Assembly: GCA_903875605.1 (NCBI GenBank)
Contig: CAIQWT010000008.1
Location: forward strand, 62,001-126,000
Direction: 5' to 3'
Source of the DNA: an uncultured Geobacteraceae bacterium
GTDB lineage: Bacteria > Desulfobacterota > Desulfuromonadia > Geobacterales > Pseudopelobacteraceae
DNA: 64,000 bases
Shown here piece by piece: positions 1 to 64,000 of this stretch (the first letter of the stretch is position 1; each line of letters starts with the position of its first letter). The notes beneath the pieces were generated by a model, which saw only the letters and a program-made list of their open reading frames with translations, was not told the DNA's origin and searched no databases. A program made the position numbers and the translations under genes.

Positions 1-1
1 G

Positions 2-331
2 CCGCTCCCTTCACTGGAGCGTAAAGTCAAACTGCTTGAAGCACGCCTGCGGCGACTCCCCAACGTTAAGCTAAAAGTCGAAAGTCTGCGTGAGTCTTAT
101 CTGCAGGCGCTACTGTCTCGTGGTGATCGGCGTCTTTCCGCCCTGCTGGTTGAAATGGCCGAGGGAGCGAATCTGAAAAAGGCGGCAAAATCCTGCGGGA
201 TCGACACCGCCTGGTATGTGGAACGGACAATCGCCGGAGATGAGATCATGCCGTGGAGTATTATAGGGACAGCGGAACAGGAAATGCTGCGCAGAGAATA
301 CGAGCGGGCGATGGCGGGAGTGGTTGATTGA
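2..331 (+). CDS. C-terminal part of a probable radical SAM protein (gene begins before the window)
   Basis: An open frame enters from the left edge and ends at TGA 329–331, giving 109 residues. It is highly charged and helical at first, then carries a closing segment around DEIMPWSIIGT. A DEI-x-PW-x-x-I-type element followed by an EYERA helix is what I remember at the C-terminus of B12-binding/radical SAM proteins of unknown substrate. No Fe-S or SAM motif is visible because the catalytic part lies outside the window, so the family call is an inference from the tail alone. The stop overlaps the start of the next small gene, which suggests co-transcription. Confidence 0.5.
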   Translation, partial: PLPSLERKVKLLEARLRRLPNVKLKVESLRESYLQALLSRGDRRLSALLVEMAEGANLKKAAKSCGIDTAWYVERTIAGDEIMPWSIIGTAEQEMLRREYERAMAGVVD

Positions 332-507
332 AAACCTGCACTATCTGCAAGAAAGAGTATGACGAAAATGCCGGGCATTCCGATTATGCTGAAGCTGGTG
401 AATGGTTGGCCGGAGAGGTGTGGAAAGACTCCGGCGAACTGTGCCCGCTCTGTCTGGAGAACCGGGCTATGCTGGTAATGATGTACCACTCCGAATATAA
501 TAGTTAA
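328..507 (+). CDS. Small cysteine-rich protein, possible zinc ribbon (59 aa)
   Basis: A 59-residue frame starts at TTG 328 and overlaps the upstream stop as TTGA. A GGGAG stretch sits about 8 bases before it. It begins MKTCTICKKEY and later has CPLCLENR, so two CxxC pairs about 36 residues apart could bind one metal ion. The middle is acidic and has two tryptophans. There is no ATG start, so ORF finders limited to ATG miss it. I do not recognise a named family. Co-translation with the radical SAM gene is likely from the overlap, and function is unknown. It converges on mutS2 with only 7 bases between the stops. Confidence 0.55.
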   Translation: MKTCTICKKEYDENAGHSDYAEAGEWLAGEVWKDSGELCPLCLENRAMLVMMYHSEYNS

Positions 508-514
508 TTAAGGT

Positions 515-2890
515 CTACCCCCTCAGAGTCACCACCGTAGCACCGTCCCGCCCTTCATGCGGTTCGCCTGGCCGGTGTCCTTCTACAAGAGGATGACGCT
601 TCAATTCTTCCCGTACCGCGTCCCGCAGTCGCCCGGTACCCATGCCGTGAATTACCCGTACTTCCCGCAGGCCGGCTGCGTGGGCATGATTGATAAACGG
701 CTCCAGTTCCGCGAGCGCCCCTTCCACCCGCATCCCTATCAGCTTTAGCTCTTGCTGCTCACTTTCAACAATATCTGTCTTCCATGATGTCATGACCGTT
801 TTTTTACCGATTCGCCCCGCAGAGATGGGGGGGCGCGACAGATCAGCCACCAATACGTCCAGTTCCATACGTCCGGCTCTTACCCTCGCTTTGTTTTGAC
901 GGCTGTCCAGCGACAAAACCACGCCATCACAGCCTAATGAGTTAATATGAACAGCGTCACCCGGCTTGACTGACTTAAGCGGCAGTCGTTCCGGTTGATT
1001 GTCATGCGGCTTAAGCTGAGTCTCCAGCACGGTCTCCACCTGACGCAACTCGTCAACTATTTCACTACGTTTCTCGCGCTTTAATTCATCAAGCAGGGCG
1101 TTGGTCCGGCGCCTGGTGGCAGTTATAAGTTCTTTGGCTTCTCCCCACCCTTTTTCAGCAGCCTCTTTTCTGATCTGAAGGACTTCATCCGCTCGTGCAT
1201 CGAGTTCAGCACTCCGCTCGTCAAGTGAACGTTCACGTGCCTGGAGCCCTTGGCGGAGATCTTCAAACTCTTTCCTCTTCAGACGTAACTCGGTCAATAA
1301 GGAAGCAAATTCGCTGCCGGCATTGCCGAGCATCTGACGGGCAAAGGCGATAACCCGCTCCGGCATACCAAAGCGGCGGGCAATCTCCACGGCGTGCGAC
1401 TGCCCCGGTTCGCCGACAACCAAGCGATAAAGTGGAGTGAAACTGGCGTCGTCGAACTCCATCCCGGCGTTGATCATGCCAGGAGTGCGATGAACAAAGC
1501 CGATGATGTCGCTAAGGTGCGTTGTCGCAATAACCATACTCCCCTGCTGCTGCAGTTCATGCAGGACGCCGCAGGCGATAGCCGCTCCCTGCAGCGGCTC
1601 CGTGCCTGCTCCAAGCTCGTCGAGCAACACCAGAGTACGAGCGCCGCTCTGCTGGAGGATCGCAGTAATCCGGGCGGCATGGGCTGAAAAGGTAGAATGG
1701 CTCTGCTCGATTGATTGTTCATCACCGATGTCAACCAGAAGTGCGTTTATCAGAGGAAAAGTCGAATGCGCACCGGCCGGCACCGGCAGGCCACATAGCG
1801 CCATAAGCACGAGCATCCCGGCCGTTTTAAGGGCAATGGTCTTGCCACCGGCGTTGGGGCCGGTAATGACCATGACGGCAGCGGAATCATGGGTTGTTCT
1901 ACCCAGCGACAGTCCAAGCGGCTCGATGTTTTTCAGCACCCCTTTTTTCTGCATCATCAGCAGCAGCGGGTGACGGGCCGCTATCAGGCGCAACTCTCCC
2001 TGCTCATTAAGCGTGGCCGGTTCAAGCTCATATTCGGTTGCAAAGCCCGCCATACTGTTTAGTTGATCTAACGCTAACAGTGTTTCAAAGCAGGCAGCAA
2101 GCGGATCTGTATCCTCGCGAAGCCAGCTTGAGAGCTGGCGTAAAATGCGGATTTCCTCAGCCTTTTCCTCGGCTACCAGGTTTTCCAGCTCATTGACAAA
2201 GGGTATAATTTCCAACGGCTCCATGAAGGCGGTTTCTCCGGAAGAAGAAACATCATGAACTACCCCCTTGACCATTCCTTTGGAATCCATGCGTACCGGA
2301 ATGACCCAGCGCCCGGAGCGTTGCGTAATAAAGTCATCCTGGAGGAATTTCTCAATACCACTATCCCGGATAATCTCTTCGATTTTTTTCCGGATTCTCC
2401 CCGCAAGTCCTCTTTTGGCGCGGCGGATTTCTTTGAGAAGCGTAGATGCGGAATCCATGATACTGCCGTCGCTATCAATAGAGGCCACGAGAGGTTCGAG
2501 AATTTCAGGAAAACCACGCAGCTGGGGCTCTATTGATTTTAACAGTGGAATATCGTTCCGGTGAGTAAATTGACGGGCCAGGTCGGCGTACAGTCGCAGT
2601 ACCGGAACAAACAAGAGTAGTTCGAGTGGAGGCAAAATAGCCCCGACCGGCCTGACCAGTTCAAGTGAAGGGCGTATATCCTCAAAACTCCCCAGTGCCA
2701 GTGAGATGCCGGAGAGATCCAGTGTACGGATTTCGCCGATACGTCCAGATATTGTCCTTATCTCCTGAAGGTCGCCAAGTGGCCGGATGCCGTGAATACA
2801 TGTGGATGTGCAGCGACTATGGGAATGGCTGGCTATTTCAGTAAGCAGTTTATCAAATTCAAGACGGGCAACTGTTTCTGATGCGATCAT
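515..2890 (-). CDS. mutS2: MutS2 endonuclease / ribosome-rescue ATPase
   Basis: A 791-residue protein with the full MutS2 layout. A helical core comes first, then the P-loop GPNAGGKT at residues 344–351 and the Walker B region LVLLDELGAGTEP around 420–432. A long charged coiled coil spans about 515–640. A C-terminal Smr domain contains VIHGMGTGRLRDAV. It lacks the mismatch-recognition domain of MutS, as the family does. MutS2 proteins are reported to restrain recombination and to act on collided ribosomes, with nuclease activity in Smr. Length is normal for the family (about 780–800). The ATG at 2890 has only a weak upstream AAGG. It is transcribed alone and converges on the small Cys-protein gene. 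Confidence 0.95.
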   Translation of the reverse strand: MIASETVARLEFDKLLTEIASHSHSRCTSTCIHGIRPLGDLQEIRTISGRIGEIRTLDLSGISLALGSFEDIRPSLELVRPVGAILPPLELLLFVPVLRLYADLARQFTHRNDIPLLKSIEPQLRGFPEILEPLVASIDSDGSIMDSASTLLKEIRRAKRGLAGRIRKKIEEIIRDSGIEKFLQDDFITQRSGRWVIPVRMDSKGMVKGVVHDVSSSGETAFMEPLEIIPFVNELENLVAEEKAEEIRILRQLSSWLREDTDPLAACFETLLALDQLNSMAGFATEYELEPATLNEQGELRLIAARHPLLLMMQKKGVLKNIEPLGLSLGRTTHDSAAVMVITGPNAGGKTIALKTAGMLVLMALCGLPVPAGAHSTFPLINALLVDIGDEQSIEQSHSTFSAHAARITAILQQSGARTLVLLDELGAGTEPLQGAAIACGVLHELQQQGSMVIATTHLSDIIGFVHRTPGMINAGMEFDDASFTPLYRLVVGEPGQSHAVEIARRFGMPERVIAFARQMLGNAGSEFASLLTELRLKRKEFEDLRQGLQARERSLDERSAELDARADEVLQIRKEAAEKGWGEAKELITATRRRTNALLDELKREKRSEIVDELRQVETVLETQLKPHDNQPERLPLKSVKPGDAVHINSLGCDGVVLSLDSRQNKARVRAGRMELDVLVADLSRPPISAGRIGKKTVMTSWKTDIVESEQQELKLIGMRVEGALAELEPFINHAHAAGLREVRVIHGMGTGRLRDAVREELKRHPLVEGHRPGEPHEGRDGATVVTLRG

Positions 2891-3120
2891 GTGGGAAGCC
2901 TTTATGTTGTAATATTTCTATTTTTTTCAGGAAGCACTGAAAGTTACGCGACCAATTTGCGTATGTTTACAGAGTCTTGACAATAACGAAGTACAAAACA
3001 GGCAAATTATCTTATGGCGTCTGCGTAGTGTAAGCTTATGATGCAAACGGAAGGGGTTACGCTCACAAGACATGCAAGGGCTGTCACAAATAATAGCCGA
3101 TACAAAAAGTGACCTTCACA

Positions 3121-3158
3121 GTAAAGCGAGGGAGCCAAAAGCGGCTCACTCGCTTTAC
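3121..3158. terminator. Strong hairpin after mqsA (likely terminator)
   Basis: GTAAAGCGAG at 3121–3130 pairs with CTCGCTTTAC at 3149–3158, and GAGCC pairs with GGCTC inside it. It lies 13 bases after the mqsA stop. No uninterrupted T run follows on either strand, so efficiency as an intrinsic terminator is uncertain. Confidence 0.5.
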
Positions 3159-3171
3159 CGTCTGAAATTTT

Positions 3172-3585
3172 CTAAGCAGCTTTTCGTTGTATTTTGAGAA
3201 CCGACAACGCCTTCGGATCGTGAGCGAGCAAAGCAAGAGCACTGCTGGCGGCACGGCTCGGCAATAAGTCACCGCTTTCGTATTTTTGGAAGGCACGTGG
3301 CCCACCACCAATCATCAGGCCCGCCGCTTCCTGTGAGAGATGAAGTCTCTTGCGAATACTGCGAATTTCTTCAGGCCCAAGTAAGCCCTCACATCGGGCT
3401 TTCAGGCGATTTAGCATTCGGTCGGAGACTTTCATGTCTTCACCGGTATGGATGCTTTCCTCTGATTGGTCACAATGCCAACCAGGCATATCAAAAGAAA
3501 TACTCTCGCCTTTGTAGGTAAGAGTCATGGGACGCACCCCGCGATACATTGGTGCTCCCGTTTCTGGACAGACAGGATTAGTCAT
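3172..3585 (-). CDS. mqsA: MqsA-family antitoxin (zinc-site variant, HTH)
   Basis: The start is the ATG at 3585, with AAGGAG 7 bases upstream, rather than an earlier in-frame codon, giving a 137-residue protein (MTNPVCPETG...). The C-terminal half is an Xre-type helix-turn-helix with LSQEAAGLMIGGGPRAFQKYE, matching MqsA, the antitoxin and autorepressor of MqsR. The N-terminal half normally holds two CxxC pairs binding zinc. Here each pair keeps only its first Cys (CPET and CDQS), so the classical zinc site is absent or altered. I believe this variant occurs in other MqsA-like antitoxins. The start overlaps the 3' end of mqsR, as in mqsRA operons. Confidence 0.85.
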   Translation of the reverse strand: MTNPVCPETGAPMYRGVRPMTLTYKGESISFDMPGWHCDQSEESIHTGEDMKVSDRMLNRLKARCEGLLGPEEIRSIRKRLHLSQEAAGLMIGGGPRAFQKYESGDLLPSRAASSALALLAHDPKALSVLKIQRKAA

Positions 3586-3901
3586 TGTCTTTCTCCTTAA
3601 ATGACAATAGCAAAAACTCAGTAATGGCATCGGCTGTAAACTTCACATAAAGCATACCCATCGGAGACGAGACGTGATGCACGTCCTGCCACAAACGGGA
3701 GTCGGCATATGACGTCATAGATTTATAGAAATGTCCTCGTTGCATCTCCTGGATTGTACTCACTATTTCGACACGTCCACACCCAATCGAGGCAGCACTA
3801 CGAAGTGCTGAGCCTGTGACAGCAAGCCGTTCGACGCTAACAAAAGTGGCCTTAAACGCATCGAGATCGTATGTGGGTTTCCGCTTTTCAGTTATATCAA
3901 T
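3578..3901 (-). CDS. mqsR: MqsR-family mRNA interferase toxin, start codon non-canonical or lost
   Basis: The C-terminal half (HFYKSMTSYADSRLWQDVH, then LLLSFKEK) matches MqsR, the GCU-specific ribonuclease toxin. The frame stays open upstream through TEKRKPTYDLDAF to a stop just before 3901. The codon aligned with Met1 of E. coli MqsR (MEKR) is ACT here. There is no ATG, GTG or TTG between the upstream stop and a mid-protein GTG that would discard about half the domain. An ATT at 3901–3899 lies 7 bases after GGTG, a possible weak Shine-Dalgarno, so I annotate from there (107 aa). The toxin may be poorly expressed or silenced. It overlaps mqsA by 8 bases. Confidence 0.7.
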   Translation of the reverse strand: MDITEKRKPTYDLDAFKATFVSVERLAVTGSALRSAASIGCGRVEIVSTIQEMQRGHFYKSMTSYADSRLWQDVHHVSSPMGMLYVKFTADAITEFLLLSFKEKDND

Positions 3902-3904
3902 TTA

Positions 3905-3925
3905 TTTACACCACTATGGTGTAAA
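3905..3925. promoter_or_regulatory. Palindromic operator of mqsRA
   Basis: TTTACACC at 3905–3912 and GGTGTAAA at 3918–3925 form a perfect 8-bp inverted repeat with a 5-bp spacer, directly in front of the toxin frame. MqsA-type antitoxins autoregulate through palindromes at this place, so it is the likely operator. Its GGTG would also be the only Shine-Dalgarno-like sequence for the toxin. Confidence 0.6.
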
Positions 3926-4090
3926 GCACAATAAATTTAACAAGCAAATATTTAACCAGAAGAATGAAGATTAAGAGGATATGTAAGAACAGCATCCCAG
4001 AGACTACTAAGCGAATTTCCAGCAAGGCTTACGACCTGCCCGGAAAGCCCTCAGGTCAAAGCGATGCCCGGTATCGAGCTCGATCCCAGG

Positions 4091-4095
4091 TTTAA
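4091..4095. repeat. Left copy of 5-bp target-site duplication (TTTAA)
   Basis: TTTAA lies immediately outside the left inverted repeat and is identical to 8260–8264 outside the right repeat. Five-base duplications are the hallmark of Tn3-family insertion. Confidence 0.8.
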
Positions 4096-4140
4096 GGGGT
4101 ATCCCCAACATTCACGCAGTGAGGGGCCATTTGTAAAAAG
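4096..4140 (+). repeat. Left terminal inverted repeat of the Tn3-like element
   Basis: It begins GGGGTATCCCCAACATTC and ends GGCCATTTGTAAAAAG. Compared with the reverse complement of 8216–8259, 36 of the first 43 columns are identical. Differences are three bases at positions 5–7 and four transitions in the middle. The outer GGGG is typical of Tn3-family ends. Confidence 0.85.
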
Positions 4141-4166
4141 CAACGATAAAGAACAAACTCCCATGT

Positions 4167-4503
4167 TCAAGCAGCGATCGGCAACCGCGTCTCCATATCC
4201 AACTCAAAACGTCCATACTGGTTTATATGCTGGGTGATAAGCGGACTCAGCGCCGCTAAATCCCTCGGCGTCATGCCATGCTTCGATGGGAACTCCGATT
4301 TGCGCAGCAATGCTGGCAACAATATCTTTACCAACCTCCCCCAAGCGATTAGGAAACCTTCCCTTGACCTGAAAGAATTTCAAAAGTACTGCAAATCCCA
4401 AACGCCCATCGGGAGTCCGATTTATCAATAATTGCTCTTCTTCTGGAAGAATGAGCCACTCCTCTGGATGAACAAGGGGATGCGCCATATACAAAGTCGC
4501 CAC
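4167..4503 (-). pseudogene. tnpA: Tn3-family transposase tnpA with large internal deletion
   Basis: The first part (EEEQLLINRTPDGRLGFAVL, then LKFFQVKGRFPNRLGEVG) is the N-terminal DUF4158-type region of Tn3-family transposases. At about 4275–4285 the reading frame switches. In the next frame the sequence reads PRDLAALSPLITQHINQYGR and ends ETRLPIAA before TGA at 4169–4167, which matches the extreme C-terminus of such transposases. Roughly 100 of about 1000 codons remain and the catalytic DDE core is gone. The stop is 26 bases from the left terminal repeat, where tnpA normally ends. The start is a GTG at 4503 or ATG at 4488. Confidence 0.85.
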
Positions 4504-4563
4504 ATAATTATAAATTAAAGTACGTGAATAAGTCGAAGACTAACCTGAATCTACACCCGTAGC

Positions 4564-5967
4564 TTAAAAATCCAGCGGACTTTTCGGTTCCTTTATCGTC
4601 CTAACCGGAACGCAGTGGGTGTAGATCATAGTCGTCTTGAGGCTGGAATGCCCGAGCAGGTTCTGGATAACACGTATATCGTAGCCGGCCTGGAGCAGGT
4701 GGGTGGCAAAGGAGTGACGAAAGATGTGACTGGTGACTTTTTTGGGGATTTTTGCCTTGCGGACAGCATAATAGAGCGCCCTTTGCAAATCGGATTCATG
4801 GAGATGATAGCGCCGCCGTTCACCGTTCTCCGCCACCGTAAGAGTTCTCATCGGAAAAAACCATTGGTGGATGAACTCCTTCGGAGCCTTGGGATATTTT
4901 ACTTCAACGGCGTCATCCAGAAACACTCCGTCGTAACCCTCCGTCAGGTCCCGGTCATGCAGCTCACTTATCACCTTAATCTGCGCCTTCAGTTCCGGCA
5001 GGATTGATTTAGGCAGCGGTACGGTGCGGTCTTTTTTACCTTTGCCATGAACAGTAAGGATATTAACGTCGAAATTGAAATCCCTCACCCGCAGTTGAAG
5101 CCCCTCGAACAGCCGTAGGCCACAGCCGAACAGTATTTTAACCACCAGATTGTACGGATAAGAAAGCTCTTTCAGGATAGCGTCGATTTCTTCACGTGAG
5201 AGTACTGCTGGAATGTAAAGTGACTTTTTAGCTCGCGGCACATCACGTAGTTCGCCGAATTCTCTTTTCAACCCATGACGGAAGAAAAAAAGGATTGAGT
5301 TAAAAGCCTGATTCTGGGTAGATGCCGCGACATGACATTTTACTGCCAGATACGTCATATATTCTTTGACATCAGCGGTTGTCAGATCCTGAGGCGATTT
5401 ATCCTTCAGAAAGCGTTGAAACAATCGGGACCAGTTTGCATAAGTTTTCAAGGTCTTGCGCGAGTAATGGCGGACTTTGATTTCTGCTGCCATGGCTGAA
5501 AGAACTATGTCCCATTCCGGTGACTTGGATTTTTCCTGGTAACCGGCTTCGGTGTACTGGGAAGAACCTGGTCTTGATGGAATTATCTTGAATTCTTCAG
5601 GTTGTGGCTTGGCGTCAATCAGTGCAGGTGAACCATTTTCAAGCGAATAGGTTTCTTTTTCCGGTACTACATCACGGGATATATTCTCGTGCGATGGAGT
5701 CTCTTTGTCATGCCGTATCTTCTCAATATAAAGAGATATGGCGTGGGCAGCCTGTTCCCGTTGCGCCTTGCTCTGCATTTTCTCCTGCAACTTTTCACAA
5801 AAAAGCCGTACACGATCAGAGTTAGCGGCAGGCACCGGGTATTTGTCACAAAAATCAAGGTAGAATCTAAGCCACTTTTTGTACTGTCCCTGATGAACGA
5901 TAGAGATTCCACGCTTACTGAGATACGCAAGATAACTGTCAAAAACCTCATTCGGGATTAGAAGCAT
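4564..5967 (-). CDS. Integron-type tyrosine integrase (IntI-like) with extra N-terminal domain
   Basis: ATG 5967 is chosen over an upstream GTG because GAGG lies 7 bases before it, giving 467 residues against about 337 for IntI1. Catalytic residues are visible: Arg285 (GCGLRLFEGLQLRV), His414-x-x-Arg417 (HIFRHSFATHLL), His440 (LLGHSSLKTT) and Tyr449 (MIYTH). Between the second and third patches it has the integron-specific element HQWFFP (367–372) followed by RRYHLHESDLQRAL, and it ends KSPLDF, as IntI proteins do. Residues 5–85 look like a second SAM-like core-binding domain joined by a low-complexity linker. In this element it sits beside tnpA where a Tn3 cointegrate resolvase would be. Confidence 0.9.
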   Translation of the reverse strand: MLLIPNEVFDSYLAYLSKRGISIVHQGQYKKWLRFYLDFCDKYPVPAANSDRVRLFCEKLQEKMQSKAQREQAAHAISLYIEKIRHDKETPSHENISRDVVPEKETYSLENGSPALIDAKPQPEEFKIIPSRPGSSQYTEAGYQEKSKSPEWDIVLSAMAAEIKVRHYSRKTLKTYANWSRLFQRFLKDKSPQDLTTADVKEYMTYLAVKCHVAASTQNQAFNSILFFFRHGLKREFGELRDVPRAKKSLYIPAVLSREEIDAILKELSYPYNLVVKILFGCGLRLFEGLQLRVRDFNFDVNILTVHGKGKKDRTVPLPKSILPELKAQIKVISELHDRDLTEGYDGVFLDDAVEVKYPKAPKEFIHQWFFPMRTLTVAENGERRRYHLHESDLQRALYYAVRKAKIPKKVTSHIFRHSFATHLLQAGYDIRVIQNLLGHSSLKTTMIYTHCVPVRTIKEPKSPLDF

Positions 5968-6012
5968 GGTAATCCTCTTGACATTTATTGTATTTAATGA
6001 AATTGTGCCCAC

Positions 6013-6445
6013 AGAAAGGTGAATGCACTTTCTTAGCCTACTTCAAGTGCATTCTGACTGCAACAAGTAGCGTAAACAGGTTTGGGATGTTGGCCATATT
6101 AGACTAACATACTTTTTAAGAATATTGGCCAATGTAGTTTTTATATATAATCAAGTATGTTACGTCAATGTCATTTTAAGTTATTTTCGAGATTAGTTGG
6201 CTTGATGTTATGTTGGCCGGATCTGATCAATAACGAGTTAGAAATACATCCGTTTTTTAGCAGAGAACGGATAAACTCTGTATCAGGTCTGCTACGTCGC
6301 CATCACGATGTACGATGCCCTTCTGATAGATTCGCGGCTCAGGTCGCTCAGAATGTGCAAGGCCGGAAGCCGATACTTCTGTAACTCTCGGCCAACAAGT
6401 CGGATTCTCGTACACTTTTCTGCCCTCAATGACCGAAACCCTAAT
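6013..6445. other. Non-coding region upstream of the integrase; candidate recombination/regulatory site
   Basis: No convincing gene. A perfect 10-bp inverted repeat, GAATGCACTT (6021–6030) and AAGTGCATTC (6045–6054), lies about 55 bases before the integrase start. The motif TTGGCC recurs at 6090–6095, 6125–6130 (inside the palindrome ATTGGCCAAT) and 6213–6218, and inverted at 6390–6395. CAACAAGT occurs at 6061 and 6393. Clustered inverted and direct motifs next to a tyrosine recombinase gene are what attI or Tn4430-type resolution sites look like. The role is inferred. Confidence 0.45.
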
Positions 6446-6499
6446 TTCTAACCATCGGCTCGACCAGATAAAGAACTGGTCAGCCTCAAGCCGTTGAAC
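6446..6499 (+). repeat. attC-like recombination site (candidate)
   Basis: TTCTAAC (6446–6452) and GTTGAAC (6493–6499) could be the outer R boxes. GTTGAAC fits the core consensus GTTRRRY exactly, while the left box misses the first purine. Between them GGCT-c-GACCAG (6457–6467) pairs with CTGGTC-a-GCC (6476–6485). TCAAGCC directly before the right box resembles known attC 3' ends. Total length is 54 bp, at the short end for attC sites. It precedes the first rightward gene. Only one such site was found. Confidence 0.4.
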
Positions 6500-6568
6500 A
6501 GAGAGAGAAAGACTCCTTATTTCTGTTCGACGGTGAGGCGCGGAGTCGCAAATTGGGAGAGCAATAAA

Positions 6569-7132
6569 ATGAAAGTTAAAATATTTTCGTGTATGATGTT
6601 GACTGTAATCTGCTTTGTGTTTTTTAGTACACAAGCTTTCTCCGCAAACAATGAATATTTTATTCATCCAAAAAATGTGATCTTCGGAGGTATTGGTAGT
6701 GCAGACAAAGGAAACGTAGATAAAAGCGATGCGACGCCTTGGTCTGTCGGCTATCTAAATCGAGGGGATGAAAACAGTAACCTTTTTTTCGGATTCGACA
6801 TAGCTGGTGAGGGGACCAGTCTGGATAATACTTCCGGGAAACACGATGATATTGGCCAAGGCATTTCTTTTAATTTACTCATTGGAAAACCTGTTAATTT
6901 TAGCCAAAACTGGCAAGCAGGTATTGGTGCTCTGTTAGGTATGCGTATGGCGGGGAAATCTTGTCCTTCAGGAGATTCGTACTTAGGGTATCAGTGTTAT
7001 GCTGATGAAAAACCAGAAGCCAATTATGAGTTTAATTACGGTGGAGTAATTCATCTCTACTACAAACACGCTTTACTTGGGTTAAGGGTCTCTGGAGAAA
7101 GTACCCAAATATTGTTCGGAGTCGCTTTCTGA
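6569..7132 (+). CDS. Secreted or outer-membrane beta-barrel-type protein of unknown function
   Basis: ATG 6569 is preferred because GGGAG lies 9 bases upstream; a longer frame begins at 6494 but lacks this. The 187-residue product has a clear signal peptide (about residues 1–22, cleavage after AFSA). It then shows alternating hydrophobic and polar segments rich in Gly, Tyr and Phe, and ends in Phe (LFGVAF), typical of outer-membrane barrels. Two cysteines (SCPSGDSYLGYQC) could form a disulphide. It is A/T-richer than the core genes and lies directly after the attC-like site, consistent with a captured cassette. I recognise no specific family. Confidence 0.7.
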   Translation: MKVKIFSCMMLTVICFVFFSTQAFSANNEYFIHPKNVIFGGIGSADKGNVDKSDATPWSVGYLNRGDENSNLFFGFDIAGEGTSLDNTSGKHDDIGQGISFNLLIGKPVNFSQNWQAGIGALLGMRMAGKSCPSGDSYLGYQCYADEKPEANYEFNYGGVIHLYYKHALLGLRVSGESTQILFGVAF

Positions 7133-7191
7133 CGTCATTTTTTTACAGCATCAAAATAATCATTGTGAAATAGTAACATATAAGGCACTAT

Positions 7192-7533
7192 TTGCCCATG
7201 AGCTATAAGATTGAAGAATACCTCCTAGAAGATGGAACAAGCCCTTATGAAGAGTGGTTCATGGGGCTTGACACCATCGCGGCGGCAAAGATCACGATTG
7301 TGAAACTCAAAATCGAACAGGGCAATCTTTCCAACGTCAAATGGTTTGGAGGAATCGGGGAATATCGACTGGATTGGGGACCAGGTTATCGGGTCTACAT
7401 CGGCAAAGACGGAGATAAACTGATCATACTTCTTGGTGGTGGCACTAAAAAGGGACAGCAAAAAGATATCGACAAGGCAGAGGCCCTCTGGAAAGAGTAC
7501 AAAGAGCGAAAAGCCAACCAGAAAAAGAAATAG
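7192..7533 (+). CDS. RelE/HigB-type toxin (addiction-module killer protein family)
   Basis: A 113-residue protein from TTG 7192 (AGG 6 bases upstream) or 111 residues from ATG 7198. It contains [20 protein letters not shown], then [17 protein letters not shown] and a lysine-rich tail. This is the pattern of the RelE/ParE-superfamily addiction-module killer proteins paired with HigA-like antidotes. Members usually cleave mRNA on the ribosome, and residue-level activity here is inferred. The antitoxin gene follows 15 bases later, so the order is toxin first. Tn3-family transposons frequently carry such pairs as stabilising passengers, which fits its place in the element. Confidence 0.85.
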
Positions 7534-7548
7534 ATTTAGGAGGACAAA

Positions 7549-7869
7549 ATGGCCCTGACAAGAGACTTCAAAGAAACCATAAAAAAACGGGTCGAGTGCG
7601 ACCCTGATTTTGCCAAATCACTGCTTCATGAAGCGGTCGACTTATTACTGGATGGCGATTCAGCAACAGCCAAACTGATTCTACGAGACCTCATAAACGC
7701 CACTGTCGGATTTGAGAAATTGGCTGAAGAAGTTCAGAAACCGAGTAAAAGCCTTCACCGCATGCTTTCCACTTCCGGCAATCCTACCATGGAAAATCTA
7801 TCTGCTATTTTTGCCACCATCAAAAAAGCACTGCACGTCCGGATAGATACTACTGTTACTGCTGTTTAG
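7549..7869 (+). CDS. HigA-like addiction-module antidote protein
   Basis: A 106-residue protein with a perfect AGGAGG 6 bases before the ATG. It starts with a helical, acidic arm (DFKETIKKRVECDPDFAKSL). Then comes a helix-turn-helix around VGFEKLAEEVQKPSKSLHRM and the LSTSGNPTMENLSAIF segment typical of addiction-module antidotes that pair with RelE/HigB-type toxins. It probably binds both the toxin and the operon promoter. The pair is complete and shows no disruption, so it may be active and help retain the element. Confidence 0.85.
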   Translation: MALTRDFKETIKKRVECDPDFAKSLLHEAVDLLLDGDSATAKLILRDLINATVGFEKLAEEVQKPSKSLHRMLSTSGNPTMENLSAIFATIKKALHVRIDTTVTAV

Positions 7870-8215
7870 AACAACAATTTCCCGGCACCTTCCTCATTTC
7901 TACGAGGAGAATACAATTCAAGCGAAAAAACCAAATTTCCAACCAGAAAGTTAGACCCGCCCAAAAACCGGCGGGTCAACTTCATGCCCGTTCAACAGAC
8001 GAGGAGAAAACAAAAATGAGCAATCATAAAAGTATTGATGGGTTATACACCAAAAGAAAATAACTGATCCTCGTGAGCGGAATTACTCAGGAGGAGAATG
8101 TGACAACTCAAACTAAGGAATACAAAAGAAATGATAAAAACAACTGTTTTTCGTGAATTTGAGAAGTGCTATGAGAATGAAGACCTATGGTGGGGAAATA
8201 CTTATTGTGGTGATA
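7870..8215 (+). other. Cassette-remnant-like tail between the antitoxin and the right repeat
   Basis: No established gene. A hairpin GTTAGACCCGCC / GGCGGGTCAAC spans 7950–7980. Three near-identical ribosome-binding-like motifs GAGGAGAA occur at 7904, 8001 and 8091. Two are followed by very short frames: ATG 8016 to TAA 8063 (15 aa, MSNHKSIDGLYTKRK) and GTG 8100 to TGA 8156 (18 aa). The region is A-rich. These may be decayed cassettes or leader peptides. I would not annotate them as genes without expression data. Confidence 0.4.
7950..7980 (+). terminator. GC-rich hairpin downstream of the TA operon
   Basis: GACCCGCC (7954–7961) pairs with GGCGGGTC (7970–7977). GTT and AAC outside also pair with one bulged A. 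There is no T run after it, so it may stabilise the 3' end or be a remnant of a recombination site instead of a true terminator. Confidence 0.35.
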
Positions 8216-8259
8216 CTTTTACAAATGGCCCCTCATCGCACGAATGTTGGGGTACCCCC
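8216..8259 (-). repeat. Right terminal inverted repeat of the Tn3-like element
   Basis: Read inward from 8259 on the minus strand it begins GGGGGTACCCCAACATTC and ends GGCCATTTGTAAAAG. It pairs with the left repeat at 4096–4140. Confidence 0.85.
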
Positions 8260-8264
8260 TTTAA
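8260..8264. repeat. Right copy of 5-bp target-site duplication (TTTAA)
   Basis: TTTAA immediately outside the right terminal repeat, identical to 4091–4095. Removing the element and one copy joins CCCAGG-TTTAA-GGCTGT. Confidence 0.8.
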
Positions 8265-8399
8265 GGCTGTCTAAGTGAATCATGTGAGGTTGTTTCATTT
8301 CAATTGCTGCTGCCCGGCAGCATGTGAGGATCTTGTCATCGGTGGAAAATGTCGGGTTCGGCAGGAGTATGCACGGTGGGGGTGATGGCAGGTACAAGA

Positions 8400-8425
8400 A
8401 AAGGGCGGGAAAGTTCCCGCCCTTT
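8400..8425 (-). terminator. Intrinsic terminator of the carbonic anhydrase gene
   Basis: GGGCGGGAA and TTCCCGCCC form a stem flanked by A and T runs. On the minus strand the stem is followed by TTTTCTTG, 16 bases after the carbonic anhydrase stop. Confidence 0.8.
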
Positions 8426-8440
8426 CAGTGAACAACTTGA

Positions 8441-9175
8441 TTACGGCATTAACTCAATCTTGCCTGTTCCCAGTTCATATTTGGCTTTGACCAATACTAC
8501 TTTCCCGGAAGTGATTGCATTCGTAATGATGGTTGACTTGCTCTTCAATGCGTCAGCCATGTTGGTAATGTTTATGTCTACTGCAGCCTCGACAAGATGG
8601 TCTAGGCTGGTGTAGTTCTTAAAAGGGGTGAGTGTCGTTGCGGCAGTATGTACGGCCGGTTTGATTTGTGCCAGAATGCTGCCAATGTTCTCGTTTGGAT
8701 CAAAAACAACGGCAGAATCTTTCTTGTATTCATCAGCAGTTGAATGAACAGCTCCACACTTTGTGTGCCCTAAAACCATAAGAACTGTTTTAGCGTTCCA
8801 GTTTTTGCTGATGGCGTATTCAATACTTCCGAGCTGATTTTTATCCACAACATTGCCGGCGACTCGAATGACAAAAATTTCTCCGAGTGCCTTATTTAAA
8901 AGAATTTCTGGAGGAACTCGGGAGTCAGAGCAGGACAAAATTATCGTTTTTGGTTTCTGGCCGTTTTGGTCAAGCAGGGCAGCATTTGATACTTTGCTGT
9001 TGCTAGTGAGGTTGGTCAGGTTTCCCGCAACAAATTCTTCATTACTTGCCAATAAAGCGGTTACATCAGGATCTGTAGTTGTCGCATTCGACTTACTGCT
9101 ACACCCACCCAACCATAAAGAACCAACTGCCAGAACCAATGCTGCTGCAAGAGCAACTTTTTTACCATACGTCAT
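8441..9175 (-). CDS. Lipoprotein beta-carbonic anhydrase
   Basis: Start taken at ATG 9175 (GGGAGG upstream, spacing about 10), giving 244 residues and a proper lipoprotein signal (hydrophobic stretch 7–21, lipobox LGGC with Cys25). The catalytic zinc site of beta-class carbonic anhydrases is complete: Cys82-x-Asp84-x-Arg86 (CSDSRV), His137 and Cys140 (HTKC). It should interconvert CO2 and bicarbonate outside the cytoplasm, anchored to a membrane. Most beta enzymes are cytoplasmic, so the lipidated form is noteworthy. It has its own promoter and terminator, so it is a single-gene unit placed between the Tn3-like element and the beta-oxidation operon. Confidence 0.92.
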   Translation of the reverse strand: MTYGKKVALAAALVLAVGSLWLGGCSSKSNATTTDPDVTALLASNEEFVAGNLTNLTSNSKVSNAALLDQNGQKPKTIILSCSDSRVPPEILLNKALGEIFVIRVAGNVVDKNQLGSIEYAISKNWNAKTVLMVLGHTKCGAVHSTADEYKKDSAVVFDPNENIGSILAQIKPAVHTAATTLTPFKNYTSLDHLVEAAVDINITNMADALKSKSTIITNAITSGKVVLVKAKYELGTGKIELMP

Positions 9176-9210
9176 AAAAATACTACCTCCCGATACTAAA
9201 ATTTTTATCG

Positions 9211-9239
9211 CTTTTATCATTATTATTAATACGTGTCAA
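9211..9239 (-). promoter_or_regulatory. Sigma-70-type promoter of the carbonic anhydrase gene
   Basis: On the minus strand TTGACA (9239–9234), a 17-base spacer and TAAAAG (9216–9211), about 35 bases before the start codon. Confidence 0.6.
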
Positions 9240-9323
9240 TTCGAAATAGGTAAATAAAATGCATTTATGATTAAGTCCTAACCGTCAGCGTTAAGGTAAA
9301 TGTGGCCGCCGGGCAGAATTTCT

Positions 9324-9353
9324 GACCTACCCTGTGTTTCCCTCACGGGTACC
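9324..9353 (-). other. Hairpin between the beta-oxidation operon and the carbonic anhydrase gene
   Basis: TACCC-t-GTG (9328–9336) pairs with CAC-GGGTA (9344–9351) over a 7-base loop. It lies in the 236-base gap after the last acyl-CoA dehydrogenase gene and upstream of the carbonic anhydrase promoter. It may end the long operon transcript, although no T run follows. I see no known riboswitch. Confidence 0.35.
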
Positions 9354-9456
9354 TATTTGTCTAAAACCCGGAACAGTTCTCGATAACTACTCTAGGTTGC
9401 TGCAATAAATCATAAAATTGTAGAGAAGACCTCCGGCTAACAGTGGCTCCGAAGAG

Positions 9457-11154
9457 TTACTCCGTCATCTCATAAGCACCTTTATAGCTGTAGACATGCC
9501 GCTCCAAAACCCTGATATAACGTTCGTCATCAACATGTGCCTTGCGCATTAGTCTCAAGCTGTATGCCATCTGCTGCTCTGTGCTTGAAGGCTTACTGTA
9601 CAGCTGCAGTGCAAACTTTGACATATCGCGCACCATGAAGTCGAAAATCTGATCCACAACATCGTCATCTGTAGTGAGCAGGGCGGCGTTTTCAAGAATC
9701 AGCTGCCCGTAGACTACCAAGGTAAATATCTCGCCAACGGTCAGAAGAAAATCGATGTCCTTTTGTTGTGCAGCATCCGGGGTGGCTTTGAATAGAAATT
9801 CGCGAAACAGTACGATCTGCTCTTTGAAAATCTGCACATTTGGAAGGGTACTGGCATCATAGAGTGGGCGGTAATCGTGGAACCTGATTTTACCGAGCCC
9901 CCTGGTTGCTCCCTGATCAAAGAGATAATCGTCATTGGATGGATCGAGGCGGCGCGGTACTGCAGCGTACGCAGCAGGATTAAAAAAATAATTTTGCATG
10001 AACTTGACAATCAGAGCGATGTTAACATGAACCGTTCCCTCCAACTTTGGCAGCGCCCTGATGTCGCGGGCGGCGGATTCAAAATACATATCCTTCTCAA
10101 AACCTTTTGCCGCGATGACGTCCCAGAGCAGATTGATGACCTCTTCTCCCTGCGTAGTGACCTTCATCTTCACAACCGGATTATACAACAGATAACGCCT
10201 ATCCTCTGATGACGCTGAACGCAGATAGTCGGCAGCCCGTAGCGCAAAGAGCTTCATAGCAACAAGACGAGAATAAGCATCAACAAACATCTGTTTAACA
10301 TGGGAGAAATCAGTGACATGCATGCCGTAGAGAGTTCGTTCTGAAGCGTGATTGACCGCCTCGTAGAAAGCGTGGGTGCAGATGCCGATGGAAGCCCAGC
10401 CAAGATTGTATTTACCTATATTGACGGTGTTGAGAGTTGCATTCCAGGCGTCATCGCCTTTTGAGAGAATGTCCGCGGCAACTACCGGATAATCATGAAG
10501 GACGAATTCGGCCACATAGGATTGGGTTGACGTGATGTTTTTCACGAGCTCGTATTTCTCGTGTTTACTGTTCACGACAAAGAAAGCGTAACCGCCACCG
10601 TCCGGTTCACGACCAAAGACTGAAACCATCGCGGCTTCATTGCCATTGCCGATGTAGTATTTGTCTCCCCTCGCCAGATAGTTGCCGTCTTCTGTCGGAA
10701 TCAGTAGCATGTCGCTGGCGTAGATGTCGGCACCATGCTCTTTCTCCGACAGTCCGAAGGCGAAGATGGCCCCCTCATCCAGCAGTTTCGCTGTTTTACG
10801 CTTCAGTTCCTCATTCTGGCTCATCCAGATCGGACCCAGGCCGAGTATAGTTACTTGCCATGTATACCAGTAACAGAGTCCGTAAAAGCCGAGCAGCTCA
10901 TTGAAAGCACAGAACCTGGACGTGTCCCAGCGACAGTCACTGCCACCATAGCCGGATGGGGTCAGCAGGGTGGCAAATACCTTCTCACGTTTCACAAAGT
11001 CAATAAAGTCGGTATACCAGACCCGGTCAAAATCGTCCTGCTTCAGCTGTTTCTTTCCTTTTGCCTCGAAAAAGGCGACGGTTTTGTGGAGGATATCATT
11101 CAAAGCCGGATCGGGATGATTTTCAATCAACTGTTTTGGATTAAGCAGGAACAT
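9457..11154 (-). CDS. Acyl-CoA dehydrogenase family protein (565 aa)
   Basis: A flavin-dependent acyl-CoA dehydrogenase by its order of segments: the FGLSEKEHGAD substrate/FAD loop (about 134–144), a middle beta-domain, and the C-terminal helical domain with NIGKYNLGWASIGI and the interface segment LRAADYLRS. It is longer than classical 380-residue enzymes and has about 150 extra C-terminal residues. It is only distantly similar to the second dehydrogenase of this operon (17100–18878), so they probably differ in chain length or substrate. It follows the Fe-S protein gene by 3 bases and is the last gene of the 15-kb beta-oxidation operon. Its electron acceptor is not encoded in the window. Confidence 0.85.
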   Translation of the reverse strand: MFLLNPKQLIENHPDPALNDILHKTVAFFEAKGKKQLKQDDFDRVWYTDFIDFVKREKVFATLLTPSGYGGSDCRWDTSRFCAFNELLGFYGLCYWYTWQVTILGLGPIWMSQNEELKRKTAKLLDEGAIFAFGLSEKEHGADIYASDMLLIPTEDGNYLARGDKYYIGNGNEAAMVSVFGREPDGGGYAFFVVNSKHEKYELVKNITSTQSYVAEFVLHDYPVVAADILSKGDDAWNATLNTVNIGKYNLGWASIGICTHAFYEAVNHASERTLYGMHVTDFSHVKQMFVDAYSRLVAMKLFALRAADYLRSASSEDRRYLLYNPVVKMKVTTQGEEVINLLWDVIAAKGFEKDMYFESAARDIRALPKLEGTVHVNIALIVKFMQNYFFNPAAYAAVPRRLDPSNDDYLFDQGATRGLGKIRFHDYRPLYDASTLPNVQIFKEQIVLFREFLFKATPDAAQQKDIDFLLTVGEIFTLVVYGQLILENAALLTTDDDVVDQIFDFMVRDMSKFALQLYSKPSSTEQQMAYSLRLMRKAHVDDERYIRVLERHVYSYKGAYEMTE

Positions 11155-11157
11155 GGG

Positions 11158-12366
11158 CTACTCCTTGATAATCGGAATGATTTTAGCTAAAAATTTACCT
11201 CTGAAGAAACTCCGCAGGCTTTTTTTGATACCGCTGACCACGAATGGTGTCAGCCGTTTTTTTTCTTTGAGGATGCGGAAGTAGAGATCCTTGCGCTTTA
11301 AAGGTGGGATCTGCCAACCAGTAACGGAAATCATTGAAAGCGCGCCCTGTTTACAACTACTGACGCAGGCACCGCAGCCAAGACATATTTTGTCTGCAAC
11401 AACTCCATAACGAGCACTTTTCTGCTCTAACATCATCTCGTTCGGTATGGCTATGGCATTGACGTTACAGGCGCGGAAGCAGGCACCACAACTGTTGCAT
11501 AGCACCGGGTCGATAATGGCGCAGAAGCCGGTCTTGCCAACTCCGTTATGGTAGCCCATATGTACCCCGGCCAGCAGTTCACAGCAGCAGTTGCAGCAGT
11601 TGCAGATAAAGGAAGGTTTGTGACGTATGTTATCGGTTATGTGAGTGAGATTCAGTCCTCTGGCTGTGTCGAGAACAGCCAGCAACTCGTCAACACTCTT
11701 TTCCTCGGCAAAACCACGCCGCGCCATGAAACGGGCGGCACTCCCCAGGGAGATGCAGATCCCATCCACCGGGGCGCCTTTGCCGCAGGTTTCACCCAAA
11801 TGTTCTTTCTTATGACGGCAGTAACACATTCCGACCGCACCGAAGCCGGCATTACGGATGATGGCACGGGCCTGATCATAGGTGGTCACTTCTGAGGTGA
11901 CCGGTATATGCTCTTCATAGAGAAGCGAACGCGTCAGTGGAGTTTTGCTGCCGAAAAATTCACCGGCCTGACTCTCTTCCAGATACTCCCGCATCAGCCG
12001 GGCAAGACGTTCCAAAGGAAGATCACTACGGTTTTTCATAAAAGTGATCTCAAAAAAACCGATCAGACCCGGCAGCAGCAGGTAGTACACAGCACCGGAG
12101 TAGGGCATGTCCATCACCAGACCCTTGTCGGCCATCTTCTCCAGCAACGGCAGCAGCTCCGCTTCAGGAATCTTAGTCAATCCTGTCAGTTCCGGAAGGG
12201 TTGCCTCTTCCAGGGGAAAGCGTGACGCCACAAAGGCTTCCTGCTCATCGAAGAGTAGCACAAGAATCTCGCGGAGTTTGTCGCTGTCCACCAGTCCGAT
12301 CGGGTACTTATTGAGCCGGTCAATCAGTGGGATAATGCTGCTTTTTGAACCAAGGTGATGACCCAT
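11158..12366 (-). CDS. Two-[4Fe-4S] ferredoxin-domain protein with winged-helix-like N-terminus
   Basis: A 402-residue protein. The first about 120 residues resemble a winged-helix fold (IPEAELLPLLEKMADKGLV). Two C-terminal ferredoxin motifs, CNSCGACFRACN and CLGCGACVSSCK, can hold two [4Fe-4S] clusters. A middle region has further cysteines (CYCRHKKEHLGETC and an unusual CNCCNCCCE) that may bind another cluster. The end is basic and amphipathic. It is probably an electron carrier or redox sensor for the acyl-CoA dehydrogenases flanking it (3 bases to the next gene). I know similar proteins near fatty-acid genes in anaerobes but no assigned function. Confidence 0.7.
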   Translation of the reverse strand: MGHHLGSKSSIIPLIDRLNKYPIGLVDSDKLREILVLLFDEQEAFVASRFPLEEATLPELTGLTKIPEAELLPLLEKMADKGLVMDMPYSGAVYYLLLPGLIGFFEITFMKNRSDLPLERLARLMREYLEESQAGEFFGSKTPLTRSLLYEEHIPVTSEVTTYDQARAIIRNAGFGAVGMCYCRHKKEHLGETCGKGAPVDGICISLGSAARFMARRGFAEEKSVDELLAVLDTARGLNLTHITDNIRHKPSFICNCCNCCCELLAGVHMGYHNGVGKTGFCAIIDPVLCNSCGACFRACNVNAIAIPNEMMLEQKSARYGVVADKICLGCGACVSSCKQGALSMISVTGWQIPPLKRKDLYFRILKEKKRLTPFVVSGIKKSLRSFFRGKFLAKIIPIIKE

Positions 12367-12377
12367 ACTACATTCCT

Positions 12378-13154
12378 TCAGTCAAACTTCGAAAAGTCAG
12401 GTGTTCTTCGTTCCATAAACGACTGAAGCGCTTCCTTCGCTTCCGGGGACGAAAGCCGTTCCAGAAAACAGCTGATTTCGAACATGGTCGTTTCCCTTAG
12501 TTGTCCTGTATTTCCCCGTTTCAGAAGCGATTTAGTCAAACGTACTGCAGCAGCTGGCTGTGCCGCCAACTTAAGGGCCTTTGATCGCGCTGTCTGGAGG
12601 AGCATTTGCTGCGGTACTACTGCCGTAACAATTCCCAGCTGTTCGGCCCGGAGTGCGCTGAATGATTCACCAAGCAGCAACAGTTCCGATGCACGCTGGT
12701 GCCCCATTAACTGCGGCATAAGAAGGGTTGATCCCGCTTCAGGGCAAAGTCCCAGGCTAACGAACGGCATCTGAAAACTTGCCGTATCGGCTGCATACAC
12801 CAGGTCACAATGGAGCAGCAGAGTTGTGCCGACACCGACAGCAGAGCCGCTTACTGCGGCTATAATCGGCGTTGCTGCACACGTAATTGCGTTCAGAAAA
12901 CGCAGTACCGGGCTGTCTGGACCGGTTGGCGGGAAGTTGATAAAATCGGCGATATCATTGCCGCTGGTAAAACAGTCATCACAGCCGGTGAGGAGGACCA
13001 CTCGAATGGCAGGATCTTCATCGGCTCGCTGAAGTGCATCAGCAAGTGCACTGTACATAGCTGTGGTGAGGGCATTCTTTTTTTCTGGCCGGTTGATTTT
13101 GACTGTCAGGATTCCGTCTTGCAGATCGGCCAGGATCAGCTCTGATAAACTCAT
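12378..13154 (-). CDS. Enoyl-CoA hydratase/isomerase family protein
   Basis: A 258-residue crotonase-fold protein. Oxyanion-hole segments are GNDIADF (near 66–72) and SGSAVGVGTTLLLHCDLVYA (near 106–125). The general acid/base glutamate is present at PEAGSTLLMPQLMG, but the first catalytic Glu of hydratases is not obvious (position reads GVGTTL). Isomerase or related activity is therefore as likely as hydration. It lies between the thioesterase (3-base gap) and Fe-S protein genes in the beta-oxidation operon, in addition to the hydratase domain in FadN, so it may serve particular substrates such as unsaturated acyl-CoA. Confidence 0.85.
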   Translation of the reverse strand: MSLSELILADLQDGILTVKINRPEKKNALTTAMYSALADALQRADEDPAIRVVLLTGCDDCFTSGNDIADFINFPPTGPDSPVLRFLNAITCAATPIIAAVSGSAVGVGTTLLLHCDLVYAADTASFQMPFVSLGLCPEAGSTLLMPQLMGHQRASELLLLGESFSALRAEQLGIVTAVVPQQMLLQTARSKALKLAAQPAAAVRLTKSLLKRGNTGQLRETTMFEISCFLERLSSPEAKEALQSFMERRTPDFSKFD

Positions 13155-13157
13155 GTT

Positions 13158-13547
13158 TCATTCCCCCAATGTACGGATGCATTCCGGTACCGGCACTGAG
13201 ACTTTTTTGAGATTGTCGAAACAGACCAGCGTTGTGCGGGCAACGGCATAGGTTTTTTCTCTACCGTCGTGGAGTTTATATTCAAGATCAAAGCTGCTGG
13301 TGCCGATTCTGGTAACGACAACAGAAACGATCAATTCGTCACTAAACAGGATTGGAAGCTTGTAATCGCATTCTGCACGAGCTACCAGTGTGAATATCTG
13401 TTTGTCGGTCAGCTCTTTAAAGAAATCCTTGAACAGTTTCACCCGTGCGGTCTCAAGATAGGTAAAATAGACGACGCTGTTTACATGGCCATAAAGATCA
13501 AGATCGGAAAAGCGCAGTTCGATATTGGTGGAGAAGGTTCGTGGCAT
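13158..13547 (-). CDS. Acyl-CoA thioesterase of the 4HBT/YbgC hot-dog family
   Basis: A 129-residue hot-dog protein with the family signature RFSDLDLYGHVNSVVYFTYL near residues 12–31, where the Asp (DLDLYGHVN) is the catalytic residue. Length matches YbgC/FcbC-type thioesterases, which hydrolyse acyl-CoA thioesters. In this operon it may release CoA from stalled intermediates. The substrate cannot be read from sequence. It is 3 bases upstream of the enoyl-CoA hydratase gene and 21 bases after the exported protein gene. Confidence 0.88.
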   Translation of the reverse strand: MPRTFSTNIELRFSDLDLYGHVNSVVYFTYLETARVKLFKDFFKELTDKQIFTLVARAECDYKLPILFSDELIVSVVVTRIGTSSFDLEYKLHDGREKTYAVARTTLVCFDNLKKVSVPVPECIRTLGE

Positions 13548-13568
13548 ACGGTTGAAACTCCTTGAATG

Positions 13569-14123
13569 CTAATTCCCGAGCATCCCTTTTTTAAGTGATT
13601 CGTCAGCAGGTTTATCTCCAAGATAGATAGCCAGTACACCCTTTGACAACTTCGTGGAGGATACCGTTCCCAGCACCTTGCCATTATGGCTGGCAGACAC
13701 GCTGCCATCGTTACGGAGGTTAAGGTCAACGGTGTCACCCTTGACAAAATCTGCCGTGAACAGAGCGAGAAATTGTTTGACTTCGGGGGAACCAACAAGA
13801 TCGGGTGAATTATTCGCAAAGCCTTCGCTGAACGCTTCGATGATTTTTTCCTTTTCTACTTTTGAATGTAAAAAGTTCATTCTAATCAATTTATTGCCGG
13901 GATCATGTAAGGCTTCAGCAGCGGTTGGCAGCTTTTTCGTCGCATATAGCGAACCGATGTATACTTTGACAAAGAATTTTTTCCGCATTCCATAACCGTT
14001 TAATTTTAATTGCTGGCTATTAACTGAAACGGCCGGTTCAAGCTGTACTCCGGCGACTTCAACGGCATACGACTGTCCGACGGCAAACAGCATCAGGGCA
14101 AGCGCCATACACAGACTTTTCAT
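13569..14123 (-). CDS. Exported chalcone-isomerase-like domain protein
   Basis: A 184-residue protein with a signal peptide (MKSLCMALALMLFAVGQSYA, cleavage around residue 20). The body, with LNGYGMRKKFFVKVYIGSLY and the later FVKGDTVDL, matches the bacterial periplasmic chalcone-isomerase-like family. This family is a fatty-acid-binding fold without flavonoid activity in bacteria. A periplasmic lipid-binding role would suit a locus that takes up lipids, but no substrate is shown. It sits in the middle of otherwise cytoplasmic beta-oxidation genes, 21–24 bases from its neighbours. Confidence 0.8.
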   Translation of the reverse strand: MKSLCMALALMLFAVGQSYAVEVAGVQLEPAVSVNSQQLKLNGYGMRKKFFVKVYIGSLYATKKLPTAAEALHDPGNKLIRMNFLHSKVEKEKIIEAFSEGFANNSPDLVGSPEVKQFLALFTADFVKGDTVDLNLRNDGSVSASHNGKVLGTVSSTKLSKGVLAIYLGDKPADESLKKGMLGN

Positions 14124-14146
14124 AATAACTCCCTTATATCGTAAGT

Positions 14147-16150
14147 TCAGCAGATCTCACGACCGGCTGCAAAACCCTGATGAACAGCATCAAAAACCAT
14201 GGCAGGGCGCAAAGCGTCACCGGCAACCCGGTATGGAATGCCACTGTCGGCCACCATTTCCTGGAGTGGATTGAATGCACGAGTTCCTACTGCAAGAACA
14301 ACGGTGTCAGCCGGTATTTCTTCTGTTCTGCCTTCGCATTCGACCCTGACGCACGTTGCTGTTATTTCTATAACCCGTGCCGTGGCCCGGGTCTTAACAC
14401 CGTACCGCTCTATGTCCTGCAACATGCCCCACCGGGTACTCTTGCCGAAGTTTGTGCCAAATTGGTCCAGCATTTCAATGACGGTAACGTCCCTGCTTCC
14501 TCGTGTTGCCAATCCATAAAGATCTTCGACAGATTCGGCACCATGAACCAGCAGGAATTTGAGCGCCTTGCCGGAAAGAGTGCCCTTCTCTGCGAGCAGC
14601 AAAGCGGTCTCAATTCCAACGGCACCTCCGCCGATGATCACAATGTGCTGACCTGTTACGACCTTTTCTGTCAGGATGTCCCACGCCTGAACAACATGTG
14701 GCAGGTCAGCACCACTTATTGAAGGCGTAATCGGTCGGCCGCCGGTGGAGATAATAATGGCCTCCGGTCGGCTTTCCTGCAAAAACTGTTCATTAACACG
14801 GGAATTCAAAACCACTGCAGCACCTGACAATTTTACCTGCCGCTTAAGATCTTCCGCCAGTTCAAGGAACTCTTCGCGCCCCGGCGGCGCGCCCGCCAGC
14901 AGCAGTTGTCCGCCAAGATGGTTGCTCGCTTCATGGATTGTAACGCAATGTCCACGCTCAGCGGCGGCGATCGCCGCACTCATCCCTGCTGCCCCGCCGC
15001 CGATTACGGTTACCGACAATGGCGTATCGGTTTTAGAAATCGTCCGGGAGCGTTCATAGCCGGCTCGCGGGTTGCAAAGGCATTCAACCGATTTCATCTT
15101 GAACAGGTTGTCGAAGCAGCCCTGGCCACAGGCGACGCAGTGAACGATATCTGCATCATGGCCGCACCTGGCCTTCTCCGGAAAGTAAGGGTCAGCGATC
15201 AGCGCCCGTCCTAGCGCCACCATATCGCAGTAACCGTCAGCTATCATCTCTCTTGCCAGGTCAGGATCATTGATGCGGTGGCTGGCGATAACGGGAATTC
15301 TGATGCGCTCCTTTATTCCGCGAGCCAGGTAACCAAAAACTCCGCGAGGTACTTCGGTAACGATCTGAGGAACTTGCGCCTCGTGCCAGCCGACGTTTAT
15401 ACAGAGGGCATCCACTCCGGCCTTTTCCAGTTGAATTGAGTATTCCTGTAGATCGTGGCGGCTTGAACCACCCTTCATGAATTCATTGCCGTTCATTCTA
15501 ACGAGCAGTGGAAAATCTGCGCCGACCGCCTCGCGAACCGCACTGATAATTTCGAGGCCGAAACGGATGCGCCCCGAAAAATCCCCGCCGTAGCGGTCTT
15601 CCCGCTTGTTAGTGAGCGGTGACATAAATTCACTGATCAGGTAGCCGGTGCCGGACAGGATTTCGACTGCGTCGAAGCCTGCTTTCTTGACACGTTCCGC
15701 AGCCTGGGCAAAGCGAAGTATGATCGTCTCTATCTCTGCAATATCCAGCTCATGTGGTGTCTCACGAGTCAGTCGTGAAGCAATGGGTGAGGGTGCCACC
15801 GGCTGTTTACCGCCAGTCAGCATGGAGTGGTTATAGCGTCCGGCATGATTGAGCTGGACAGAAGAGCGGGCGCCATTATCACGGATAGCAGTTGCCAGAC
15901 GGGTCAAACCGGGGATATGAATATCCTTGTGAGCACCGATGTTCCCGGGGTTGCCGGAAAGTTCATCCACAGTGGCATAGCCGACAGTTATCATCCCTGC
16001 ACCGCCCAGAGCCCGCTCTACGTAGAAATCCACCAATCGGTCATTTACCGCATAATTCCCCGCCATATTCAAATGCATGGCCGGCATGAAGATACGGTTT
16101 TTAACTTCCATCTGGTTGATGATAATGGGTTGAAAAAGCGGATCGATCAT
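14147..16150 (-). CDS. 2,4-dienoyl-CoA reductase-like NADH:flavin oxidoreductase
   Basis: A 667-residue three-domain flavoenzyme. An old-yellow-enzyme TIM barrel comes first (FMN; PLFQPIIINQMEVKNRIFM at the start, then QLNHAGR). A [4Fe-4S] cluster segment follows (CVACGQGCFDN plus ECLCNPRAG near 340–365). A FAD/NAD domain has GGGAAGMSAAIAAAERG and a second dinucleotide motif IIGGGAVGIETALLLAEKG. This is the layout of FadH, which removes double bonds of polyunsaturated acyl-CoA. The start overlaps the upstream metallo-beta-lactamase gene by 4 bases. Function in unsaturated fatty-acid oxidation is inferred from family and place. Related enzymes act on other enoates. Confidence 0.88.
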   Translation of the reverse strand: MIDPLFQPIIINQMEVKNRIFMPAMHLNMAGNYAVNDRLVDFYVERALGGAGMITVGYATVDELSGNPGNIGAHKDIHIPGLTRLATAIRDNGARSSVQLNHAGRYNHSMLTGGKQPVAPSPIASRLTRETPHELDIAEIETIILRFAQAAERVKKAGFDAVEILSGTGYLISEFMSPLTNKREDRYGGDFSGRIRFGLEIISAVREAVGADFPLLVRMNGNEFMKGGSSRHDLQEYSIQLEKAGVDALCINVGWHEAQVPQIVTEVPRGVFGYLARGIKERIRIPVIASHRINDPDLAREMIADGYCDMVALGRALIADPYFPEKARCGHDADIVHCVACGQGCFDNLFKMKSVECLCNPRAGYERSRTISKTDTPLSVTVIGGGAAGMSAAIAAAERGHCVTIHEASNHLGGQLLLAGAPPGREEFLELAEDLKRQVKLSGAAVVLNSRVNEQFLQESRPEAIIISTGGRPITPSISGADLPHVVQAWDILTEKVVTGQHIVIIGGGAVGIETALLLAEKGTLSGKALKFLLVHGAESVEDLYGLATRGSRDVTVIEMLDQFGTNFGKSTRWGMLQDIERYGVKTRATARVIEITATCVRVECEGRTEEIPADTVVLAVGTRAFNPLQEMVADSGIPYRVAGDALRPAMVFDAVHQGFAAGREIC

Positions 16151-17097
16151 GGTGTCTCTCCTGGTGCGACGTCATCGAACTGTTTACGGATCTGATCAAA
16201 CAGGCCGATTTGTACAAGAGAGGCCTTCAGCAGCGCCGGGTTTTCAAGAAAATCCAGCATGAAGACGACCTCAGATACTTTTAGATAAATAAGAAACGGT
16301 TCGGTAATCCTTCTCTTGAAAAGTTGCTCAATAATCTCGTACAGAACCCGCTTTCTCAGTGGCCGGACCTGCCGGGCGCGTTCGAGCAGCGTGGTAACGT
16401 AATAGATAACTGCTTCATCTATTCCATCAACATAAGTGCGATGTCCAGGCATGATTTGAAGCCCTCGCAGCTGTGCAAGGTTGTGTAGTGAGCTGCAGTA
16501 GGCATCATAGTTTCTGAAACGTCCTGTAAAGCTATCCATATCTATATCAAGAAGAGGGGCCTGAAAGATGTTTCTGAGTAGGACGTCACCGGTAACAGCA
16601 AAATTTCCGACCAGATAGGCCAGATCACTCTGCGAATGTCCCGGGCATGGAAGGTAGCTGATGCCAAGTGCCGCCAAATCCTCCGATTCTTCAACAATCC
16701 GAAAACGCTCGGGGGTGGCAGGAAATATTTTGTTGCGCTCAAAGGATTCCTGCAGTAGAGACGTAAAATCGCTGCCGAAGCCATACGCGGTCAATAATTC
16801 ACCCATACGTGCCATTCGTTCGGAGTGACGCTGAAGTTTGATGGCATCCCGGCGGGGAATGAACACTTCAGCATTGCTGTGCCGAATGATATAATTTGCC
16901 AAGCCGTAATGATCGACATGGCAATGGGTGATGAAAAGGTATTTCAAACGTGAGAAATCTATCTGGTCCTTCAGGCACGCTTCACCTTCAGGTGTGGGTG
17001 GTCCGGAGTCGAACAGCACAAGATCACCGTTAAGTTCAGTGCTGTAAAAGTGGACTTCTCCCACCATGTATGGAGTTTGAACAGTGTGCTGGCGCAT
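16147..17097 (-). CDS. Metallo-beta-lactamase-fold hydrolase
   Basis: A 316-residue protein with the metal-binding motif THCHVDHYG near residues 56–64, the second-sphere GHSQSDLAY (His) and the later PGHRTYVDG. It belongs to the MBL-fold hydrolases related to glyoxalase II. A likely task beside beta-oxidation enzymes is thioester hydrolysis, but nothing in the sequence fixes the substrate. It overlaps the next gene by 4 bases and is 2 bases from fadE upstream, so it is firmly co-translated with this pathway. Confidence 0.85.
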   Translation of the reverse strand: MRQHTVQTPYMVGEVHFYSTELNGDLVLFDSGPPTPEGEACLKDQIDFSRLKYLFITHCHVDHYGLANYIIRHSNAEVFIPRRDAIKLQRHSERMARMGELLTAYGFGSDFTSLLQESFERNKIFPATPERFRIVEESEDLAALGISYLPCPGHSQSDLAYLVGNFAVTGDVLLRNIFQAPLLDIDMDSFTGRFRNYDAYCSSLHNLAQLRGLQIMPGHRTYVDGIDEAVIYYVTTLLERARQVRPLRKRVLYEIIEQLFKRRITEPFLIYLKVSEVVFMLDFLENPALLKASLVQIGLFDQIRKQFDDVAPGETP

Positions 17098-17099
17098 GG

Positions 17100-18878
17100 T
17101 TAAAAAATATACTTCTCTGTCTCAAGCGCAGCCATTGCTAATTGACGTTTTGCTTTTAGCAGGCCGGTGGCATCGTATTTTGTAAATCTGCGTATGCCGG
17201 CTAACAGCATGGTCAGCGTATCTCCCTCCTCAATATAGAAGGCTGCGCGGCGCGCGGCAGAGGCCGCTTTTTCGGTGCCATTGAATGTGAATACCTTTAC
17301 TGCGGCACTTACGGAGGCCTTTTTGCTCTCGCTAAGTTTCGGCAGTATTTTGTCGGCGCGCAGCACAACACTTTCTATGGCAAAAATATTGATCGCCAGG
17401 TCTGCCACTGCGAGCAGAATTTCCTGCTCGTCCTTGATTGTATCCATAAACTTTTGTACTCCGGTGCCGGCCAGTACGAGAAAAGCCTGCTTCAGACTGG
17501 CTATCAGAGCCTTCTCTGCAGCAAATGGAACTGTATCATCCAATTCCTCAAACGATGGAGACATGAGTGATTCAAATGCTTTCATCGCCTCTTTCTGGAG
17601 CGGTATTTCGCCCTTCATGGCGCGCCGGAGAATAATCCCGGGGATCAGCAGTCGGTTTATCTCGTTGGTACCCTCCCAAATCCGGTTGATCCGCTCGTCG
17701 CGATAGTACGACTCTGCAGCATATTCCTGTATGAAGCCGTAACCGCCGTGAATCTGAACAACCGAATCTGCGACATCAGCCAGAATCTCACTACACAGCA
17801 CCTTGACGATGGCGCATTCTACTGAATACTCCTCGATGCCCCGCTGATAAGTTTCGTAGTAGTCAGGCGTACCTTTCGGTACGGTGGCAAGGCGATAATC
17901 TATCAAGCCGGCCAGGCGGTATACGACTGATTCGGATGCAAAGATGGCAGCACTCATATCCGCGATCTTTTCCTGAATAGCCCCGAAGGTCCCGATCGTC
18001 ACGCCGAAAGCTTTGCGCTCGTTGGCATATTTGATGCCGGTGGTCAGTGCCGTTTTTGCAGCACCAGTGGCTCCGGCGCCCAGCTTGAAACGGCCGACAT
18101 TGAGGACATTAAAGGCAATTTTGTGCCCTTTGCCGATCTCGCCCAGCAGGTTTTCAGCCGGTACCCTGGCATCCTCCAGGATTATCTGGGTGGTTGACGA
18201 CCCCCTGACTCCCATCTTGTTTTCTTCCGGTCCGACGCTCAGCCCTTCAGTCTCCCGCTCCACAAGAAATGCAGTGAAGTGCTGCTTGTCAATTTTCGCA
18301 AAGACGGTGTAGAGATTAGCTATACCGCCATTGGTGATGAACTGTTTGGTGCCATTGAGAAGATAATACTTTCCGTCGGCGGAGAGGGTGGCCGTAGCCG
18401 TAGCGCCCAGCGCATCGCTGCCGGAACCCGGTTCGGTCAGGCAATAGGCTGCAATCCATTCACCGGAGATGATTCGGTGCAGATATCGCTCTTTCTGCTC
18501 TTTTGTCCCGTAATAAACCAGTGGAAGCGTACCAATACCGGTGTGGGCGGAGTAGGTTACCGAAAAAGACCCGGCCTGTGACAGCTTTTCCGCAGCCAGC
18601 ATACTGGTGGCTTTGTCCAACTCAAGTCCACCATACTCTTCGGGGGCATCAATCATCAATAAGCCCAATTCGCCGCATTTTTTCATCAATTCAACCGTCA
18701 GCGGCAGATTGTGTTTTTCTATCTCTTCGCGATGCGGCATAACCTCGTTAATGACAAATTGCTCGGTTGTATCGCCAATCTGACGCTGCTCAGCATTGAA
18801 GTCCTCTGGCGTAAAGATGTCATTTCTGTCTGCCTCGGTTATAAGATATTCGGCACCTTTAAATAGTTTTGCGGCCAT
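17100..18878 (-). CDS. fadE: Long acyl-CoA dehydrogenase (FadE type)
   Basis: A 592-residue acyl-CoA dehydrogenase whose length matches Bacillus FadE-type enzymes with a C-terminal extension. Visible elements: AYCLTEPGSGSDALG (FAD/substrate loop, about 143–157), the helix GRFKLGAGATGAAKTAL, the FAD contact QIHGGYGFIQEYAAE, then YRDERINRIWEGTNEINR. The catalytic Glu is expected in the last of these. It catalyses the first oxidation of acyl-CoA. Together with the upstream thiolase and bifunctional gene it reproduces the fadN–fadA–fadE order. A strong GC-rich hairpin lies between it and the thiolase gene. Confidence 0.92.
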   Translation of the reverse strand: MAAKLFKGAEYLITEADRNDIFTPEDFNAEQRQIGDTTEQFVINEVMPHREEIEKHNLPLTVELMKKCGELGLLMIDAPEEYGGLELDKATSMLAAEKLSQAGSFSVTYSAHTGIGTLPLVYYGTKEQKERYLHRIISGEWIAAYCLTEPGSGSDALGATATATLSADGKYYLLNGTKQFITNGGIANLYTVFAKIDKQHFTAFLVERETEGLSVGPEENKMGVRGSSTTQIILEDARVPAENLLGEIGKGHKIAFNVLNVGRFKLGAGATGAAKTALTTGIKYANERKAFGVTIGTFGAIQEKIADMSAAIFASESVVYRLAGLIDYRLATVPKGTPDYYETYQRGIEEYSVECAIVKVLCSEILADVADSVVQIHGGYGFIQEYAAESYYRDERINRIWEGTNEINRLLIPGIILRRAMKGEIPLQKEAMKAFESLMSPSFEELDDTVPFAAEKALIASLKQAFLVLAGTGVQKFMDTIKDEQEILLAVADLAINIFAIESVVLRADKILPKLSESKKASVSAAVKVFTFNGTEKAASAARRAAFYIEEGDTLTMLLAGIRRFTKYDATGLLKAKRQLAMAALETEKYIF

Positions 18879-18926
18879 TGTGTCACCTCGTGGATTGTTT
18901 TAACTTTCAAGTTTTTTAAAGACTTA

Positions 18927-18967
18927 CCCCCCCTAGCCCCTCCCGATTTAGGAGGGGCTAGGGGGGG
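18927..18967. repeat. Very GC-rich hairpin in the fadA–fadE gap
   Basis: A C7-TAGCCCCTCC arm (18927–18943) pairs with GGAGGGGCTAG plus the G run (18951–18967) over a 7-base loop. It is nearly perfect over 17 bp. The arms are symmetrical and no long T run follows on the minus strand. It may be a mobile intergenic repeat or an mRNA-processing element that sets the fadA:fadE ratio. Confidence 0.6.
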
Positions 18968-18975
18968 GGTGGTAC

Positions 18976-20148
18976 TTACATCTTCTCAAAAATGCCAGCA
19001 GCCCCCATACCCCCACCAATGCACATAGACACCATGCCGTAGCGGGTATCGGTACGCTGCATTTCCTGCAAGAGGCTTGCGGTCAGCTTGGCTCCGGTAC
19101 ATCCGAGCGGGTGCCCTAGAGCGATGGCTCCGCCATTGACGTTTACCCGTGTCGGGTCAATTCCCAACTCCTTGACACAGGCGAGTGATTGCGCCGCAAA
19201 AGCCTCGTTCAGTTCAATAAGTCCTATCTCCTCCAGGGTTAAGCCGGCCAGCTTTAATGCAGCAGGAATTGCGGCTACCGGGCCGATACCCATCAGCTCC
19301 GGTGGTACTCCTTTAACGGCAAATGCGACGAAACGAGCCAGTGCTTTTTTACCGGTTTTTTTCAGAAAATCTTCGGATACAACAAGTACAGCAGCGGCTC
19401 CGTCAGTCATCTGAGAGGCGTTTCCAGCGGTAACCGTACCGGTAGTCTTGAAGGCAGGTTTCAGCTTGCTCAGCCCGGCAGTGGTTGTGTCACTACGCAC
19501 GCCGTCGTCGCTGTCAACCAGACCGGTACTCCTCTTCATCTTTCCGTTTATCAGTGCGCAGCTTTCGATTTCCATTGGAATGATTTCTTCTTTAAATTTA
19601 CCGGCCGCAATAGCCGCAGCGGCCTTTTTGTGACTTGCCGCGGCAAAAGCATCCTGCTCTTCGCGGGTAATGCCATATTTGTCTGCAACCAGTTCGGCGG
19701 TTATTCCCATTGAGGCAAAGGCCTCCGGCCAGTTGGCCATGAGGGAAGGGTTGGCGCTGTATTTGCTCCCACCCATCGGAATCATACTCATGCTCTCGGC
19801 GCCACCGGCAATTATACAGTCGGCAAAGCCGGCCATGATTCGTTCCGCGGCTGAAGCTATGGTCTGCAAGCCGGAAGAGCAGAATCGATTGATGGTCTGG
19901 GCCGGTACTTCAACCGGTACTCCGGCTTTCATCGCCGCTACCCGTGCAAAATTCATCCCCTGCTCCCCTTCAGGGAAGGCACAGCCGATAATGATATCTT
20001 CGACATCGTGCGGGTCTATTCCCGTCCTGGACAGCAGACCCTTAATGGCCGCGGCAGCCAGATCGTCCGGACGGACATCTTTTAACTTCCCTTTTTTTGC
20101 ACGGCAACCGGGGGTGCGGTAGGCTGCCAAAATATATGCGTTTCTCAT
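18976..20148 (-). CDS. fadA: Acetyl-CoA acyltransferase (3-ketoacyl-CoA thiolase)
   Basis: A 390-residue thiolase. The nucleophilic Cys is in NRFCSSGLQ (near 86–94). The C-terminal catalytic His is in GGAIALGHPLGCTGAKL and the second Cys in MVSMCIGGGMGAAGIFE. It cleaves 3-ketoacyl-CoA to acetyl-CoA and a shortened acyl-CoA. It follows fadN by 51 bases and has RBS GGAGG before the start. Length and motifs are those of FadA-type, not biosynthetic, thiolases. Confidence 0.95.
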   Translation of the reverse strand: MRNAYILAAYRTPGCRAKKGKLKDVRPDDLAAAAIKGLLSRTGIDPHDVEDIIIGCAFPEGEQGMNFARVAAMKAGVPVEVPAQTINRFCSSGLQTIASAAERIMAGFADCIIAGGAESMSMIPMGGSKYSANPSLMANWPEAFASMGITAELVADKYGITREEQDAFAAASHKKAAAAIAAGKFKEEIIPMEIESCALINGKMKRSTGLVDSDDGVRSDTTTAGLSKLKPAFKTTGTVTAGNASQMTDGAAAVLVVSEDFLKKTGKKALARFVAFAVKGVPPELMGIGPVAAIPAALKLAGLTLEEIGLIELNEAFAAQSLACVKELGIDPTRVNVNGGAIALGHPLGCTGAKLTASLLQEMQRTDTRYGMVSMCIGGGMGAAGIFEKM

Positions 20149-20199
20149 CGGTATCCTCCGTTGATTGTTTGTAGAGGCGGTACTTGCTTCGCCCCGGTC

Positions 20200-22587
20200 T
20201 TAATTGCGCAGCGGTTTACCCTTCTTAAGCATATGCTGAATACGCTCCAGAGTTTTTTTCTGTCCGCAGAGGCGGACAAATGCTTCCCGCTCCAGATCCA
20301 GCAGATAATCCTCGGTGATCAGGGTGCCGGCCGGTACATCTCCGCCGGTGATAACATCGGCAACCACTCCGGCCAGGTACTGGTCATACTCCGAGATGAA
20401 GCCACCTTTTTGCATATTCCAAAGCTGTGACTTAATACTGGCGGCCATACTGCGACCTGGTGCCTTCAAATCGGTCAGCGCTCGTCCAGGTCTGTAGTTG
20501 GCAGCCAGTGATATCGCCTTCAGTTTGGCATCATGAATGCGCGTGTCGATATCCATGGAGATGGCATCCCCCTGGCGCATGAACCCCATCGCCGACAATT
20601 CAGCTGCCGACATACTGACCTTGGCCATGGCTATGTTCATGTAATTTTTGAAGATGAACGGGGTTGCGTCCATGTCATATTCCTCGGCCAGCTTGATGGC
20701 GCGTACTGCCATCTCCTTGGTGCCGCCACCAGCGGGCAGCAGGCCTACTCCAAGTTCAACCAGTCCCATATAGGTCTCGGCGTGGGGGATTATTGCGTCT
20801 GAGTGGAGGCAGGTTTCGCAGCCGCCGCCCATTACCAGATTGTGCGGAGCGGCCACGACGGGTATTTTAGAGTATTTAATCGCCATCATCGCTTTTTGGA
20901 AACTCTTGACCGTCATATTGATTTCGTCGAACGCACCTTCAGCGATAGCCATTACCAGTAGCATCAGGTTGGCACCGGCAGAGAACATATTCCCTTCATT
21001 GGCAATTACCAGGCCGACACCCTCCTCTTCAGTCCGCTTGATGGCTTTATGGACCATGGAAAGGATTTCGCCTCCGATGGCATTCATCTTGGTATGAAAT
21101 TCAAGACAAAACACACCGTCTCCCAGATCGATCACGGAGGCGCCGCTGTTCTTTTCCACTTCATTATTGTTTTTCTTGAGGATAGTGAGGCTGATGTGCC
21201 CCTGTTTCTGTGGCACTTCGCAATATTTGCCATCTAATATACTGTAGTAGTAAGTGCAGCCGTTTTCGAATTTATAGAACTGCTCGATAGTTTTAAGTCC
21301 GGCTGGAACATGCACGCCGTCTTTTTCAGCCCGTGCGACAAAGTAGGTGACGCCTATTGCGTCCAACATCTCAAACGGTCCGAGTTCCCAGTTGAAGCCC
21401 CATTTCATTGCATTATCTATGTTGACGATGTCATCGGCTATTTCAGGAATCCGGTTGAAGGTATAGATCAGAGTATCGCGCAGGTTGGTCCAGGCAAAAC
21501 GGGCCGCCTTGTCGTCGGCGTTAATAAGAGCTTTGAGACGTTTGGCCGGGTCATCAATTGCTTTAGCAGCTTCAATAGAGGCAAATTTGGGGCGTTGTGA
21601 GGGCACATAGTCGCCGGTCGTGTAGTCGTAATAGAAGAACTCCTGCCCCTTTTCACTTTTTATTTTCTTAAAGAAGCCCTGCCTGCTTTTGTTGCCCAAC
21701 AGCCCTTTGGACACCATTTCAGCCACAAACCCAGGGAACTTGAAGATGTCGCGCTGCTCGTCATTGACGAGCAGTTCATAGGAGTTTTTTGCTACGTGCT
21801 GAAGCGTGTCGATGCCGACAAGGTCTGCAGTGCGAAAGGCGGCGCTTTTAGGACGAGCCGTTGCCGGACCTGCCACGGCATCCACCTCCTCGACGGTCAT
21901 GCCTGTCTCCATCATGGTGCGGACGCAGTTGCAGATGGCGTAGACGCCGATGCGGTTGGCGATGAAGTTGGGAGTGTCCTTGGCGTAGACGATCCCCTTG
22001 CCGAGCCGCCTGGAAATAAAATCGGCTATACAGGCGGTGACTGCAGGGTCGGTTGAGCTGCAGGGAACAATTTCCAACAGGCGCATATAGCGCGGAGGGT
22101 TGAAAAAATGCGTAACCAGGAAGTTTTTCCGGACATTCTCCGGGAGGCATTCTGCCATCTCATTGACGGAAAGACCGCTGGTGTTGGTCGAAAGGATTGC
22201 TCCCTCCTTAAGATTGGGCATGATCTTTTCTGTAAAGAGCTGCTTCTTGATCGCCATGTTTTCAATGACGACCTCGATTACCCAGTCACATTCCTTAAGT
22301 GCGGGCATGTCGTCTTCAAAGTTACCAACTTCGATATTGGCTGCATAGCCCGGCAGAAAGAATGGCGCTGGTTTCATCTTTAACAGACCGTCTCTGCCGG
22401 AGGTGGCAATACGGTTACGCACTTTACTGTCTGCGATAGTGAGCCCGGCGGCTGCTTCAGAATCGTCAGTTTTCCGTGGTACGATATCGAGTAGAAGCAC
22501 CCGGACTCCGGCATTGGCGAGATGTGCGGCGATGGTTGCACCCATTACACCTGCTCCAAGCACTGCCACTTTGCTGATCTGTTTCAT
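20200..22587 (-). CDS. fadN: Bifunctional 3-hydroxyacyl-CoA dehydrogenase / enoyl-CoA hydratase (FadN type)
   Basis: A 795-residue fusion with the dehydrogenase first: NAD-binding GAGVMGATIAAHLANAG at residues 11–27, then STNTSGLSVNEM and THFFNPPRYMRLLEIVP. A crotonase-type hydratase domain lies in the last third (MFSAGANL, then VVAAPHNLVMGGGCETCLHS). This order is opposite to E. coli FadB and matches Bacillus FadN. It performs the two central steps of beta-oxidation. It follows fadD by 28 bases and precedes the thiolase, as in fadNAE operons. Confidence 0.95.
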   Translation of the reverse strand: MKQISKVAVLGAGVMGATIAAHLANAGVRVLLLDIVPRKTDDSEAAAGLTIADSKVRNRIATSGRDGLLKMKPAPFFLPGYAANIEVGNFEDDMPALKECDWVIEVVIENMAIKKQLFTEKIMPNLKEGAILSTNTSGLSVNEMAECLPENVRKNFLVTHFFNPPRYMRLLEIVPCSSTDPAVTACIADFISRRLGKGIVYAKDTPNFIANRIGVYAICNCVRTMMETGMTVEEVDAVAGPATARPKSAAFRTADLVGIDTLQHVAKNSYELLVNDEQRDIFKFPGFVAEMVSKGLLGNKSRQGFFKKIKSEKGQEFFYYDYTTGDYVPSQRPKFASIEAAKAIDDPAKRLKALINADDKAARFAWTNLRDTLIYTFNRIPEIADDIVNIDNAMKWGFNWELGPFEMLDAIGVTYFVARAEKDGVHVPAGLKTIEQFYKFENGCTYYYSILDGKYCEVPQKQGHISLTILKKNNNEVEKNSGASVIDLGDGVFCLEFHTKMNAIGGEILSMVHKAIKRTEEEGVGLVIANEGNMFSAGANLMLLVMAIAEGAFDEINMTVKSFQKAMMAIKYSKIPVVAAPHNLVMGGGCETCLHSDAIIPHAETYMGLVELGVGLLPAGGGTKEMAVRAIKLAEEYDMDATPFIFKNYMNIAMAKVSMSAAELSAMGFMRQGDAISMDIDTRIHDAKLKAISLAANYRPGRALTDLKAPGRSMAASIKSQLWNMQKGGFISEYDQYLAGVVADVITGGDVPAGTLITEDYLLDLEREAFVRLCGQKKTLERIQHMLKKGKPLRN

Positions 22588-22615
22588 AATATTCCTCCCG
22601 TATGCCTGGTTCTAA

Positions 22616-24427
22616 TTAATTGCTGTGATCAATGTACAGATCTTCTAACCGGTGTTTGTATTTCTCATAAATAATCTTGCGTCGAAGCTTCAGTGTCGGG
22701 GTCAATTCTCCACCCTCGATGGAGAAGTCGTGGGCTATCAGAACAAATTTCTTGATCGTTTCATAGGGCGCTAGATTGCTGTTGATGTCAGCCAGTCTCT
22801 GTTCAAAAAGCTTTTGCACCGGTTCGTGCATGACAAGATCGTCCAGCTCGTAGTAGTGAATATGCTTTTCTTTGGCAAATTCCAGCAGGCGTTCCAGGTT
22901 CGGAACAATCAAGGCGGTAAGATACGGCTTGCGATCTCCATACACAAAAGCGGATGTAACGTACTTGTCCATCTTGAGAGCGTTTTCTATCGGCTGTGGT
23001 GCAATGTTTTTACCGGCAGCGGTAATAATCAGCTCTTTTTTACGGTCTGTAATAAAAACGAAGCCGTCAGTAATACGTCCGATATCTCCGGTCTTGAACC
23101 AACCGTCCTGAATTGCCTCAGCGGTGGCGACCGGATCATTGTAGTAGCCGAGCATGATCTGCGGCCCTCTCACAAGAATTTCACCATCTTCCGCAATTTT
23201 GAATTCCGTCTCCTCCAGGGCAAACCCCACCGAGCCGAAGCAAATATGCTTGAAGTTATTGAAACTAAGTGCCGGGCTTGTCTCGGTCAATCCATATCCT
23301 TCAAAAATAGGGATGCCGATAACCCAGAAAAATTCATTTATGGTTTTGTCCAGCGGGGCGCCACCTGAACAAAACAATTTCATGTTACCACCGAAGCGCG
23401 CTCTTATTTTGCTGAAGATTATCCGGTCGGCCATTGCGTATTTCAGATTGAGCAGAGTCGAAGGGTTCTTATCTATATACGTCGCCGCCACATATTTTTT
23501 GCCGACATCCACAGCCCAGTTGAAAATGGACCTTTTGACAGCTGACATCTGATGTGCATTCTCAAAAATACGGTGATAAATTTTTTCGAACAGACGCGGC
23601 ACACAGACCATCACAGTAGGACGTATTTCGAGCATATTTTCAGGAACTTTTTCAATGCTGTCAGCAAATGTCATCAAGGCGCCGTTACGAATAGTCATGT
23701 AATATCCGGCGGTCCTCTCCAGAATGTGGCTCAAGGGGAGGAAACTCAGCAAGACGTCGTTTTTGTCGATGGCGTCGCTCTGTTCGGTTAGATATTGAGT
23801 GTTTGTCAGGATGTTGTTATGCGACAGCATGACCCCTTTTGGCACTCCGGTTGTGCCGGATGTATATATAAGTGTCAGCATATTGCCTGGATCTATCCGG
23901 TCTATTTCCGCTTCCAGATCTATTTTCTCATTATCACTAATGGGCGAATCAATCTCGGAAAGCTGGTAGAAGGTGGTGACCGGCAACCCTTGCTCGCCAA
24001 TAAAGCGCTCGAATGAAACAACCAACTCCAGCCTCGGAAGCGCCTCTCTGACCTTTAAAAGCTTTGTGTATTGGAACTTTCCTGAGACAAAGACGATTCT
24101 AGCTCCGGAATGGTTGATCATGTATTCTATCTGCTCAGGGGTGTTGGTTGGATATATTGGTACGGTAACGCATCTGGCACACAAAATCCCCATGTCGGCA
24201 ATGACCCACCCGGCGCGGTTCTCTGAAAGTATTGCAATCCTGTCGCCAGGTTTAACTCCCATTTTCCCAAGCCCTCTGGCAGCCATAAGCGCTCGCTCAT
24301 AGTAATCGGCATATGTCAGAGTAACAAATGCGCCTTGCTTGCGATATTTGAGGGCCAGTCTGGAGCTGAATTCATTTGCATTACTCCTGAGCATGTCTGG
24401 TACAGAGCGGTATCTTGGATTGCTCAT
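22616..24427 (-). CDS. fadD: Long-chain-fatty-acid–CoA ligase (AMP-forming)
   Basis: Start placed at ATG 24427, with GGAGG 7 bases upstream; an upstream in-frame start would add 10 residues without such a site. The 603-residue product has the P-loop LIYTSGTTGVPKGVMLSHNN, the motif GYGLTETSPALSF, and the hinge GWFKTGDIG followed by ITDRKKELIITAAGKN. These are hallmarks of long-chain acyl-CoA synthetases. It activates fatty acids arriving through FadL. It is the first gene of the eleven-gene operon, and its promoter is overlapped by a perfect palindrome (24464–24489). Confidence 0.95.
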   Translation of the reverse strand: MSNPRYRSVPDMLRSNANEFSSRLALKYRKQGAFVTLTYADYYERALMAARGLGKMGVKPGDRIAILSENRAGWVIADMGILCARCVTVPIYPTNTPEQIEYMINHSGARIVFVSGKFQYTKLLKVREALPRLELVVSFERFIGEQGLPVTTFYQLSEIDSPISDNEKIDLEAEIDRIDPGNMLTLIYTSGTTGVPKGVMLSHNNILTNTQYLTEQSDAIDKNDVLLSFLPLSHILERTAGYYMTIRNGALMTFADSIEKVPENMLEIRPTVMVCVPRLFEKIYHRIFENAHQMSAVKRSIFNWAVDVGKKYVAATYIDKNPSTLLNLKYAMADRIIFSKIRARFGGNMKLFCSGGAPLDKTINEFFWVIGIPIFEGYGLTETSPALSFNNFKHICFGSVGFALEETEFKIAEDGEILVRGPQIMLGYYNDPVATAEAIQDGWFKTGDIGRITDGFVFITDRKKELIITAAGKNIAPQPIENALKMDKYVTSAFVYGDRKPYLTALIVPNLERLLEFAKEKHIHYYELDDLVMHEPVQKLFEQRLADINSNLAPYETIKKFVLIAHDFSIEGGELTPTLKLRRKIIYEKYKHRLEDLYIDHSN

Positions 24428-24463
24428 GCTTTCACCTCCGGAATTCTTTTGTATCAAGCTATA

Positions 24464-24489
24464 TATACTTGACCTTCATGTCAAGTATA
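24464..24489 (-). promoter_or_regulatory. Palindromic operator overlapping the fadD-operon promoter
   Basis: TATACTTGAC (24464–24473), spacer CTTCAT, GTCAAGTATA (24480–24489): a perfect 10-bp inverted repeat 37 bases before fadD. On the minus strand TTGACA inside it can serve as −35, with TATATAGC downstream as −10, so a bound repressor would block RNA polymerase. The regulator is not encoded nearby. TetR-type FadR/PsrA-like control is a reasonable guess. Confidence 0.7.
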
Positions 24490-24808
24490 ATTTTATTCTA
24501 TTTTCGCCACTATTCGGAACATATCAAAAAAATATACCAGTTATTTTTCATGTCGCAACGGCAGACAATACTTTTGCTCTACTCCAATTTCTGATTCAGT
24601 AAAAATGACGTTTACAAAACGCTATCAATCAGGAGTTTTTTAAAATATTCGCTGCCACCCAATGTATTAAAGCGCTGAAAACGTCACAACTGCTTGATAA
24701 CAGTGAAATGTGTTGTTGGTGCCGATCTGGATAGTTTTTCCTGACTTAACGACTTTAATCCGGAATAACGAGGGATAATATTTTATTCAAATATGGGATA
24801 TTTAGTCA
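24490..24808. other. Divergent intergenic region between fadD and fadL
   Basis: A/T-rich and without a supportable gene or structured RNA. It separates the two operator-like sites. The fadL leader 24825–25012 is also long and contains no gene I would defend. Confidence 0.5.
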
Positions 24809-24824
24809 TTGACATGCGTGTTAA
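24809..24824 (+). promoter_or_regulatory. Second operator-like site at the fadL promoter
   Basis: TTGAC-ATGCGT-GTTAA has the same half-site and 6-base spacer as the fadD palindrome, with one mismatch in the dyad. TTGACA here is also a good −35 for rightward transcription; the −10 is less clear (TAGTTT 17 bases on). It suggests joint control of both directions. Confidence 0.5.
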
Positions 24825-25012
24825 GGTGGCATAGTTTGTCAAAAAACAATGTTATAAAATAAAAACAGTATTATGGCGGAACGTTTACTGTGGAAATGGA
24901 CAGGTCAAAATGCACACTTGAAAGGGGCGTGCTCGAGTCAAGAGTCATTATGGATGAATTTATGGATGTACGTCCAGCGAAGTTCAGAAAACCTAAGGAA
25001 AGGAGTTTTGAA

Positions 25013-26359
25013 ATGAAAAACAAACTGGTTCTCGCGTGTATTTTGTCTACTCTGGCAGGGACAGCTTCTCTGGCAGTTGCGGCAGGGCTTAAAGTGAATG
25101 AGCAGGGCGCAAAGGCCATGGCGATGGGGAATGCCTTTACCGCACAGGCGGATGACCCCTCGGCACTCTTTTATAATCCTGCCGGGATTGCATTCCTCAA
25201 GGGAAGTCAAGTTAATCTCGGTTCGACGACAATTTATGTGCCCTCTACCGAGTTTAATGGCACTGCTCCGCTCAGTGGCAACGCGCCACTCGGTGTCGGC
25301 AGTACCTCAATATCAGAAAAGGCCAAGAATGATATTTTTATTGCTCCGGCTTTTTATGCAACACACTCTTTTGAAGGCATGCCGATTTCAGTCGGGCTTG
25401 CGGTAAACGCCATTTATCCTTTGGCTAAAAGCTGGGATGACAGTAGCGCATTTCGTGCCGAAATTATGAACATCGCAGTCAAGCCGATAAATTTTCAACC
25501 AACAGTTGCTTACCGCATCGATGATTGGAATCTTTCGGTTGCTGCCGGACTCGATATTACCCATGCCATAGTAACTCTGCAAAGGATGGCCTACTCTCCG
25601 GATGCGTCCGTACCCAATTCGGCCTATGAACTCGGCAGCATGGGGCTTGATGGTACTGCTACCGACGTTGGCTACAATGTTGGTCTAAAATGGAAGCCGG
25701 TGCCAAGCATCTCTTTTGGTGCTGCGTACCGGAGTGAAATTGATCTGAAAATTAAGGGTGATGCTAACTTTCTTGCGACGACTCCCGCTGGTTTTAACAT
25801 TCTCGGGATGACTACCGGTGCAACTTCTCCCTACTCTCGAACACGTGCATCTTCCACAGTCTCAACTACAATTGTGCTCCCTGCAAGTCTGGGCCTCGGC
25901 GTTGCCTGGCAACCGACAGAAAAGCTTACGCTTGAAGTAGACGGCGAGTGGACCGGTTGGAGTTCAATGAAAAAACTGGAATTCCAATTTGATGGCCCGC
26001 AATTTGCCAACTTTAATAACAAACCAAAACCACTTAACTGGCAAGATGTCTGGTGTTACAAGGTTGGGGGTCAATATGCGCTGACAAAAAATCTGGATCT
26101 GCGTGCCGGTTACATGTTCGACAAGAATCCCGTGCCGGACTCAACTCTCGGTCCGGTCCTGCCGGATGCCGACCGCCACAGCTTCAGTATCGGTCAAGGA
26201 ATTCATAATGATCAGTACTCGCTTGATCTTGCCTATATGTGGACACATTTTGTCGATAGAACAGTGAGCAACCAGAACATGGCAGAAATGACTGGCGCAA
26301 ATGGTACCTACAAGAGCGATGTTCACCTCTTTGGGGGCTCAATCACCGTCAAGTTTTAA
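25013..26359 (+). CDS. fadL: FadL/OmpP1-family outer-membrane long-chain fatty-acid transporter
   Basis: ATG 25013 follows AAGGAG by 8 bases and opens a signal peptide (MKNKLVLACILSTLAGTASL, cleavage near AVA-AG). The 448-residue protein has the family N-terminal motif KAMAMGNAFTAQADDPSALF and NPAGIAFLKG, which forms the lumenal plug with an NPA signature. Alternating beta-strands follow to a terminal aromatic (ITVKF). It should carry fatty acids across the outer membrane. It is divergent from the fadD operon and followed by the surface lipase gene, so substrate release and uptake are coupled. Confidence 0.95.
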   Translation: MKNKLVLACILSTLAGTASLAVAAGLKVNEQGAKAMAMGNAFTAQADDPSALFYNPAGIAFLKGSQVNLGSTTIYVPSTEFNGTAPLSGNAPLGVGSTSISEKAKNDIFIAPAFYATHSFEGMPISVGLAVNAIYPLAKSWDDSSAFRAEIMNIAVKPINFQPTVAYRIDDWNLSVAAGLDITHAIVTLQRMAYSPDASVPNSAYELGSMGLDGTATDVGYNVGLKWKPVPSISFGAAYRSEIDLKIKGDANFLATTPAGFNILGMTTGATSPYSRTRASSTVSTTIVLPASLGLGVAWQPTEKLTLEVDGEWTGWSSMKKLEFQFDGPQFANFNNKPKPLNWQDVWCYKVGGQYALTKNLDLRAGYMFDKNPVPDSTLGPVLPDADRHSFSIGQGIHNDQYSLDLAYMWTHFVDRTVSNQNMAEMTGANGTYKSDVHLFGGSITVKF

Positions 26360-26403
26360 CGCTATTCCTTCCAACATTAATTTATACAATGAGAGGTAAT
26401 GCC

Positions 26404-28779
26404 ATGAATACACGTATTATACGACTTTTATTATATCTCAGCTTCATACTGGTGACAGGTTGCTCCGGCACTGATCCGTCTGGAACTAACAATCCTAATA
26501 ACTCCAGTGGAAATTCGGTGATCTTTAACCCATCTACCGGAGAGATCCCTTTGCCAAACATTCTTGCGACCGCTACTGCCAAAAGCCCACTGACGAATAC
26601 AATGGCGGCAAGCGGTACTGTCGTTCGCCTCCCAAATAAGCCGATGACACCACCTGAAGCACTGTCATATATAAACTACTACGAAGTCGGTTCTACCAGC
26701 GCTGTGTCAGGCGTAAATGCACCTGTCTACATCAGGTTCAGCAGCCCGGTTGATGCAGCTACTGTGACTGCCGCCAATATCAAGGTGTTTCAGATTACAG
26801 CCGACTCAGCCAGCCCATCAGCAACAGAGAACAGTCCTCTAGGTTTTACGGATGTAACCGGGATGTTCACGCTCAAGTACAGCGCAGGCAGTACAGACCT
26901 TTTCATGTTCCCAAATTTCCCGATGTCTCCTGCCACCCGGTATCTCTACGTCGTAAGCAACCGGGTGAAGGATGCCGCCTCCGGCAATCCGGTTGTCAGC
27001 TCTTCTTATTTTGATATTCTTAAATCCACATTTCCGCTTGTCGGTGCGTTCGCCGGCCTGGAACCGATTCGTGCCAATGCCATGAGCGGAGCTAGCATCA
27101 AACTTTCCGGGTATGCCAAAGTGATGGACGATCTGATTACTGCGTCAGCAACAACGACAATTACGAGCCGCGATAATATTGCTCTTATGGGACGATTTAT
27201 AACCACCGGGGCGGGTTTTGTATCAAAAGACGCCATTGGAACCACGATGCCGGTTGAAAGTGCCCTGCGCTCTTTCGCTGCAGGGTCGGCATTGGGTGGC
27301 CTGACAGGAAAGACCTGGACAAACGAGGTAACAGTCACGACACCGACGGGACTTACCCCTGCCGCGTATTGGACAGTGGCGACCGGTTCCACAGCAACTC
27401 TTCCAGGCACAGTGGCAAGCGTTGTAACAGGCACAATAAACAGCGCACAGCTTTCGATGGATCCGGTAGTGACCAAGGCAAATGCAGCTGTTGTCGGTGG
27501 CGATCTTTCTTCGCCGGTCGTTGGTGCCTATAACCCCGCTGCCGGAGTATTGCAGCCATTTCGTGACGGAACCGGAGCACTGACCAGCTATTATCATACG
27601 CCCCTCTCCGTTCCGTTTGTTCTTATGACGTCGACAACTCCGTCCGGAAAAGTAGTTATATTCCAACACGGTATTACCGGTCAGAAAGAGCAGATATTAG
27701 CGGTTGCCGGATCTCTTACTGCTGCCGGTTACACAGTGGTCGCGATTGATCTCCCGCTTCATGGTGCACTGGCTGTCCCGACACATACAACCGGGGCTGT
27801 CTGGGGTCAGGACTTCATGGCTGTTGGCGCACCATTGGCAACTCGCACCAACATACAGCAGGGTGCATTCAACCTGAACAGACTTGAGCTTACCATGATA
27901 ACAGGTGGTTTTGCGGCTCAGAGAATTATACCGGCTCCTGCGGTGGATATTAAATATGTAGGAATCAGCCTTGGTTCTATTGTGGGGACATACTACCTGG
28001 CAGGTAATACCACTCTTTCCACAACCGGTTCACCTTACACACAGACTACTCTGAATAGTGACATGAAAGGTTTCCTCAGTGTTCCTGGTGGGCGCACCGC
28101 ATATTTACTGCAGAACAGCCCCGCATTCGGTCCAGGTATTAACGCAGGATTGTCAGCGGTTGGGATCGTCGCAGGAACACCAACCTACAACAATTTTTTC
28201 CAGGTAACCCAGAGCGTTGTAGATTCGGTTGATCCGGCGACAATGACCTCTCCACTCGCATCAGGTCTTCCCTCACGTCTTTCGGGTCGTATTGCTGTTC
28301 AGGAAGCAGTGGGTGATCAGGTCATTCCTAACGAAAACACCAGATATTTTGGCAATGCTCTGGGAGGGCGCGGAATATTAAATTCAGCCGCTGCTCTTGC
28401 GGTGGCACCGGGATTCAGTCAGCTTAAATATCTTGACGGCACCCTTCCGGCCTTAGTTATGTACACTCGTACGGGCGGCGTTGTCGATGGCGCTCCAGCG
28501 GCTAAAACAGATTTTGCTAGAGCCCTGAGTGTGGCTGGTTCTACTCCATCAGAGGGATATTTCCAGTTCAGCCAAACTGGTATAGGGCACGGTTTCTTAA
28601 TCGACAACAGCACTCCTGCAAATACAGTGCTTGCCCAGACCCAGATGGTGGCGTTCCTGCTTAAAGGCGTGGTTGTAGATCCGACAACGGCTGGCCCGTT
28701 GGCCAAAACGGTGTCCATCGCTCCTTCAATGGCGCAGGAAATTCTGCTACCACCAATAGTTAAAATACTCGGATATTAA
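26404..28779 (+). CDS. VolA/Pla-1-type lipoprotein lipase
   Basis: ATG 26404 (GAGAGG upstream) starts a lipoprotein signal, FILVTGC, with Cys about residue 19. The 791-residue mature protein is Ser/Thr/Gly-rich, with an Ig-like region (VYIRFSSPVDAATVTAANIK) and an alpha/beta-hydrolase domain. The latter has an oxyanion segment VIFQHGITGQKEQ, the nucleophile elbow GISLGS near residue 523 and a C-terminal His in GIGHGFLID. VolA, a surface lysophospholipase of Vibrio, is likewise encoded beside fadL. It probably releases fatty acids from external phospholipid or triglyceride. The family is assigned from layout and motif, not from a search. Confidence 0.85.
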   Translation: MNTRIIRLLLYLSFILVTGCSGTDPSGTNNPNNSSGNSVIFNPSTGEIPLPNILATATAKSPLTNTMAASGTVVRLPNKPMTPPEALSYINYYEVGSTSAVSGVNAPVYIRFSSPVDAATVTAANIKVFQITADSASPSATENSPLGFTDVTGMFTLKYSAGSTDLFMFPNFPMSPATRYLYVVSNRVKDAASGNPVVSSSYFDILKSTFPLVGAFAGLEPIRANAMSGASIKLSGYAKVMDDLITASATTTITSRDNIALMGRFITTGAGFVSKDAIGTTMPVESALRSFAAGSALGGLTGKTWTNEVTVTTPTGLTPAAYWTVATGSTATLPGTVASVVTGTINSAQLSMDPVVTKANAAVVGGDLSSPVVGAYNPAAGVLQPFRDGTGALTSYYHTPLSVPFVLMTSTTPSGKVVIFQHGITGQKEQILAVAGSLTAAGYTVVAIDLPLHGALAVPTHTTGAVWGQDFMAVGAPLATRTNIQQGAFNLNRLELTMITGGFAAQRIIPAPAVDIKYVGISLGSIVGTYYLAGNTTLSTTGSPYTQTTLNSDMKGFLSVPGGRTAYLLQNSPAFGPGINAGLSAVGIVAGTPTYNNFFQVTQSVVDSVDPATMTSPLASGLPSRLSGRIAVQEAVGDQVIPNENTRYFGNALGGRGILNSAAALAVAPGFSQLKYLDGTLPALVMYTRTGGVVDGAPAAKTDFARALSVAGSTPSEGYFQFSQTGIGHGFLIDNSTPANTVLAQTQMVAFLLKGVVVDPTTAGPLAKTVSIAPSMAQEILLPPIVKILGY

Positions 28780-28806
28780 GACAAAAATAGTTGTGCCGTA
28801 GCACGT

Positions 28807-28830
28807 AAGGCGGGACTTCGGTCCCGCCTT
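28807..28830 (+). terminator. Terminator after the lipase gene
   Basis: AAGGCGGGAC, loop TTCG, GTCCCGCCTT: a perfect 10-bp stem with a stable tetraloop, 27 bases after the stop. The T run is short (CTATAGTTT), so some read-through into the SCP2 gene is likely. Confidence 0.8.
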
Positions 28831-28858
28831 CTATAGTTTAGATTTAAGGAGAAACCAG

Positions 28859-29164
28859 ATGCAGGAAGATGCTTTTGGAACATTTCAGGATAATTATGTG
28901 AAGGGTATTTTTACAGTTCCGACAACGTTTTATTTTTCTGTCGACGACATTAAGAAAACGGTGACGCTGGATGATACTGGATGTACCGTTGAAGAGGGAA
29001 AAACTGTAGATGAAGCTGACTGTGTCTGTAAAACCAGTGCAGAAATGTTCAGCAGAATCTGGAACGACGGCTATCGCCCGGGGATTATGGATTTCATGGG
29101 TGGTGCCATCAAATCAAATGCACCGCAGCTTCTACAACAGTTTTTGCAGGCGTTCGGAAAATAA
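28859..29164 (+). CDS. SCP2 sterol-carrier-type lipid-binding protein
   Basis: A 101-residue cytoplasmic protein with AAGGAG 8 bases upstream of the ATG. The pattern GIFTVPTTFYFSVDDIKKTV, then CVCKTSAEMFSRIWNDGYRP and a C-terminal helical end with LLQQFLQAFG, fits the SCP2 fold. That fold binds acyl-CoA or sterols in a hydrophobic tunnel. The two close cysteines (DCVC) are unusual for the fold. Position after fadL and lipase suggests it ferries fatty acyl chains. It ends the rightward lipid-uptake unit. Confidence 0.75.
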   Translation: MQEDAFGTFQDNYVKGIFTVPTTFYFSVDDIKKTVTLDDTGCTVEEGKTVDEADCVCKTSAEMFSRIWNDGYRPGIMDFMGGAIKSNAPQLLQQFLQAFGK

Positions 29165-29232
29165 TATTCCGAGGTAATTATGATTATTCAGTGGGAAGAA
29201 TAGCAGTAAATGTCTTATGACATACCCATCTT

Positions 29233-29276
29233 ATCGGCATCCCCAGTTACCCGATTGGCGGTGCCGATCCTTTTTT
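29233..29276 (+). terminator. Intrinsic terminator upstream of smc
   Basis: ATCGGCA (29233–29239) pairs with TGCCGAT (29262–29268) and is followed by CCTTTTTT. It ends the lipid-uptake unit before the housekeeping genes. Confidence 0.75.
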
Positions 29277-29359
29277 CCCCTTCAGGAAAAACGTACCAGG
29301 CTGATCTATAATGCAAAATATTGACAGTAGCGGTCATTGACGGTTATTGTTCCTTCCTT

Positions 29360-32300
29360 ATGAAAATCAAACGCCTCGAGATATCCGGATTTAAAAGTTT
29401 TGCTGAGAAGACTGTTTTGGACTTCCAGCAGAATGTTACCGGCGTGGTCGGTCCTAACGGCTGCGGCAAGTCCAATATTGTTGATGCTATCCGCTGGTGC
29501 ATGGGGGAGCAATCCGCCAAGAACCTGCGCGGCAAGGCTATGGAAGACGTTATTTTTGTCGGCAGTGAGAACCGTAAGCCTTTGGGGATGGCGGAGGTTT
29601 CGCTGATCTTTTCCACAGAGGATGGTCGTGCTCCGTCGAAATATCTGGATTATGCCGAAATACAGCTTACCCGCCGTCTGTACCGCGATGGCGAAAGCGA
29701 TTATCTGATAAACAAGATTCCGTGCCGCCTGCTGGATATAACCGAGCTTTTCATGGATACCGGCGTCGGTACCCGTGCCTACTCGATTATAGAGCAGGGT
29801 AAGATCGGTCAGATCCTTCATTCACGCCCGGAGGAACGCCGCTTTCTGATTGAGGAGGCGGCCGGAGTTACCAAATTCAAGTCACGTAAGCAGCTGGCTC
29901 TTAAAAAAATCGAAGGAACCCGCCAAAATCTGGCCCGCCTGGCAGATGTTCTGGGTGAGATCCGCCGGCAGTTGGCGTCGTTGCAGCGCCAGGCAAAAAA
30001 AGCCGAAAAATTTCGCGAATACCGTGATGAACTGCGTGAAATTGAACTCTTGTTCAGCGCACGTGATTACAGTGAAACCCGGAGTCAACGAGGTGCGGCG
30101 GAGCGGGAGCTGGAGGCACTTAACCTGCAAATTCGTAACGCTTTCGCCGCTTCCGCAGTGGGGGAATCTCAGGCGGAGGAAGCTCGTGTGGTGCTGCTGG
30201 AAGCGGAAAAACATCTGACTACCGCCCAGGAAGAGATTTTTCGCGTCAGAAACGAATTCAGTACAACCGGTAACGGCCTGGAATTTCAGCGTAAAGAGCT
30301 TGCAGGGTTGGATGGCCGGTTGGCACGGCTGACAGCCGAGGCGGCCGAACTGGACAAGCGTCTTAAGGAGTGCGGGGATCAGCGGGGACTGCTGGAATTA
30401 CGCCGCGATACCGGATCCGTTGATGCTGTTGGAATGCAGGCTGAACTGGAACTCGCCGAAGAGGCTATGGCGGGACATCAGGCTGCCGAAGAAGAACTAA
30501 ACCGGGATCTGGAAAATCGTCGCCGGGAACTTTTTACTGCATTGGCTGAAGCGGCTCAGTTTAAAAGCCGCTTTGAGAACGCCCAGAAGCGCTTGGCTGC
30601 TCTCCGGGAGCGCTCTGACCGCCATGCCCGTGAAGCAATGCAGCTGGCTGAACGTCAAGAACAACTGCGTCAGCGGGCGAATACCCTGGAAAAAGAGATT
30701 GCTGCCGGACATCAGGAACAGGAAACCTTACAGATCGGGCTATCTTCCCTTCGTGGTCATGAGGATGATCTGAGGCGGCGGCTCCCCGAAGTTGAAAAGA
30801 GTTGGCAGTCGCGTCGTGATGAGTTGAACCGCAGTTCCTCCCGTCTTCATTCGCTGAAAGAGCTGGAAGCCCAGTTTGCCGGTTTTGGTCAGGGTGTGCG
30901 TACGCTGATGAAAGATGCGACCCATCGTTCCCGCTTCAGCGGTGTACTTGCTGATGCCGTTCAAGCTCCCCCTGAACTTGAGTCCGCACTTGAGTCGGCT
31001 CTGGCTGAACGCCTGCAGTGCATCCTCTGTTCCGAAGACCATGATGCTTTTGGTGCGCTGGAGTATCTGAAAGCAAACAAAGGTGGGAGAGCCGGTATCG
31101 CTCTTCCCTTAAATCCACCGTCGGCAGCAGCGGTTCCGGTAGCCGGAGCCACCCTTCTTGCAGAACAGGTGCGGGTAGATGGCCCTTTTACCGGCTTGAT
31201 CCTGAATTTATTGGCATCTGTCATGCTCGTTGATGATATCTCGGCTGCTCTCACACTGGCACGCCAACATCCCGGATTGACTTTTGTCACTCGCGCCGGC
31301 GACATGGTCGCTCAGGGGGGAATAATCAGCGGCGGCTCAGGCGAACAGGTGGGAACGGGATTAATCCACAAAAAACGCGAGATCAGAGAGCTTGAACTTG
31401 CGGTCGCCCGCCTGGAGGAAGAGACAGCATCTCTCGGCAAGCAGCGGGATGATCTGCGACGTCAGAATCAGGAAGTGGCCGAGGGTCTTAAAAGTGGCGG
31501 AATGCAACTGCACCAGTCTGAGCTTAAGCTTGCCGGGTTACTGAAAGATCGCCAGCAGGTGGTTGATGAAAATACCCGCATTGCCGAGCGACTGGATGTT
31601 CAATCTCTGGAGTCTGAAAATCTTTGCGAGGAGCAGGCAGCACTTGAGGCTGAGCTTAAGCTTGCCGGGGAACAGATGTCCCGGACAGGCGACGCCTCAA
31701 AGGGGTTGGAGGAGGAAACCTCCCGCTTGAAGATTGCGTTTGACGCCTGTCGAATCCGGTTGGGTATAGTTCGGGAAAAAGTTACCGCTATCAGGGTGCA
31801 GACAGCAACCATTAAGGAACAGCATGATGCCGGTCTGCGTGCGCTTGCTGATCTCGAACAGCGAACGGAAGAGGTCGTGCGGCGTATGGCTGCCGATAGA
31901 GAGGAAATTGAATCCAGTGATGCAGGCAGAGGTCAACTTCAGGTAGAGATATTAGCGGCGACAGAGCGGTTGGAGGGTTTGGTTCGGGAGCAGGTCGTAT
32001 CGGAAGAACGGCTGACCGTTGCCAGGGGACGTTTTGAAGAGGCTGGTGCGGTTCTGAACCGGATTGAGGCCCAACTCAAAAAGGTTCGTGAGGAGAGCGA
32101 CTCCGTCCGGAGTGCGCAAGCCGAACTTAGTCTCCGTTTTTCTACACTTACCATGCAGGCGGAACATATGGAGCAGGCTCTTCAGGAGCGGAGCCGCATC
32201 ACCATGACTGAAGCACTGGTAAAGCTTGAATCAACTGTGTTTGACGATGTAGTCGGCAGGATTCGGCAGATAGATCTCCAGCGACTTTTGGACGAGATGG

Positions 32301-32890
32301 GTGAGGTTAACCTGATGGCGATCGAAGAGTGCGCCGGCATGGAAGAACGCTACACTTTCCTGACGGGTCAGAAGGATGATCTGGAAGAGTCGCTACACGG
32401 TCTGCAGCAGGCCATTCAGCGAATCAACCGCACCACCCGCCAACGGTTTCTGGAAACCTACAATCTGATTAATGCCAAATTTCAGGAGGTTTTTCCGCGT
32501 CTGTTCTGCGGCGGCCGGGCAGAGTTACGGCTTACAGACGAAGAGGATCTGTTGGAAACCGGCATCGATATTATTGTGCAGCCACCCGGCAAGAAACTAC
32601 AGAATGTGACGCTGCTTTCGGGGGGTGAAAAAGCGCTGACCGCCGTTGCGCTGATATTTTCGATCTTCCTGATCAAGCCGACCCCTTTCTGTCTGCTGGA
32701 TGAGGTCGATGCGCCGCTGGACGATGCCAATATCGGCAGATTTAATGAAATGGTCAGAGAAATGAGTTCTATTTCGCAATTCATCATTATCACCCACAAC
32801 AAGGCCACCATGCAGGTAGCTGATACCCTATACGGCATAACGATGGAAGAGCCGGGGGCGTCGCGGGTTGTTTCGGTACGATTGCATTAG
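29360..32890 (+). CDS. smc: Chromosome segregation ATPase SMC
   Basis: A 1176-residue SMC. The start MKIKRLEISGFKSFAEKT is the conserved family beginning; it has no clear ribosome site. Walker A is GPNGCGKSN near residue 32–40. Two long charged coiled coils flank the hinge at about 500–690 (SRFSGVLADAVQAP to AQGGIISGG). The C-terminal head has the signature LLSGGEKALTAVAL and Walker B PFCLLDEVDAPLDDAN. It condenses and segregates the chromosome with ScpAB. A TATAAT sits 47 bases before the start. The next two genes follow closely. Confidence 0.96.
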   Translation: MKIKRLEISGFKSFAEKTVLDFQQNVTGVVGPNGCGKSNIVDAIRWCMGEQSAKNLRGKAMEDVIFVGSENRKPLGMAEVSLIFSTEDGRAPSKYLDYAEIQLTRRLYRDGESDYLINKIPCRLLDITELFMDTGVGTRAYSIIEQGKIGQILHSRPEERRFLIEEAAGVTKFKSRKQLALKKIEGTRQNLARLADVLGEIRRQLASLQRQAKKAEKFREYRDELREIELLFSARDYSETRSQRGAAERELEALNLQIRNAFAASAVGESQAEEARVVLLEAEKHLTTAQEEIFRVRNEFSTTGNGLEFQRKELAGLDGRLARLTAEAAELDKRLKECGDQRGLLELRRDTGSVDAVGMQAELELAEEAMAGHQAAEEELNRDLENRRRELFTALAEAAQFKSRFENAQKRLAALRERSDRHAREAMQLAERQEQLRQRANTLEKEIAAGHQEQETLQIGLSSLRGHEDDLRRRLPEVEKSWQSRRDELNRSSSRLHSLKELEAQFAGFGQGVRTLMKDATHRSRFSGVLADAVQAPPELESALESALAERLQCILCSEDHDAFGALEYLKANKGGRAGIALPLNPPSAAAVPVAGATLLAEQVRVDGPFTGLILNLLASVMLVDDISAALTLARQHPGLTFVTRAGDMVAQGGIISGGSGEQVGTGLIHKKREIRELELAVARLEEETASLGKQRDDLRRQNQEVAEGLKSGGMQLHQSELKLAGLLKDRQQVVDENTRIAERLDVQSLESENLCEEQAALEAELKLAGEQMSRTGDASKGLEEETSRLKIAFDACRIRLGIVREKVTAIRVQTATIKEQHDAGLRALADLEQRTEEVVRRMAADREEIESSDAGRGQLQVEILAATERLEGLVREQVVSEERLTVARGRFEEAGAVLNRIEAQLKKVREESDSVRSAQAELSLRFSTLTMQAEHMEQALQERSRITMTEALVKLESTVFDDVVGRIRQIDLQRLLDEMGEVNLMAIEECAGMEERYTFLTGQKDDLEESLHGLQQAIQRINRTTRQRFLETYNLINAKFQEVFPRLFCGGRAELRLTDEEDLLETGIDIIVQPPGKKLQNVTLLSGGEKALTAVALIFSIFLIKPTPFCLLDEVDAPLDDANIGRFNEMVREMSSISQFIIITHNKATMQVADTLYGITMEEPGASRVVSVRLH

Positions 32891-32956
32891 GGGGGGCAAC
32901 GTGGTAGCGGGTCGTTTGCATTTCCCCTGCCCATGTCCCCGATTCAGGGAGGTTAC

Positions 32957-33313
32957 ATGTCATTTGAAGTGATTCTGCAGAGCCTGGTTGATCAGGTACC
33001 GCAGGCGGTGGGCGCGATTCTGGTGGACTGGGAAGGTGAAGCGGTTATGGAACACTGCCACTGTGATCCATATGATATACGCTTCCTAGCCGCTCATCAG
33101 GGTATTATCCTGGCACGCCTCAAGGAAATGCAGAGTGCCGCGCAGATAGGTGAGGTGGAGGATGTAGTTGTCACCTCCAGTAAAGGGCATCTGATAATCG
33201 GCTGTATTGATCAGGATTATTCGCTTGTCATGAATGTCGAGCGCGAATGCCCTGTAGCGCTGGCGTTGTATCATTTTCGCCTGGCTATCGGTTCACTTAA
33301 AAGGGAGATTTGA
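32957..33313 (+). CDS. Roadblock/LC7-domain protein
   Basis: Start MSFEVILQSL at ATG 32957, with GGGAGG 5 bases upstream; 118 residues. The sequence VDQVPQAVGAILVDWEGEAV and the following VVVTSSKGHLIIGCIDQDYS are typical of Roadblock/LC7 proteins such as MglB, which regulate small Ras-like GTPases. No MglA-like GTPase is in the window. Its stop overlaps the ftsY start (TGATG), so it is co-translated with the signal-recognition receptor gene. The functional link is unknown. Confidence 0.8.
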   Translation: MSFEVILQSLVDQVPQAVGAILVDWEGEAVMEHCHCDPYDIRFLAAHQGIILARLKEMQSAAQIGEVEDVVVTSSKGHLIIGCIDQDYSLVMNVERECPVALALYHFRLAIGSLKREI

Positions 33314-34380
33314 TGGAACAACAAGAGAAAAAAGGCTTTTTCAGGGGCCTCATTGACAAAATATCAGGTGTGGAACCCGCTGAGGCGCCGGGTGATTCTA
33401 CAGATATTTCAGAGTCAGAACTACCTGCTGTTACACATCCGTTCCCGCAGGAGACAACAGCAAAGCCAGGATTTTTTGAGAGATTGAAATCCGGGTTAAA
33501 AAAGACAGCTGATGGGCTTGTGGGGCGTATAGATGCTCTGGTGCTGGGGAAAAAGACGATCGATGCAGATACGCTCGAAGAGCTGGAAGAAATTCTGATA
33601 ACCTCTGATATCGGCGTCAAGACAACAGTAGAGCTTATTCGCACACTGGAACAGCGTCTGGGGCGCAACGAGTTGAAGGATGGTGAGGCACTGCGTGCGG
33701 CTCTCAAGGAAGAAATCCTGGTACGGTTGACAGCCCATCACCGTCCACTAGATATCGGCAGCCAAAAACTGTTTGTACTGCTGGTAATCGGAGTAAACGG
33801 CGTTGGCAAGACGACCACCATCGGTAAGCTGGCCTCGCGTTTCTCAGCATCAGGAAGTAAGGTGCTGTTGGCAGCGGCCGATACTTTCCGTGCTGCCGCA
33901 GCCGAGCAGTTGATCGCCTGGGGTAACCGTTCCGGGGTGGATGTTATCCGTCACAAGGAAGGAGCAGATCCGTCAGCTGTTGTTTTTGATGCATGTAAAG
34001 CCGCTGTTGCCCGCGAAGTTGATATTCTGATCATTGACACAGCAGGTCGCCTGCATACCAAAGTTAACCTGATGGAGGAGATGAAGAAAATCCGCCGGGT
34101 AATCGACCGCGAGATCCCGGGTGCTCCGCATGAGACTCTGCTGGTTCTCGATGCTGCTACAGGTCAGAATGCCATCTCTCAAGCCCGGATTTTTAAGGAG
34201 TCTGCCGGTGTTACCGGGCTGGCTTTGACAAAGCTGGACGGCACGGCCAAAGGCGGGATAGTGGTTGCGGTCAGCCACGAATTCTCTCTGCCGGTTCGCT
34301 ACATCGGTGTCGGCGAATCGATTGAAGATCTGCGCGACTTTGATCCGCAGGAGTTTACTGATGCCCTCTTCCAGCCCTGA
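33313..34380 (+). CDS. ftsY: Signal recognition particle receptor FtsY
   Basis: A 355-residue SRP-type GTPase with an acidic, variable A-domain (about residues 1–60), then N and G domains. GTPase motifs: GVNGVGKTTTIGKLA near 157–171, ADTFRAAAAEQL, DTAGRLHTKVNLMEEM, TKLDGTAKGG and the end GVGESIEDLRDFDPQEF. With Ffh it delivers ribosomes to the translocon. GGGAG 5 bases upstream supports the start, which shares its A with the previous stop. Confidence 0.97.
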   Translation: MEQQEKKGFFRGLIDKISGVEPAEAPGDSTDISESELPAVTHPFPQETTAKPGFFERLKSGLKKTADGLVGRIDALVLGKKTIDADTLEELEEILITSDIGVKTTVELIRTLEQRLGRNELKDGEALRAALKEEILVRLTAHHRPLDIGSQKLFVLLVIGVNGVGKTTTIGKLASRFSASGSKVLLAAADTFRAAAAEQLIAWGNRSGVDVIRHKEGADPSAVVFDACKAAVAREVDILIIDTAGRLHTKVNLMEEMKKIRRVIDREIPGAPHETLLVLDAATGQNAISQARIFKESAGVTGLALTKLDGTAKGGIVVAVSHEFSLPVRYIGVGESIEDLRDFDPQEFTDALFQP

Positions 34381-34442
34381 AAAAACCGGTCGCCAAAAGG
34401 GGAAGAGTGTCGCGGAACTCTGCGATTTTAATCAACTAGGGC

Positions 34443-34471
34443 TTGACTTTGTGCCTGCCCCTTCGTATAGT
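34443..34471 (+). promoter_or_regulatory. Sigma-70 promoter for the zapB-like/zapA unit
   Basis: TTGACT (34443–34448), 17-base spacer, TATAGT (34466–34471), 27 bases before the small coiled-coil gene. It is a near-consensus promoter inside the ftsY–zapB gap. Confidence 0.75.
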
Positions 34472-34498
34472 GTGCCACCTCGAAAGGAAACAGAACTC

Positions 34499-34675
34499 AT
34501 GAACCAGGAACTAATAGAAATACTCGAAAATAAAATTGGCGACATTGTCGAAAAGTATAGCGCTCTTAAAGAAGAAAACGCGCGCCTTAATGAAGAAATA
34601 CAGCGGCTCTCAAGCGATCGTGAAGGCTTAAAATCACGAGTTGATGCCATTCTTGGCAAGTTGGACGGAATTTAG
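34499..34675 (+). CDS. ZapB-like small coiled-coil protein
   Basis: A 58-residue protein from ATG 34499, with AAGGAAA upstream. Longer upstream frames are out of context. It is almost entirely one heptad-repeat coiled coil (IEILENKIGDIVEKYSALKE to LKSRVDAILGKLDG). Size, composition and position directly before zapA match ZapB-type division proteins that bridge the Z-ring via ZapA. The call rests on context because coiled coils give little family signal. Confidence 0.7.
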   Translation: MNQELIEILENKIGDIVEKYSALKEENARLNEEIQRLSSDREGLKSRVDAILGKLDGI

Positions 34676-34695
34676 CACATGTCAGTCGTCATTGT

Positions 34696-34968
34696 ATGAA
34701 AATCAGCCATGCAGTGACAGTTTTTGGTCGCGAGCTTTCGGTTCGGAGTTCCGCACCGGAAGAAAAAGTAAAAGCGGTAGAAGCTTTTGTAAATGGAAAG
34801 CTTCAAGAGATCGGCAGCGCACTTAAAAATGGCGATGCTCAACTCGTTTTAACTCTGGCTCTGTTAAATACATCGGAAGAGCTGCTTGAACTTCGTAGTC
34901 AGCGTGAACTGGATTCTACCGCCGACCAGAGAATCCGTTCAGTAATCGCTGCGCTGGAAACAATCTGA
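34696..34968 (+). CDS. zapA: Cell division protein ZapA
   Basis: A 90-residue protein with the ZapA pattern: N-terminal VTVFGRELSVRSSAPEEKV and the long C-terminal helix LVLTLALLNTSEELLELRSQ. It bundles FtsZ filaments. No obvious Shine-Dalgarno precedes the ATG, which lies 20 bases after the coiled-coil gene, so translational coupling is likely. A candidate 6S RNA and the 5-FCL gene follow, an order conserved in many proteobacteria. Confidence 0.88.
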   Translation: MKISHAVTVFGRELSVRSSAPEEKVKAVEAFVNGKLQEIGSALKNGDAQLVLTLALLNTSEELLELRSQRELDSTADQRIRSVIAALETI

Positions 34969-34983
34969 TTTTACATGGTCTCT

Positions 34984-35186
34984 CAGGGAGACTTGATCAT
35001 ATATTCGCATAATTATACTGCCGATCGGGTTCGTTAAACGCTGAATTCACTCGTCTTGATTGAAATAGTGTAACGCCCGTTGAATATATCCTCACTGAAA
35101 GGAAAAAAGCTTCCGAGTAGCATGACAGTAATCAGCACCTTTACCTGACGGCACTCAAGCCTTTTTCTCCCTCTTCAGCCTCCCTG
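34984..35186 (+). ncRNA. ssrS: Candidate 6S RNA
   Basis: In many proteobacteria 6S RNA, which sequesters sigma-70 polymerase, lies between zapA and the 5-FCL gene. Here a 277-base gap exists at that place. CAGGGAG (34984–34990) can pair with CTCCCTG (35180–35186) as a closing stem. ATATATTC (34999–35006) pairs with GAATATAT (35082–35089) as an inner stem. The 203-base span is near the usual size of 180–200. I cannot confirm the open central bubble by eye, so ends and identity are tentative. Confidence 0.5.
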
Positions 35187-35245
35187 GTCGACTCTCCCGA
35201 AACCACTTCGGGGCCATTCCGCGTGCAGTACCGAAAGAATCAAGT

Positions 35246-35827
35246 ATGCCCAAACGTTCACTCCGGTCGCAATTGCTGGCGCAGCGCCGAACGCTCAGCC
35301 ACGACATATGGCGTGAATCCAGTAGTATGGCGCAGCTCAACCTGCTTTCTCTTGATGAGTTTGTTCGGGCTGAATCGATTGCTCTGTATGCAGCTGCTCA
35401 TAACGAAACCGATACGGGATTGATTCTGGCTACTGCTTTCAAGGCTGGAAAACGAGTGCTGTACCCCGCCGTCTGCGGCCATCAGATGGTGTTTCGCTAC
35501 GTGGAGCGGATTGATGAATTAAAGCAAGGTGCCTTCGGGCTTCTTGAACCGTGCTCAAGCGGTATAGGGCATCAGGCGGACGAAGCTGATCTTATTGTGG
35601 TCCCGGGAGTTGCTTTTGACCGGTCTGGTCACCGGATTGGTTATGGTAAAGGTTTTTACGATCGTTTTTTGCAGCATCCCGGTCGAAAGGCTCATCTTGT
35701 TGGCCTTTGCCATGATTTTCAGCTGATTGAAGGGGGAATTCTGGCTGATAGTCATGATATCCCAATGGATATTATTGTTACTGATTTACGTATCATTCGC
35801 ATTTCGCACACTGAACCAGAGAAGTAA
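35246..35827 (+). CDS. 5-formyltetrahydrofolate cyclo-ligase
   Basis: A 193-residue protein with N-terminal [16 protein letters not shown] and the family motifs [20 protein letters not shown] and GKGFYDRFL. The enzyme converts 5-formyl-THF to 5,10-methenyl-THF with ATP. Length is normal (about 180–200). Its place after zapA and the candidate 6S RNA equals that of ygfA in enterobacteria. The ribosome site is weak (GAAAGAA). Confidence 0.93.
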
Positions 35828-35874
35828 CCGGAGTACGCCAGGCGGCCCGGATTTATATACAGGAGGTAGATAGT

Positions 35875-37446
35875 ATGGGAATAGAATCAATTATCAGCGT
35901 TGTCATTGCTTTAATGATTGTCGCGGTCGGCGCATATTTTGCCGGCAACAAGCTTAACAAAAAGGATTCGGGCTCAATCCTGAAGCAGGCTGAAGAGCTT
36001 GCAGGAAAGGTGCTCGACGATGCCCGCCGTGAAGCGGATACCATCACCAAGGAAGCGGAGCTCAAGGCCAAGGATGCGGCAATTCAGGCCAAAGAAGAAC
36101 ACGAGCGCAAAACTAACGAAAAAAGCAAGGACCTTCAGGCCCTTGAGAAAAGATTGACGCAGAAGGAAGAGAATCTTGATAAGAAAGCCGGGCTGATTGA
36201 CCAGAAAGAGATGGACATTCTCAAAAAAGAGCAGAATGTTTCTCAAAAAGAGCAGGCTCTCGACTTGCGGGATGCTGAGCTGAAAAAAGCTGCTGATGTT
36301 CAGAATGCCAGGCTTGAGCAGATTTCCGGTATGTCAGCGGCGGAAGCCAAAAAAGAGCTGATGAATGCAATGGAAACTGAGGCAAAGCACGACGCCGCGA
36401 AAATAATCAGAGCGATTGAAGACGAAGCCCGCGAAACCGGAGACAAAAAAGCGAAAGAAATCATGGCACTTGCGATACAACGTTACGCCGGTGAATATGT
36501 TGCCGAGCGTACTGTCTCCGTTGTGCCGTTGCCTTCTGACGAAATGAAGGGACGTATTATCGGCAGAGAAGGACGAAACATCCGCGCTCTTGAAGCAGCA
36601 ACCGGCATTGACCTGATAATTGATGATACACCTGAAGCGGTCATTCTTTCCGGCTTTAATCCGGTTCGCCGTGAAGTAGCTCGTTTATCTTTAGAAAAAC
36701 TTCTAGCCGATGGTCGTATCCATCCCGGCCGGATCGAAGAGGTTGTTGCAAAATCAACGGAAGAAGTTGAGCTTTCAATTAAAGAAGCCGGTGAACAGGC
36801 TGCTTTTGACCTGGGAGTTCATGGAATTCATCCGGAGATTCTCAAGCTGATCGGGCGCCTCAAATATCGCACCTCCTACACGCAAAACGTGTATCTCCAC
36901 TCTCTGGAAGTTGCTTTCCTTTGCGGAATAATGGCTGCCGAGCTTGGAATCAATGTCAAACAGGCGAAGCGCGCCGGTCTGCTGCATGACCTCGGCAAAG
37001 CTGTTGACCACGAAGTTGAAGGATCCCACGCGGTAATCGGTGCGGAATTAGCTCGTAAATACGGCGAAACTCCAAAAATTGTTCACGCCATCATGGCCCA
37101 TCATGAAGATGAAAAGCCAAATTCCATACTTGCAATACTGGTACAGGCGGCTGATGCACTTTCCGGTGCCCGCCCAGGTGCCCGTCGCGAAATGATGGAA
37201 ACTTATGTCAAGCGTCTCGGAGATCTGGAGCGCATTGCCACTTCGTTTAGCGGCGTACAGTCTTCGTTTGCCATTCAGGCCGGCCGCGAAATACGGGTCA
37301 TGGTCTCCAGCGATCAGGTCAACGACGATCAGTCCGTTGTTATGGCCCGGGATATCGCCAAAAAAATTGAAGCAGAGATGACTTATCCAGGCCAGATAAA
37401 AGTTAACGTCATACGCGAAACACGATCAGTAGAATATGCCCGTTAA
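35875..37446 (+). CDS. rny: Ribonuclease Y
   Basis: A 523-residue protein with AGGAGG 8 bases upstream. It has an N-terminal membrane anchor ([20 protein letters not shown]), a long coiled coil (about 25–200), a KH domain ([20 protein letters not shown] near 225) and an HD nuclease domain ([30 protein letters not shown]). It is a membrane-bound endoribonuclease initiating mRNA decay. The stop overlaps the following ymdB gene by 11 bases. Confidence 0.97.
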
Positions 37447-38221
37447 AATATTATTTGTTGGTGATATTGTCGGAAAACCGGGTCGGCAGGCTCTGTCGCG
37501 TGAGTTGCATCGCCTGGTGGACCGGCACACGATTGATATCGTGATTGCCAATGGTGAAAATGCTGCAGGCGGTTTCGGTCTTACGGTTGAAGTTGCTAAA
37601 GAGCTTTTTAATCACGGTATTCATCTGCTGACTGGTGGCAACCATATCTGGGACAAAAAGGAACAGGTACCGCTGATTTTTACCGACCGCCGCATACTGC
37701 GCCCGGCCAACTATCCTGCCGGAGCCCCTGGATGCGGAAGTACAATCCTGACGACACCCGGCGGGGTCAAGGTCGGTGTGCTTAATCTGGAAGGGCGGGT
37801 TTTTATGAAAACTCTGGAGTGCCCTTTTCTCGTTGCCGATCGTGAATTAAAACGGCTAAAACAGGAAACATCTATTATTTTTGTCGATTTCCACGCTGAA
37901 GCTACATCAGAAAAATCGGCGATGGGGTGGTATCTGGATGGCCAGATCAGTGCTCTTGTCGGCACACATACACATGTTCAAACAGCAGATGAGCGGATTC
38001 TTCCTCAGGGAACGGCTTTTTTGACTGATGCCGGTATGACAGGCAGCTTTGATTCGGTAATAGGCATGGGGAAGGAAGAAACCATTCACCGCTTTCTTAC
38101 CCAGCTGCCGGCCAAGTTTGAGGTGGGGAAAAAAGATATACGCCTTAATGCGGTCGTTGTCGGGGTGGATGAGACAAGCGGTAAAGCTGTCAGTATTGAA
38201 CGAATTAATATAAGCTGCTGA
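37436..38221 (+). CDS. ymdB: YmdB-family metallophosphoesterase
   Basis: A 261-residue protein with the calcineurin-like motifs: [10 protein letters not shown] (first Asp), [35 protein letters not shown] and [14 protein letters not shown]. It belongs to the TIGR00282/YmdB group, reported as 2',3'-cyclic nucleotide phosphodiesterases that accompany rny. It overlaps rny, so the two are co-translated, consistent with a shared RNA-turnover role. Confidence 0.93.
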
Positions 38222-38384
38222 AATTAATAAGCCCGCACAAGGGACGATGAGTTCCCGACAGCTTAGCAGACTTGTTACGAATATCCTTTTTATTGAAGAA
38301 TTGTTCTAATGCCGAAACCAAGTTGAATTATAATTTTCTCTGTGTACTCTGTTACTCAGTGGTGAGAACGGGAAGGTTTTGATT

Positions 38385-39596
38385 ATGTACGTAGCCGAAC
38401 AGATGGCCGTTATAAAGCGTGGCGCGGTTGAAATTCTTGTTGAAAAAGAGCTGGAAGACAAACTGGCAAAGTCCTTTTCTACCGGCGTCCCCTTGATCAT
38501 AAAGGCCGGTTTCGATCCGACCGCACCGGATCTGCACCTCGGCCACACAGTTCTGATTCAGAAGCTGCGCCAGTTTCAGCAGTTGGGACATGATGTAAAT
38601 TTTCTTATCGGTGATTTTACCGGCATGATCGGCGATCCGACCGGCAAGTCTGAGACCCGCAAGGTACTGACTCGTGAAGATGTGCTGCGAAACGCCGAAA
38701 CATATAAGGAACAGGTGTTTAAAATCCTTGATCCTGAGAAAACTAAAGTCGTTTTCAACTCAACCTGGTTGAATGAACTGGGCTCAAGCGGCATGATAGC
38801 CCTGGCCTCCAAGTGTACCATGGCTCGCATGCTGGAGCGGGATGACTTTTCCAAACGCTTTGCCAGCCAGCAGCCGATTGCAATCCATGAATTTCTCTAT
38901 CCACTGATTCAAGGGTATGATTCCGTCGCCATGAAGTCCGATGTCGAGTTGGGCGGAACAGATCAGAAATTCAACCTGCTGATGGGGCGAGAGCTGCAGC
39001 GTGAATGGGGTCAGCCACCTCAGTGTGTCTTGACTATGCCGCTTCTGGAGGGGTTGGACGGTGTCAATAAGATGTCCAAATCGCTCGGCAACTATATCGG
39101 CATCAGCGATCCTGCTGACGACATATTCGGCAAGATTATGTCGATCTCGGACGAGCTGATGCTGCGCTATTATGAGCTTCTTTCCGACATGTCTCTGGCT
39201 GAAATAGAGGTGTTAAAGCGGGATCTCAAGGAACATTCGCTGCACCCGATGGCCGCTAAAAAACAGTTGGGGCGCGAGATTGTTTCTCGCTTCCATGGTG
39301 CCGGAGCCGGAGAGATTGCAGAGGAGAACTTTGTCAAGCGTTTCAAGGAAAATGAGATTCCTGAGGATATGCCGCAGGTGAGTTTTTCGATGATCGACGG
39401 AGTAGTTCTTTTGGCCAGGGCGATGACTGAAGCCGGCTTGACAAAGTCTAACAGTGAGGGGCGTCGTGCAATTGATGGAGGGGGCGTCAAGCTGAACAAT
39501 GAGAAGGTCAGCGACACAAATCTAGAGCTTACAGCCGTTGGTGAGTACATCGTCCAAATCGGCAAGCGCAGGTTTGCAAGGATTGTTGTGCTGTAA
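38385..39596 (+). CDS. tyrS: Tyrosyl-tRNA synthetase
   Basis: Start at ATG 38385 with GGGAAGG 8 bases upstream (a TTG at 38379 is possible), giving 403 residues. Class I signature HLGHT (HIGH equivalent) occurs in [18 protein letters not shown] and the KMSKS loop is intact ([12 protein letters not shown]). A C-terminal S4 RNA-binding domain follows ([18 protein letters not shown]). The HLGHT variant and length fit the TyrZ-like bacterial clade. A TATAAT-like −10 lies about 50 bases upstream. Confidence 0.96.
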
Positions 39597-39687
39597 ATTC
39601 TACACTATTCAGGATTGCTATCATGAAGGGGGAGGGCGTAATAGCCGACCCTCTTTTGCGTTTTCAGGCGTGGGTAAAAGATGCCTG

Positions 39688-41361
39688 CTACATCTCCATT
39701 ATCACCGGTAAAATAACCGGCCGGCGCTCGATGGTTTTCTTGCAGAAGCGGCGCAAAGCCTGACGCACCGCGGTTTTGACCTCTTCAGCATCACAACGCA
39801 TTTCGGCGTTAATCTCCTCCAGAGCAAATGCCACCACCCTGCGGGCATCTTCCAGATACTCCTGGCTTTCATCCTCAAAAACAAAACCTCGCGAGACGAT
39901 GTCAGGGCCATAAATAACAGCGCCTGTGGTCATATTCAGGCCGATGATAACGACGATCATGCCATCTTCAGAAAGGTGCTTCCGGTCTCTCAGGACTATT
40001 CTGCCAACATCCCCCACCCCTTTACCGTCAACAAAAACCCTGCCTGACTCAATATGCTCTACAATAGCGGCAGTACCGGAATAAAAGGAGACGATCTGGC
40101 CGTTGGTCGCCAGAATACAACGTTCCTCCGGTATGCCGACCGTTCTCGCCAGTTGGATATGTTTGACAAGATGACGATATTCACCATGGATTGGAATGAA
40201 GAAACGCGGCCTGACAGTGTTGAGCATCAGCTTCAGCTCTTCCTGACTTGCATGCCCGGACACATGGACTTCGGACACTCTTTCATGAAAAACTTCGGCG
40301 CCTCGACGATAGAGATGGTTGATCAGCTCGGAAATAGTGCGCTCGTTACCTGGTATGACGCGTGACGAGAGGATAACGGTGTCACCCTTTTCAAGCTTGA
40401 TCTGTTTATGATCGTCCATGGCAATGCGGGTAAGGGCGCTCATCGGTTCGCCCTGGCTGCCGGTTGAAATAATGCAGACCTGCTCCGGTGGCAGGTGCGG
40501 CAGTTCACGTAGATCCATCAGTTGTTCATCGTCTATGTTCAGATAGCCGAGATCACGGGCGATCTGAACATTTTTAACCATTGAACGGCCATTCAGCAAA
40601 ATCTTGCGGCCACAACGTACGGCAACATCGACCACCTGCTGCACGCGATGGATGCTGCTAGAGAAAGCTGCGACTATGATACGGCCGGAGCATTTCGGAA
40701 ATATGTCAGCGAACGCTTCGCCGACATATTTTTCAGACAGGGTATATCCCTCGCGTTCCACGTTAGTCGAATCGGACAGGAGAGCCAGAACACCTGCTTC
40801 ACCGTAACGGGACAGGCTGGCAAGGTCAGTGAGTTGGCCGTCTACAGGGGTATGATCAATTTTAAAATCGCCGGTGTGGATAACCACCCCTTCCGGGCAG
40901 GTTATCGCCATAGCGCATCCGTCGACTATTGAGTGAGCGACTCGCAGGAATTCGACCTGAAAACAGCCAATCTGCACAGTTTCGCGCGGTCGGACGGTGA
41001 CCAGTTCAGCCGCTCCGTCCAGCTTATACTCCTCAAGCTTGGCGTTAACCAGGCCGAGAGTCAGGGCGGTACCGTAAACCGGCACATTCAATTCCTGCAG
41101 TACAAAGGGGAGGGCGCCAATATGGTCTTCATGGCCGTGAGTCAGGCAGATCGCACGGACGTTTTCGGCGCGTTCACGAAGCCAGCTGATGTCGGGGATC
41201 ACATAGTCGATGCCGAGCATTTCAGGGGAGGGAAACATCAGGCCGCAGTCAACGATAATAATATCAGCGCCATGCATGTAAGCCATCATGTTCATGCCGA
41301 TTTCGCCCAAACCGCCGAGGGCAACAATCTGAAGAGCCGAGTGTGATTCTACTTCATCCAT
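39688..41361 (-). CDS. rnj: Ribonuclease J
   Basis: A 557-residue metallo-beta-lactamase/beta-CASP nuclease. Metal motif LTHGHEDHIGALPF near residues 73–86, HTGDFKIDHTPVDG, the beta-CASP motifs STGSQGEPMSAL and SGHASQEELK, and the PIHGEYRHL segment, followed by a C-terminal domain. It has 5'-exonuclease and endonuclease activity in rRNA maturation and mRNA decay. Together with rny in the same window, the organism has a Gram-positive-like decay set. It converges on tyrS with a weak GAGGG/CCCTC hairpin between the stops. Confidence 0.96.
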   Translation of the reverse strand: MDEVESHSALQIVALGGLGEIGMNMMAYMHGADIIIVDCGLMFPSPEMLGIDYVIPDISWLRERAENVRAICLTHGHEDHIGALPFVLQELNVPVYGTALTLGLVNAKLEEYKLDGAAELVTVRPRETVQIGCFQVEFLRVAHSIVDGCAMAITCPEGVVIHTGDFKIDHTPVDGQLTDLASLSRYGEAGVLALLSDSTNVEREGYTLSEKYVGEAFADIFPKCSGRIIVAAFSSSIHRVQQVVDVAVRCGRKILLNGRSMVKNVQIARDLGYLNIDDEQLMDLRELPHLPPEQVCIISTGSQGEPMSALTRIAMDDHKQIKLEKGDTVILSSRVIPGNERTISELINHLYRRGAEVFHERVSEVHVSGHASQEELKLMLNTVRPRFFIPIHGEYRHLVKHIQLARTVGIPEERCILATNGQIVSFYSGTAAIVEHIESGRVFVDGKGVGDVGRIVLRDRKHLSEDGMIVVIIGLNMTTGAVIYGPDIVSRGFVFEDESQEYLEDARRVVAFALEEINAEMRCDAEEVKTAVRQALRRFCKKTIERRPVILPVIMEM

Positions 41362-41364
41362 AAT

Positions 41365-41766
41365 CTATCTTTCATGCTGCATGGGTATAAGCGAAGCTAT
41401 TTTTTTATCGCATTTATTTATCCAGGCGGTACCAGGAGTAGCCAGCCAGTGATCGGCGTAGAAAGAGCTCCGTAATGAGCGGTACGCAATAAGTGCCCGG
41501 TTGATATCTCCCAAGCGCTCATTGGTTTCGCCGATCTGCCATAACTTTTCAGCCGCTTTTTCAATCGTTGGATGAAAAGGGATATACATATGCAGGGCAG
41601 ACTCAAATCCGGCAACAGCGCCTGCAAATTCGCCCTTATGCAGTGCAGCTTCCCCCTGGTTGAATTGACTATTCATTCGCCACCAGGTTCCGGCAAAAAA
41701 TAACAACAGGCTGACAAGAATAATGACTGTCCCGTTGGCTAAAATGCTTTTTAACTGTTCGTTCAT
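41365..41766 (-). CDS. Membrane-anchored tetratricopeptide-repeat-like protein
   Basis: A 133-residue protein with one N-terminal membrane helix (GTVIILVSLLLFFAGTWW) and about two TPR-like helical hairpins (FNQGEAALHKGEFAGAVAGF and IGETNERLGDINRALIAYRS). It probably scaffolds protein contacts at the inner membrane. Its stop is 3 bases upstream of the RNase J start, which suggests co-transcription and perhaps coupling. No specific function can be named. Confidence 0.75.
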   Translation of the reverse strand: MNEQLKSILANGTVIILVSLLLFFAGTWWRMNSQFNQGEAALHKGEFAGAVAGFESALHMYIPFHPTIEKAAEKLWQIGETNERLGDINRALIAYRSLRSSFYADHWLATPGTAWINKCDKKIASLIPMQHER

Positions 41767-41795
41767 CTGCTCACCTGCGCCTGAGAAAAGAATAC

Positions 41796-41981
41796 CTACT
41801 TAAAAAAACCGGGGATAAAGGTCAGGAGGACACCTAAAGCAAAAGCTACCACTCCACATAGGACAATAGCTGCTGCTGCAATATCAAATGGGCTCTTCAG
41901 ACGGTGTGCCGCAGGCAGCCCCCAGGCTATCCCTGCCAATCCCGCGATAATCAATGCTATATATTGATAGCCAATAGTCAT
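41796..41981 (-). CDS. Small two-helix membrane protein (61 aa)
   Basis: A 61-residue protein with two hydrophobic helices (YIALIIAGLAGIAWGL and FDIAAAAIVLCGVVAFALGV) separated by a short polar loop. It starts directly after the plsC stop. It is too small and generic to assign. Its place between plsC and the TPR protein gives it membrane neighbours only. Confidence 0.65.
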   Translation of the reverse strand: MTIGYQYIALIIAGLAGIAWGLPAAHRLKSPFDIAAAAIVLCGVVAFALGVLLTFIPGFFK

Positions 41982-42689
41982 TTAATGCTCCAGTGCGGAT
42001 TCAATCTGACTGCGCACAGTATTCATCATCCAGGTGTCTGCCTCGTTTTTGCGCAGTTCCGCAGGGACAACAACTGGGGGATGTAAGGTAATTGAGATGT
42101 CGCCGCTAAAAAGCCTGATTCGGTTGGCCGGATTAATAGCTCCACTGCCGTTGATTGTAACAGGAATCACCGGTACATCGGCTTTGCGGGCCAGAATAAA
42201 ACCACCTCGTTTAAATGGCAGCAGATTGCCGTCCGTAGTGCGGGTGCCTTCAGGAAACAGCACTACGCTTTTGCCTTTATGAATCGTAGCAGCGGCCTCA
42301 TCTAAGCTCTGGAGGGCCTTGCGGCCATCTCCGCGATCCAGAGGGATGTATCCGCCGCGCCTCATGGAGGGGCCGAAGACAGGAATTTCAAAAAGCTCTT
42401 TTTTGGCAATCCAGTGAAACTGACGTGGCATGGCAGCCAGAAGCGATAATATATCGAAGTTGCTCTGATGATTACTCATGAAAATTACCGGGCCATTCGG
42501 GAGATGTTCTTCTCCTCGAACCACAACCTTAACCAGGTTCAGTGCGAGCATCATCCTTGCCCAGAGTCGGGCATGCCACGCATATAGACGACCGCTTGAA
42601 TCAAACAGAGTCGAAACAAAGGCACTGATTGAGAAAAGAAAAGTCAGCGGTATAAAAGCTGCAAGATAAAGGTAGGCGCGAACCATCAC
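41982..42689 (-). CDS. plsC: 1-acyl-sn-glycerol-3-phosphate acyltransferase
   Basis: A 235-residue membrane-associated acyltransferase with an N-terminal hydrophobic region, the catalytic HX4D motif SNHQSNFDIL, the substrate motif GYIPLDRGDG, FPEGTRTTDG and PVIPVTINGSG. It converts lysophosphatidic acid to phosphatidic acid. Length is typical of PlsC. It is the first gene of a plsC–small protein–TPR–rnj group. Confidence 0.93.
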   Translation of the reverse strand: MMVRAYLYLAAFIPLTFLFSISAFVSTLFDSSGRLYAWHARLWARMMLALNLVKVVVRGEEHLPNGPVIFMSNHQSNFDILSLLAAMPRQFHWIAKKELFEIPVFGPSMRRGGYIPLDRGDGRKALQSLDEAAATIHKGKSVVLFPEGTRTTDGNLLPFKRGGFILARKADVPVIPVTINGSGAINPANRIRLFSGDISITLHPPVVVPAELRKNEADTWMMNTVRSQIESALEH

Positions 42690-42775
42690 AATCTCCCAAT
42701 AAAAACTTATGTAAATTACAGTGATATCAAAGTCGAGTCAAACGAATTCTGGAAGAAGCGGGAGAGAGGACTTGT

Positions 42776-43096
42776 CTATTCAATGGTTGTGCGCAGGCGT
42801 TTTTTTTCGGCTGTGATTCGTTTACCTGTAAGGCGGGCTTCTTTAGTCCGCTTCGGTACTCGGGTAGAGATCCGTTTCTTTACCTTGCGTTCGCGCCGCT
42901 CCAGTGCAAGACGAAGGCGCTCCATTGCCACTTCGCGGTTTTGGAATTGGCTGCGATTTTCCGAAGCCTGGGCTACAATCCCGGTTGGCAGATGGCGGAT
43001 GCGCACCGCTGAATCGGTTGTATTACGATGCTGTCCGCCTGGGCCGGAGCCCCGGTAGAACTCGACCTTGATGTCAGATTCTCTTATTTCAAGCAA
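42776..43096 (-). CDS. Short release-factor-like (RF-1 domain, GGQ) protein
   Basis: A 106-residue protein consisting of the peptidyl-tRNA hydrolysis domain of release factors: [20 protein letters not shown] carries the catalytic GGQ. The decoding domains are absent and a Lys/Arg-rich tail follows ([19 protein letters not shown]). The layout resembles ArfB (about 140 aa) and the mitochondrial C12orf65 protein, which rescue stalled ribosomes. It is shorter than ArfB because a helical insert is missing. Rescue activity is inferred. Confidence 0.85.
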
Positions 43097-43112
43097 TGAT
43101 TACATCCTGTTA

Positions 43113-43283
43113 TTAAAAATTGTCCCGCAGTTTTACCAGCAGGTAAAAGCAGCCTATTCCACCGACCGCCATCAATAAGTCACGTCCCCATGGAATCGGC
43201 TGATCCAGCATAGAATAGAGAAGCGGATCAAGCAGCGCAGTGGTCAGCAGGCCAACGCCTCCCCAGCTAAGCAGTTTTTTCAT
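43113..43283 (-). CDS. Small membrane protein (56 aa)
   Basis: The start MKKLLSW at 43283 overlaps the stop of the upstream methyltransferase (ATGA); a longer frame would reach further into that gene. Two hydrophobic segments (WGGVGLLTTALLDPLLYSML and DLLMAVGGIGCFYLLVKL) suggest a small inner-membrane protein. I recognise no family. Confidence 0.6.
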   Translation of the reverse strand: MKKLLSWGGVGLLTTALLDPLLYSMLDQPIPWGRDLLMAVGGIGCFYLLVKLRDNF

Positions 43284-44527
43284 CGAGTGCGTCTTTCTGC
43301 AAAGGTACCTGACTTCACGCAAATCGCATATTTAAGATAGCGCCCTTCCGGAAAAGTTACCGGATAGGGGAAGTCTTCAGCCTGCCCGAGCAGAGAAACC
43401 ACCCGCAGATCACAATTGGCCTGGAGTGCTCCGCGACGCAATTCTTTAAGATATTCTGCAACATCAACCTTCTGATGATTAGATGATGTGATTAACAGCC
43501 CATTATCGGTCAGCAGTTCCAGGGAGGCAGCCACAAGGTCGGAAGTGCCGCCTCGAGTGGTAAAGCGACTTTTGGCTGTAGTGGAAAAAGATGGCGGATC
43601 CATCAGAATAATATCAAAACATTTCCCGCTTTGAGCCAGCTTGGCTAATACAGCCAGGCAGTCGCCAACAATAAATTCATGCTGTCTAACATTGATGCGG
43701 TTTGCTGAAAAGTTATCTTTGGCCCAGTCTGTATAACCGGCCGAGGTATCGACGCTTGTAACCTGTGACGCACCAGCGGCGGCAGCTGCCACCGAAAACG
43801 CGCCGGTGTAGGCGAACAGGTTGAGTACACGCTTTCCTTTCACGCGCTGCATCAGATCCCGACGATTACGGCGTTGATCGAGAAACAGACCGGTATTCAA
43901 CCCCTGCTCCAGGCTTACCAGAAAGTTGAGACCATTTTCCTTGACTTCCAGACGCTTAGGCGCTGCTTTCCCGGCAAGAAGTCTCCCGTAACTTTTGCTG
44001 TCGCTGACCGCTTCGAGCTCGCGGGTTTTCTGCGGGCGACTTTTTTCATAAATTCCGAGAGGCAACAGCAACTCCTGCAAAACCTGAGTAATCAGTTTCA
44101 GGTGCGGTCGCCAGGCAGGACTGTAAACCTGTAACATCAGATAATCAGCGTATCGGTCAATGGTCAGCCCAGGGAATCCGTCACCCTCGGCATTTACGAG
44201 TCGATAAGCGTTTGAATCGTTCAATCCGGCATGATGACTACGCAGCTCAATAGCACACTGTAGTCGCTTGATCAGCCAGGTCCGGTCCGGCTGAATTCGC
44301 TTTCGGTCCAGGACGCGTGCAATTATTCTGTCTTCCGGGTCAAGCAGGGCTGTGGCCAGAAAGCGCCCCTGGCTATCGTATAATTCAATTGTCTGTCCAG
44401 TGCTGCCGGTCGGCCACTTCCGCGTATAGGCATCAGCGACAACCCACGGATGCCCAAGCTCCAGCATTCTGACGGTTTCAGGGCCAACAATTCGCACGGC
44501 TTCCTTTATCTTCACAGATTTCTCCAT
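43280..44527 (-). CDS. RlmI/RlmK-family 23S rRNA methyltransferase
   Basis: A 415-residue protein with an N-terminal PUA-like domain (VRMLELGHPWVVADAYTRKW), a middle EEHEED-like domain, and a SAM methyltransferase domain. Motifs in the last are VLNLFAYTGAFSVAAAAAGA (motif I), SVDTSAGYTDWAKDNFS and the catalytic-type DPPSFSTTAKSRF. This is the architecture of RlmI, the 5-methylcytosine methyltransferase of 23S rRNA. The exact target base is inferred. It precedes the small membrane protein by a 4-base overlap and follows the mog/moaB gene. Confidence 0.9.
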   Translation of the reverse strand: MEKSVKIKEAVRIVGPETVRMLELGHPWVVADAYTRKWPTGSTGQTIELYDSQGRFLATALLDPEDRIIARVLDRKRIQPDRTWLIKRLQCAIELRSHHAGLNDSNAYRLVNAEGDGFPGLTIDRYADYLMLQVYSPAWRPHLKLITQVLQELLLPLGIYEKSRPQKTRELEAVSDSKSYGRLLAGKAAPKRLEVKENGLNFLVSLEQGLNTGLFLDQRRNRRDLMQRVKGKRVLNLFAYTGAFSVAAAAAGASQVTSVDTSAGYTDWAKDNFSANRINVRQHEFIVGDCLAVLAKLAQSGKCFDIILMDPPSFSTTAKSRFTTRGGTSDLVAASLELLTDNGLLITSSNHQKVDVAEYLKELRRGALQANCDLRVVSLLGQAEDFPYPVTFPEGRYLKYAICVKSGTFAERRTR

Positions 44528-44530
44528 ACG

Positions 44531-45028
44531 TTATTTTTCAAACCTGCCGCCGCAATCTTCCTGACCGCCACGGATCTTCTCAACGGCGTGGTCAAGCGTC
44601 GGCCAGACAGCCTCCAGGTTTTCAAGTGCGCCTTTTGGGCTGCCGGGGAGGTTTATGATCAGTGTCTGTTTGCGAATGCCGGCTACAGCACGGGACAGTG
44701 CCGCCATCGTGGTTTTCTCCATACTCTTGAGACGCATCAGTTCGCTGAGGCCGGGAATTACACGTTCTACTACCTGCAGTGTGGCTTCAGGAGTTGTGTC
44801 ACGTGGCGAAACGCCGGTACCGCCGGTGGTCAGGATGAAATCAGCGGCATCGCTATCGGCCCACTCTGTCAGTACCGCTACAATCTGATCGAATTCATCG
44901 GCAATAACGCGGGACTGAACAGTACTTACGCCTCGTTCTTCCAGCCACGCAGTCAATGCCGGGCCGCTTTGGTCAACCCGTTCTCCACGCGAACCCTTGT
45001 CACTCAATGTCAGTATAGCTGCTCTCAT
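44531..45028 (-). CDS. MogA/MoaB-family molybdenum cofactor protein
   Basis: Start MRAAILTLSD at 45028 with AGGAGG 8 bases upstream (an earlier in-frame ATG lacks this), giving 165 residues. The molybdopterin-binding fold shows LTLSDKGSRGERVDQSGPA, the binding loop DFILTTGGTGVSPRDTTPE and INLPGSPKGALENLEAVWP. Such proteins adenylylate molybdopterin before molybdenum insertion. Mog and MoaB are hard to separate by eye. Confidence 0.9.
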   Translation of the reverse strand: MRAAILTLSDKGSRGERVDQSGPALTAWLEERGVSTVQSRVIADEFDQIVAVLTEWADSDAADFILTTGGTGVSPRDTTPEATLQVVERVIPGLSELMRLKSMEKTTMAALSRAVAGIRKQTLIINLPGSPKGALENLEAVWPTLDHAVEKIRGGQEDCGGRFEK

Positions 45029-45175
45029 TTCATGCACCTCCTGTCCTCGTTGTGGGGGAGGCATTATAGTGCAGTTGTCATGTCTGGTCTATGTGATTAT
45101 TTATGACCGGTGCGCGAACAGTTATATGCAGACGATTATCAATAAAAGCCGGTAACCGGGCCAATCCTTTTCTGG

Positions 45176-45208
45176 AGTGACATAAGTTGCATGTCAACTT
45201 ATGTCACT
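45176..45208. promoter_or_regulatory. Perfect 14-bp palindrome in the mog–zinc-ribbon gap
   Basis: AGTGACATAAGTTG (45176–45189), spacer CATGT, CAACTTATGTCACT (45195–45208). Without a T run it is unlikely to be a terminator. Its symmetry suits a dimeric regulator. The related sequence GTCAATTTATGTTGC follows at 45260–45274. The remainder of this 380-base gap holds a sigma-54 promoter and no gene. Confidence 0.55.
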
Positions 45209-45353
45209 ATTCCGCAATAAGCCGTAATAATTCATGTTTATTTGACTTACAGGAATAATCGTCAATTTATGTTGCTTTTGGATGCGGAGCCTGCATGTGT
45301 GCAAAAATGTTTACAAGTACCTAAAGCTATTGAATAAATTTTATATTTCCTGC

Positions 45354-45370
45354 TTGGCACACTAGTTGTA
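45354..45370 (+). promoter_or_regulatory. Sigma-54 (−24/−12) promoter
   Basis: TTGGCAC, 5 bases, TTGTA: GG and TG have the correct 10-base separation for RpoN. It lies 40 bases before the zinc-ribbon gene and upstream of the PilZ gene. A sigma-54 activator gene follows 1.2 kb later. Confidence 0.7.
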
Positions 45371-45409
45371 TTTTTCTTGAGATCCGTTTGGCAATAGGCG
45401 GGAGGTACC

Positions 45410-45592
45410 ATGGAATTACGTATTACGAGAAAATGCGCTGAATGCGGTTCGTCAATGGTGATTTTTGAATCCATAATCGGCCGGCACCGATTTGTCTGCC
45501 GCAATTCAGAATGTAAAAAAGAGGTGTCGGTCAGCTTGCTGGAGGAATGCTCTTCATACGGGCTTTTACGCCGGTTCTCCGCTTCTTTTTGA
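45410..45592 (+). CDS. Small zinc-ribbon-like protein (60 aa)
   Basis: A 60-residue protein with GGGAGG 6 bases before the ATG. CAECGSSMVIFE and later FVCRNSECKK provide CxxC and CxxxxC pairs, a likely single zinc knuckle. It is driven by the sigma-54 promoter 40 bases upstream. It could be a small nucleic-acid-binding regulator. No family is recognised. Confidence 0.65.
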   Translation: MELRITRKCAECGSSMVIFESIIGRHRFVCRNSECKKEVSVSLLEECSSYGLLRRFSASF

Positions 45593-45729
45593 GAGTAGGC
45601 ATCCTGAATGGCATCTTCATGCTGCTGATCTGCTGAACAGATAATGTCTGCTGTTACATAAAGAGAAAAGTGGCTGTATGAATATGTGGTATTGCTTAAT
45701 AACAGCTATACTTTCAAAAGGATGAAGGC

Positions 45730-46446
45730 ATGATCAATGCGCACTTTTCTCTTGCTCCTAAAAGGGACTTTCATCTGGATTGTGATGATATCATCAGCCT
45801 TTTAGGTGAGTACCGGGCTGTGCTAAAGCCGGTAGAAATTTTAAACTATTATCGTGAGCTGCCAATTACTTCGATTTCGCCACTGGAACTGTTTGGCAGT
45901 GGTAAGTTCAAGATTAAAGTTACCGAAATGCAAATGCAGGTCATATCCAATCAGATGCAGGCCGTCCTTTTGCTGGATGGTACTATGGCGCTTGCTGATT
46001 GTTCTGCTATAGACATTGCCAAGAGCACAGTGGTCATTTCCGGATTCCAGTATATCAACCTCTATGCGAACCAGCGTGAGGCATTTCGGCTGAGTGTAAA
46101 TACTGCTGTCGATCTGCTCGTTGATTTCAGGATCGAGCAAGGTAGAATAAATGGGCTGCTTATTGATATATCCGTAACCGGTTGCAAGGTGAAGATCAAT
46201 ACCGACAAACTGCTGGCCGGAAGCCGGACTGTGCTGGAAATACAGATTTATGACCAGCACAAAAACAAAGAGTTGTGCCGTAGTATTGCTGCCAGAGTTG
46301 TTCATGTGTACTGTAGCGATGATGCCAATTACTGCTGTCTCGAATTCATCGGTTCATCATCAGACAAGGATCTCCTGGCCAATTATCTCAGTCAGAAGCA
46401 GATCGGCCTGCTAAGAGATTTTCGTCAACACAGGGTGCTGGCATAA
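45730..46446 (+). CDS. PilZ-domain protein (c-di-GMP effector)
   Basis: A 238-residue protein with an N-terminal domain of unknown type (1–105) and a PilZ domain. The latter has the c-di-GMP contact pair REAFRL (RxxxR, about 117–121) and DISVTGCKV (DxSxxG, about 148–153), both intact. It probably changes a surface-motility or polysaccharide system on binding c-di-GMP. It may share the sigma-54 promoter with the zinc-ribbon gene. The 137-base gap between them shows nothing else. Confidence 0.88.
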   Translation: MINAHFSLAPKRDFHLDCDDIISLLGEYRAVLKPVEILNYYRELPITSISPLELFGSGKFKIKVTEMQMQVISNQMQAVLLLDGTMALADCSAIDIAKSTVVISGFQYINLYANQREAFRLSVNTAVDLLVDFRIEQGRINGLLIDISVTGCKVKINTDKLLAGSRTVLEIQIYDQHKNKELCRSIAARVVHVYCSDDANYCCLEFIGSSSDKDLLANYLSQKQIGLLRDFRQHRVLA

Positions 46447-46564
46447 CAGGCTGATAAACCGGGACGTTTTTCATGATTACGGTCTAAAATGCGTTATTGC
46501 CAGAAGTCGACAGCACATGCAACCCGCGCTCTATTACGGAACTTTTGCTTTATTGTACTCATGC

Positions 46565-46592
46565 TTGTGTATTAGTAAAACTTTGCTATAGT
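46565..46592 (+). promoter_or_regulatory. Sigma-70-like promoter of the sigma-54 activator gene
   Basis: TTGTGT (46565–46570), 16-base spacer, TATAGT (46587–46592), 41 bases before the ATG at 46634. Confidence 0.55.
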
Positions 46593-46633
46593 TTACAGAC
46601 GTATTATTTTATTTGACTGGCCACGGAGATTTT

Positions 46634-48040
46634 ATGGATTCCGCCACAATCTGCAAAGATTCTGTCTTGTTGTTTGACGAGCAGGAAACCTTTATGCCCG
46701 GCTTGTCGGTACAGATGCACGCCAGTGGATTTAAACGTGTTTTCGGCATTTGCGACAGTAGCAGAGTCGTCTCTTTTATGGCGGATGCCCCCGTAGCTGT
46801 CATGGTATTCGGCTTGTATCACCCGGCCGAAAGAGGTAAGGAGCTGCTTGGGGATATTCTTCGCGAACATCAGAATGTTAGAGTTGTTGTAGTTTCCGCA
46901 ATTGATGAACCGGGTACCGGTGTAGATTGCATGAAAATAGGTGCGAGCGACTACCTGAGAAATCCTGTAGATAACAATCGGCTCATAAAAAGTATCCGTC
47001 ACTGCCTGGAAAAACCGGTACATCAGGAGCGGAATCCGGTAGTGCCGGTAAGACGTAACTCAGAATCGCGCGACATATCGGCGGCTTTTACCCCGATTGT
47101 GACCCGGGACAGAAAGATGCTGACCATTTTCCGATACATGGAGGCAATTGCCCCTACATCACAATCTGTCATGATTACAGGAGAAACCGGTACCGGAAAA
47201 GAGCTCGTTGCTCGCGCTATTCATGATATCAGCGGTCGTTCCGGGGATTTTGTAACGGTCAATGTTGCGGGCCTTGATGACATTATGTTTTCAGACACAC
47301 TGTTCGGGCATGGTCGCGGAGCTTTTACCGGGGCCGAGCGGGAACGCAAGGGTTTAATTGAGATGGCGTCAGGCGGCACGCTGCTCCTCGATGAAATCGG
47401 AGACCTGAGCAACGCTTCTCAGGTCAAGCTGCTCCGCCTGCTGCAGGAGGGCGAATATTACCCGCTTGGGTCTGATAATATCAAGCTGTCAAATGCCCGG
47501 ATACTTGTCGCGACCAATTCCAGTCTTGAAACATCTATAAAAACCGGCGAATTCCGCAACGACCTGTACTACCGCCTCTGCTCTCATCATATTCATTTGC
47601 CCGCTTTGCGCGAGCGCATAAATGATATCCCGCTGCTGGTGGAACATTTCTCCAAAGAAGCGGCAAAGGAGCTTGGGCGTCCACTGCCGACGGCATCAGC
47701 AGATACACTTGATATGCTGATACAATATGGTTTTCCCGGTAATGTGCGTGAGCTCAAAGGGTTGATAAGCAACTCCGTAGCCGTTTCAACTTCCGGAACG
47801 CTGCTTATACCAAAGTTTAAAGCGCGCAGCTCGATAGTTAATCCGACACATGGTTTAGCCGATGGCACTCTTTTTCCACGGGTAGCCGGTCGGGTGCCGA
47901 CACTTAAAGAGGCGGAGGATTATTTGATAAGCGAAGCGATGAGAGTGTCCGGTGGTAATCAGCGATCTGCCTCCATCATGTTGGGAATTTCACGCCAGGC
48001 ACTGAACAAAAGGCTTCAACGTGTAGCAAACATAAAATGA
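46634..48040 (+). CDS. Sigma-54-dependent activator with degenerate receiver domain
   Basis: Start ATG 46634 (GGAG 6 bases upstream), 468 residues. An N-terminal receiver-like domain (about 1–120) lacks the phospho-acceptor: the usual LLD-x-x-MPG reads VFGLYHPAE, and the conserved Lys of the KP motif is Asn (LRNPVD). The AAA+ domain has GETGTGKELVARAIH, the sigma-54 contact GAFTGA and LLLDEIGDLSNASQ. A C-terminal Fis-type HTH closes it (GGNQRSASIMLGISRQALNK). It should activate RpoN promoters, two of which flank it, but not by ordinary Asp phosphorylation. Its stop overlaps the next kinase gene by 4 bases. Confidence 0.9.
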   Translation: MDSATICKDSVLLFDEQETFMPGLSVQMHASGFKRVFGICDSSRVVSFMADAPVAVMVFGLYHPAERGKELLGDILREHQNVRVVVVSAIDEPGTGVDCMKIGASDYLRNPVDNNRLIKSIRHCLEKPVHQERNPVVPVRRNSESRDISAAFTPIVTRDRKMLTIFRYMEAIAPTSQSVMITGETGTGKELVARAIHDISGRSGDFVTVNVAGLDDIMFSDTLFGHGRGAFTGAERERKGLIEMASGGTLLLDEIGDLSNASQVKLLRLLQEGEYYPLGSDNIKLSNARILVATNSSLETSIKTGEFRNDLYYRLCSHHIHLPALRERINDIPLLVEHFSKEAAKELGRPLPTASADTLDMLIQYGFPGNVRELKGLISNSVAVSTSGTLLIPKFKARSSIVNPTHGLADGTLFPRVAGRVPTLKEAEDYLISEAMRVSGGNQRSASIMLGISRQALNKRLQRVANIK

Positions 48041-50028
48041 ACCGGTTTACCTTCCTGCATACCGTACGCGGCCGGCTCCTTTTTCTGGCAATCGGTATCG
48101 AGTTATTCATGCTTATAGTGATGGTTGCTAACAGCCTGCGCTTACAACACGATGCTATGACCAGTCAGGCCCGTTGGCAGGCAGCCCAGATGGGGCCGGT
48201 ACTTAACGCGGCGCTCAAGGCACCCATGGCACAGCAGGACTATGCCACCGTACAGGCAGTGCTTGACGAAAGTCGGGAAACGGAAGGTATTGATTATATC
48301 GTTGTGAATGACAAAAACGGCCGGCAGGTTGCGACCAGCGGATTGAAAGACGGGGAGCCGTTGCCTGCACCAAGTAAATCGGTAACTTTTTTCGGTACCA
48401 TGGATAAACCGCAATTCAGTGTGGTGGTGGAAATCGCACAGAGCCAGCAAAGGCTGGGAACTCTGCAATTTGGCCTGAATCTGAGTAATATTGTCACTGC
48501 ACGCACCACTCTGCTTACTCAGGGGATTGGAATCGCGGCGCTTGAAGTCGCACTGTCTTTCATTATTCTGTTTTTGATCGGTCTCTGGTTGACGCGCCAC
48601 CTTGCGACGCTGACTAGTGCAAGCCTGGAGGTTGCCGGTGGCAATCTGTCACCCCCGCCAGTTCCGGAAGGTTGTGATGATGTCGGCCAATTGGGAGCCG
48701 CATTCAATACGATGTCACGGACTATTGCCGAGCGTATTAAAGAATTAACAGCTGCTAAAGAAGCTGCCGAACTTAGTGGAAAAGAAAAGAGAGAGAGCGA
48801 AGAAAGACTCAATCTTGTGCTAGATGGCAGTAACGATGGTATCTGGGATTGGGATATTCAAACAGGCAGGCTTGAAATCAACCGCCGCTGGGCGGAGATG
48901 GCCGGGTATGATCTGGAAGAGATCAGGCACCATGTTCAAACGTGGTTGGATCTTATACACCCGGATGATCTGGCCGGTGTCAAAAATACGCTGGACGCCC
49001 ATCTTTCCGGCGAAACTCAGCATTACGAAACGGAACATCGTATTTGCACAAAAAACGGTGAATGGATCTGGATTCTTGATCGCGGTAAAGTAGTAGTCCG
49101 CGATAAAAACGGAGTCCCGTTACGGGCGGCAGGAACTCACACCGATATAACGTCGCGTAAAATAGCAGATCAACTGCTTCATGAACAGGCAGAACAGTTA
49201 GAGCTTGAAGTTGCCGATCGCCAAAGAGCACAGGAAGCGCTGGCACTAAAGCAGTGTCAGCTTGAAAACGTCAACAGTTCTTTGCAGCAGCGGGTCACCT
49301 CGGCAATTTCCGAGCTTCGTCAGAAGGATCAGGTCATGATCAGTCAGGGCAGGCAGGCCGCCATGGGTGAGATGATCGGTAATATTGCGCACCAGTGGCG
49401 ACAGCCTCTAAATGCTCTTGCCATGGTGTTTGGCAATATCAAATCAGCGTATCAGTATCAGGAGCTTACTGCCGGTTATATAGATAAAGCTGTTGATGAC
49501 GGCAATCGTTTGATCCAGAAGATGTCAACTACCATCAATGATTTCCGCAATTTTTTCAGCCCTGATAAAGACAAGAAAACCTTCCCGGTTCGGGAGCAGA
49601 TCGAGCATGCTGTTTCGCTGGTTGCTGCTGCAATGACAAGTCAGAATATTACTATTCACCTGAGTGCCCCCGATGAGTTAATGGTAAACGGTTTTCCCAA
49701 TGAATATTCACAAGTGCTTCTCAATCTGCTTACTAACGCCAGAGATGCAATTAGGGAATCCAATGTTGACAGCGGCATAATAACGATCCGCCTGTTTGAA
49801 CGCGACGGGCGGGCGTGCACCTCAGTCAGGGACAATGGCGCCGGTATTCCTGGCGATGTGATTGACAGAATATTTGAACCATATTTTTCAACCAAGTCGC
49901 TGGGTACCGGGATTGGTCTGTATATGTCTAAAATGATTATTGAGCGGAGCATGGACGGTTCTATAGAGGCGTATAACATCGAAGGTGGGGCCGAATTTGT
50001 CATTGTCACCGGGTTGGAAAGCCGGTAA
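48037..50028 (+). CDS. Membrane histidine kinase (periplasmic sensor–HAMP–PAS–kinase)
   Basis: A 663-residue sensor kinase. Transmembrane helices at about 12–32 and 165–187 flank a periplasmic domain. Then come HAMP, a PAS domain (LNLVLDGSNDGIWDWDIQTG), a coiled coil, the phospho-acceptor HQWRQPLN (His about 451) and a HATPase with NLLTNARDAI, DNGAGIP and STKSLGTGIGLYMSKMI. The HQWRQPLN box is a distinct subtype common in deltaproteobacteria. It overlaps the sigma-54 activator gene (ATGA), which points to a signalling pair although that receiver lacks its Asp. The kinase core is nearly identical to that of the next gene. Confidence 0.93.
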   Translation: MNRFTFLHTVRGRLLFLAIGIELFMLIVMVANSLRLQHDAMTSQARWQAAQMGPVLNAALKAPMAQQDYATVQAVLDESRETEGIDYIVVNDKNGRQVATSGLKDGEPLPAPSKSVTFFGTMDKPQFSVVVEIAQSQQRLGTLQFGLNLSNIVTARTTLLTQGIGIAALEVALSFIILFLIGLWLTRHLATLTSASLEVAGGNLSPPPVPEGCDDVGQLGAAFNTMSRTIAERIKELTAAKEAAELSGKEKRESEERLNLVLDGSNDGIWDWDIQTGRLEINRRWAEMAGYDLEEIRHHVQTWLDLIHPDDLAGVKNTLDAHLSGETQHYETEHRICTKNGEWIWILDRGKVVVRDKNGVPLRAAGTHTDITSRKIADQLLHEQAEQLELEVADRQRAQEALALKQCQLENVNSSLQQRVTSAISELRQKDQVMISQGRQAAMGEMIGNIAHQWRQPLNALAMVFGNIKSAYQYQELTAGYIDKAVDDGNRLIQKMSTTINDFRNFFSPDKDKKTFPVREQIEHAVSLVAAAMTSQNITIHLSAPDELMVNGFPNEYSQVLLNLLTNARDAIRESNVDSGIITIRLFERDGRACTSVRDNGAGIPGDVIDRIFEPYFSTKSLGTGIGLYMSKMIIERSMDGSIEAYNIEGGAEFVIVTGLESR

Positions 50029-50127
50029 ACCGCTTTGTAGCGCCCTGTGCCATAACGGACTATATGTATAAACACCCGCTTTACTCCCGCACAGAGGGAT
50101 TGGAGTGCAGCGGCTTTTGGAGCTTTT

Positions 50128-52467
50128 GTGAATCATCCTGACGCGAAAAAAAACGGAACTTCCTTGTCCGGCAAAGGAATGAAAGGCGGCTTACTGCAGC
50201 GGACCACTCTTCTGTCGATTGCGTTTCTGATAGCATCGTTACTCTTTACCCTGTTTTTCTGGGATCTGTTTTTACAAAACCAGGAATTACAAATACGGGC
50301 AACGTACGCAGTCAAAACTGATGAAATCAGTGCCCAACTGGTCAAGAGAATGCACGATAACGAGCAGGTGCTGCGGGGGGCAGCAGCCCTTTTCGGCGTC
50401 AATAAAGTCGTTTCCCGTAGTGACTGGCACAATTACGTGTCGGCGTTGCAGGTTGGTGAAAATTACCCTGGTATTCAAGGGATCGGTTTTGCCAAATGGC
50501 TGACCCCTGAAGAGAAAGATGCCAATATAAGAAAAATCCGTTCCGAAGGATTCCCGGAGTATGTCATTCGTCCTGAGGGTGAACGGCCGGTTTATACCTC
50601 CATCATCTATCTCGAACCTTTTGACTGGCGAAACCAGCGGGCTTTTGGTTATGATATGTATTCAGAGCCGCTTCGCAGGGCAGCAATGGATAAAGCCCGC
50701 GACGAGAATATCACTACCATTGCTGCAAAAATAACTCTGGTTCAGGAAACCGATAAGGATAAACAGAGCGGTATGCTGATGTATCTGCCTGTCTATCAGC
50801 AGGGAATGCCTTTGACTACAGTGGCACTCCGCCGCAAGGCCTTTGTAGGTTTCGCCTATTCCCCCATACGGATGAACGACTTTGTCCAAGCTTCCACCTC
50901 AATGGCGTCCAAGGGAATTGCATTCGATATCAGCGTAAGTGGTAATCCGGCAGAAGACAACCTTATGTACAGCCGGATCCAGGCGGAAAAAATAGCGCTG
51001 CCGGAACATTACAAACCGACAATTACTACGGAAAAGAGCGTCCAGGCGTTTGGCCCTGTATGGAAAATCAGCACCATGGCACTTCCCGGTTTCAATAAAG
51101 AAAACCGCCAGGGGCATTCATCTCTGGTGCTTATCGCCGGGATCATATTCAGCTTACTTGGTTCTTCAGTGGTTTTTTTAATGTTGAAAAACAGAAATAT
51201 GACTATTGAACAATCTGAAGAAAAAGTTGGAATACTTAACAGTCGCCTTGCCCTTGCTGTGGATTCTGCCGGAATCGGAGTTTGGGATTATCACGTGCCA
51301 GAAAACCTGCTGATCTGGGATAAGTGGATGTATGCTCTGTATGGTGTGCAGGAGGAAGACTTTTCAGGTGCTTATGATGCCTGGCAGAGAGGCCTGCACC
51401 CGGAGGACAGGGCGCGTGGCGACGAAGAATTCAGCCAGGCCCTGAGGGGTGAAAAGGAGTTTGACACCGAGTTCAAGGTCGTCTGGCCCAGTGGTGATGT
51501 CCGGTATCTCAAGGCGAATGCGCTTGTGCTGCGCGATCACGCCGGCAAGCCACTTCGGATAATCGGGGTGAATTACGACATCACGGCAATTAAAATGGCG
51601 GAAAAACAGCTTCAAGAAGAGGCGAAAAAGATGGAGCGAGAAGCCGTGCTCCTTCATCGGGTTCAAGAACGCCTGACAACTAACAAAATTCAGCTTGAAG
51701 AGATGAACAATTCGTTACAGCAGCGTGTCGATGAAGCTATTGCAGAACTTCGCCGTAAAGATCAGATCATGATCAGCCAAGGTCGGCAGGCCGCCATGGG
51801 TGAGATGGTAGCCAATATCGCGCATCAGTGGCGACAACCTCTTAACGCTCTGGCAATGGTGCTTGGTAATATCAAGTCGGCGCATCAGTACGGTGAGCTT
51901 AGCACCGAATATATTGATAAGTCCTTTGATAACGGCAATCGTCTTATCCAGAAGATGTCTGCCACAATCAATGACTTCCGTAATTTTTTCAACCCCGATA
52001 AAGCAACTGTTGATTTTGCGGTACGAGAGCAGATAATGCATGCGGTATCACTTGTTGATGCCGCGTTGACAAATGAGAATATAGCCATTCACCTGGACAC
52101 ACCATACGAACTGATATTGAATGGTCTGCCAAATGAATTTTCTCAAGTACTTCTCAATCTTCTCACCAACGCACAAGACGCTATTAAAGAGTCTGGAGCC
52201 GCTTCCGGCAACATCACCATTCGTATCTTTGAGCGCAACGGACTTGGATGCATCTCTATCCGCGATGATGGTGGCGGGATTCCTGCCGATATCATTGACA
52301 GGATCTTTGAGCCGTACTTTTCGACAAAATCTCTTGGTACAGGTATCGGTTTATATATGTCTAAAATGATAGTTGAACGGAGTATGGGCGGTGCCATCGA
52401 GGCTCGTAACGTCGAGGGCGGCGCAGAGTTTGTCATTGTGACCAGGGTTGAAGGGACGCCGTCATGA
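50128..52467 (+). CDS. CHASE-domain histidine kinase with PAS
   Basis: A 779-residue kinase starting at GTG 50128 (GGAG 5 bases upstream). A first membrane helix (STLLSIAF-like, about 25–47) precedes a CHASE-type extracellular domain (RMHDNEQVLRGAAALFGVNK, then YPGIQGIGFAKWL). A second helix at about 335–355, a PAS domain (GIGVWDYHVPENLLIWDKWM), a coiled coil and the HQWRQPLN kinase core (His about 565) follow, ending in a HATPase. From the coiled coil onward it is a close paralogue of 48037–50028, with a different input domain. It overlaps the following hybrid kinase by 4 bases. Confidence 0.93.
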   Translation: MNHPDAKKNGTSLSGKGMKGGLLQRTTLLSIAFLIASLLFTLFFWDLFLQNQELQIRATYAVKTDEISAQLVKRMHDNEQVLRGAAALFGVNKVVSRSDWHNYVSALQVGENYPGIQGIGFAKWLTPEEKDANIRKIRSEGFPEYVIRPEGERPVYTSIIYLEPFDWRNQRAFGYDMYSEPLRRAAMDKARDENITTIAAKITLVQETDKDKQSGMLMYLPVYQQGMPLTTVALRRKAFVGFAYSPIRMNDFVQASTSMASKGIAFDISVSGNPAEDNLMYSRIQAEKIALPEHYKPTITTEKSVQAFGPVWKISTMALPGFNKENRQGHSSLVLIAGIIFSLLGSSVVFLMLKNRNMTIEQSEEKVGILNSRLALAVDSAGIGVWDYHVPENLLIWDKWMYALYGVQEEDFSGAYDAWQRGLHPEDRARGDEEFSQALRGEKEFDTEFKVVWPSGDVRYLKANALVLRDHAGKPLRIIGVNYDITAIKMAEKQLQEEAKKMEREAVLLHRVQERLTTNKIQLEEMNNSLQQRVDEAIAELRRKDQIMISQGRQAAMGEMVANIAHQWRQPLNALAMVLGNIKSAHQYGELSTEYIDKSFDNGNRLIQKMSATINDFRNFFNPDKATVDFAVREQIMHAVSLVDAALTNENIAIHLDTPYELILNGLPNEFSQVLLNLLTNAQDAIKESGAASGNITIRIFERNGLGCISIRDDGGGIPADIIDRIFEPYFSTKSLGTGIGLYMSKMIVERSMGGAIEARNVEGGAEFVIVTRVEGTPS

Positions 52468-54449
52468 TTGTCCGTAATCAGGACCAGAATTTTCTCAAAG
52501 CACTCACTGTGCTATATGTCGAAGATGAACCTGAAACCCGTGAGCAATTCAGTGCGTTTCTCCGTCGTCCTGTCGGTACACTGATAACTGCTGTAAATGG
52601 TGCTGAAGGTTTGGAAGCGTTCGTCAGGCACGCGCCGGATATTGTGGTAACGGATATCCTCATGCCGTATATGGACGGCTTGGACATGGCGGGGGAAATA
52701 CGGAAGATTGCGCCAGCGGTGCCGATTATCGTTGTCACCGCCTTTGAAAATACCGAATATCTGATGCGGGCAATCGAAATCGGTGTAGATAAATATGTTG
52801 TAAAGCCGGTCGTTAGTAATCTGCTGCTTGAACGCCTGCTGGAGTGTGCCCACCGCTTGAGAGCCGAGGAACAGCTTGAGCTCGTGCATCAGCACGAAAT
52901 TCAGGAGATGGCGGCAAAACACCAGAGACACCATGACGAGCTGCGCATCATCTTTGAACTGTCCACGGCGGGGATACTTCTTGGCGACGATCAGGGGCTT
53001 ATTACCTTTGCCAGCGGCCGTATGGCAGAAATGCTCGGTTACTCTGCCGACGAACTTGCCAACACAAGATATATTGACCACGTTCATCCGGACGACCTCA
53101 GGGGGGTTACAGAGAATATGCAGCGCCTTCTGACCGGGAAGGTGCGCAACATCGACAGCGAACACCGCTATATGCGCAAGGACGGATCTTACTTCTGGGG
53201 CCATTTGACCGCAAGCTGCATTGAGGATGAATCCAAAACACTGGTAGTTGTTCTTTCCGACGTTGGCGTGCGCAAGCGTGCTGAAGAAGAACGTTTGAAG
53301 CTGGAACATCAACTCCTCCATGCTCAGAAGCTGGAATCGGTTGGTGTGCTGGCGGGCGGTATCGCCCACGATTTTAACAACGTGCTCACTGTTATCAACG
53401 GCTATGCCAACCTGTTGCAGACAACTATTAAAGATGACGATGAAAGCCAGCTTTTTGCCAGAGAAATTTCGGATTCAGTGTGCCGTGCCGCTGACATGAC
53501 CCGAAGCATCCTGGCCTTCAGCGGTAAACACGAAATGCTGATGAAGTATGATGATCTTAACCAGATACTCTCCAATATAAGCAGGAGTCTCGGACGGCTG
53601 ATTCGTGAAGACATTGCCATGCCTGTGGTGTACGGTGATGGGAAGTTCGCGGTGTTTGCCGACCGGGGGCAGATCGAGCAGCTGCTGATTAATCTGGTCG
53701 TTAACGCCCGCGATGCTACTGGATCGGGCGGTACAATTTCCGTGGCGACTATGCTTGTAGAAAGTGAAGAACCTCGTATCGAAGGTAATGCGCTTATTCC
53801 GCCCGGTCGTTATGCCTGTCTGTCTGTTGCCGACAGTGGCTCCGGTATGACGGATGAAACCATTGAACATATCTTCGAGCCGTTTTATACGACCAAGTCT
53901 AAGGGTAAGGGGACTGGCCTGGGCTTGTCGATTGTCCATAGTATCGTCACCAAGCATAAAGGCTGGCTCTCTGTCACCAGTGCTCCGGGCAGAGGATCAG
54001 AATTTCGCGTTTATCTGCCATTGTATGCAGGAGAAATGCCTGAAAGGCGATCGGAGGTCAGGCAGACTGTCACGCTTCAAGGCACAGAAACCGTACTTAT
54101 GGTTGAAGATAACAGTGACGTTATGAAACTGCATAAAGAGATGCTTGGTCGCTGTGGGTACACGATGTTGTCAGCATCTGACGGGGTTGAGGCTTTAGAA
54201 CTTTTTTCGGCACACCGTGACGAGATACAAATAGCTGTTGTCGATGTCATCATGCCGCGCATGAACGGTGTTGAGCTGGTTGGGCGGATCAGGCAGGAGT
54301 GCCCGGATCTGCCGATCATTATGACTAGTGGCTATGCCGACGAAATCATCGATAGGGCGGCAATAAATGAGCTTGAAGTCCTCTTTCTGCATAAGCCGGT
54401 TAAGCGACTTGACCTGCTTATTGCCATTCGCTCATGCCTTGATACGTAG
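52464..54449 (+). CDS. Hybrid histidine kinase (REC–PAS–kinase–REC)
   Basis: A 661-residue soluble hybrid. Receiver 1 (VLYVEDEPETRE; phospho-Asp in VVTDILMPYMDG) is followed by a coiled coil and a PAS domain (STAGILLGDDQGLITFASGR). The kinase has GGIAHDFNNVLTVI (His about 301), NLVVNARDAT, DSGSGM and GKGTGLGLSIVHSIV. Receiver 2 is C-terminal (VLMVEDNSDV; DVIMPRMNG). It probably receives phosphate from the HQWRQPLN kinases and passes it within itself. Receiver 1 resembles that of 55028–56179. Confidence 0.93.
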   Translation: MIVRNQDQNFLKALTVLYVEDEPETREQFSAFLRRPVGTLITAVNGAEGLEAFVRHAPDIVVTDILMPYMDGLDMAGEIRKIAPAVPIIVVTAFENTEYLMRAIEIGVDKYVVKPVVSNLLLERLLECAHRLRAEEQLELVHQHEIQEMAAKHQRHHDELRIIFELSTAGILLGDDQGLITFASGRMAEMLGYSADELANTRYIDHVHPDDLRGVTENMQRLLTGKVRNIDSEHRYMRKDGSYFWGHLTASCIEDESKTLVVVLSDVGVRKRAEEERLKLEHQLLHAQKLESVGVLAGGIAHDFNNVLTVINGYANLLQTTIKDDDESQLFAREISDSVCRAADMTRSILAFSGKHEMLMKYDDLNQILSNISRSLGRLIREDIAMPVVYGDGKFAVFADRGQIEQLLINLVVNARDATGSGGTISVATMLVESEEPRIEGNALIPPGRYACLSVADSGSGMTDETIEHIFEPFYTTKSKGKGTGLGLSIVHSIVTKHKGWLSVTSAPGRGSEFRVYLPLYAGEMPERRSEVRQTVTLQGTETVLMVEDNSDVMKLHKEMLGRCGYTMLSASDGVEALELFSAHRDEIQIAVVDVIMPRMNGVELVGRIRQECPDLPIIMTSGYADEIIDRAAINELEVLFLHKPVKRLDLLIAIRSCLDT

Positions 54450-54533
54450 TATTTTGTCCGGAGCACCTTGAAGGATCGATATCGCGGTTCTTCTATACTG
54501 CGGCTGGGCAATATGTCTGTAAACGGAGGGATT

Positions 54534-54938
54534 ATGGCGCGCATACTGCTTGTAGATGATGATAGAGAGCTGCAGCAGGTTACGGAACGTCTGCTGACGC
54601 TCAGGGGACATAAGGTGTTCTGTGCCGCTAACGGCGCGGTGGCTATAAAAATACTGGAAATTGAAAAGGTTGATCTGGTGATTACCGATATGCTCATGCC
54701 GGAAATGGACGGCTGTGAGTTGATCATGGCGTTGCGCGGAAAAACTGACCGTCCGAGGATTATCGCTATTTCCGGCGGGTCCGGTAGGATGGACAGTGGA
54801 TATCTGCTTGAGATAGCCCGTGTTATGAAGGTGGATAAACTCCTGCATAAGCCCTTCAGTATCACAACCATTGAGGCGGCAATCGCCGAGGTTCTGCAGA
54901 TTGAACCGGCAGTGGCAACCACGCTACCGCACCTCTAA
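54534..54938 (+). CDS. Single-domain response regulator
   Basis: ATG 54534 with GGAGGG upstream; 134 residues. The receiver is complete: ARILLVDDDRELQQVT (acidic pair), ITDMLMPEMDGCEL (Asp), AISGGS (Thr/Ser) and LLHKPFSI (Lys). No output domain. It probably acts as a phosphate shuttle or protein-interaction output for the neighbouring kinases. Confidence 0.9.
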   Translation: MARILLVDDDRELQQVTERLLTLRGHKVFCAANGAVAIKILEIEKVDLVITDMLMPEMDGCELIMALRGKTDRPRIIAISGGSGRMDSGYLLEIARVMKVDKLLHKPFSITTIEAAIAEVLQIEPAVATTLPHL

Positions 54939-55027
54939 GCGGTTGAGGTATAATAACAAAACGTTTTATTGCCGAGATAATAGCGTTCGCAAGGCGCACC
55001 TGAAAAATATTCCCAAGGGAGACTGTC

Positions 55028-56179
55028 ATGAACATCAATAGACTGGACCAAAACTACCTTAAAAACCTCACGGTGCTATATGTCGAGGATGATCTGGATA
55101 CCAGGGAACAGTTTAGTGAGTTTTTACGGCGCCCCGTCGGTACGCTGATAACCGCTGCCAATGGCGCCGAAGGACTGGAGGCGTTTGTCAAACATTCGCC
55201 TGATATTGTTGTCACAGATATCCTGATGCCCTACATGGATGGTTTGGCTATGGCCTCAGAGATCAGGGGGATTTCGCCAACTGTTCCGATTATTGTCATA
55301 ACCGCCTTTGAGCAGACCGACTACCTGATGCGGGCAATAAATCTCGGTATCGACAAATATGTTATCAAGCCGGTAAACAGTTATCTGCTGTTCGAATGTC
55401 TTCTTGAGTGTGCTCACCGTCTGAGAGCCGAAGATCAGCTTGCACTTCTTCATGAACGGGAAATGCAGGATATGTCTCTGAAACACCACAAGATTGTTGC
55501 CAAGTTGGCTGGCGGTATGGCGCATGACTATAATAACCTGCTGCAGGCAATTCTTGGTTTCGCTTCGCTGGCTAAGATGAAACTTGAGCCAGGCAGTGAG
55601 AGCAGTGAACACCTTGAACAGGTAGACAAATGCTTCACCGAAGCTCGTGATCTTGGCAAGATGCTGCTTCTTCTCGGCGAGGACAACAGTGAATATATGC
55701 AGCACGGGCCTATCCTGCCACTTTTCCAGTACACAATTCAGGCTGCTTTGATGGGGTCCGGAATTACCTTTAACCTGGACCTACCTGAGGTCGACCCACC
55801 CATCAATTTTATGGAAAATCAGATGCACCTTGTCTTTTCAAGTTTGACGACCAATGCACTTGAGGCAATGCCTTCCGGGGGTACGCTGAGTCTCTCCGCG
55901 CAAAGCACCACGATAACAGATCAGGATCTGCTGCCGCTTGTACCGGGCACCTATCTGCATATTGCGCTAACTGACAGCGGCACAGGAATCCCGCCAGAGA
56001 TAATGCCTAAAATATTCGATCCGTATTTCAGCACAAAGCAGCGCTGCAGTCAGAGGGGTATGGGGCTGAGCCTTGCTCTCTGTCACACCATAATTATGAA
56101 GCATAATGGTATTATCACCGCTGAGTCCGCACCGGAAAGCGGCACTACATTCGACATCTGGCTGCCGATAGCAATCTGA
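55028..56179 (+). CDS. Receiver–histidine kinase hybrid (REC–HisKA–HATPase)
   Basis: A 383-residue protein. The receiver (VLYVEDDLDTREQF; VVTDILMPYMDG) is followed by a kinase core with GGMAHDYNNLLQAI (His about 164), TTNALEAMPSG, DSGTGIP and a degraded G2 box (RGMGLSLALCHTI). There is no PAS. The receiver is clearly a recent paralogue of that in 52464–54449 (shared RRPVGTLITA-NGAEGLEAF). Such REC–kinase proteins often report on a separate response regulator. A terminator-like hairpin follows. Confidence 0.9.
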   Translation: MNINRLDQNYLKNLTVLYVEDDLDTREQFSEFLRRPVGTLITAANGAEGLEAFVKHSPDIVVTDILMPYMDGLAMASEIRGISPTVPIIVITAFEQTDYLMRAINLGIDKYVIKPVNSYLLFECLLECAHRLRAEDQLALLHEREMQDMSLKHHKIVAKLAGGMAHDYNNLLQAILGFASLAKMKLEPGSESSEHLEQVDKCFTEARDLGKMLLLLGEDNSEYMQHGPILPLFQYTIQAALMGSGITFNLDLPEVDPPINFMENQMHLVFSSLTTNALEAMPSGGTLSLSAQSTTITDQDLLPLVPGTYLHIALTDSGTGIPPEIMPKIFDPYFSTKQRCSQRGMGLSLALCHTIIMKHNGIITAESAPESGTTFDIWLPIAI

Positions 56180-56196
56180 TTAAAGATATTTTGGAC

Positions 56197-56235
56197 AATC
56201 CCCCTCCTGTCTGTGTAAACAGTCTGAGGGGGATT
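56197..56235 (+). terminator. Terminator after the REC–kinase gene
   Basis: AATCCCCCTC (56197–56206) pairs with GAGGGGGATT (56226–56235), and CTGT/ACAG extends it inward. It is 18 bases after the stop, with only a short T run. The rest of the gap to 56506 holds the sigma-54 promoter. Confidence 0.7.
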
Positions 56236-56415
56236 TGCCTGAAGACAAATGTTGCTAATGCAACTTTGATTGCACGCTGAAAAGTTGAATGACAACGGTG
56301 TGTTGTCGCTGTGATATTTTTATTGTCAATAAACGTCGCTTTCAATCCACGCAGCCATCCTCCCCATAAAAATATGTAACTACCTGTGTTTATTTACTAA
56401 ACAATGAAATAGCTC

Positions 56416-56431
56416 TTGGCACTCCTATTGA
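56416..56431 (+). promoter_or_regulatory. Sigma-54 (−24/−12) promoter of the HD-GYP/chemosensory unit
   Basis: TTGGCAC, 5 bases (TCCTA), TTGA: the same layout as 45354–45370. It lies about 75 bases before the HD-GYP start and could drive the whole downstream operon. Confidence 0.7.
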
Positions 56432-56506
56432 ATGTTGACGATGACCAGCTGCTGTTGTAATGGCACTGGGACTTTTTTATACTCAACAGCAAGCGGGGAA
56501 TCATCA

Positions 56507-57544
56507 ATGCTTTCATCACTTACCATCAAGCTCTCCATCCTTATTTCCCTTTCTATGGGGGTGATACTTCTACTGACGTCATACCTGGGAAACAATAACA
56601 TTATCTCCATGATCATTGGCATTGGTGCAGCCCTGCTCGTCAGTACAGTTTTTATCAATCGCTATGTCAGCGTTCCTCTTAACATGCTTACAGAGTCGAT
56701 GCGTTTGCTGGAACAGGGTAATTCAAATGCCAGGTTGCAGATAAACGGCAGCAGGCAGATGCAGGCACTGTCCGACAGTTTTAACTTAATGGTTGACCGG
56801 ATTATCCGGCTGGTGGACAGCACTGCCGAACAGGTTTTTGAGCTCGCCCAGGCGCAAGAGCGTCTCGGGCATAATGCGGAGCTGGAGGCCATAAATGTGG
56901 AGCTGGAAAAATCTCTGGCGGATGTTCGTCTCCTCAACATTAAGCAGGAATCCATCTATCTGAGCACTCTGAATGCCCTGGTGAGCACTATTGAGGCAAG
57001 CGACCTGTACACTCATGGCCATTCGGCTCGTGTTACCCGCTACAGCCTGGCACTTGCGGCCAAAATAGGTCTTTCCGGTGACAGAATTAATATGCTTGAG
57101 CAGGCTGCTATTCTGCACGATATCGGTAAAATCGGTATAGACAAAAGCATACTGCACAACCCGGGTCGCCTGAATGATGAAGAGATGGCAAGTATGCGAA
57201 TGCACCCGGTAATAGCAACAAATATCCTCAGGCATATTGATCACCTGGCTGACGTCCAGGATTGTGTTGTTAAGCATCATGAGCGTTTTGACGGTAAGGG
57301 CTACCCGTATGGAATATGCGGAGATGACCTGCCGATAGAGGCGCGCATTATGTCGATAGCAGACACATTTGACGCCATGACATCGAAACGGCCGTACCGT
57401 AATGGACTGCCGGTCGAAGTTGCCATAAATGAACTGACGGTCCATTCCGGAAGCCAGTTTGACCCGGAGCTGGTGGAGCATTTTATCGCTCTGTTTAGTG
57501 AAGGTGCGTTAGCAGGCATCTACGGAGATTGCCTGCTTGAGTAG
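56507..57544 (+). CDS. Membrane HD-GYP protein (putative c-di-GMP phosphodiesterase)
   Basis: Start ATG 56507, giving 345 residues; longer in-frame starts would run over the promoter. Two membrane helices (SLTIKLSILISLSMGVILLL and ISMIIGIGAALLVSTVF), a HAMP-like linker and a coiled coil precede the HD-GYP domain. That domain has THGHSARVTRYS, ILHDIGKIGI (HD), HHERFDGKGYP (GYP-type) and RIMSIADTFDAMT. All metal and GYP residues are present, so it should degrade c-di-GMP. It heads the chemosensory genes. Confidence 0.9.
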   Translation: MLSSLTIKLSILISLSMGVILLLTSYLGNNNIISMIIGIGAALLVSTVFINRYVSVPLNMLTESMRLLEQGNSNARLQINGSRQMQALSDSFNLMVDRIIRLVDSTAEQVFELAQAQERLGHNAELEAINVELEKSLADVRLLNIKQESIYLSTLNALVSTIEASDLYTHGHSARVTRYSLALAAKIGLSGDRINMLEQAAILHDIGKIGIDKSILHNPGRLNDEEMASMRMHPVIATNILRHIDHLADVQDCVVKHHERFDGKGYPYGICGDDLPIEARIMSIADTFDAMTSKRPYRNGLPVEVAINELTVHSGSQFDPELVEHFIALFSEGALAGIYGDCLLE

Positions 57545-57598
57545 AGAGGTTGCAGTAATAGCTGAAATACAGAATCTATCGCTTGAAGGAGTAAATAC

Positions 57599-59407
57599 AT
57601 GGATAACGTGAAAATCGGAATACGGATTACGGCAGGTTTTTTTGCGCTGCTGCTGATGATGGTGGCCCTTGCTGGAGTAAGCTACTTTAATGTAAATACG
57701 CTTGAAAACCAGATCACCATACTGATTAAGGATAAATGGGTTAAAAGCGAATTAGTGAATGACCTGATTAACAAAATGGATGATGTCTCACTTTCCGGTC
57801 GCAACATATTGCTGACAAGCAGTACCGATATCAGAAGAAAAGAAGAAGCGGCAATTGCGGATGCCACCAAAAAGAGTGAACAGGATCTGGATCGCCTGAA
57901 CGGATTGATTAGCTCGTCTGCCGGTAAAAAATATCTTGCAATACTAAAGGATGCTCGATTTACATACCAGAAAGAGCTTAAAAAGTTTCTGGACATGAAC
58001 TCTGCCGGTAAGCAGAAAGAGGCTGTGGTGTTTCTTCTCGGCTCTCTTGCAAACAGCAGGAAGGCCTACGCCAAGGCGGCCGATGATTTGGGTGGATATC
58101 AGGACAACGAGGTTGAACGAATTGGTGCCGAATGTGCGAATATAGCGAATAGAACTAATACGATTACCTGGACAATGACTGCTCTGGCCCTGGTAATCGG
58201 GCTGCTTCTCGCTTTCTATTTATCCAGATCCATTACCAGGCCTCTTAATGACTGTGTCGCAGCGGCCAGAAAAATAAGTGAAGGAGATATCAGCGTTACG
58301 CTGGAAACTACGGCACGCGATGAGACCGGTATGTTGCAGCAATCAATGGCAAAGATGATGGCGGCGATAAGGCTGATGATCGTGGATACAACTGCACTCG
58401 CCGGAGCTGCCGCAGCCGGTTCATTGGCTACCAGGGCTGATGCAACAAAGCATCAGGGAGAGTTTAGCATAATCGTAAAGGGCATAAATGAAACATTGGA
58501 TGCGGTCATAAATCCTATTAACGAAGTACGCAGCATTATGGAAGCAATGGCTAACGGAGAGTTAAGCCGGCGTATGACCGGGGATGTTCAAGGTGATTTT
58601 GCCGCACTCAAGGAAAGCCTGAACAACACCATGGCGACCCTGTCAGTGGCTATTGGTAATGTTACCCATAACGCCCGTCAGGTAGCATCGGCATCCGCCC
58701 AGACGTCCGGTGCCGTCAGCCAGATTTCTGATGGTTCACAAAAACAGTTCCATGCCATTGTGCAGGTTGCTGCGGCCGTCAAGCAGACTGCCGCTTCAAT
58801 TGCCGACATCTCACGCAACACAGAGGCAGCAAGCCAACGCGCCAAAAACTCTGTTACTGTTGTCGCTGAAGGGCAGATCAAAATGGCGAATATGGTTGAA
58901 GTTGTCAATAATATCGCCACCAACAGTGAAAAGATTAATAAATTTACTGATGTAATTGAAAAAATAGCAACCAAAACCAACATGCTTTCACTTAACGCTG
59001 CTATCGAGGCGGCTCGCGCCGGGGAACATGGCAGAGGGTTTGCCGTCGTAGCGGATGAAGTCGGTAAGCTGGCCGCCAGCGCGGCCGAATCAACTCATGA
59101 GATCGTTGCACTCGTCACCAAGGCGGTTTTGCAGGCAAACATTGCCGTTTCAACCGTCAAAGAGATTAGTAGCGACATGCGCAGAATTTCCGATGACACT
59201 CTGCAGACCGAATCGATGCTGTTGCGTATTTCCACTGCGCTCGAAGAACAGAGTTCAGCCGTACAGGAAATCAATGCCAATATTACCTCTCTCAACAGGG
59301 TGGCGGAATCAAATGCAGCGGCCTCGGAGGAAATCACCGCCACGGTAATTGAACTGGCACGACTTGCTGATAATACTCGCAAGGAAGCAGAACGGTTCAG
59401 GCTGTAA
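57599..59407 (+). CDS. Methyl-accepting chemotaxis protein
   Basis: A 602-residue receptor. Helix at about 9–30, four-helix-bundle (4HB_MCP) ligand domain to about 190, second helix [24 protein letters not shown] and an extra HAMP-like segment ([20 protein letters not shown]). The signalling domain has the conserved tip around [20 protein letters not shown]. No C-terminal CheR-tethering pentapeptide. It is the only receptor in this operon, so it is its probable input. Confidence 0.93.
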
Positions 59408-59428
59408 ATTACTTTTCAGGAATATTTA

Positions 59429-60451
59429 ATGACGTTCATAGCACCGGAAACAAAGATAAAACAGCTGCTTTCAGGTCTCAGGCTTGGTACAGAAGCACTT
59501 AAAGCCTCACTGGATGAGCAACAGCTGCAGAGTATTGCGTTGATCCCGCCACGCAGCATGAGCCCCAAGGAAAGGATTATTCACATCCTGATGCAGGAAG
59601 TTGAACAACACTACGGGATTGCGGCCGGTGATCAGGTAGAGCGTAAGCTGGTGCATATTTTTGACACCATGACGGACATTGATTTGGGTCGCTGGATTCA
59701 TGAGTTGATTTCCGGAAAGGCGGCAGAAGCGGAATGGCTCTCTCTGGTGGAGTGCCTGACCGTACATGAAACCTATTTTGACCGCGATAAGGAGATGCTG
59801 GGAATCCTCAGCTCTGAAATTCTTCCCCGTTTGATTGAGCAAAAGAAACAGTCCGGTGAATTCCGGCTGCGCATCTGGTCAGCAGGTTGTTCGAGCGGGG
59901 AGGAGTGCTACAATCTGGCGATGCTGCTGTTGTTGGCCATGAAGAGTGCAGGGGGCGCGCGTGAACTGGAGGATGGCTCAATTCAGCCGGATCCGGAGTG
60001 GGATATTTCAGTTATGGGGAGCGATATTTCATCACAGATGACACGAATTGCCAAAAACGGCGCGTATTCAACCACCGATATGGGGCCGTTTCGCGGCATG
60101 GATCCGCTTTTGTGGCGTTTTTTTGAAGATATCACGGATCTGGATGAATGCGTAGGCGGCGTCCGCTCATTGCGTGTTAAAAGTTGTGTGTCTGATATAA
60201 CCAGATTCCGACGTCTCAACCTTTTAGAACCGCTGCCGGATGAGATGCCTTTCGATCTCGTCGTATGCCGAAACGTACTGATTTACTTTGATATTAAAAA
60301 GAATATTGTACAGGAACATCTGTGTAACTCGCTAGTTACTGGTGGCACACTGATTCTTGGGGTCACCGACGTACTGTCCTGTACGAAGAGCTTTAACCGG
60401 CATCACCGCGACGGCAATTTCTGGTATGTAAAAAATCTGGACAGGGGCTAA
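59429..60451 (+). CDS. cheR: Chemotaxis methyltransferase CheR
   Basis: A 340-residue protein with SAM-binding motif WSAGCSSGEECYNLAM, the GSDISSQMTRIAKNGAYS segment and DLVVCRNVLIYFDIKK, all of the CheR catalytic domain, after an N-terminal helical domain. The first about 60 residues are extra compared with E. coli CheR. It methylates receptor glutamates, balanced by CheB two genes downstream. Confidence 0.93.
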   Translation: MTFIAPETKIKQLLSGLRLGTEALKASLDEQQLQSIALIPPRSMSPKERIIHILMQEVEQHYGIAAGDQVERKLVHIFDTMTDIDLGRWIHELISGKAAEAEWLSLVECLTVHETYFDRDKEMLGILSSEILPRLIEQKKQSGEFRLRIWSAGCSSGEECYNLAMLLLLAMKSAGGARELEDGSIQPDPEWDISVMGSDISSQMTRIAKNGAYSTTDMGPFRGMDPLLWRFFEDITDLDECVGGVRSLRVKSCVSDITRFRRLNLLEPLPDEMPFDLVVCRNVLIYFDIKKNIVQEHLCNSLVTGGTLILGVTDVLSCTKSFNRHHRDGNFWYVKNLDRG

Positions 60452-60454
60452 TAG

Positions 60455-61840
60455 GTGGATGTCTTACTCTTTCAAGTACATGAAAACATCTATGGAGCCG
60501 ATTTAGCCACGGTCATGGAGATTATTGATCCGGTAACGGTAACACCACTGCCGTTTGTATCACCAGCGGTGGAAGGCCTCATACATGTTGCCGGGAAGGT
60601 TATTCCACAGATATGTGCGAACCGGCGTTTGCACCCTAAAGAAATGGCAAATACGGAAGATGGCGAGGTCATTATTTTCTCCACTGGACTGGAGATGATT
60701 GCCTGCCGGGTAACACGGGTTATTGCCATGATAACCATAGATGCCGGTTCAGTGTTATGCGCCCCGATGCCTGAATGTAACGGGAAAAAACTACTGATAA
60801 ACGGCGGGTTTCACTGGAAGGATGCTGCTGTACAGTTGCTTAATCCACATAGTCTTATGCATGACCAAATGTTGACCAGTGGAAGTGAAGATGGCATCGC
60901 CACGCTTGCTGACACTATCTGCAATTTCGTGGAGCCGTATGAAGCGATCCATGTTGATGATTTCCCCTGTATTGTCTTTGCCTGTAACAACGAATACTTT
61001 GCTCTACGCCTGGCTGATGTCGAAGAAATTGTGGAGTGCGGAACTCTGCAGCAGCTGTTGAATGCGCCGCCAGAGTTGGCTGGAATGGGCATGGTGCGCG
61101 GTGTGCCTCTGCTGCTTCTCTCCACGAGTTCCATTCTCTTTGAGGTTGCTGGCGGGCCTACGCCGGTCACTGTAGTCGTACGGATTAATGGCTTCCGGAT
61201 TGGCCTTCAGGCTGAGCGAATAGTAGGAAAAGTCCGCTTTGCCTGTAGCTCTCTCCGCCAATTTTCACGTTCACATACCTTGCTGGAAGGGTTTACTACC
61301 ACTCCGGACGGCACTCTGGTTGCCCTGCTGCGTTTATCAGCCCTTGCCACTCCGGAGCGCTTAGGCGCCTGGCGCAGTTGGCTTACGGCAGATAACGAAG
61401 AATCGATTTCAGGAATGGAACTCAGGCGGATGTCAGAAGCAAAAAAAAGGATGCTGCTGTTTCGACTTGGTAAGGAGCTTATGGCGCTGCCAATGGAATG
61501 CGTGAAGCGGATTGAGGAATATGTTGAGCCTACCGGTACGCCGGGAAGCGAATCCAGTAATATCAGTGGGGTAATTCAGGTGCAGGGGGATATCATACCG
61601 GTGCGCTCTGTCGAAAAACTCGCTGGATTAGCCACAGATAGTTGCTCCGGCGCCTATTTAATTGTGGAGAATGCCGGAAGCCGCTGTGCCGTTCCAGTTG
61701 ATAAGGTCGAGAGCATGATTGATATTAATCTTTCTGATATAAGGCCGGTGACTTCCGGCGAAGCGGCTCTTTTTGATGGTATCAGCAGCTATAATGGCAT
61801 GATTGTACGCCTCATTGATGTCGAAAGGGCGGCAGTATGA
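60455..61840 (+). CDS. Triple CheW-domain adaptor protein
   Basis: A 461-residue protein starting at GTG 60455. Three CheW-like units can be read: one at about 1–140 (VLLFQVHENIYGADLATVME), one at about 165–300 (CIVFACNNEYFALRLADVEE) and one at about 335–461 (MLLFRLGKELMALPMECVKR, VIQVQGDIIPVRSVEKLAGL). The first two are divergent. CheW couples receptors to CheA; a tandem form could crosslink arrays or bind several partners. No separate cheW is visible. It overlaps cheB by 4 bases. Confidence 0.88.
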   Translation: MDVLLFQVHENIYGADLATVMEIIDPVTVTPLPFVSPAVEGLIHVAGKVIPQICANRRLHPKEMANTEDGEVIIFSTGLEMIACRVTRVIAMITIDAGSVLCAPMPECNGKKLLINGGFHWKDAAVQLLNPHSLMHDQMLTSGSEDGIATLADTICNFVEPYEAIHVDDFPCIVFACNNEYFALRLADVEEIVECGTLQQLLNAPPELAGMGMVRGVPLLLLSTSSILFEVAGGPTPVTVVVRINGFRIGLQAERIVGKVRFACSSLRQFSRSHTLLEGFTTTPDGTLVALLRLSALATPERLGAWRSWLTADNEESISGMELRRMSEAKKRMLLFRLGKELMALPMECVKRIEEYVEPTGTPGSESSNISGVIQVQGDIIPVRSVEKLAGLATDSCSGAYLIVENAGSRCAVPVDKVESMIDINLSDIRPVTSGEAALFDGISSYNGMIVRLIDVERAAV

Positions 61841-62886
61841 AGATAAAACTACTTGTTATCGATGACTCCGCCTTTATGCGTTCTGCTGTCAGGTTGATGC
61901 TGCAGGATGACCCTGAAATTGAAATAGTCGGCGCAGCCAGTGACGGATTGAGCGCAATAAAGATGGTAGAGGCACTGGACCCCGATGTGATTACCATGGA
62001 TGTGGAAATGCCAGGCATGGATGGGGTGACGGCTACCAGATCCATTATGGAGAAATTTCCTCGGCCGATCATTATGTTGAGCAGCCAGACCGAACTGGGT
62101 AACGAAACAACGATTAAGGCGCTGGAGGCAGGCGCAGTGGACTTTATTCCGAAAAAATCTGCATTTGTCCAGCTTGATATAGCCCAAATCGGTACCGAGC
62201 TACATAAGAAAATACGTTATTGGGGCGAGAGGCATCTCCAGGTAAAAAATAATAAACAGAAAACAAGCACGACTGAAACGCCAACAATACCGCTGAACTG
62301 GTCGGGCGCATATCAACCGGAACTTGTAATTATTGGAGTTTCAACCGGTGGGCCGGCAATAATGTCACGTCTGCTGAGCAGAATCGGCACTCCTACCTGC
62401 CCGGTTGTTATCGCACAGCATATGCCGCCGTCATTTACAGAGGGGTTTGCCAAGCATCTCAAGATGGAAACCGGTCTGAATGTTATGCATGCATCGGACG
62501 GCATGACATTGATGCCGGGGATGATTGTAATCTGTCCGGGGGGGACGGACACCACCCTGCGGGAATCGGTGCCGGGCCGGCTTATTGTTATTCTGAAACT
62601 TAATCCGACTGCGCCGATTCACCCGTCGGTTGATATACTGTTTACATCTGCTGCCAGGCTTACGCGCAGAGTTGCTGCTGTTATTCTGACTGGTATGGGC
62701 AGTGACGGCACTGTTGGAACACGGGCGCTGGTAGATCGTGGCTGCCCGATTCTGGTACAGGAGCCGGGCGAGTGCACCGTTGATGGAATGCCCACATCCG
62801 TAATCGAAAGCGGTGTTTTGCATGAGGAGTTAAATATAGCGGGTATTGGGCACCGCCTCAATAAATGGGTTGGTACGATTAGTTGA
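61837..62886 (+). CDS. cheB: Chemotaxis response regulator protein-glutamate methylesterase CheB
   Basis: A 349-residue protein. Receiver domain with VIDDSAFMRSAVRLML and TMDVEMPGMDGVTA (phospho-Asp), and KKSA in the KP position. The C-terminal methylesterase has the triad segments GVSTGGPAIM (Ser), IAQHMPPSFT (His) and TGMGSDGTVGT (Asp). It demethylates and deamidates receptors when phosphorylated by CheA. It overlaps the CheW-domain gene by 4 bases. Confidence 0.95.
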   Translation: MKIKLLVIDDSAFMRSAVRLMLQDDPEIEIVGAASDGLSAIKMVEALDPDVITMDVEMPGMDGVTATRSIMEKFPRPIIMLSSQTELGNETTIKALEAGAVDFIPKKSAFVQLDIAQIGTELHKKIRYWGERHLQVKNNKQKTSTTETPTIPLNWSGAYQPELVIIGVSTGGPAIMSRLLSRIGTPTCPVVIAQHMPPSFTEGFAKHLKMETGLNVMHASDGMTLMPGMIVICPGGTDTTLRESVPGRLIVILKLNPTAPIHPSVDILFTSAARLTRRVAAVILTGMGSDGTVGTRALVDRGCPILVQEPGECTVDGMPTSVIESGVLHEELNIAGIGHRLNKWVGTIS

Positions 62887-62937
62887 AGTAACAAATTACT
62901 CGTACACCGAAAATTAATAATAAGGGAGCTAGTTTCT

Positions 62938-63345
62938 ATGACAAAAAAAATTCTGGTGGTAGATGATTCATTCGTCATGAGGACACTTATAAAAGATATT
63001 CTGTCGGTCGATTCAGAACTCCAGGTGGTTGGTGAAGCGGTTAACGGCATCGAGACGCTGGAAAAAGTCAGGCAGCTTCAGCCTGATGTTGTGCTGCTTG
63101 ATATTGAAATGCCGGGTATGGATGGTATTGAGTGCATGAAGCGCCTGAAGCTGATGAGCCCGTGCAAAATAGTTATTGTGTCGTCGGTGGCTCAGGTCGG
63201 CTCACCGCAGGCGGTAGAGGCCCGCAGGCTCGGTGCCGTAGAGGTTATATCAAAACCCTCCGGTGCCCTGAGTCTTGATCTGAAAGCAAAAAAAGGGAGC
63301 GATATTGTTAAAATTTCCCGTCGAGCCGCCGGGTTGCCGGAGTGA
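62938..63345 (+). CDS. Lone receiver domain related to CheB (CheY-like)
   Basis: A 135-residue receiver with GGGAG 9 bases upstream. VVDDSFVMRTLIKDIL, LLDIEMPGMDGIECM (phospho-Asp), VSSVAQVGSP and VISKPSGALSLDL resemble the N-terminal half of CheB more than CheY, without any methylesterase part. It may be the phosphorylated output or a phosphate sink of this system. Its stop overlaps the cheA start. Confidence 0.88.
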   Translation: MTKKILVVDDSFVMRTLIKDILSVDSELQVVGEAVNGIETLEKVRQLQPDVVLLDIEMPGMDGIECMKRLKLMSPCKIVIVSSVAQVGSPQAVEARRLGAVEVISKPSGALSLDLKAKKGSDIVKISRRAAGLPE

Positions 63346-64000
63346 GTGACTTTATCGATACTATCTGGTCTCAGTTTGGCGTAGAGACTCAGGAACATAT
63401 CGAAGAGATCGAGCTGAATCTGGTCGAAACGGAACGGTCCGGGGCTACTCCTGAGCTTGTCGGCAGCCTCTTTCGGTCATTTCATTCGCTGAAGGGTCTT
63501 GGCACAGCCGTGGATATGAACTCTTTTTCGCGGTTGGCCCACAGAGCGGAAGATATTCTCGGCGTGGTCCGCGAAGGGGACTTTCCTCTGAACAGTGATG
63601 TCATTTCACTGCTTCTGGCGGTATTGGATGAGATAAAGGTATTGCGTCACGGTGTAGTTGCATCGCACACAAATGCGGATGCAAATCCGCAACTGCTTGA
63701 ACATCTGGCTGAGACTTTCAGTTCAATGGAGCCTCACCGGGTCAGCCCTGCTGTGCTGCCACCTGACGAACAGCCTTCTCCAGTGATATTGCAGGTAGAT
63801 CCCGAAATGCTTCTCTATTTTCTTGAGTTGTCGCGGGAAAAAATGGTGGCTCTTTCAAGTTTGCTGGGATCGCATTGCCTGGAGCCGGAAGCGCGCGATC
63901 TGTCCTTCGATACTGCACTAGGGAAGCTTGTCTCTGCAGAAATCGACCAGCTTGGCTATGCAGCTGAAGTTATGGAATTTTATAATCTGGCGGAAGCTCT
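63342..64000 (+). CDS. cheA: CheA-type histidine kinase (N-terminal part, cut by window end)
   Basis: GTG 63342 overlaps the previous stop (GTGAGTGA). The frame runs open to the edge (219 codons). An Hpt domain begins it: SFHSLKGLGTAVDMNSFSRL carries the phospho-acceptor His about residue 47. From about 110 a linker and a second helical region (PVILQVDPEMLLYFLELSRE) follow; dimerisation, ATPase and CheW domains lie beyond the window. The assignment as CheA rests on Hpt plus operon context. Confidence 0.8.
   Translation, partial: MSDFIDTIWSQFGVETQEHIEEIELNLVETERSGATPELVGSLFRSFHSLKGLGTAVDMNSFSRLAHRAEDILGVVREGDFPLNSDVISLLLAVLDEIKVLRHGVVASHTNADANPQLLEHLAETFSSMEPHRVSPAVLPPDEQPSPVILQVDPEMLLYFLELSREKMVALSSLLGSHCLEPEARDLSFDTALGKLVSAEIDQLGYAAEVMEFYNLAEA

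Follow-up and report, generated by a model that had tools for sequence, protein, structure and literature searches.

The region between the divergent fadD and fadL genes of this Geobacteraceae genome carries two palindromes that are probably, at a likelihood of about 80%, the operators of one MerR-family repressor, which would be encoded outside the window (the whole 64,000-nucleotide stretch analysed here) and would also control etfD-etfB. A sequence-only reading of this DNA had predicted that a single regulator, encoded elsewhere, serves both the oxidation operon and the uptake genes. The same motif at fadD and fadL agrees with this prediction, as do a MerR profile search of the window, which gave no match, and a MerR-family candidate on another contig.

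We infer that the MerR protein binds the sites, represses from them and answers to a ligand; what the analysis shows directly is the sites themselves, their conservation and register, the regulon, the co-occurrence and linkage of the genes, and the predicted fold. In this scenario, a MerR dimer would sit on a 22-bp palindrome (TACTTGACATGCATGTCAAGTA) that includes the -35 hexamer, and would block RNA polymerase at three promoters, those of the 11-gene fad operon, of fadL with the lipase-like gene, and of etfD-etfB, probably with weak self-repression of merR via a site that covers the merR Shine-Dalgarno sequence. In the presence of fatty acids, a ligand, which would most probably be a long-chain acyl-CoA made by FadD, would release the MerR protein, so that the breakdown and uptake of lipids would be induced together with their oxidation and with the transfer of electrons to quinone. 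Naming fatty acyl-CoA as the inducer is a guess that draws only on pathway logic.

More tentatively, and at somewhat less than even odds, the candidate may represent a new MerR branch that controls how Geobacter relatives use long-chain fatty acids, as a plain promoter-blocking repressor that ties lipase, uptake and beta-oxidation to the EtfD electron outlet in one small regulon. Paralogs of the same branch, encoded beside a branched-chain transporter cluster and an acetate-permease-like gene, would then serve other acid or acyl-CoA pathways. If true, the missing switch for lipid use in metal-reducing anaerobic Geobacter relatives would get a name, and the role of the MerR protein would account for the co-regulation of the electron outlet EtfD with beta-oxidation.

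Operators between fadD and fadL

The genes leading away from the intergenic region are given in Table 1. On one side they make up a putative 11-gene oxidation operon, which supports the operon that had been drawn from the sequence alone; on the other side, fadL is followed by a lipase-like gene, and this arrangement suggests that lipids may be cleaved outside the cell ahead of uptake. The fadL start is most likely an ATG with a Shine-Dalgarno sequence, the open reading frame being listed from a GTG at 24890. A chalcone isomerase-like gene sits within the beta-oxidation operon.

Table 1. Genes, promoters and operators of the fad region, in window positions
Feature	Position	Strand	Evidence
Acyl-CoA dehydrogenase-like protein, last gene of putative operon	9457..11154	-	PF00441; 237-bp gap to next gene
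4Fe-4S protein	11158..12366	-	PF12838
Enoyl-CoA hydratase	12378..13154	-	PF00378
YbgC/FadM-like acyl-CoA thioesterase	13158..13547	-	TIGR00051 56.2 bits, under cut-off 68.7
Chalcone isomerase-like protein	13569..14123	-	PF16036
2,4-dienoyl-CoA reductase-like flavoenzyme	14147..16150	-	PF00724 and PF07992
Metallo-beta-lactamase-fold protein	16147..17097	-	PF00753
fadE, acyl-CoA dehydrogenase	17100..18878	-	NF058590 845.7 bits, above cut-off
fadA, thiolase	18976..20148	-	PF00108
fadB-like 3-hydroxyacyl-CoA dehydrogenase / enoyl-CoA hydratase	20200..22587	-	PF02737, PF00378
fadD, long-chain acyl-CoA synthetase, first gene of oxidation operon	22616..24427	-	PF00501 E=4.9e-80; start ATG 24427
fadD promoter -10, TAGCTT, 17 bp from -35	24456..24461	-	TA with a 17-bp spacer in all 30 genomes (TAnnnT: 87%)
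fadD operator, TATACTTGAC-N6-GTCAAGTATA	24464..24489	.	29.1 bits; kept in 30/30 genomes
fadD promoter -35, TTGACA, identical with one half-site	24479..24484	-	TTGACA in 30/30 genomes
fadL operator, TCATTGACATGCGTGTTAAGGT	24806..24827	.	26.1 bits; kept in 30/30 genomes
fadL promoter -35, TTGACA, identical with one half-site	24809..24814	+	TTGACA in 30/30 genomes
fadL promoter -10, TAGTTT, 17 bp from -35	24832..24837	+	TA with a 17-bp spacer in 87% of the 30 genomes
fadL-type outer-membrane transporter (most likely start at 25013)	25013..26359	+	PF03349 E=6.2e-67
Distant VolA/Pla-1 lipase relative, 796 aa, 30 bp after fadL	26389..28779	+	TIGR03502 139.8 bits, under cut-off 383.9

The site at fadD is a perfect palindrome with 10-bp arms, TATACTTGAC-CTTCAT-GTCAAGTATA (that is, TATACTTGACCTTCATGTCAAGTATA). 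It is the single match to the long pattern in the window at up to three mismatches, and 100 shuffles gave none. A second copy, TTGACATGCGTGTTAA at 24809-24824, differs by one mismatch from TTGAC-N6-GTCAA. Both the perfect long palindrome and the weaker fadL copy had been pointed out before, and both are confirmed. The short core is common by chance (5 matches in the window vs 2.0 expected, not significant), so the significance of the sites comes from their long arms and their conservation.

FadD homologs occur in 62 of the 147 related genomes, and the fadD/fadL intergenic region was read at 30 loci (L013-L042), this genome included. Both operators lie at matching positions throughout, with the form ACTTGACATGAACGTYAAGT about 60 bp upstream of fadD and CCTTRACGYNCATGTCAAGAA on the fadL side, so that conservation upstream of fadD in relatives, on which the sequence-only reading had been staked, is complete among the genomes read. 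A 22-bp matrix built from these 60 sites (30 genomes, two sites each) and run over the window recovers the two sites, both of which belong to its training set, and gives the next best position 6.3 bits; about 0.006 chance matches at or above 26 bits are expected in 3.58 Mb.

The two sites are separate operators, one per promoter, and not the one shared operator first proposed, since the left half-site is the -35 in each promoter. The spacing between them is 340 bp in this genome and 153-362 bp in relatives; given this variation, looping is unlikely to need a fixed phase.

Promoter register

The register TTGACA-N17-TA is constant across the fadD, fadL and etfD operons. At the etfD promoters the left half-site is an exact TTGACA in 9 of 10, and a TA stands at the -10 with a 17-bp spacer in 100%. 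The proposed placement over the -35 of fadL is thus borne out, and a half-site that coincides with the -35 in all three operons is well suited to blocking polymerase.

One half-site is the -35 consensus and the short core is frequent by chance, and the palindrome might on these grounds be a promoter feature only, a -35 hexamer with an accidental inverted copy. We find this scarcely credible. The right half-site (GTYAAG, within the spacer) comes close to the -35 in conservation, with 1.8 bits at most positions, and no promoter element accounts for it. Moreover, a site with this symmetry is found again at etfD; genomes that lack merR either have no such site there or have a decayed one.

The register also bears on how a MerR protein would act. 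In classical MerR activator promoters, which have 19-20 bp spacers, the middle of the site is 7-8 bp away from the 3' end of the -35 (PMC5045206). This geometry is found at none of the fadD, fadL and etfD promoters, where the operator centre and the -35 are about 2.5 bp apart and the spacer has 17 bp, which indicates that the putative regulator represses by covering the -35 rather than by classical activation. The same protein could instead be a classical activator that untwists an over-long spacer, as its MerR fold and the activators CadR and CueR among its closest solved relatives would allow. However, the geometry of three operons and a MerR protein without cysteine make this quite unlikely, and we favour the repressor that covers the -35.

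Sites elsewhere in the genome and in relatives

Pattern searches of this genome found three strong sites, those at fadD and fadL and a third, outside the training set, at L084:5950 (28.3 bits), with everything else that was scored at or below 13.6 bits. The third site precedes a gene for a 661-aa protein with four-iron and cysteine-rich domains, followed by etfB. We take this protein to be EtfD by its architecture and neighbourhood rather than by a family cut-off. Its gene lies on another contig than fadD and merR. In relatives, further sites stand before etfD, sometimes between etfD and a divergent merR (L085, L086, L087, L091), and near thiolase genes (L101, L102). A strong site before etfD-etfB that is repeated in relatives shows that the etf targets, which a matrix scan had been predicted to bring out, were rightly foreseen. 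One motif at 26-29 bits is common to the fadD operon, the fadL operon and etfD, as would be expected of a fatty-acid degradation regulon with uptake, activation and beta-oxidation genes.

The exact core TTGAC-N6-GTCAA has 9 sites across the genome vs 8 for a reversed control pattern, and no link to fatty-acid genes was seen at the four loci read (L002, L003, L005, L007), so the short core is uninformative. The candidates at C9:3002, C17:81187, C32:37570, C60:25585, C61:319 and C78:15413 were set aside with at most 13.6 bits or scores under threshold. A perfect TTTGACATTAATGTCAAA at L002:1500-1517, near an integrase-like gene, falls outside the regulon by matrix score.

Candidate regulators

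The regulator families compared for the sites were TetR and MerR. TetR proteins bind palindromes of such size, and three TetR genes are present in the genome (L010, L011, L012). They are also common fad-gene repressors, FadP in betaproteobacteria among them (PMC5343134). A TetR-family repressor (FadR-, PsrA- or FadP-like) at these sites, as the sequence-only reading had expected, is nevertheless very improbable. All three genes were rejected by the phyletic test, as none tracks fadD in the genus (co-occurrence p=1, 0.34 and 0.49). None of the three has a strong site nearby, and FadP is reported for betaproteobacteria only (PMC5343134). The L011 gene has a different palindrome of its own, TAGACTAAATAGTCTA, at the gene start (L011:1675-1722), and homologs in 11 of the 147 relatives.

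The MerR candidate that we prefer is a 132-aa protein encoded at G000:C81:42163-42558 (L138:6164-6562), on another contig than fadD. It is the ortholog (85% identical) of the MerR protein beside the etfD-side site in relatives; that site adjoins a MerR-family gene in G017, G098, G122 and G127. The MerR domains PF13411 (E=5.9e-18), PF00376 and PF09278 all score above cut-off, with an N-terminal HTH and a DNA-binding domain. The AlphaFold2 model (pLDDT 86) has a winged HTH and then a long dimer helix (85-127), and its best Foldseek matches are CadR, MtaN and CueR on DNA.

The merR leader has a possible site of its own. In 35/35 merR leaders the T, T, A and C of a TTRAC half-site at -18 to -14 are invariant, the right half of the site overlaps the Shine-Dalgarno sequence, and a separate TTGACA lies upstream, again in 35/35. 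The copy in this genome scores only 12.7 bits, and we therefore regard it as a weak, putative site.

Beside merR, L138:2373-5959 encodes a PlsC-type acyltransferase, a GDPD and a 716-aa acyltransferase and alpha/beta hydrolase; the same lipid-handling cluster is found next to an operator in G005 and in G061 as well.

Two MerR paralogs are encoded on contig G000:C109. The first (L166:5264-5695, 40% identical) and an acetate-permease-like gene are divergently oriented, and the stretch between the two contains TTGACATGCACGTAAA (L166:5883-5898), which nearly matches the operator motif. The second (L165:5812-6228) stands by a cluster for branched-chain amino-acid ABC transport and part of an acyl-CoA synthetase gene.

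Comparison with known systems

Known regulators of fatty-acid degradation belong mainly to the GntR (FadR) and TetR (PsrA, FadP) families. A search of the open literature, subscription papers and RegPrecise lying outside it, found no paper on a MerR-family protein that regulates fatty-acid oxidation in Geobacter relatives. FadP and PsrA likewise control fatty-acid degradation genes via palindromic operators, but they are proteins of the TetR fold (PMC5343134; PMC13104628), and no TetR gene here tracks the fad genes.

Compared by description, the system resembles that of LiuR, which is reported to be a MerR-family protein that represses Ile/Leu/Val catabolism in proteobacteria (PMC3223726, PMC5343134), in that a MerR-family repressor would govern acyl-CoA catabolic genes in a similar kind of regulon. 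The strong sites that the pattern searches found here lie instead at genes for the uptake and beta-oxidation of long-chain fatty acids and for electron transfer. Plasmid searches for LiuR returned CadR-like and metal regulators, and no LiuR.

CadR, CueR and PbrR provide the closest solved structures and the best NCBIfam scores for the MerR candidate, and these metal-responsive activators of the MerR family have 21-22 bp sites (PMC5045206). The candidate, however, falls far below the NCBIfam cut-offs, the best TIGR02047 score of merR orthologs being about 85 bits vs a cut-off of 151, and the product in this genome has no cysteine, so that it does not qualify as a metal sensor of the CadR/CueR/ZntR kind. 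The 17-bp spacer and the operator on the -35 set it further apart.

Co-occurrence and linkage of merR, fadD and the operators

Within the genus, merR is present in 21/21 genomes with fadD and in 2/18 without it (21 both, 0 fadD only, 2 merR only, 16 neither; Fisher p=4e-9, kinship ignored). One genome without fadD, G013, has merR and a site before etfD. A strong etfD operator is found in 9/12 genomes with merR, the others being G007 and G008, which have no good etfD site, and G030, which has a 13.3-bit site only. The etfD operator is absent in 8/8 genomes without merR, though the etfD gene remains; in one of these, G023, a decayed form of it, TGCTTGATATGCACGTTTCGTA, stands upstream of etfD exactly where the operator would be (L247). 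On the EtfD tree, well-supported branches require the presence of merR to switch at least 2 times, and the best tree has 6 switches. Each time merR changes together with fadD, no switch runs in the opposite direction, and the operator contradicts none of them. This is suggestive, and not significant by sign test.

A regulator of another family could bind the sites, with merR merely travelling with the fad genes. Physical linkage of fadD and merR in many genomes makes joint gain and loss possible, and G068 (99% complete) keeps fadD and the sites, with no merR ortholog found. We consider this explanation unlikely. In this genome merR and fadD persist on different contigs, and the operators at etfD, which lies on yet another contig here, are missing in genomes without merR. 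The leader of merR itself also carries the half-site. These points argue for the MerR protein as the regulator.

Several relatives have merR on the fadD contig, about 15-20 kb downstream of this gene. No merR ortholog was found in G090, G093 and G124, whose fadD contigs end before its usual place. MerR proteins of about 50% identity occur on the fadD contig in four genomes from other families of the class, and in each of these genomes fadD is preceded by a weaker relative of the site (18.6-19.9 bits). The named carriers of merR are the culturable Geobacter argillaceus, Geomonas species, including the culturable Geomonas sp. Red32, and MAGs of Geobacteraceae and Desulfuromonadaceae.
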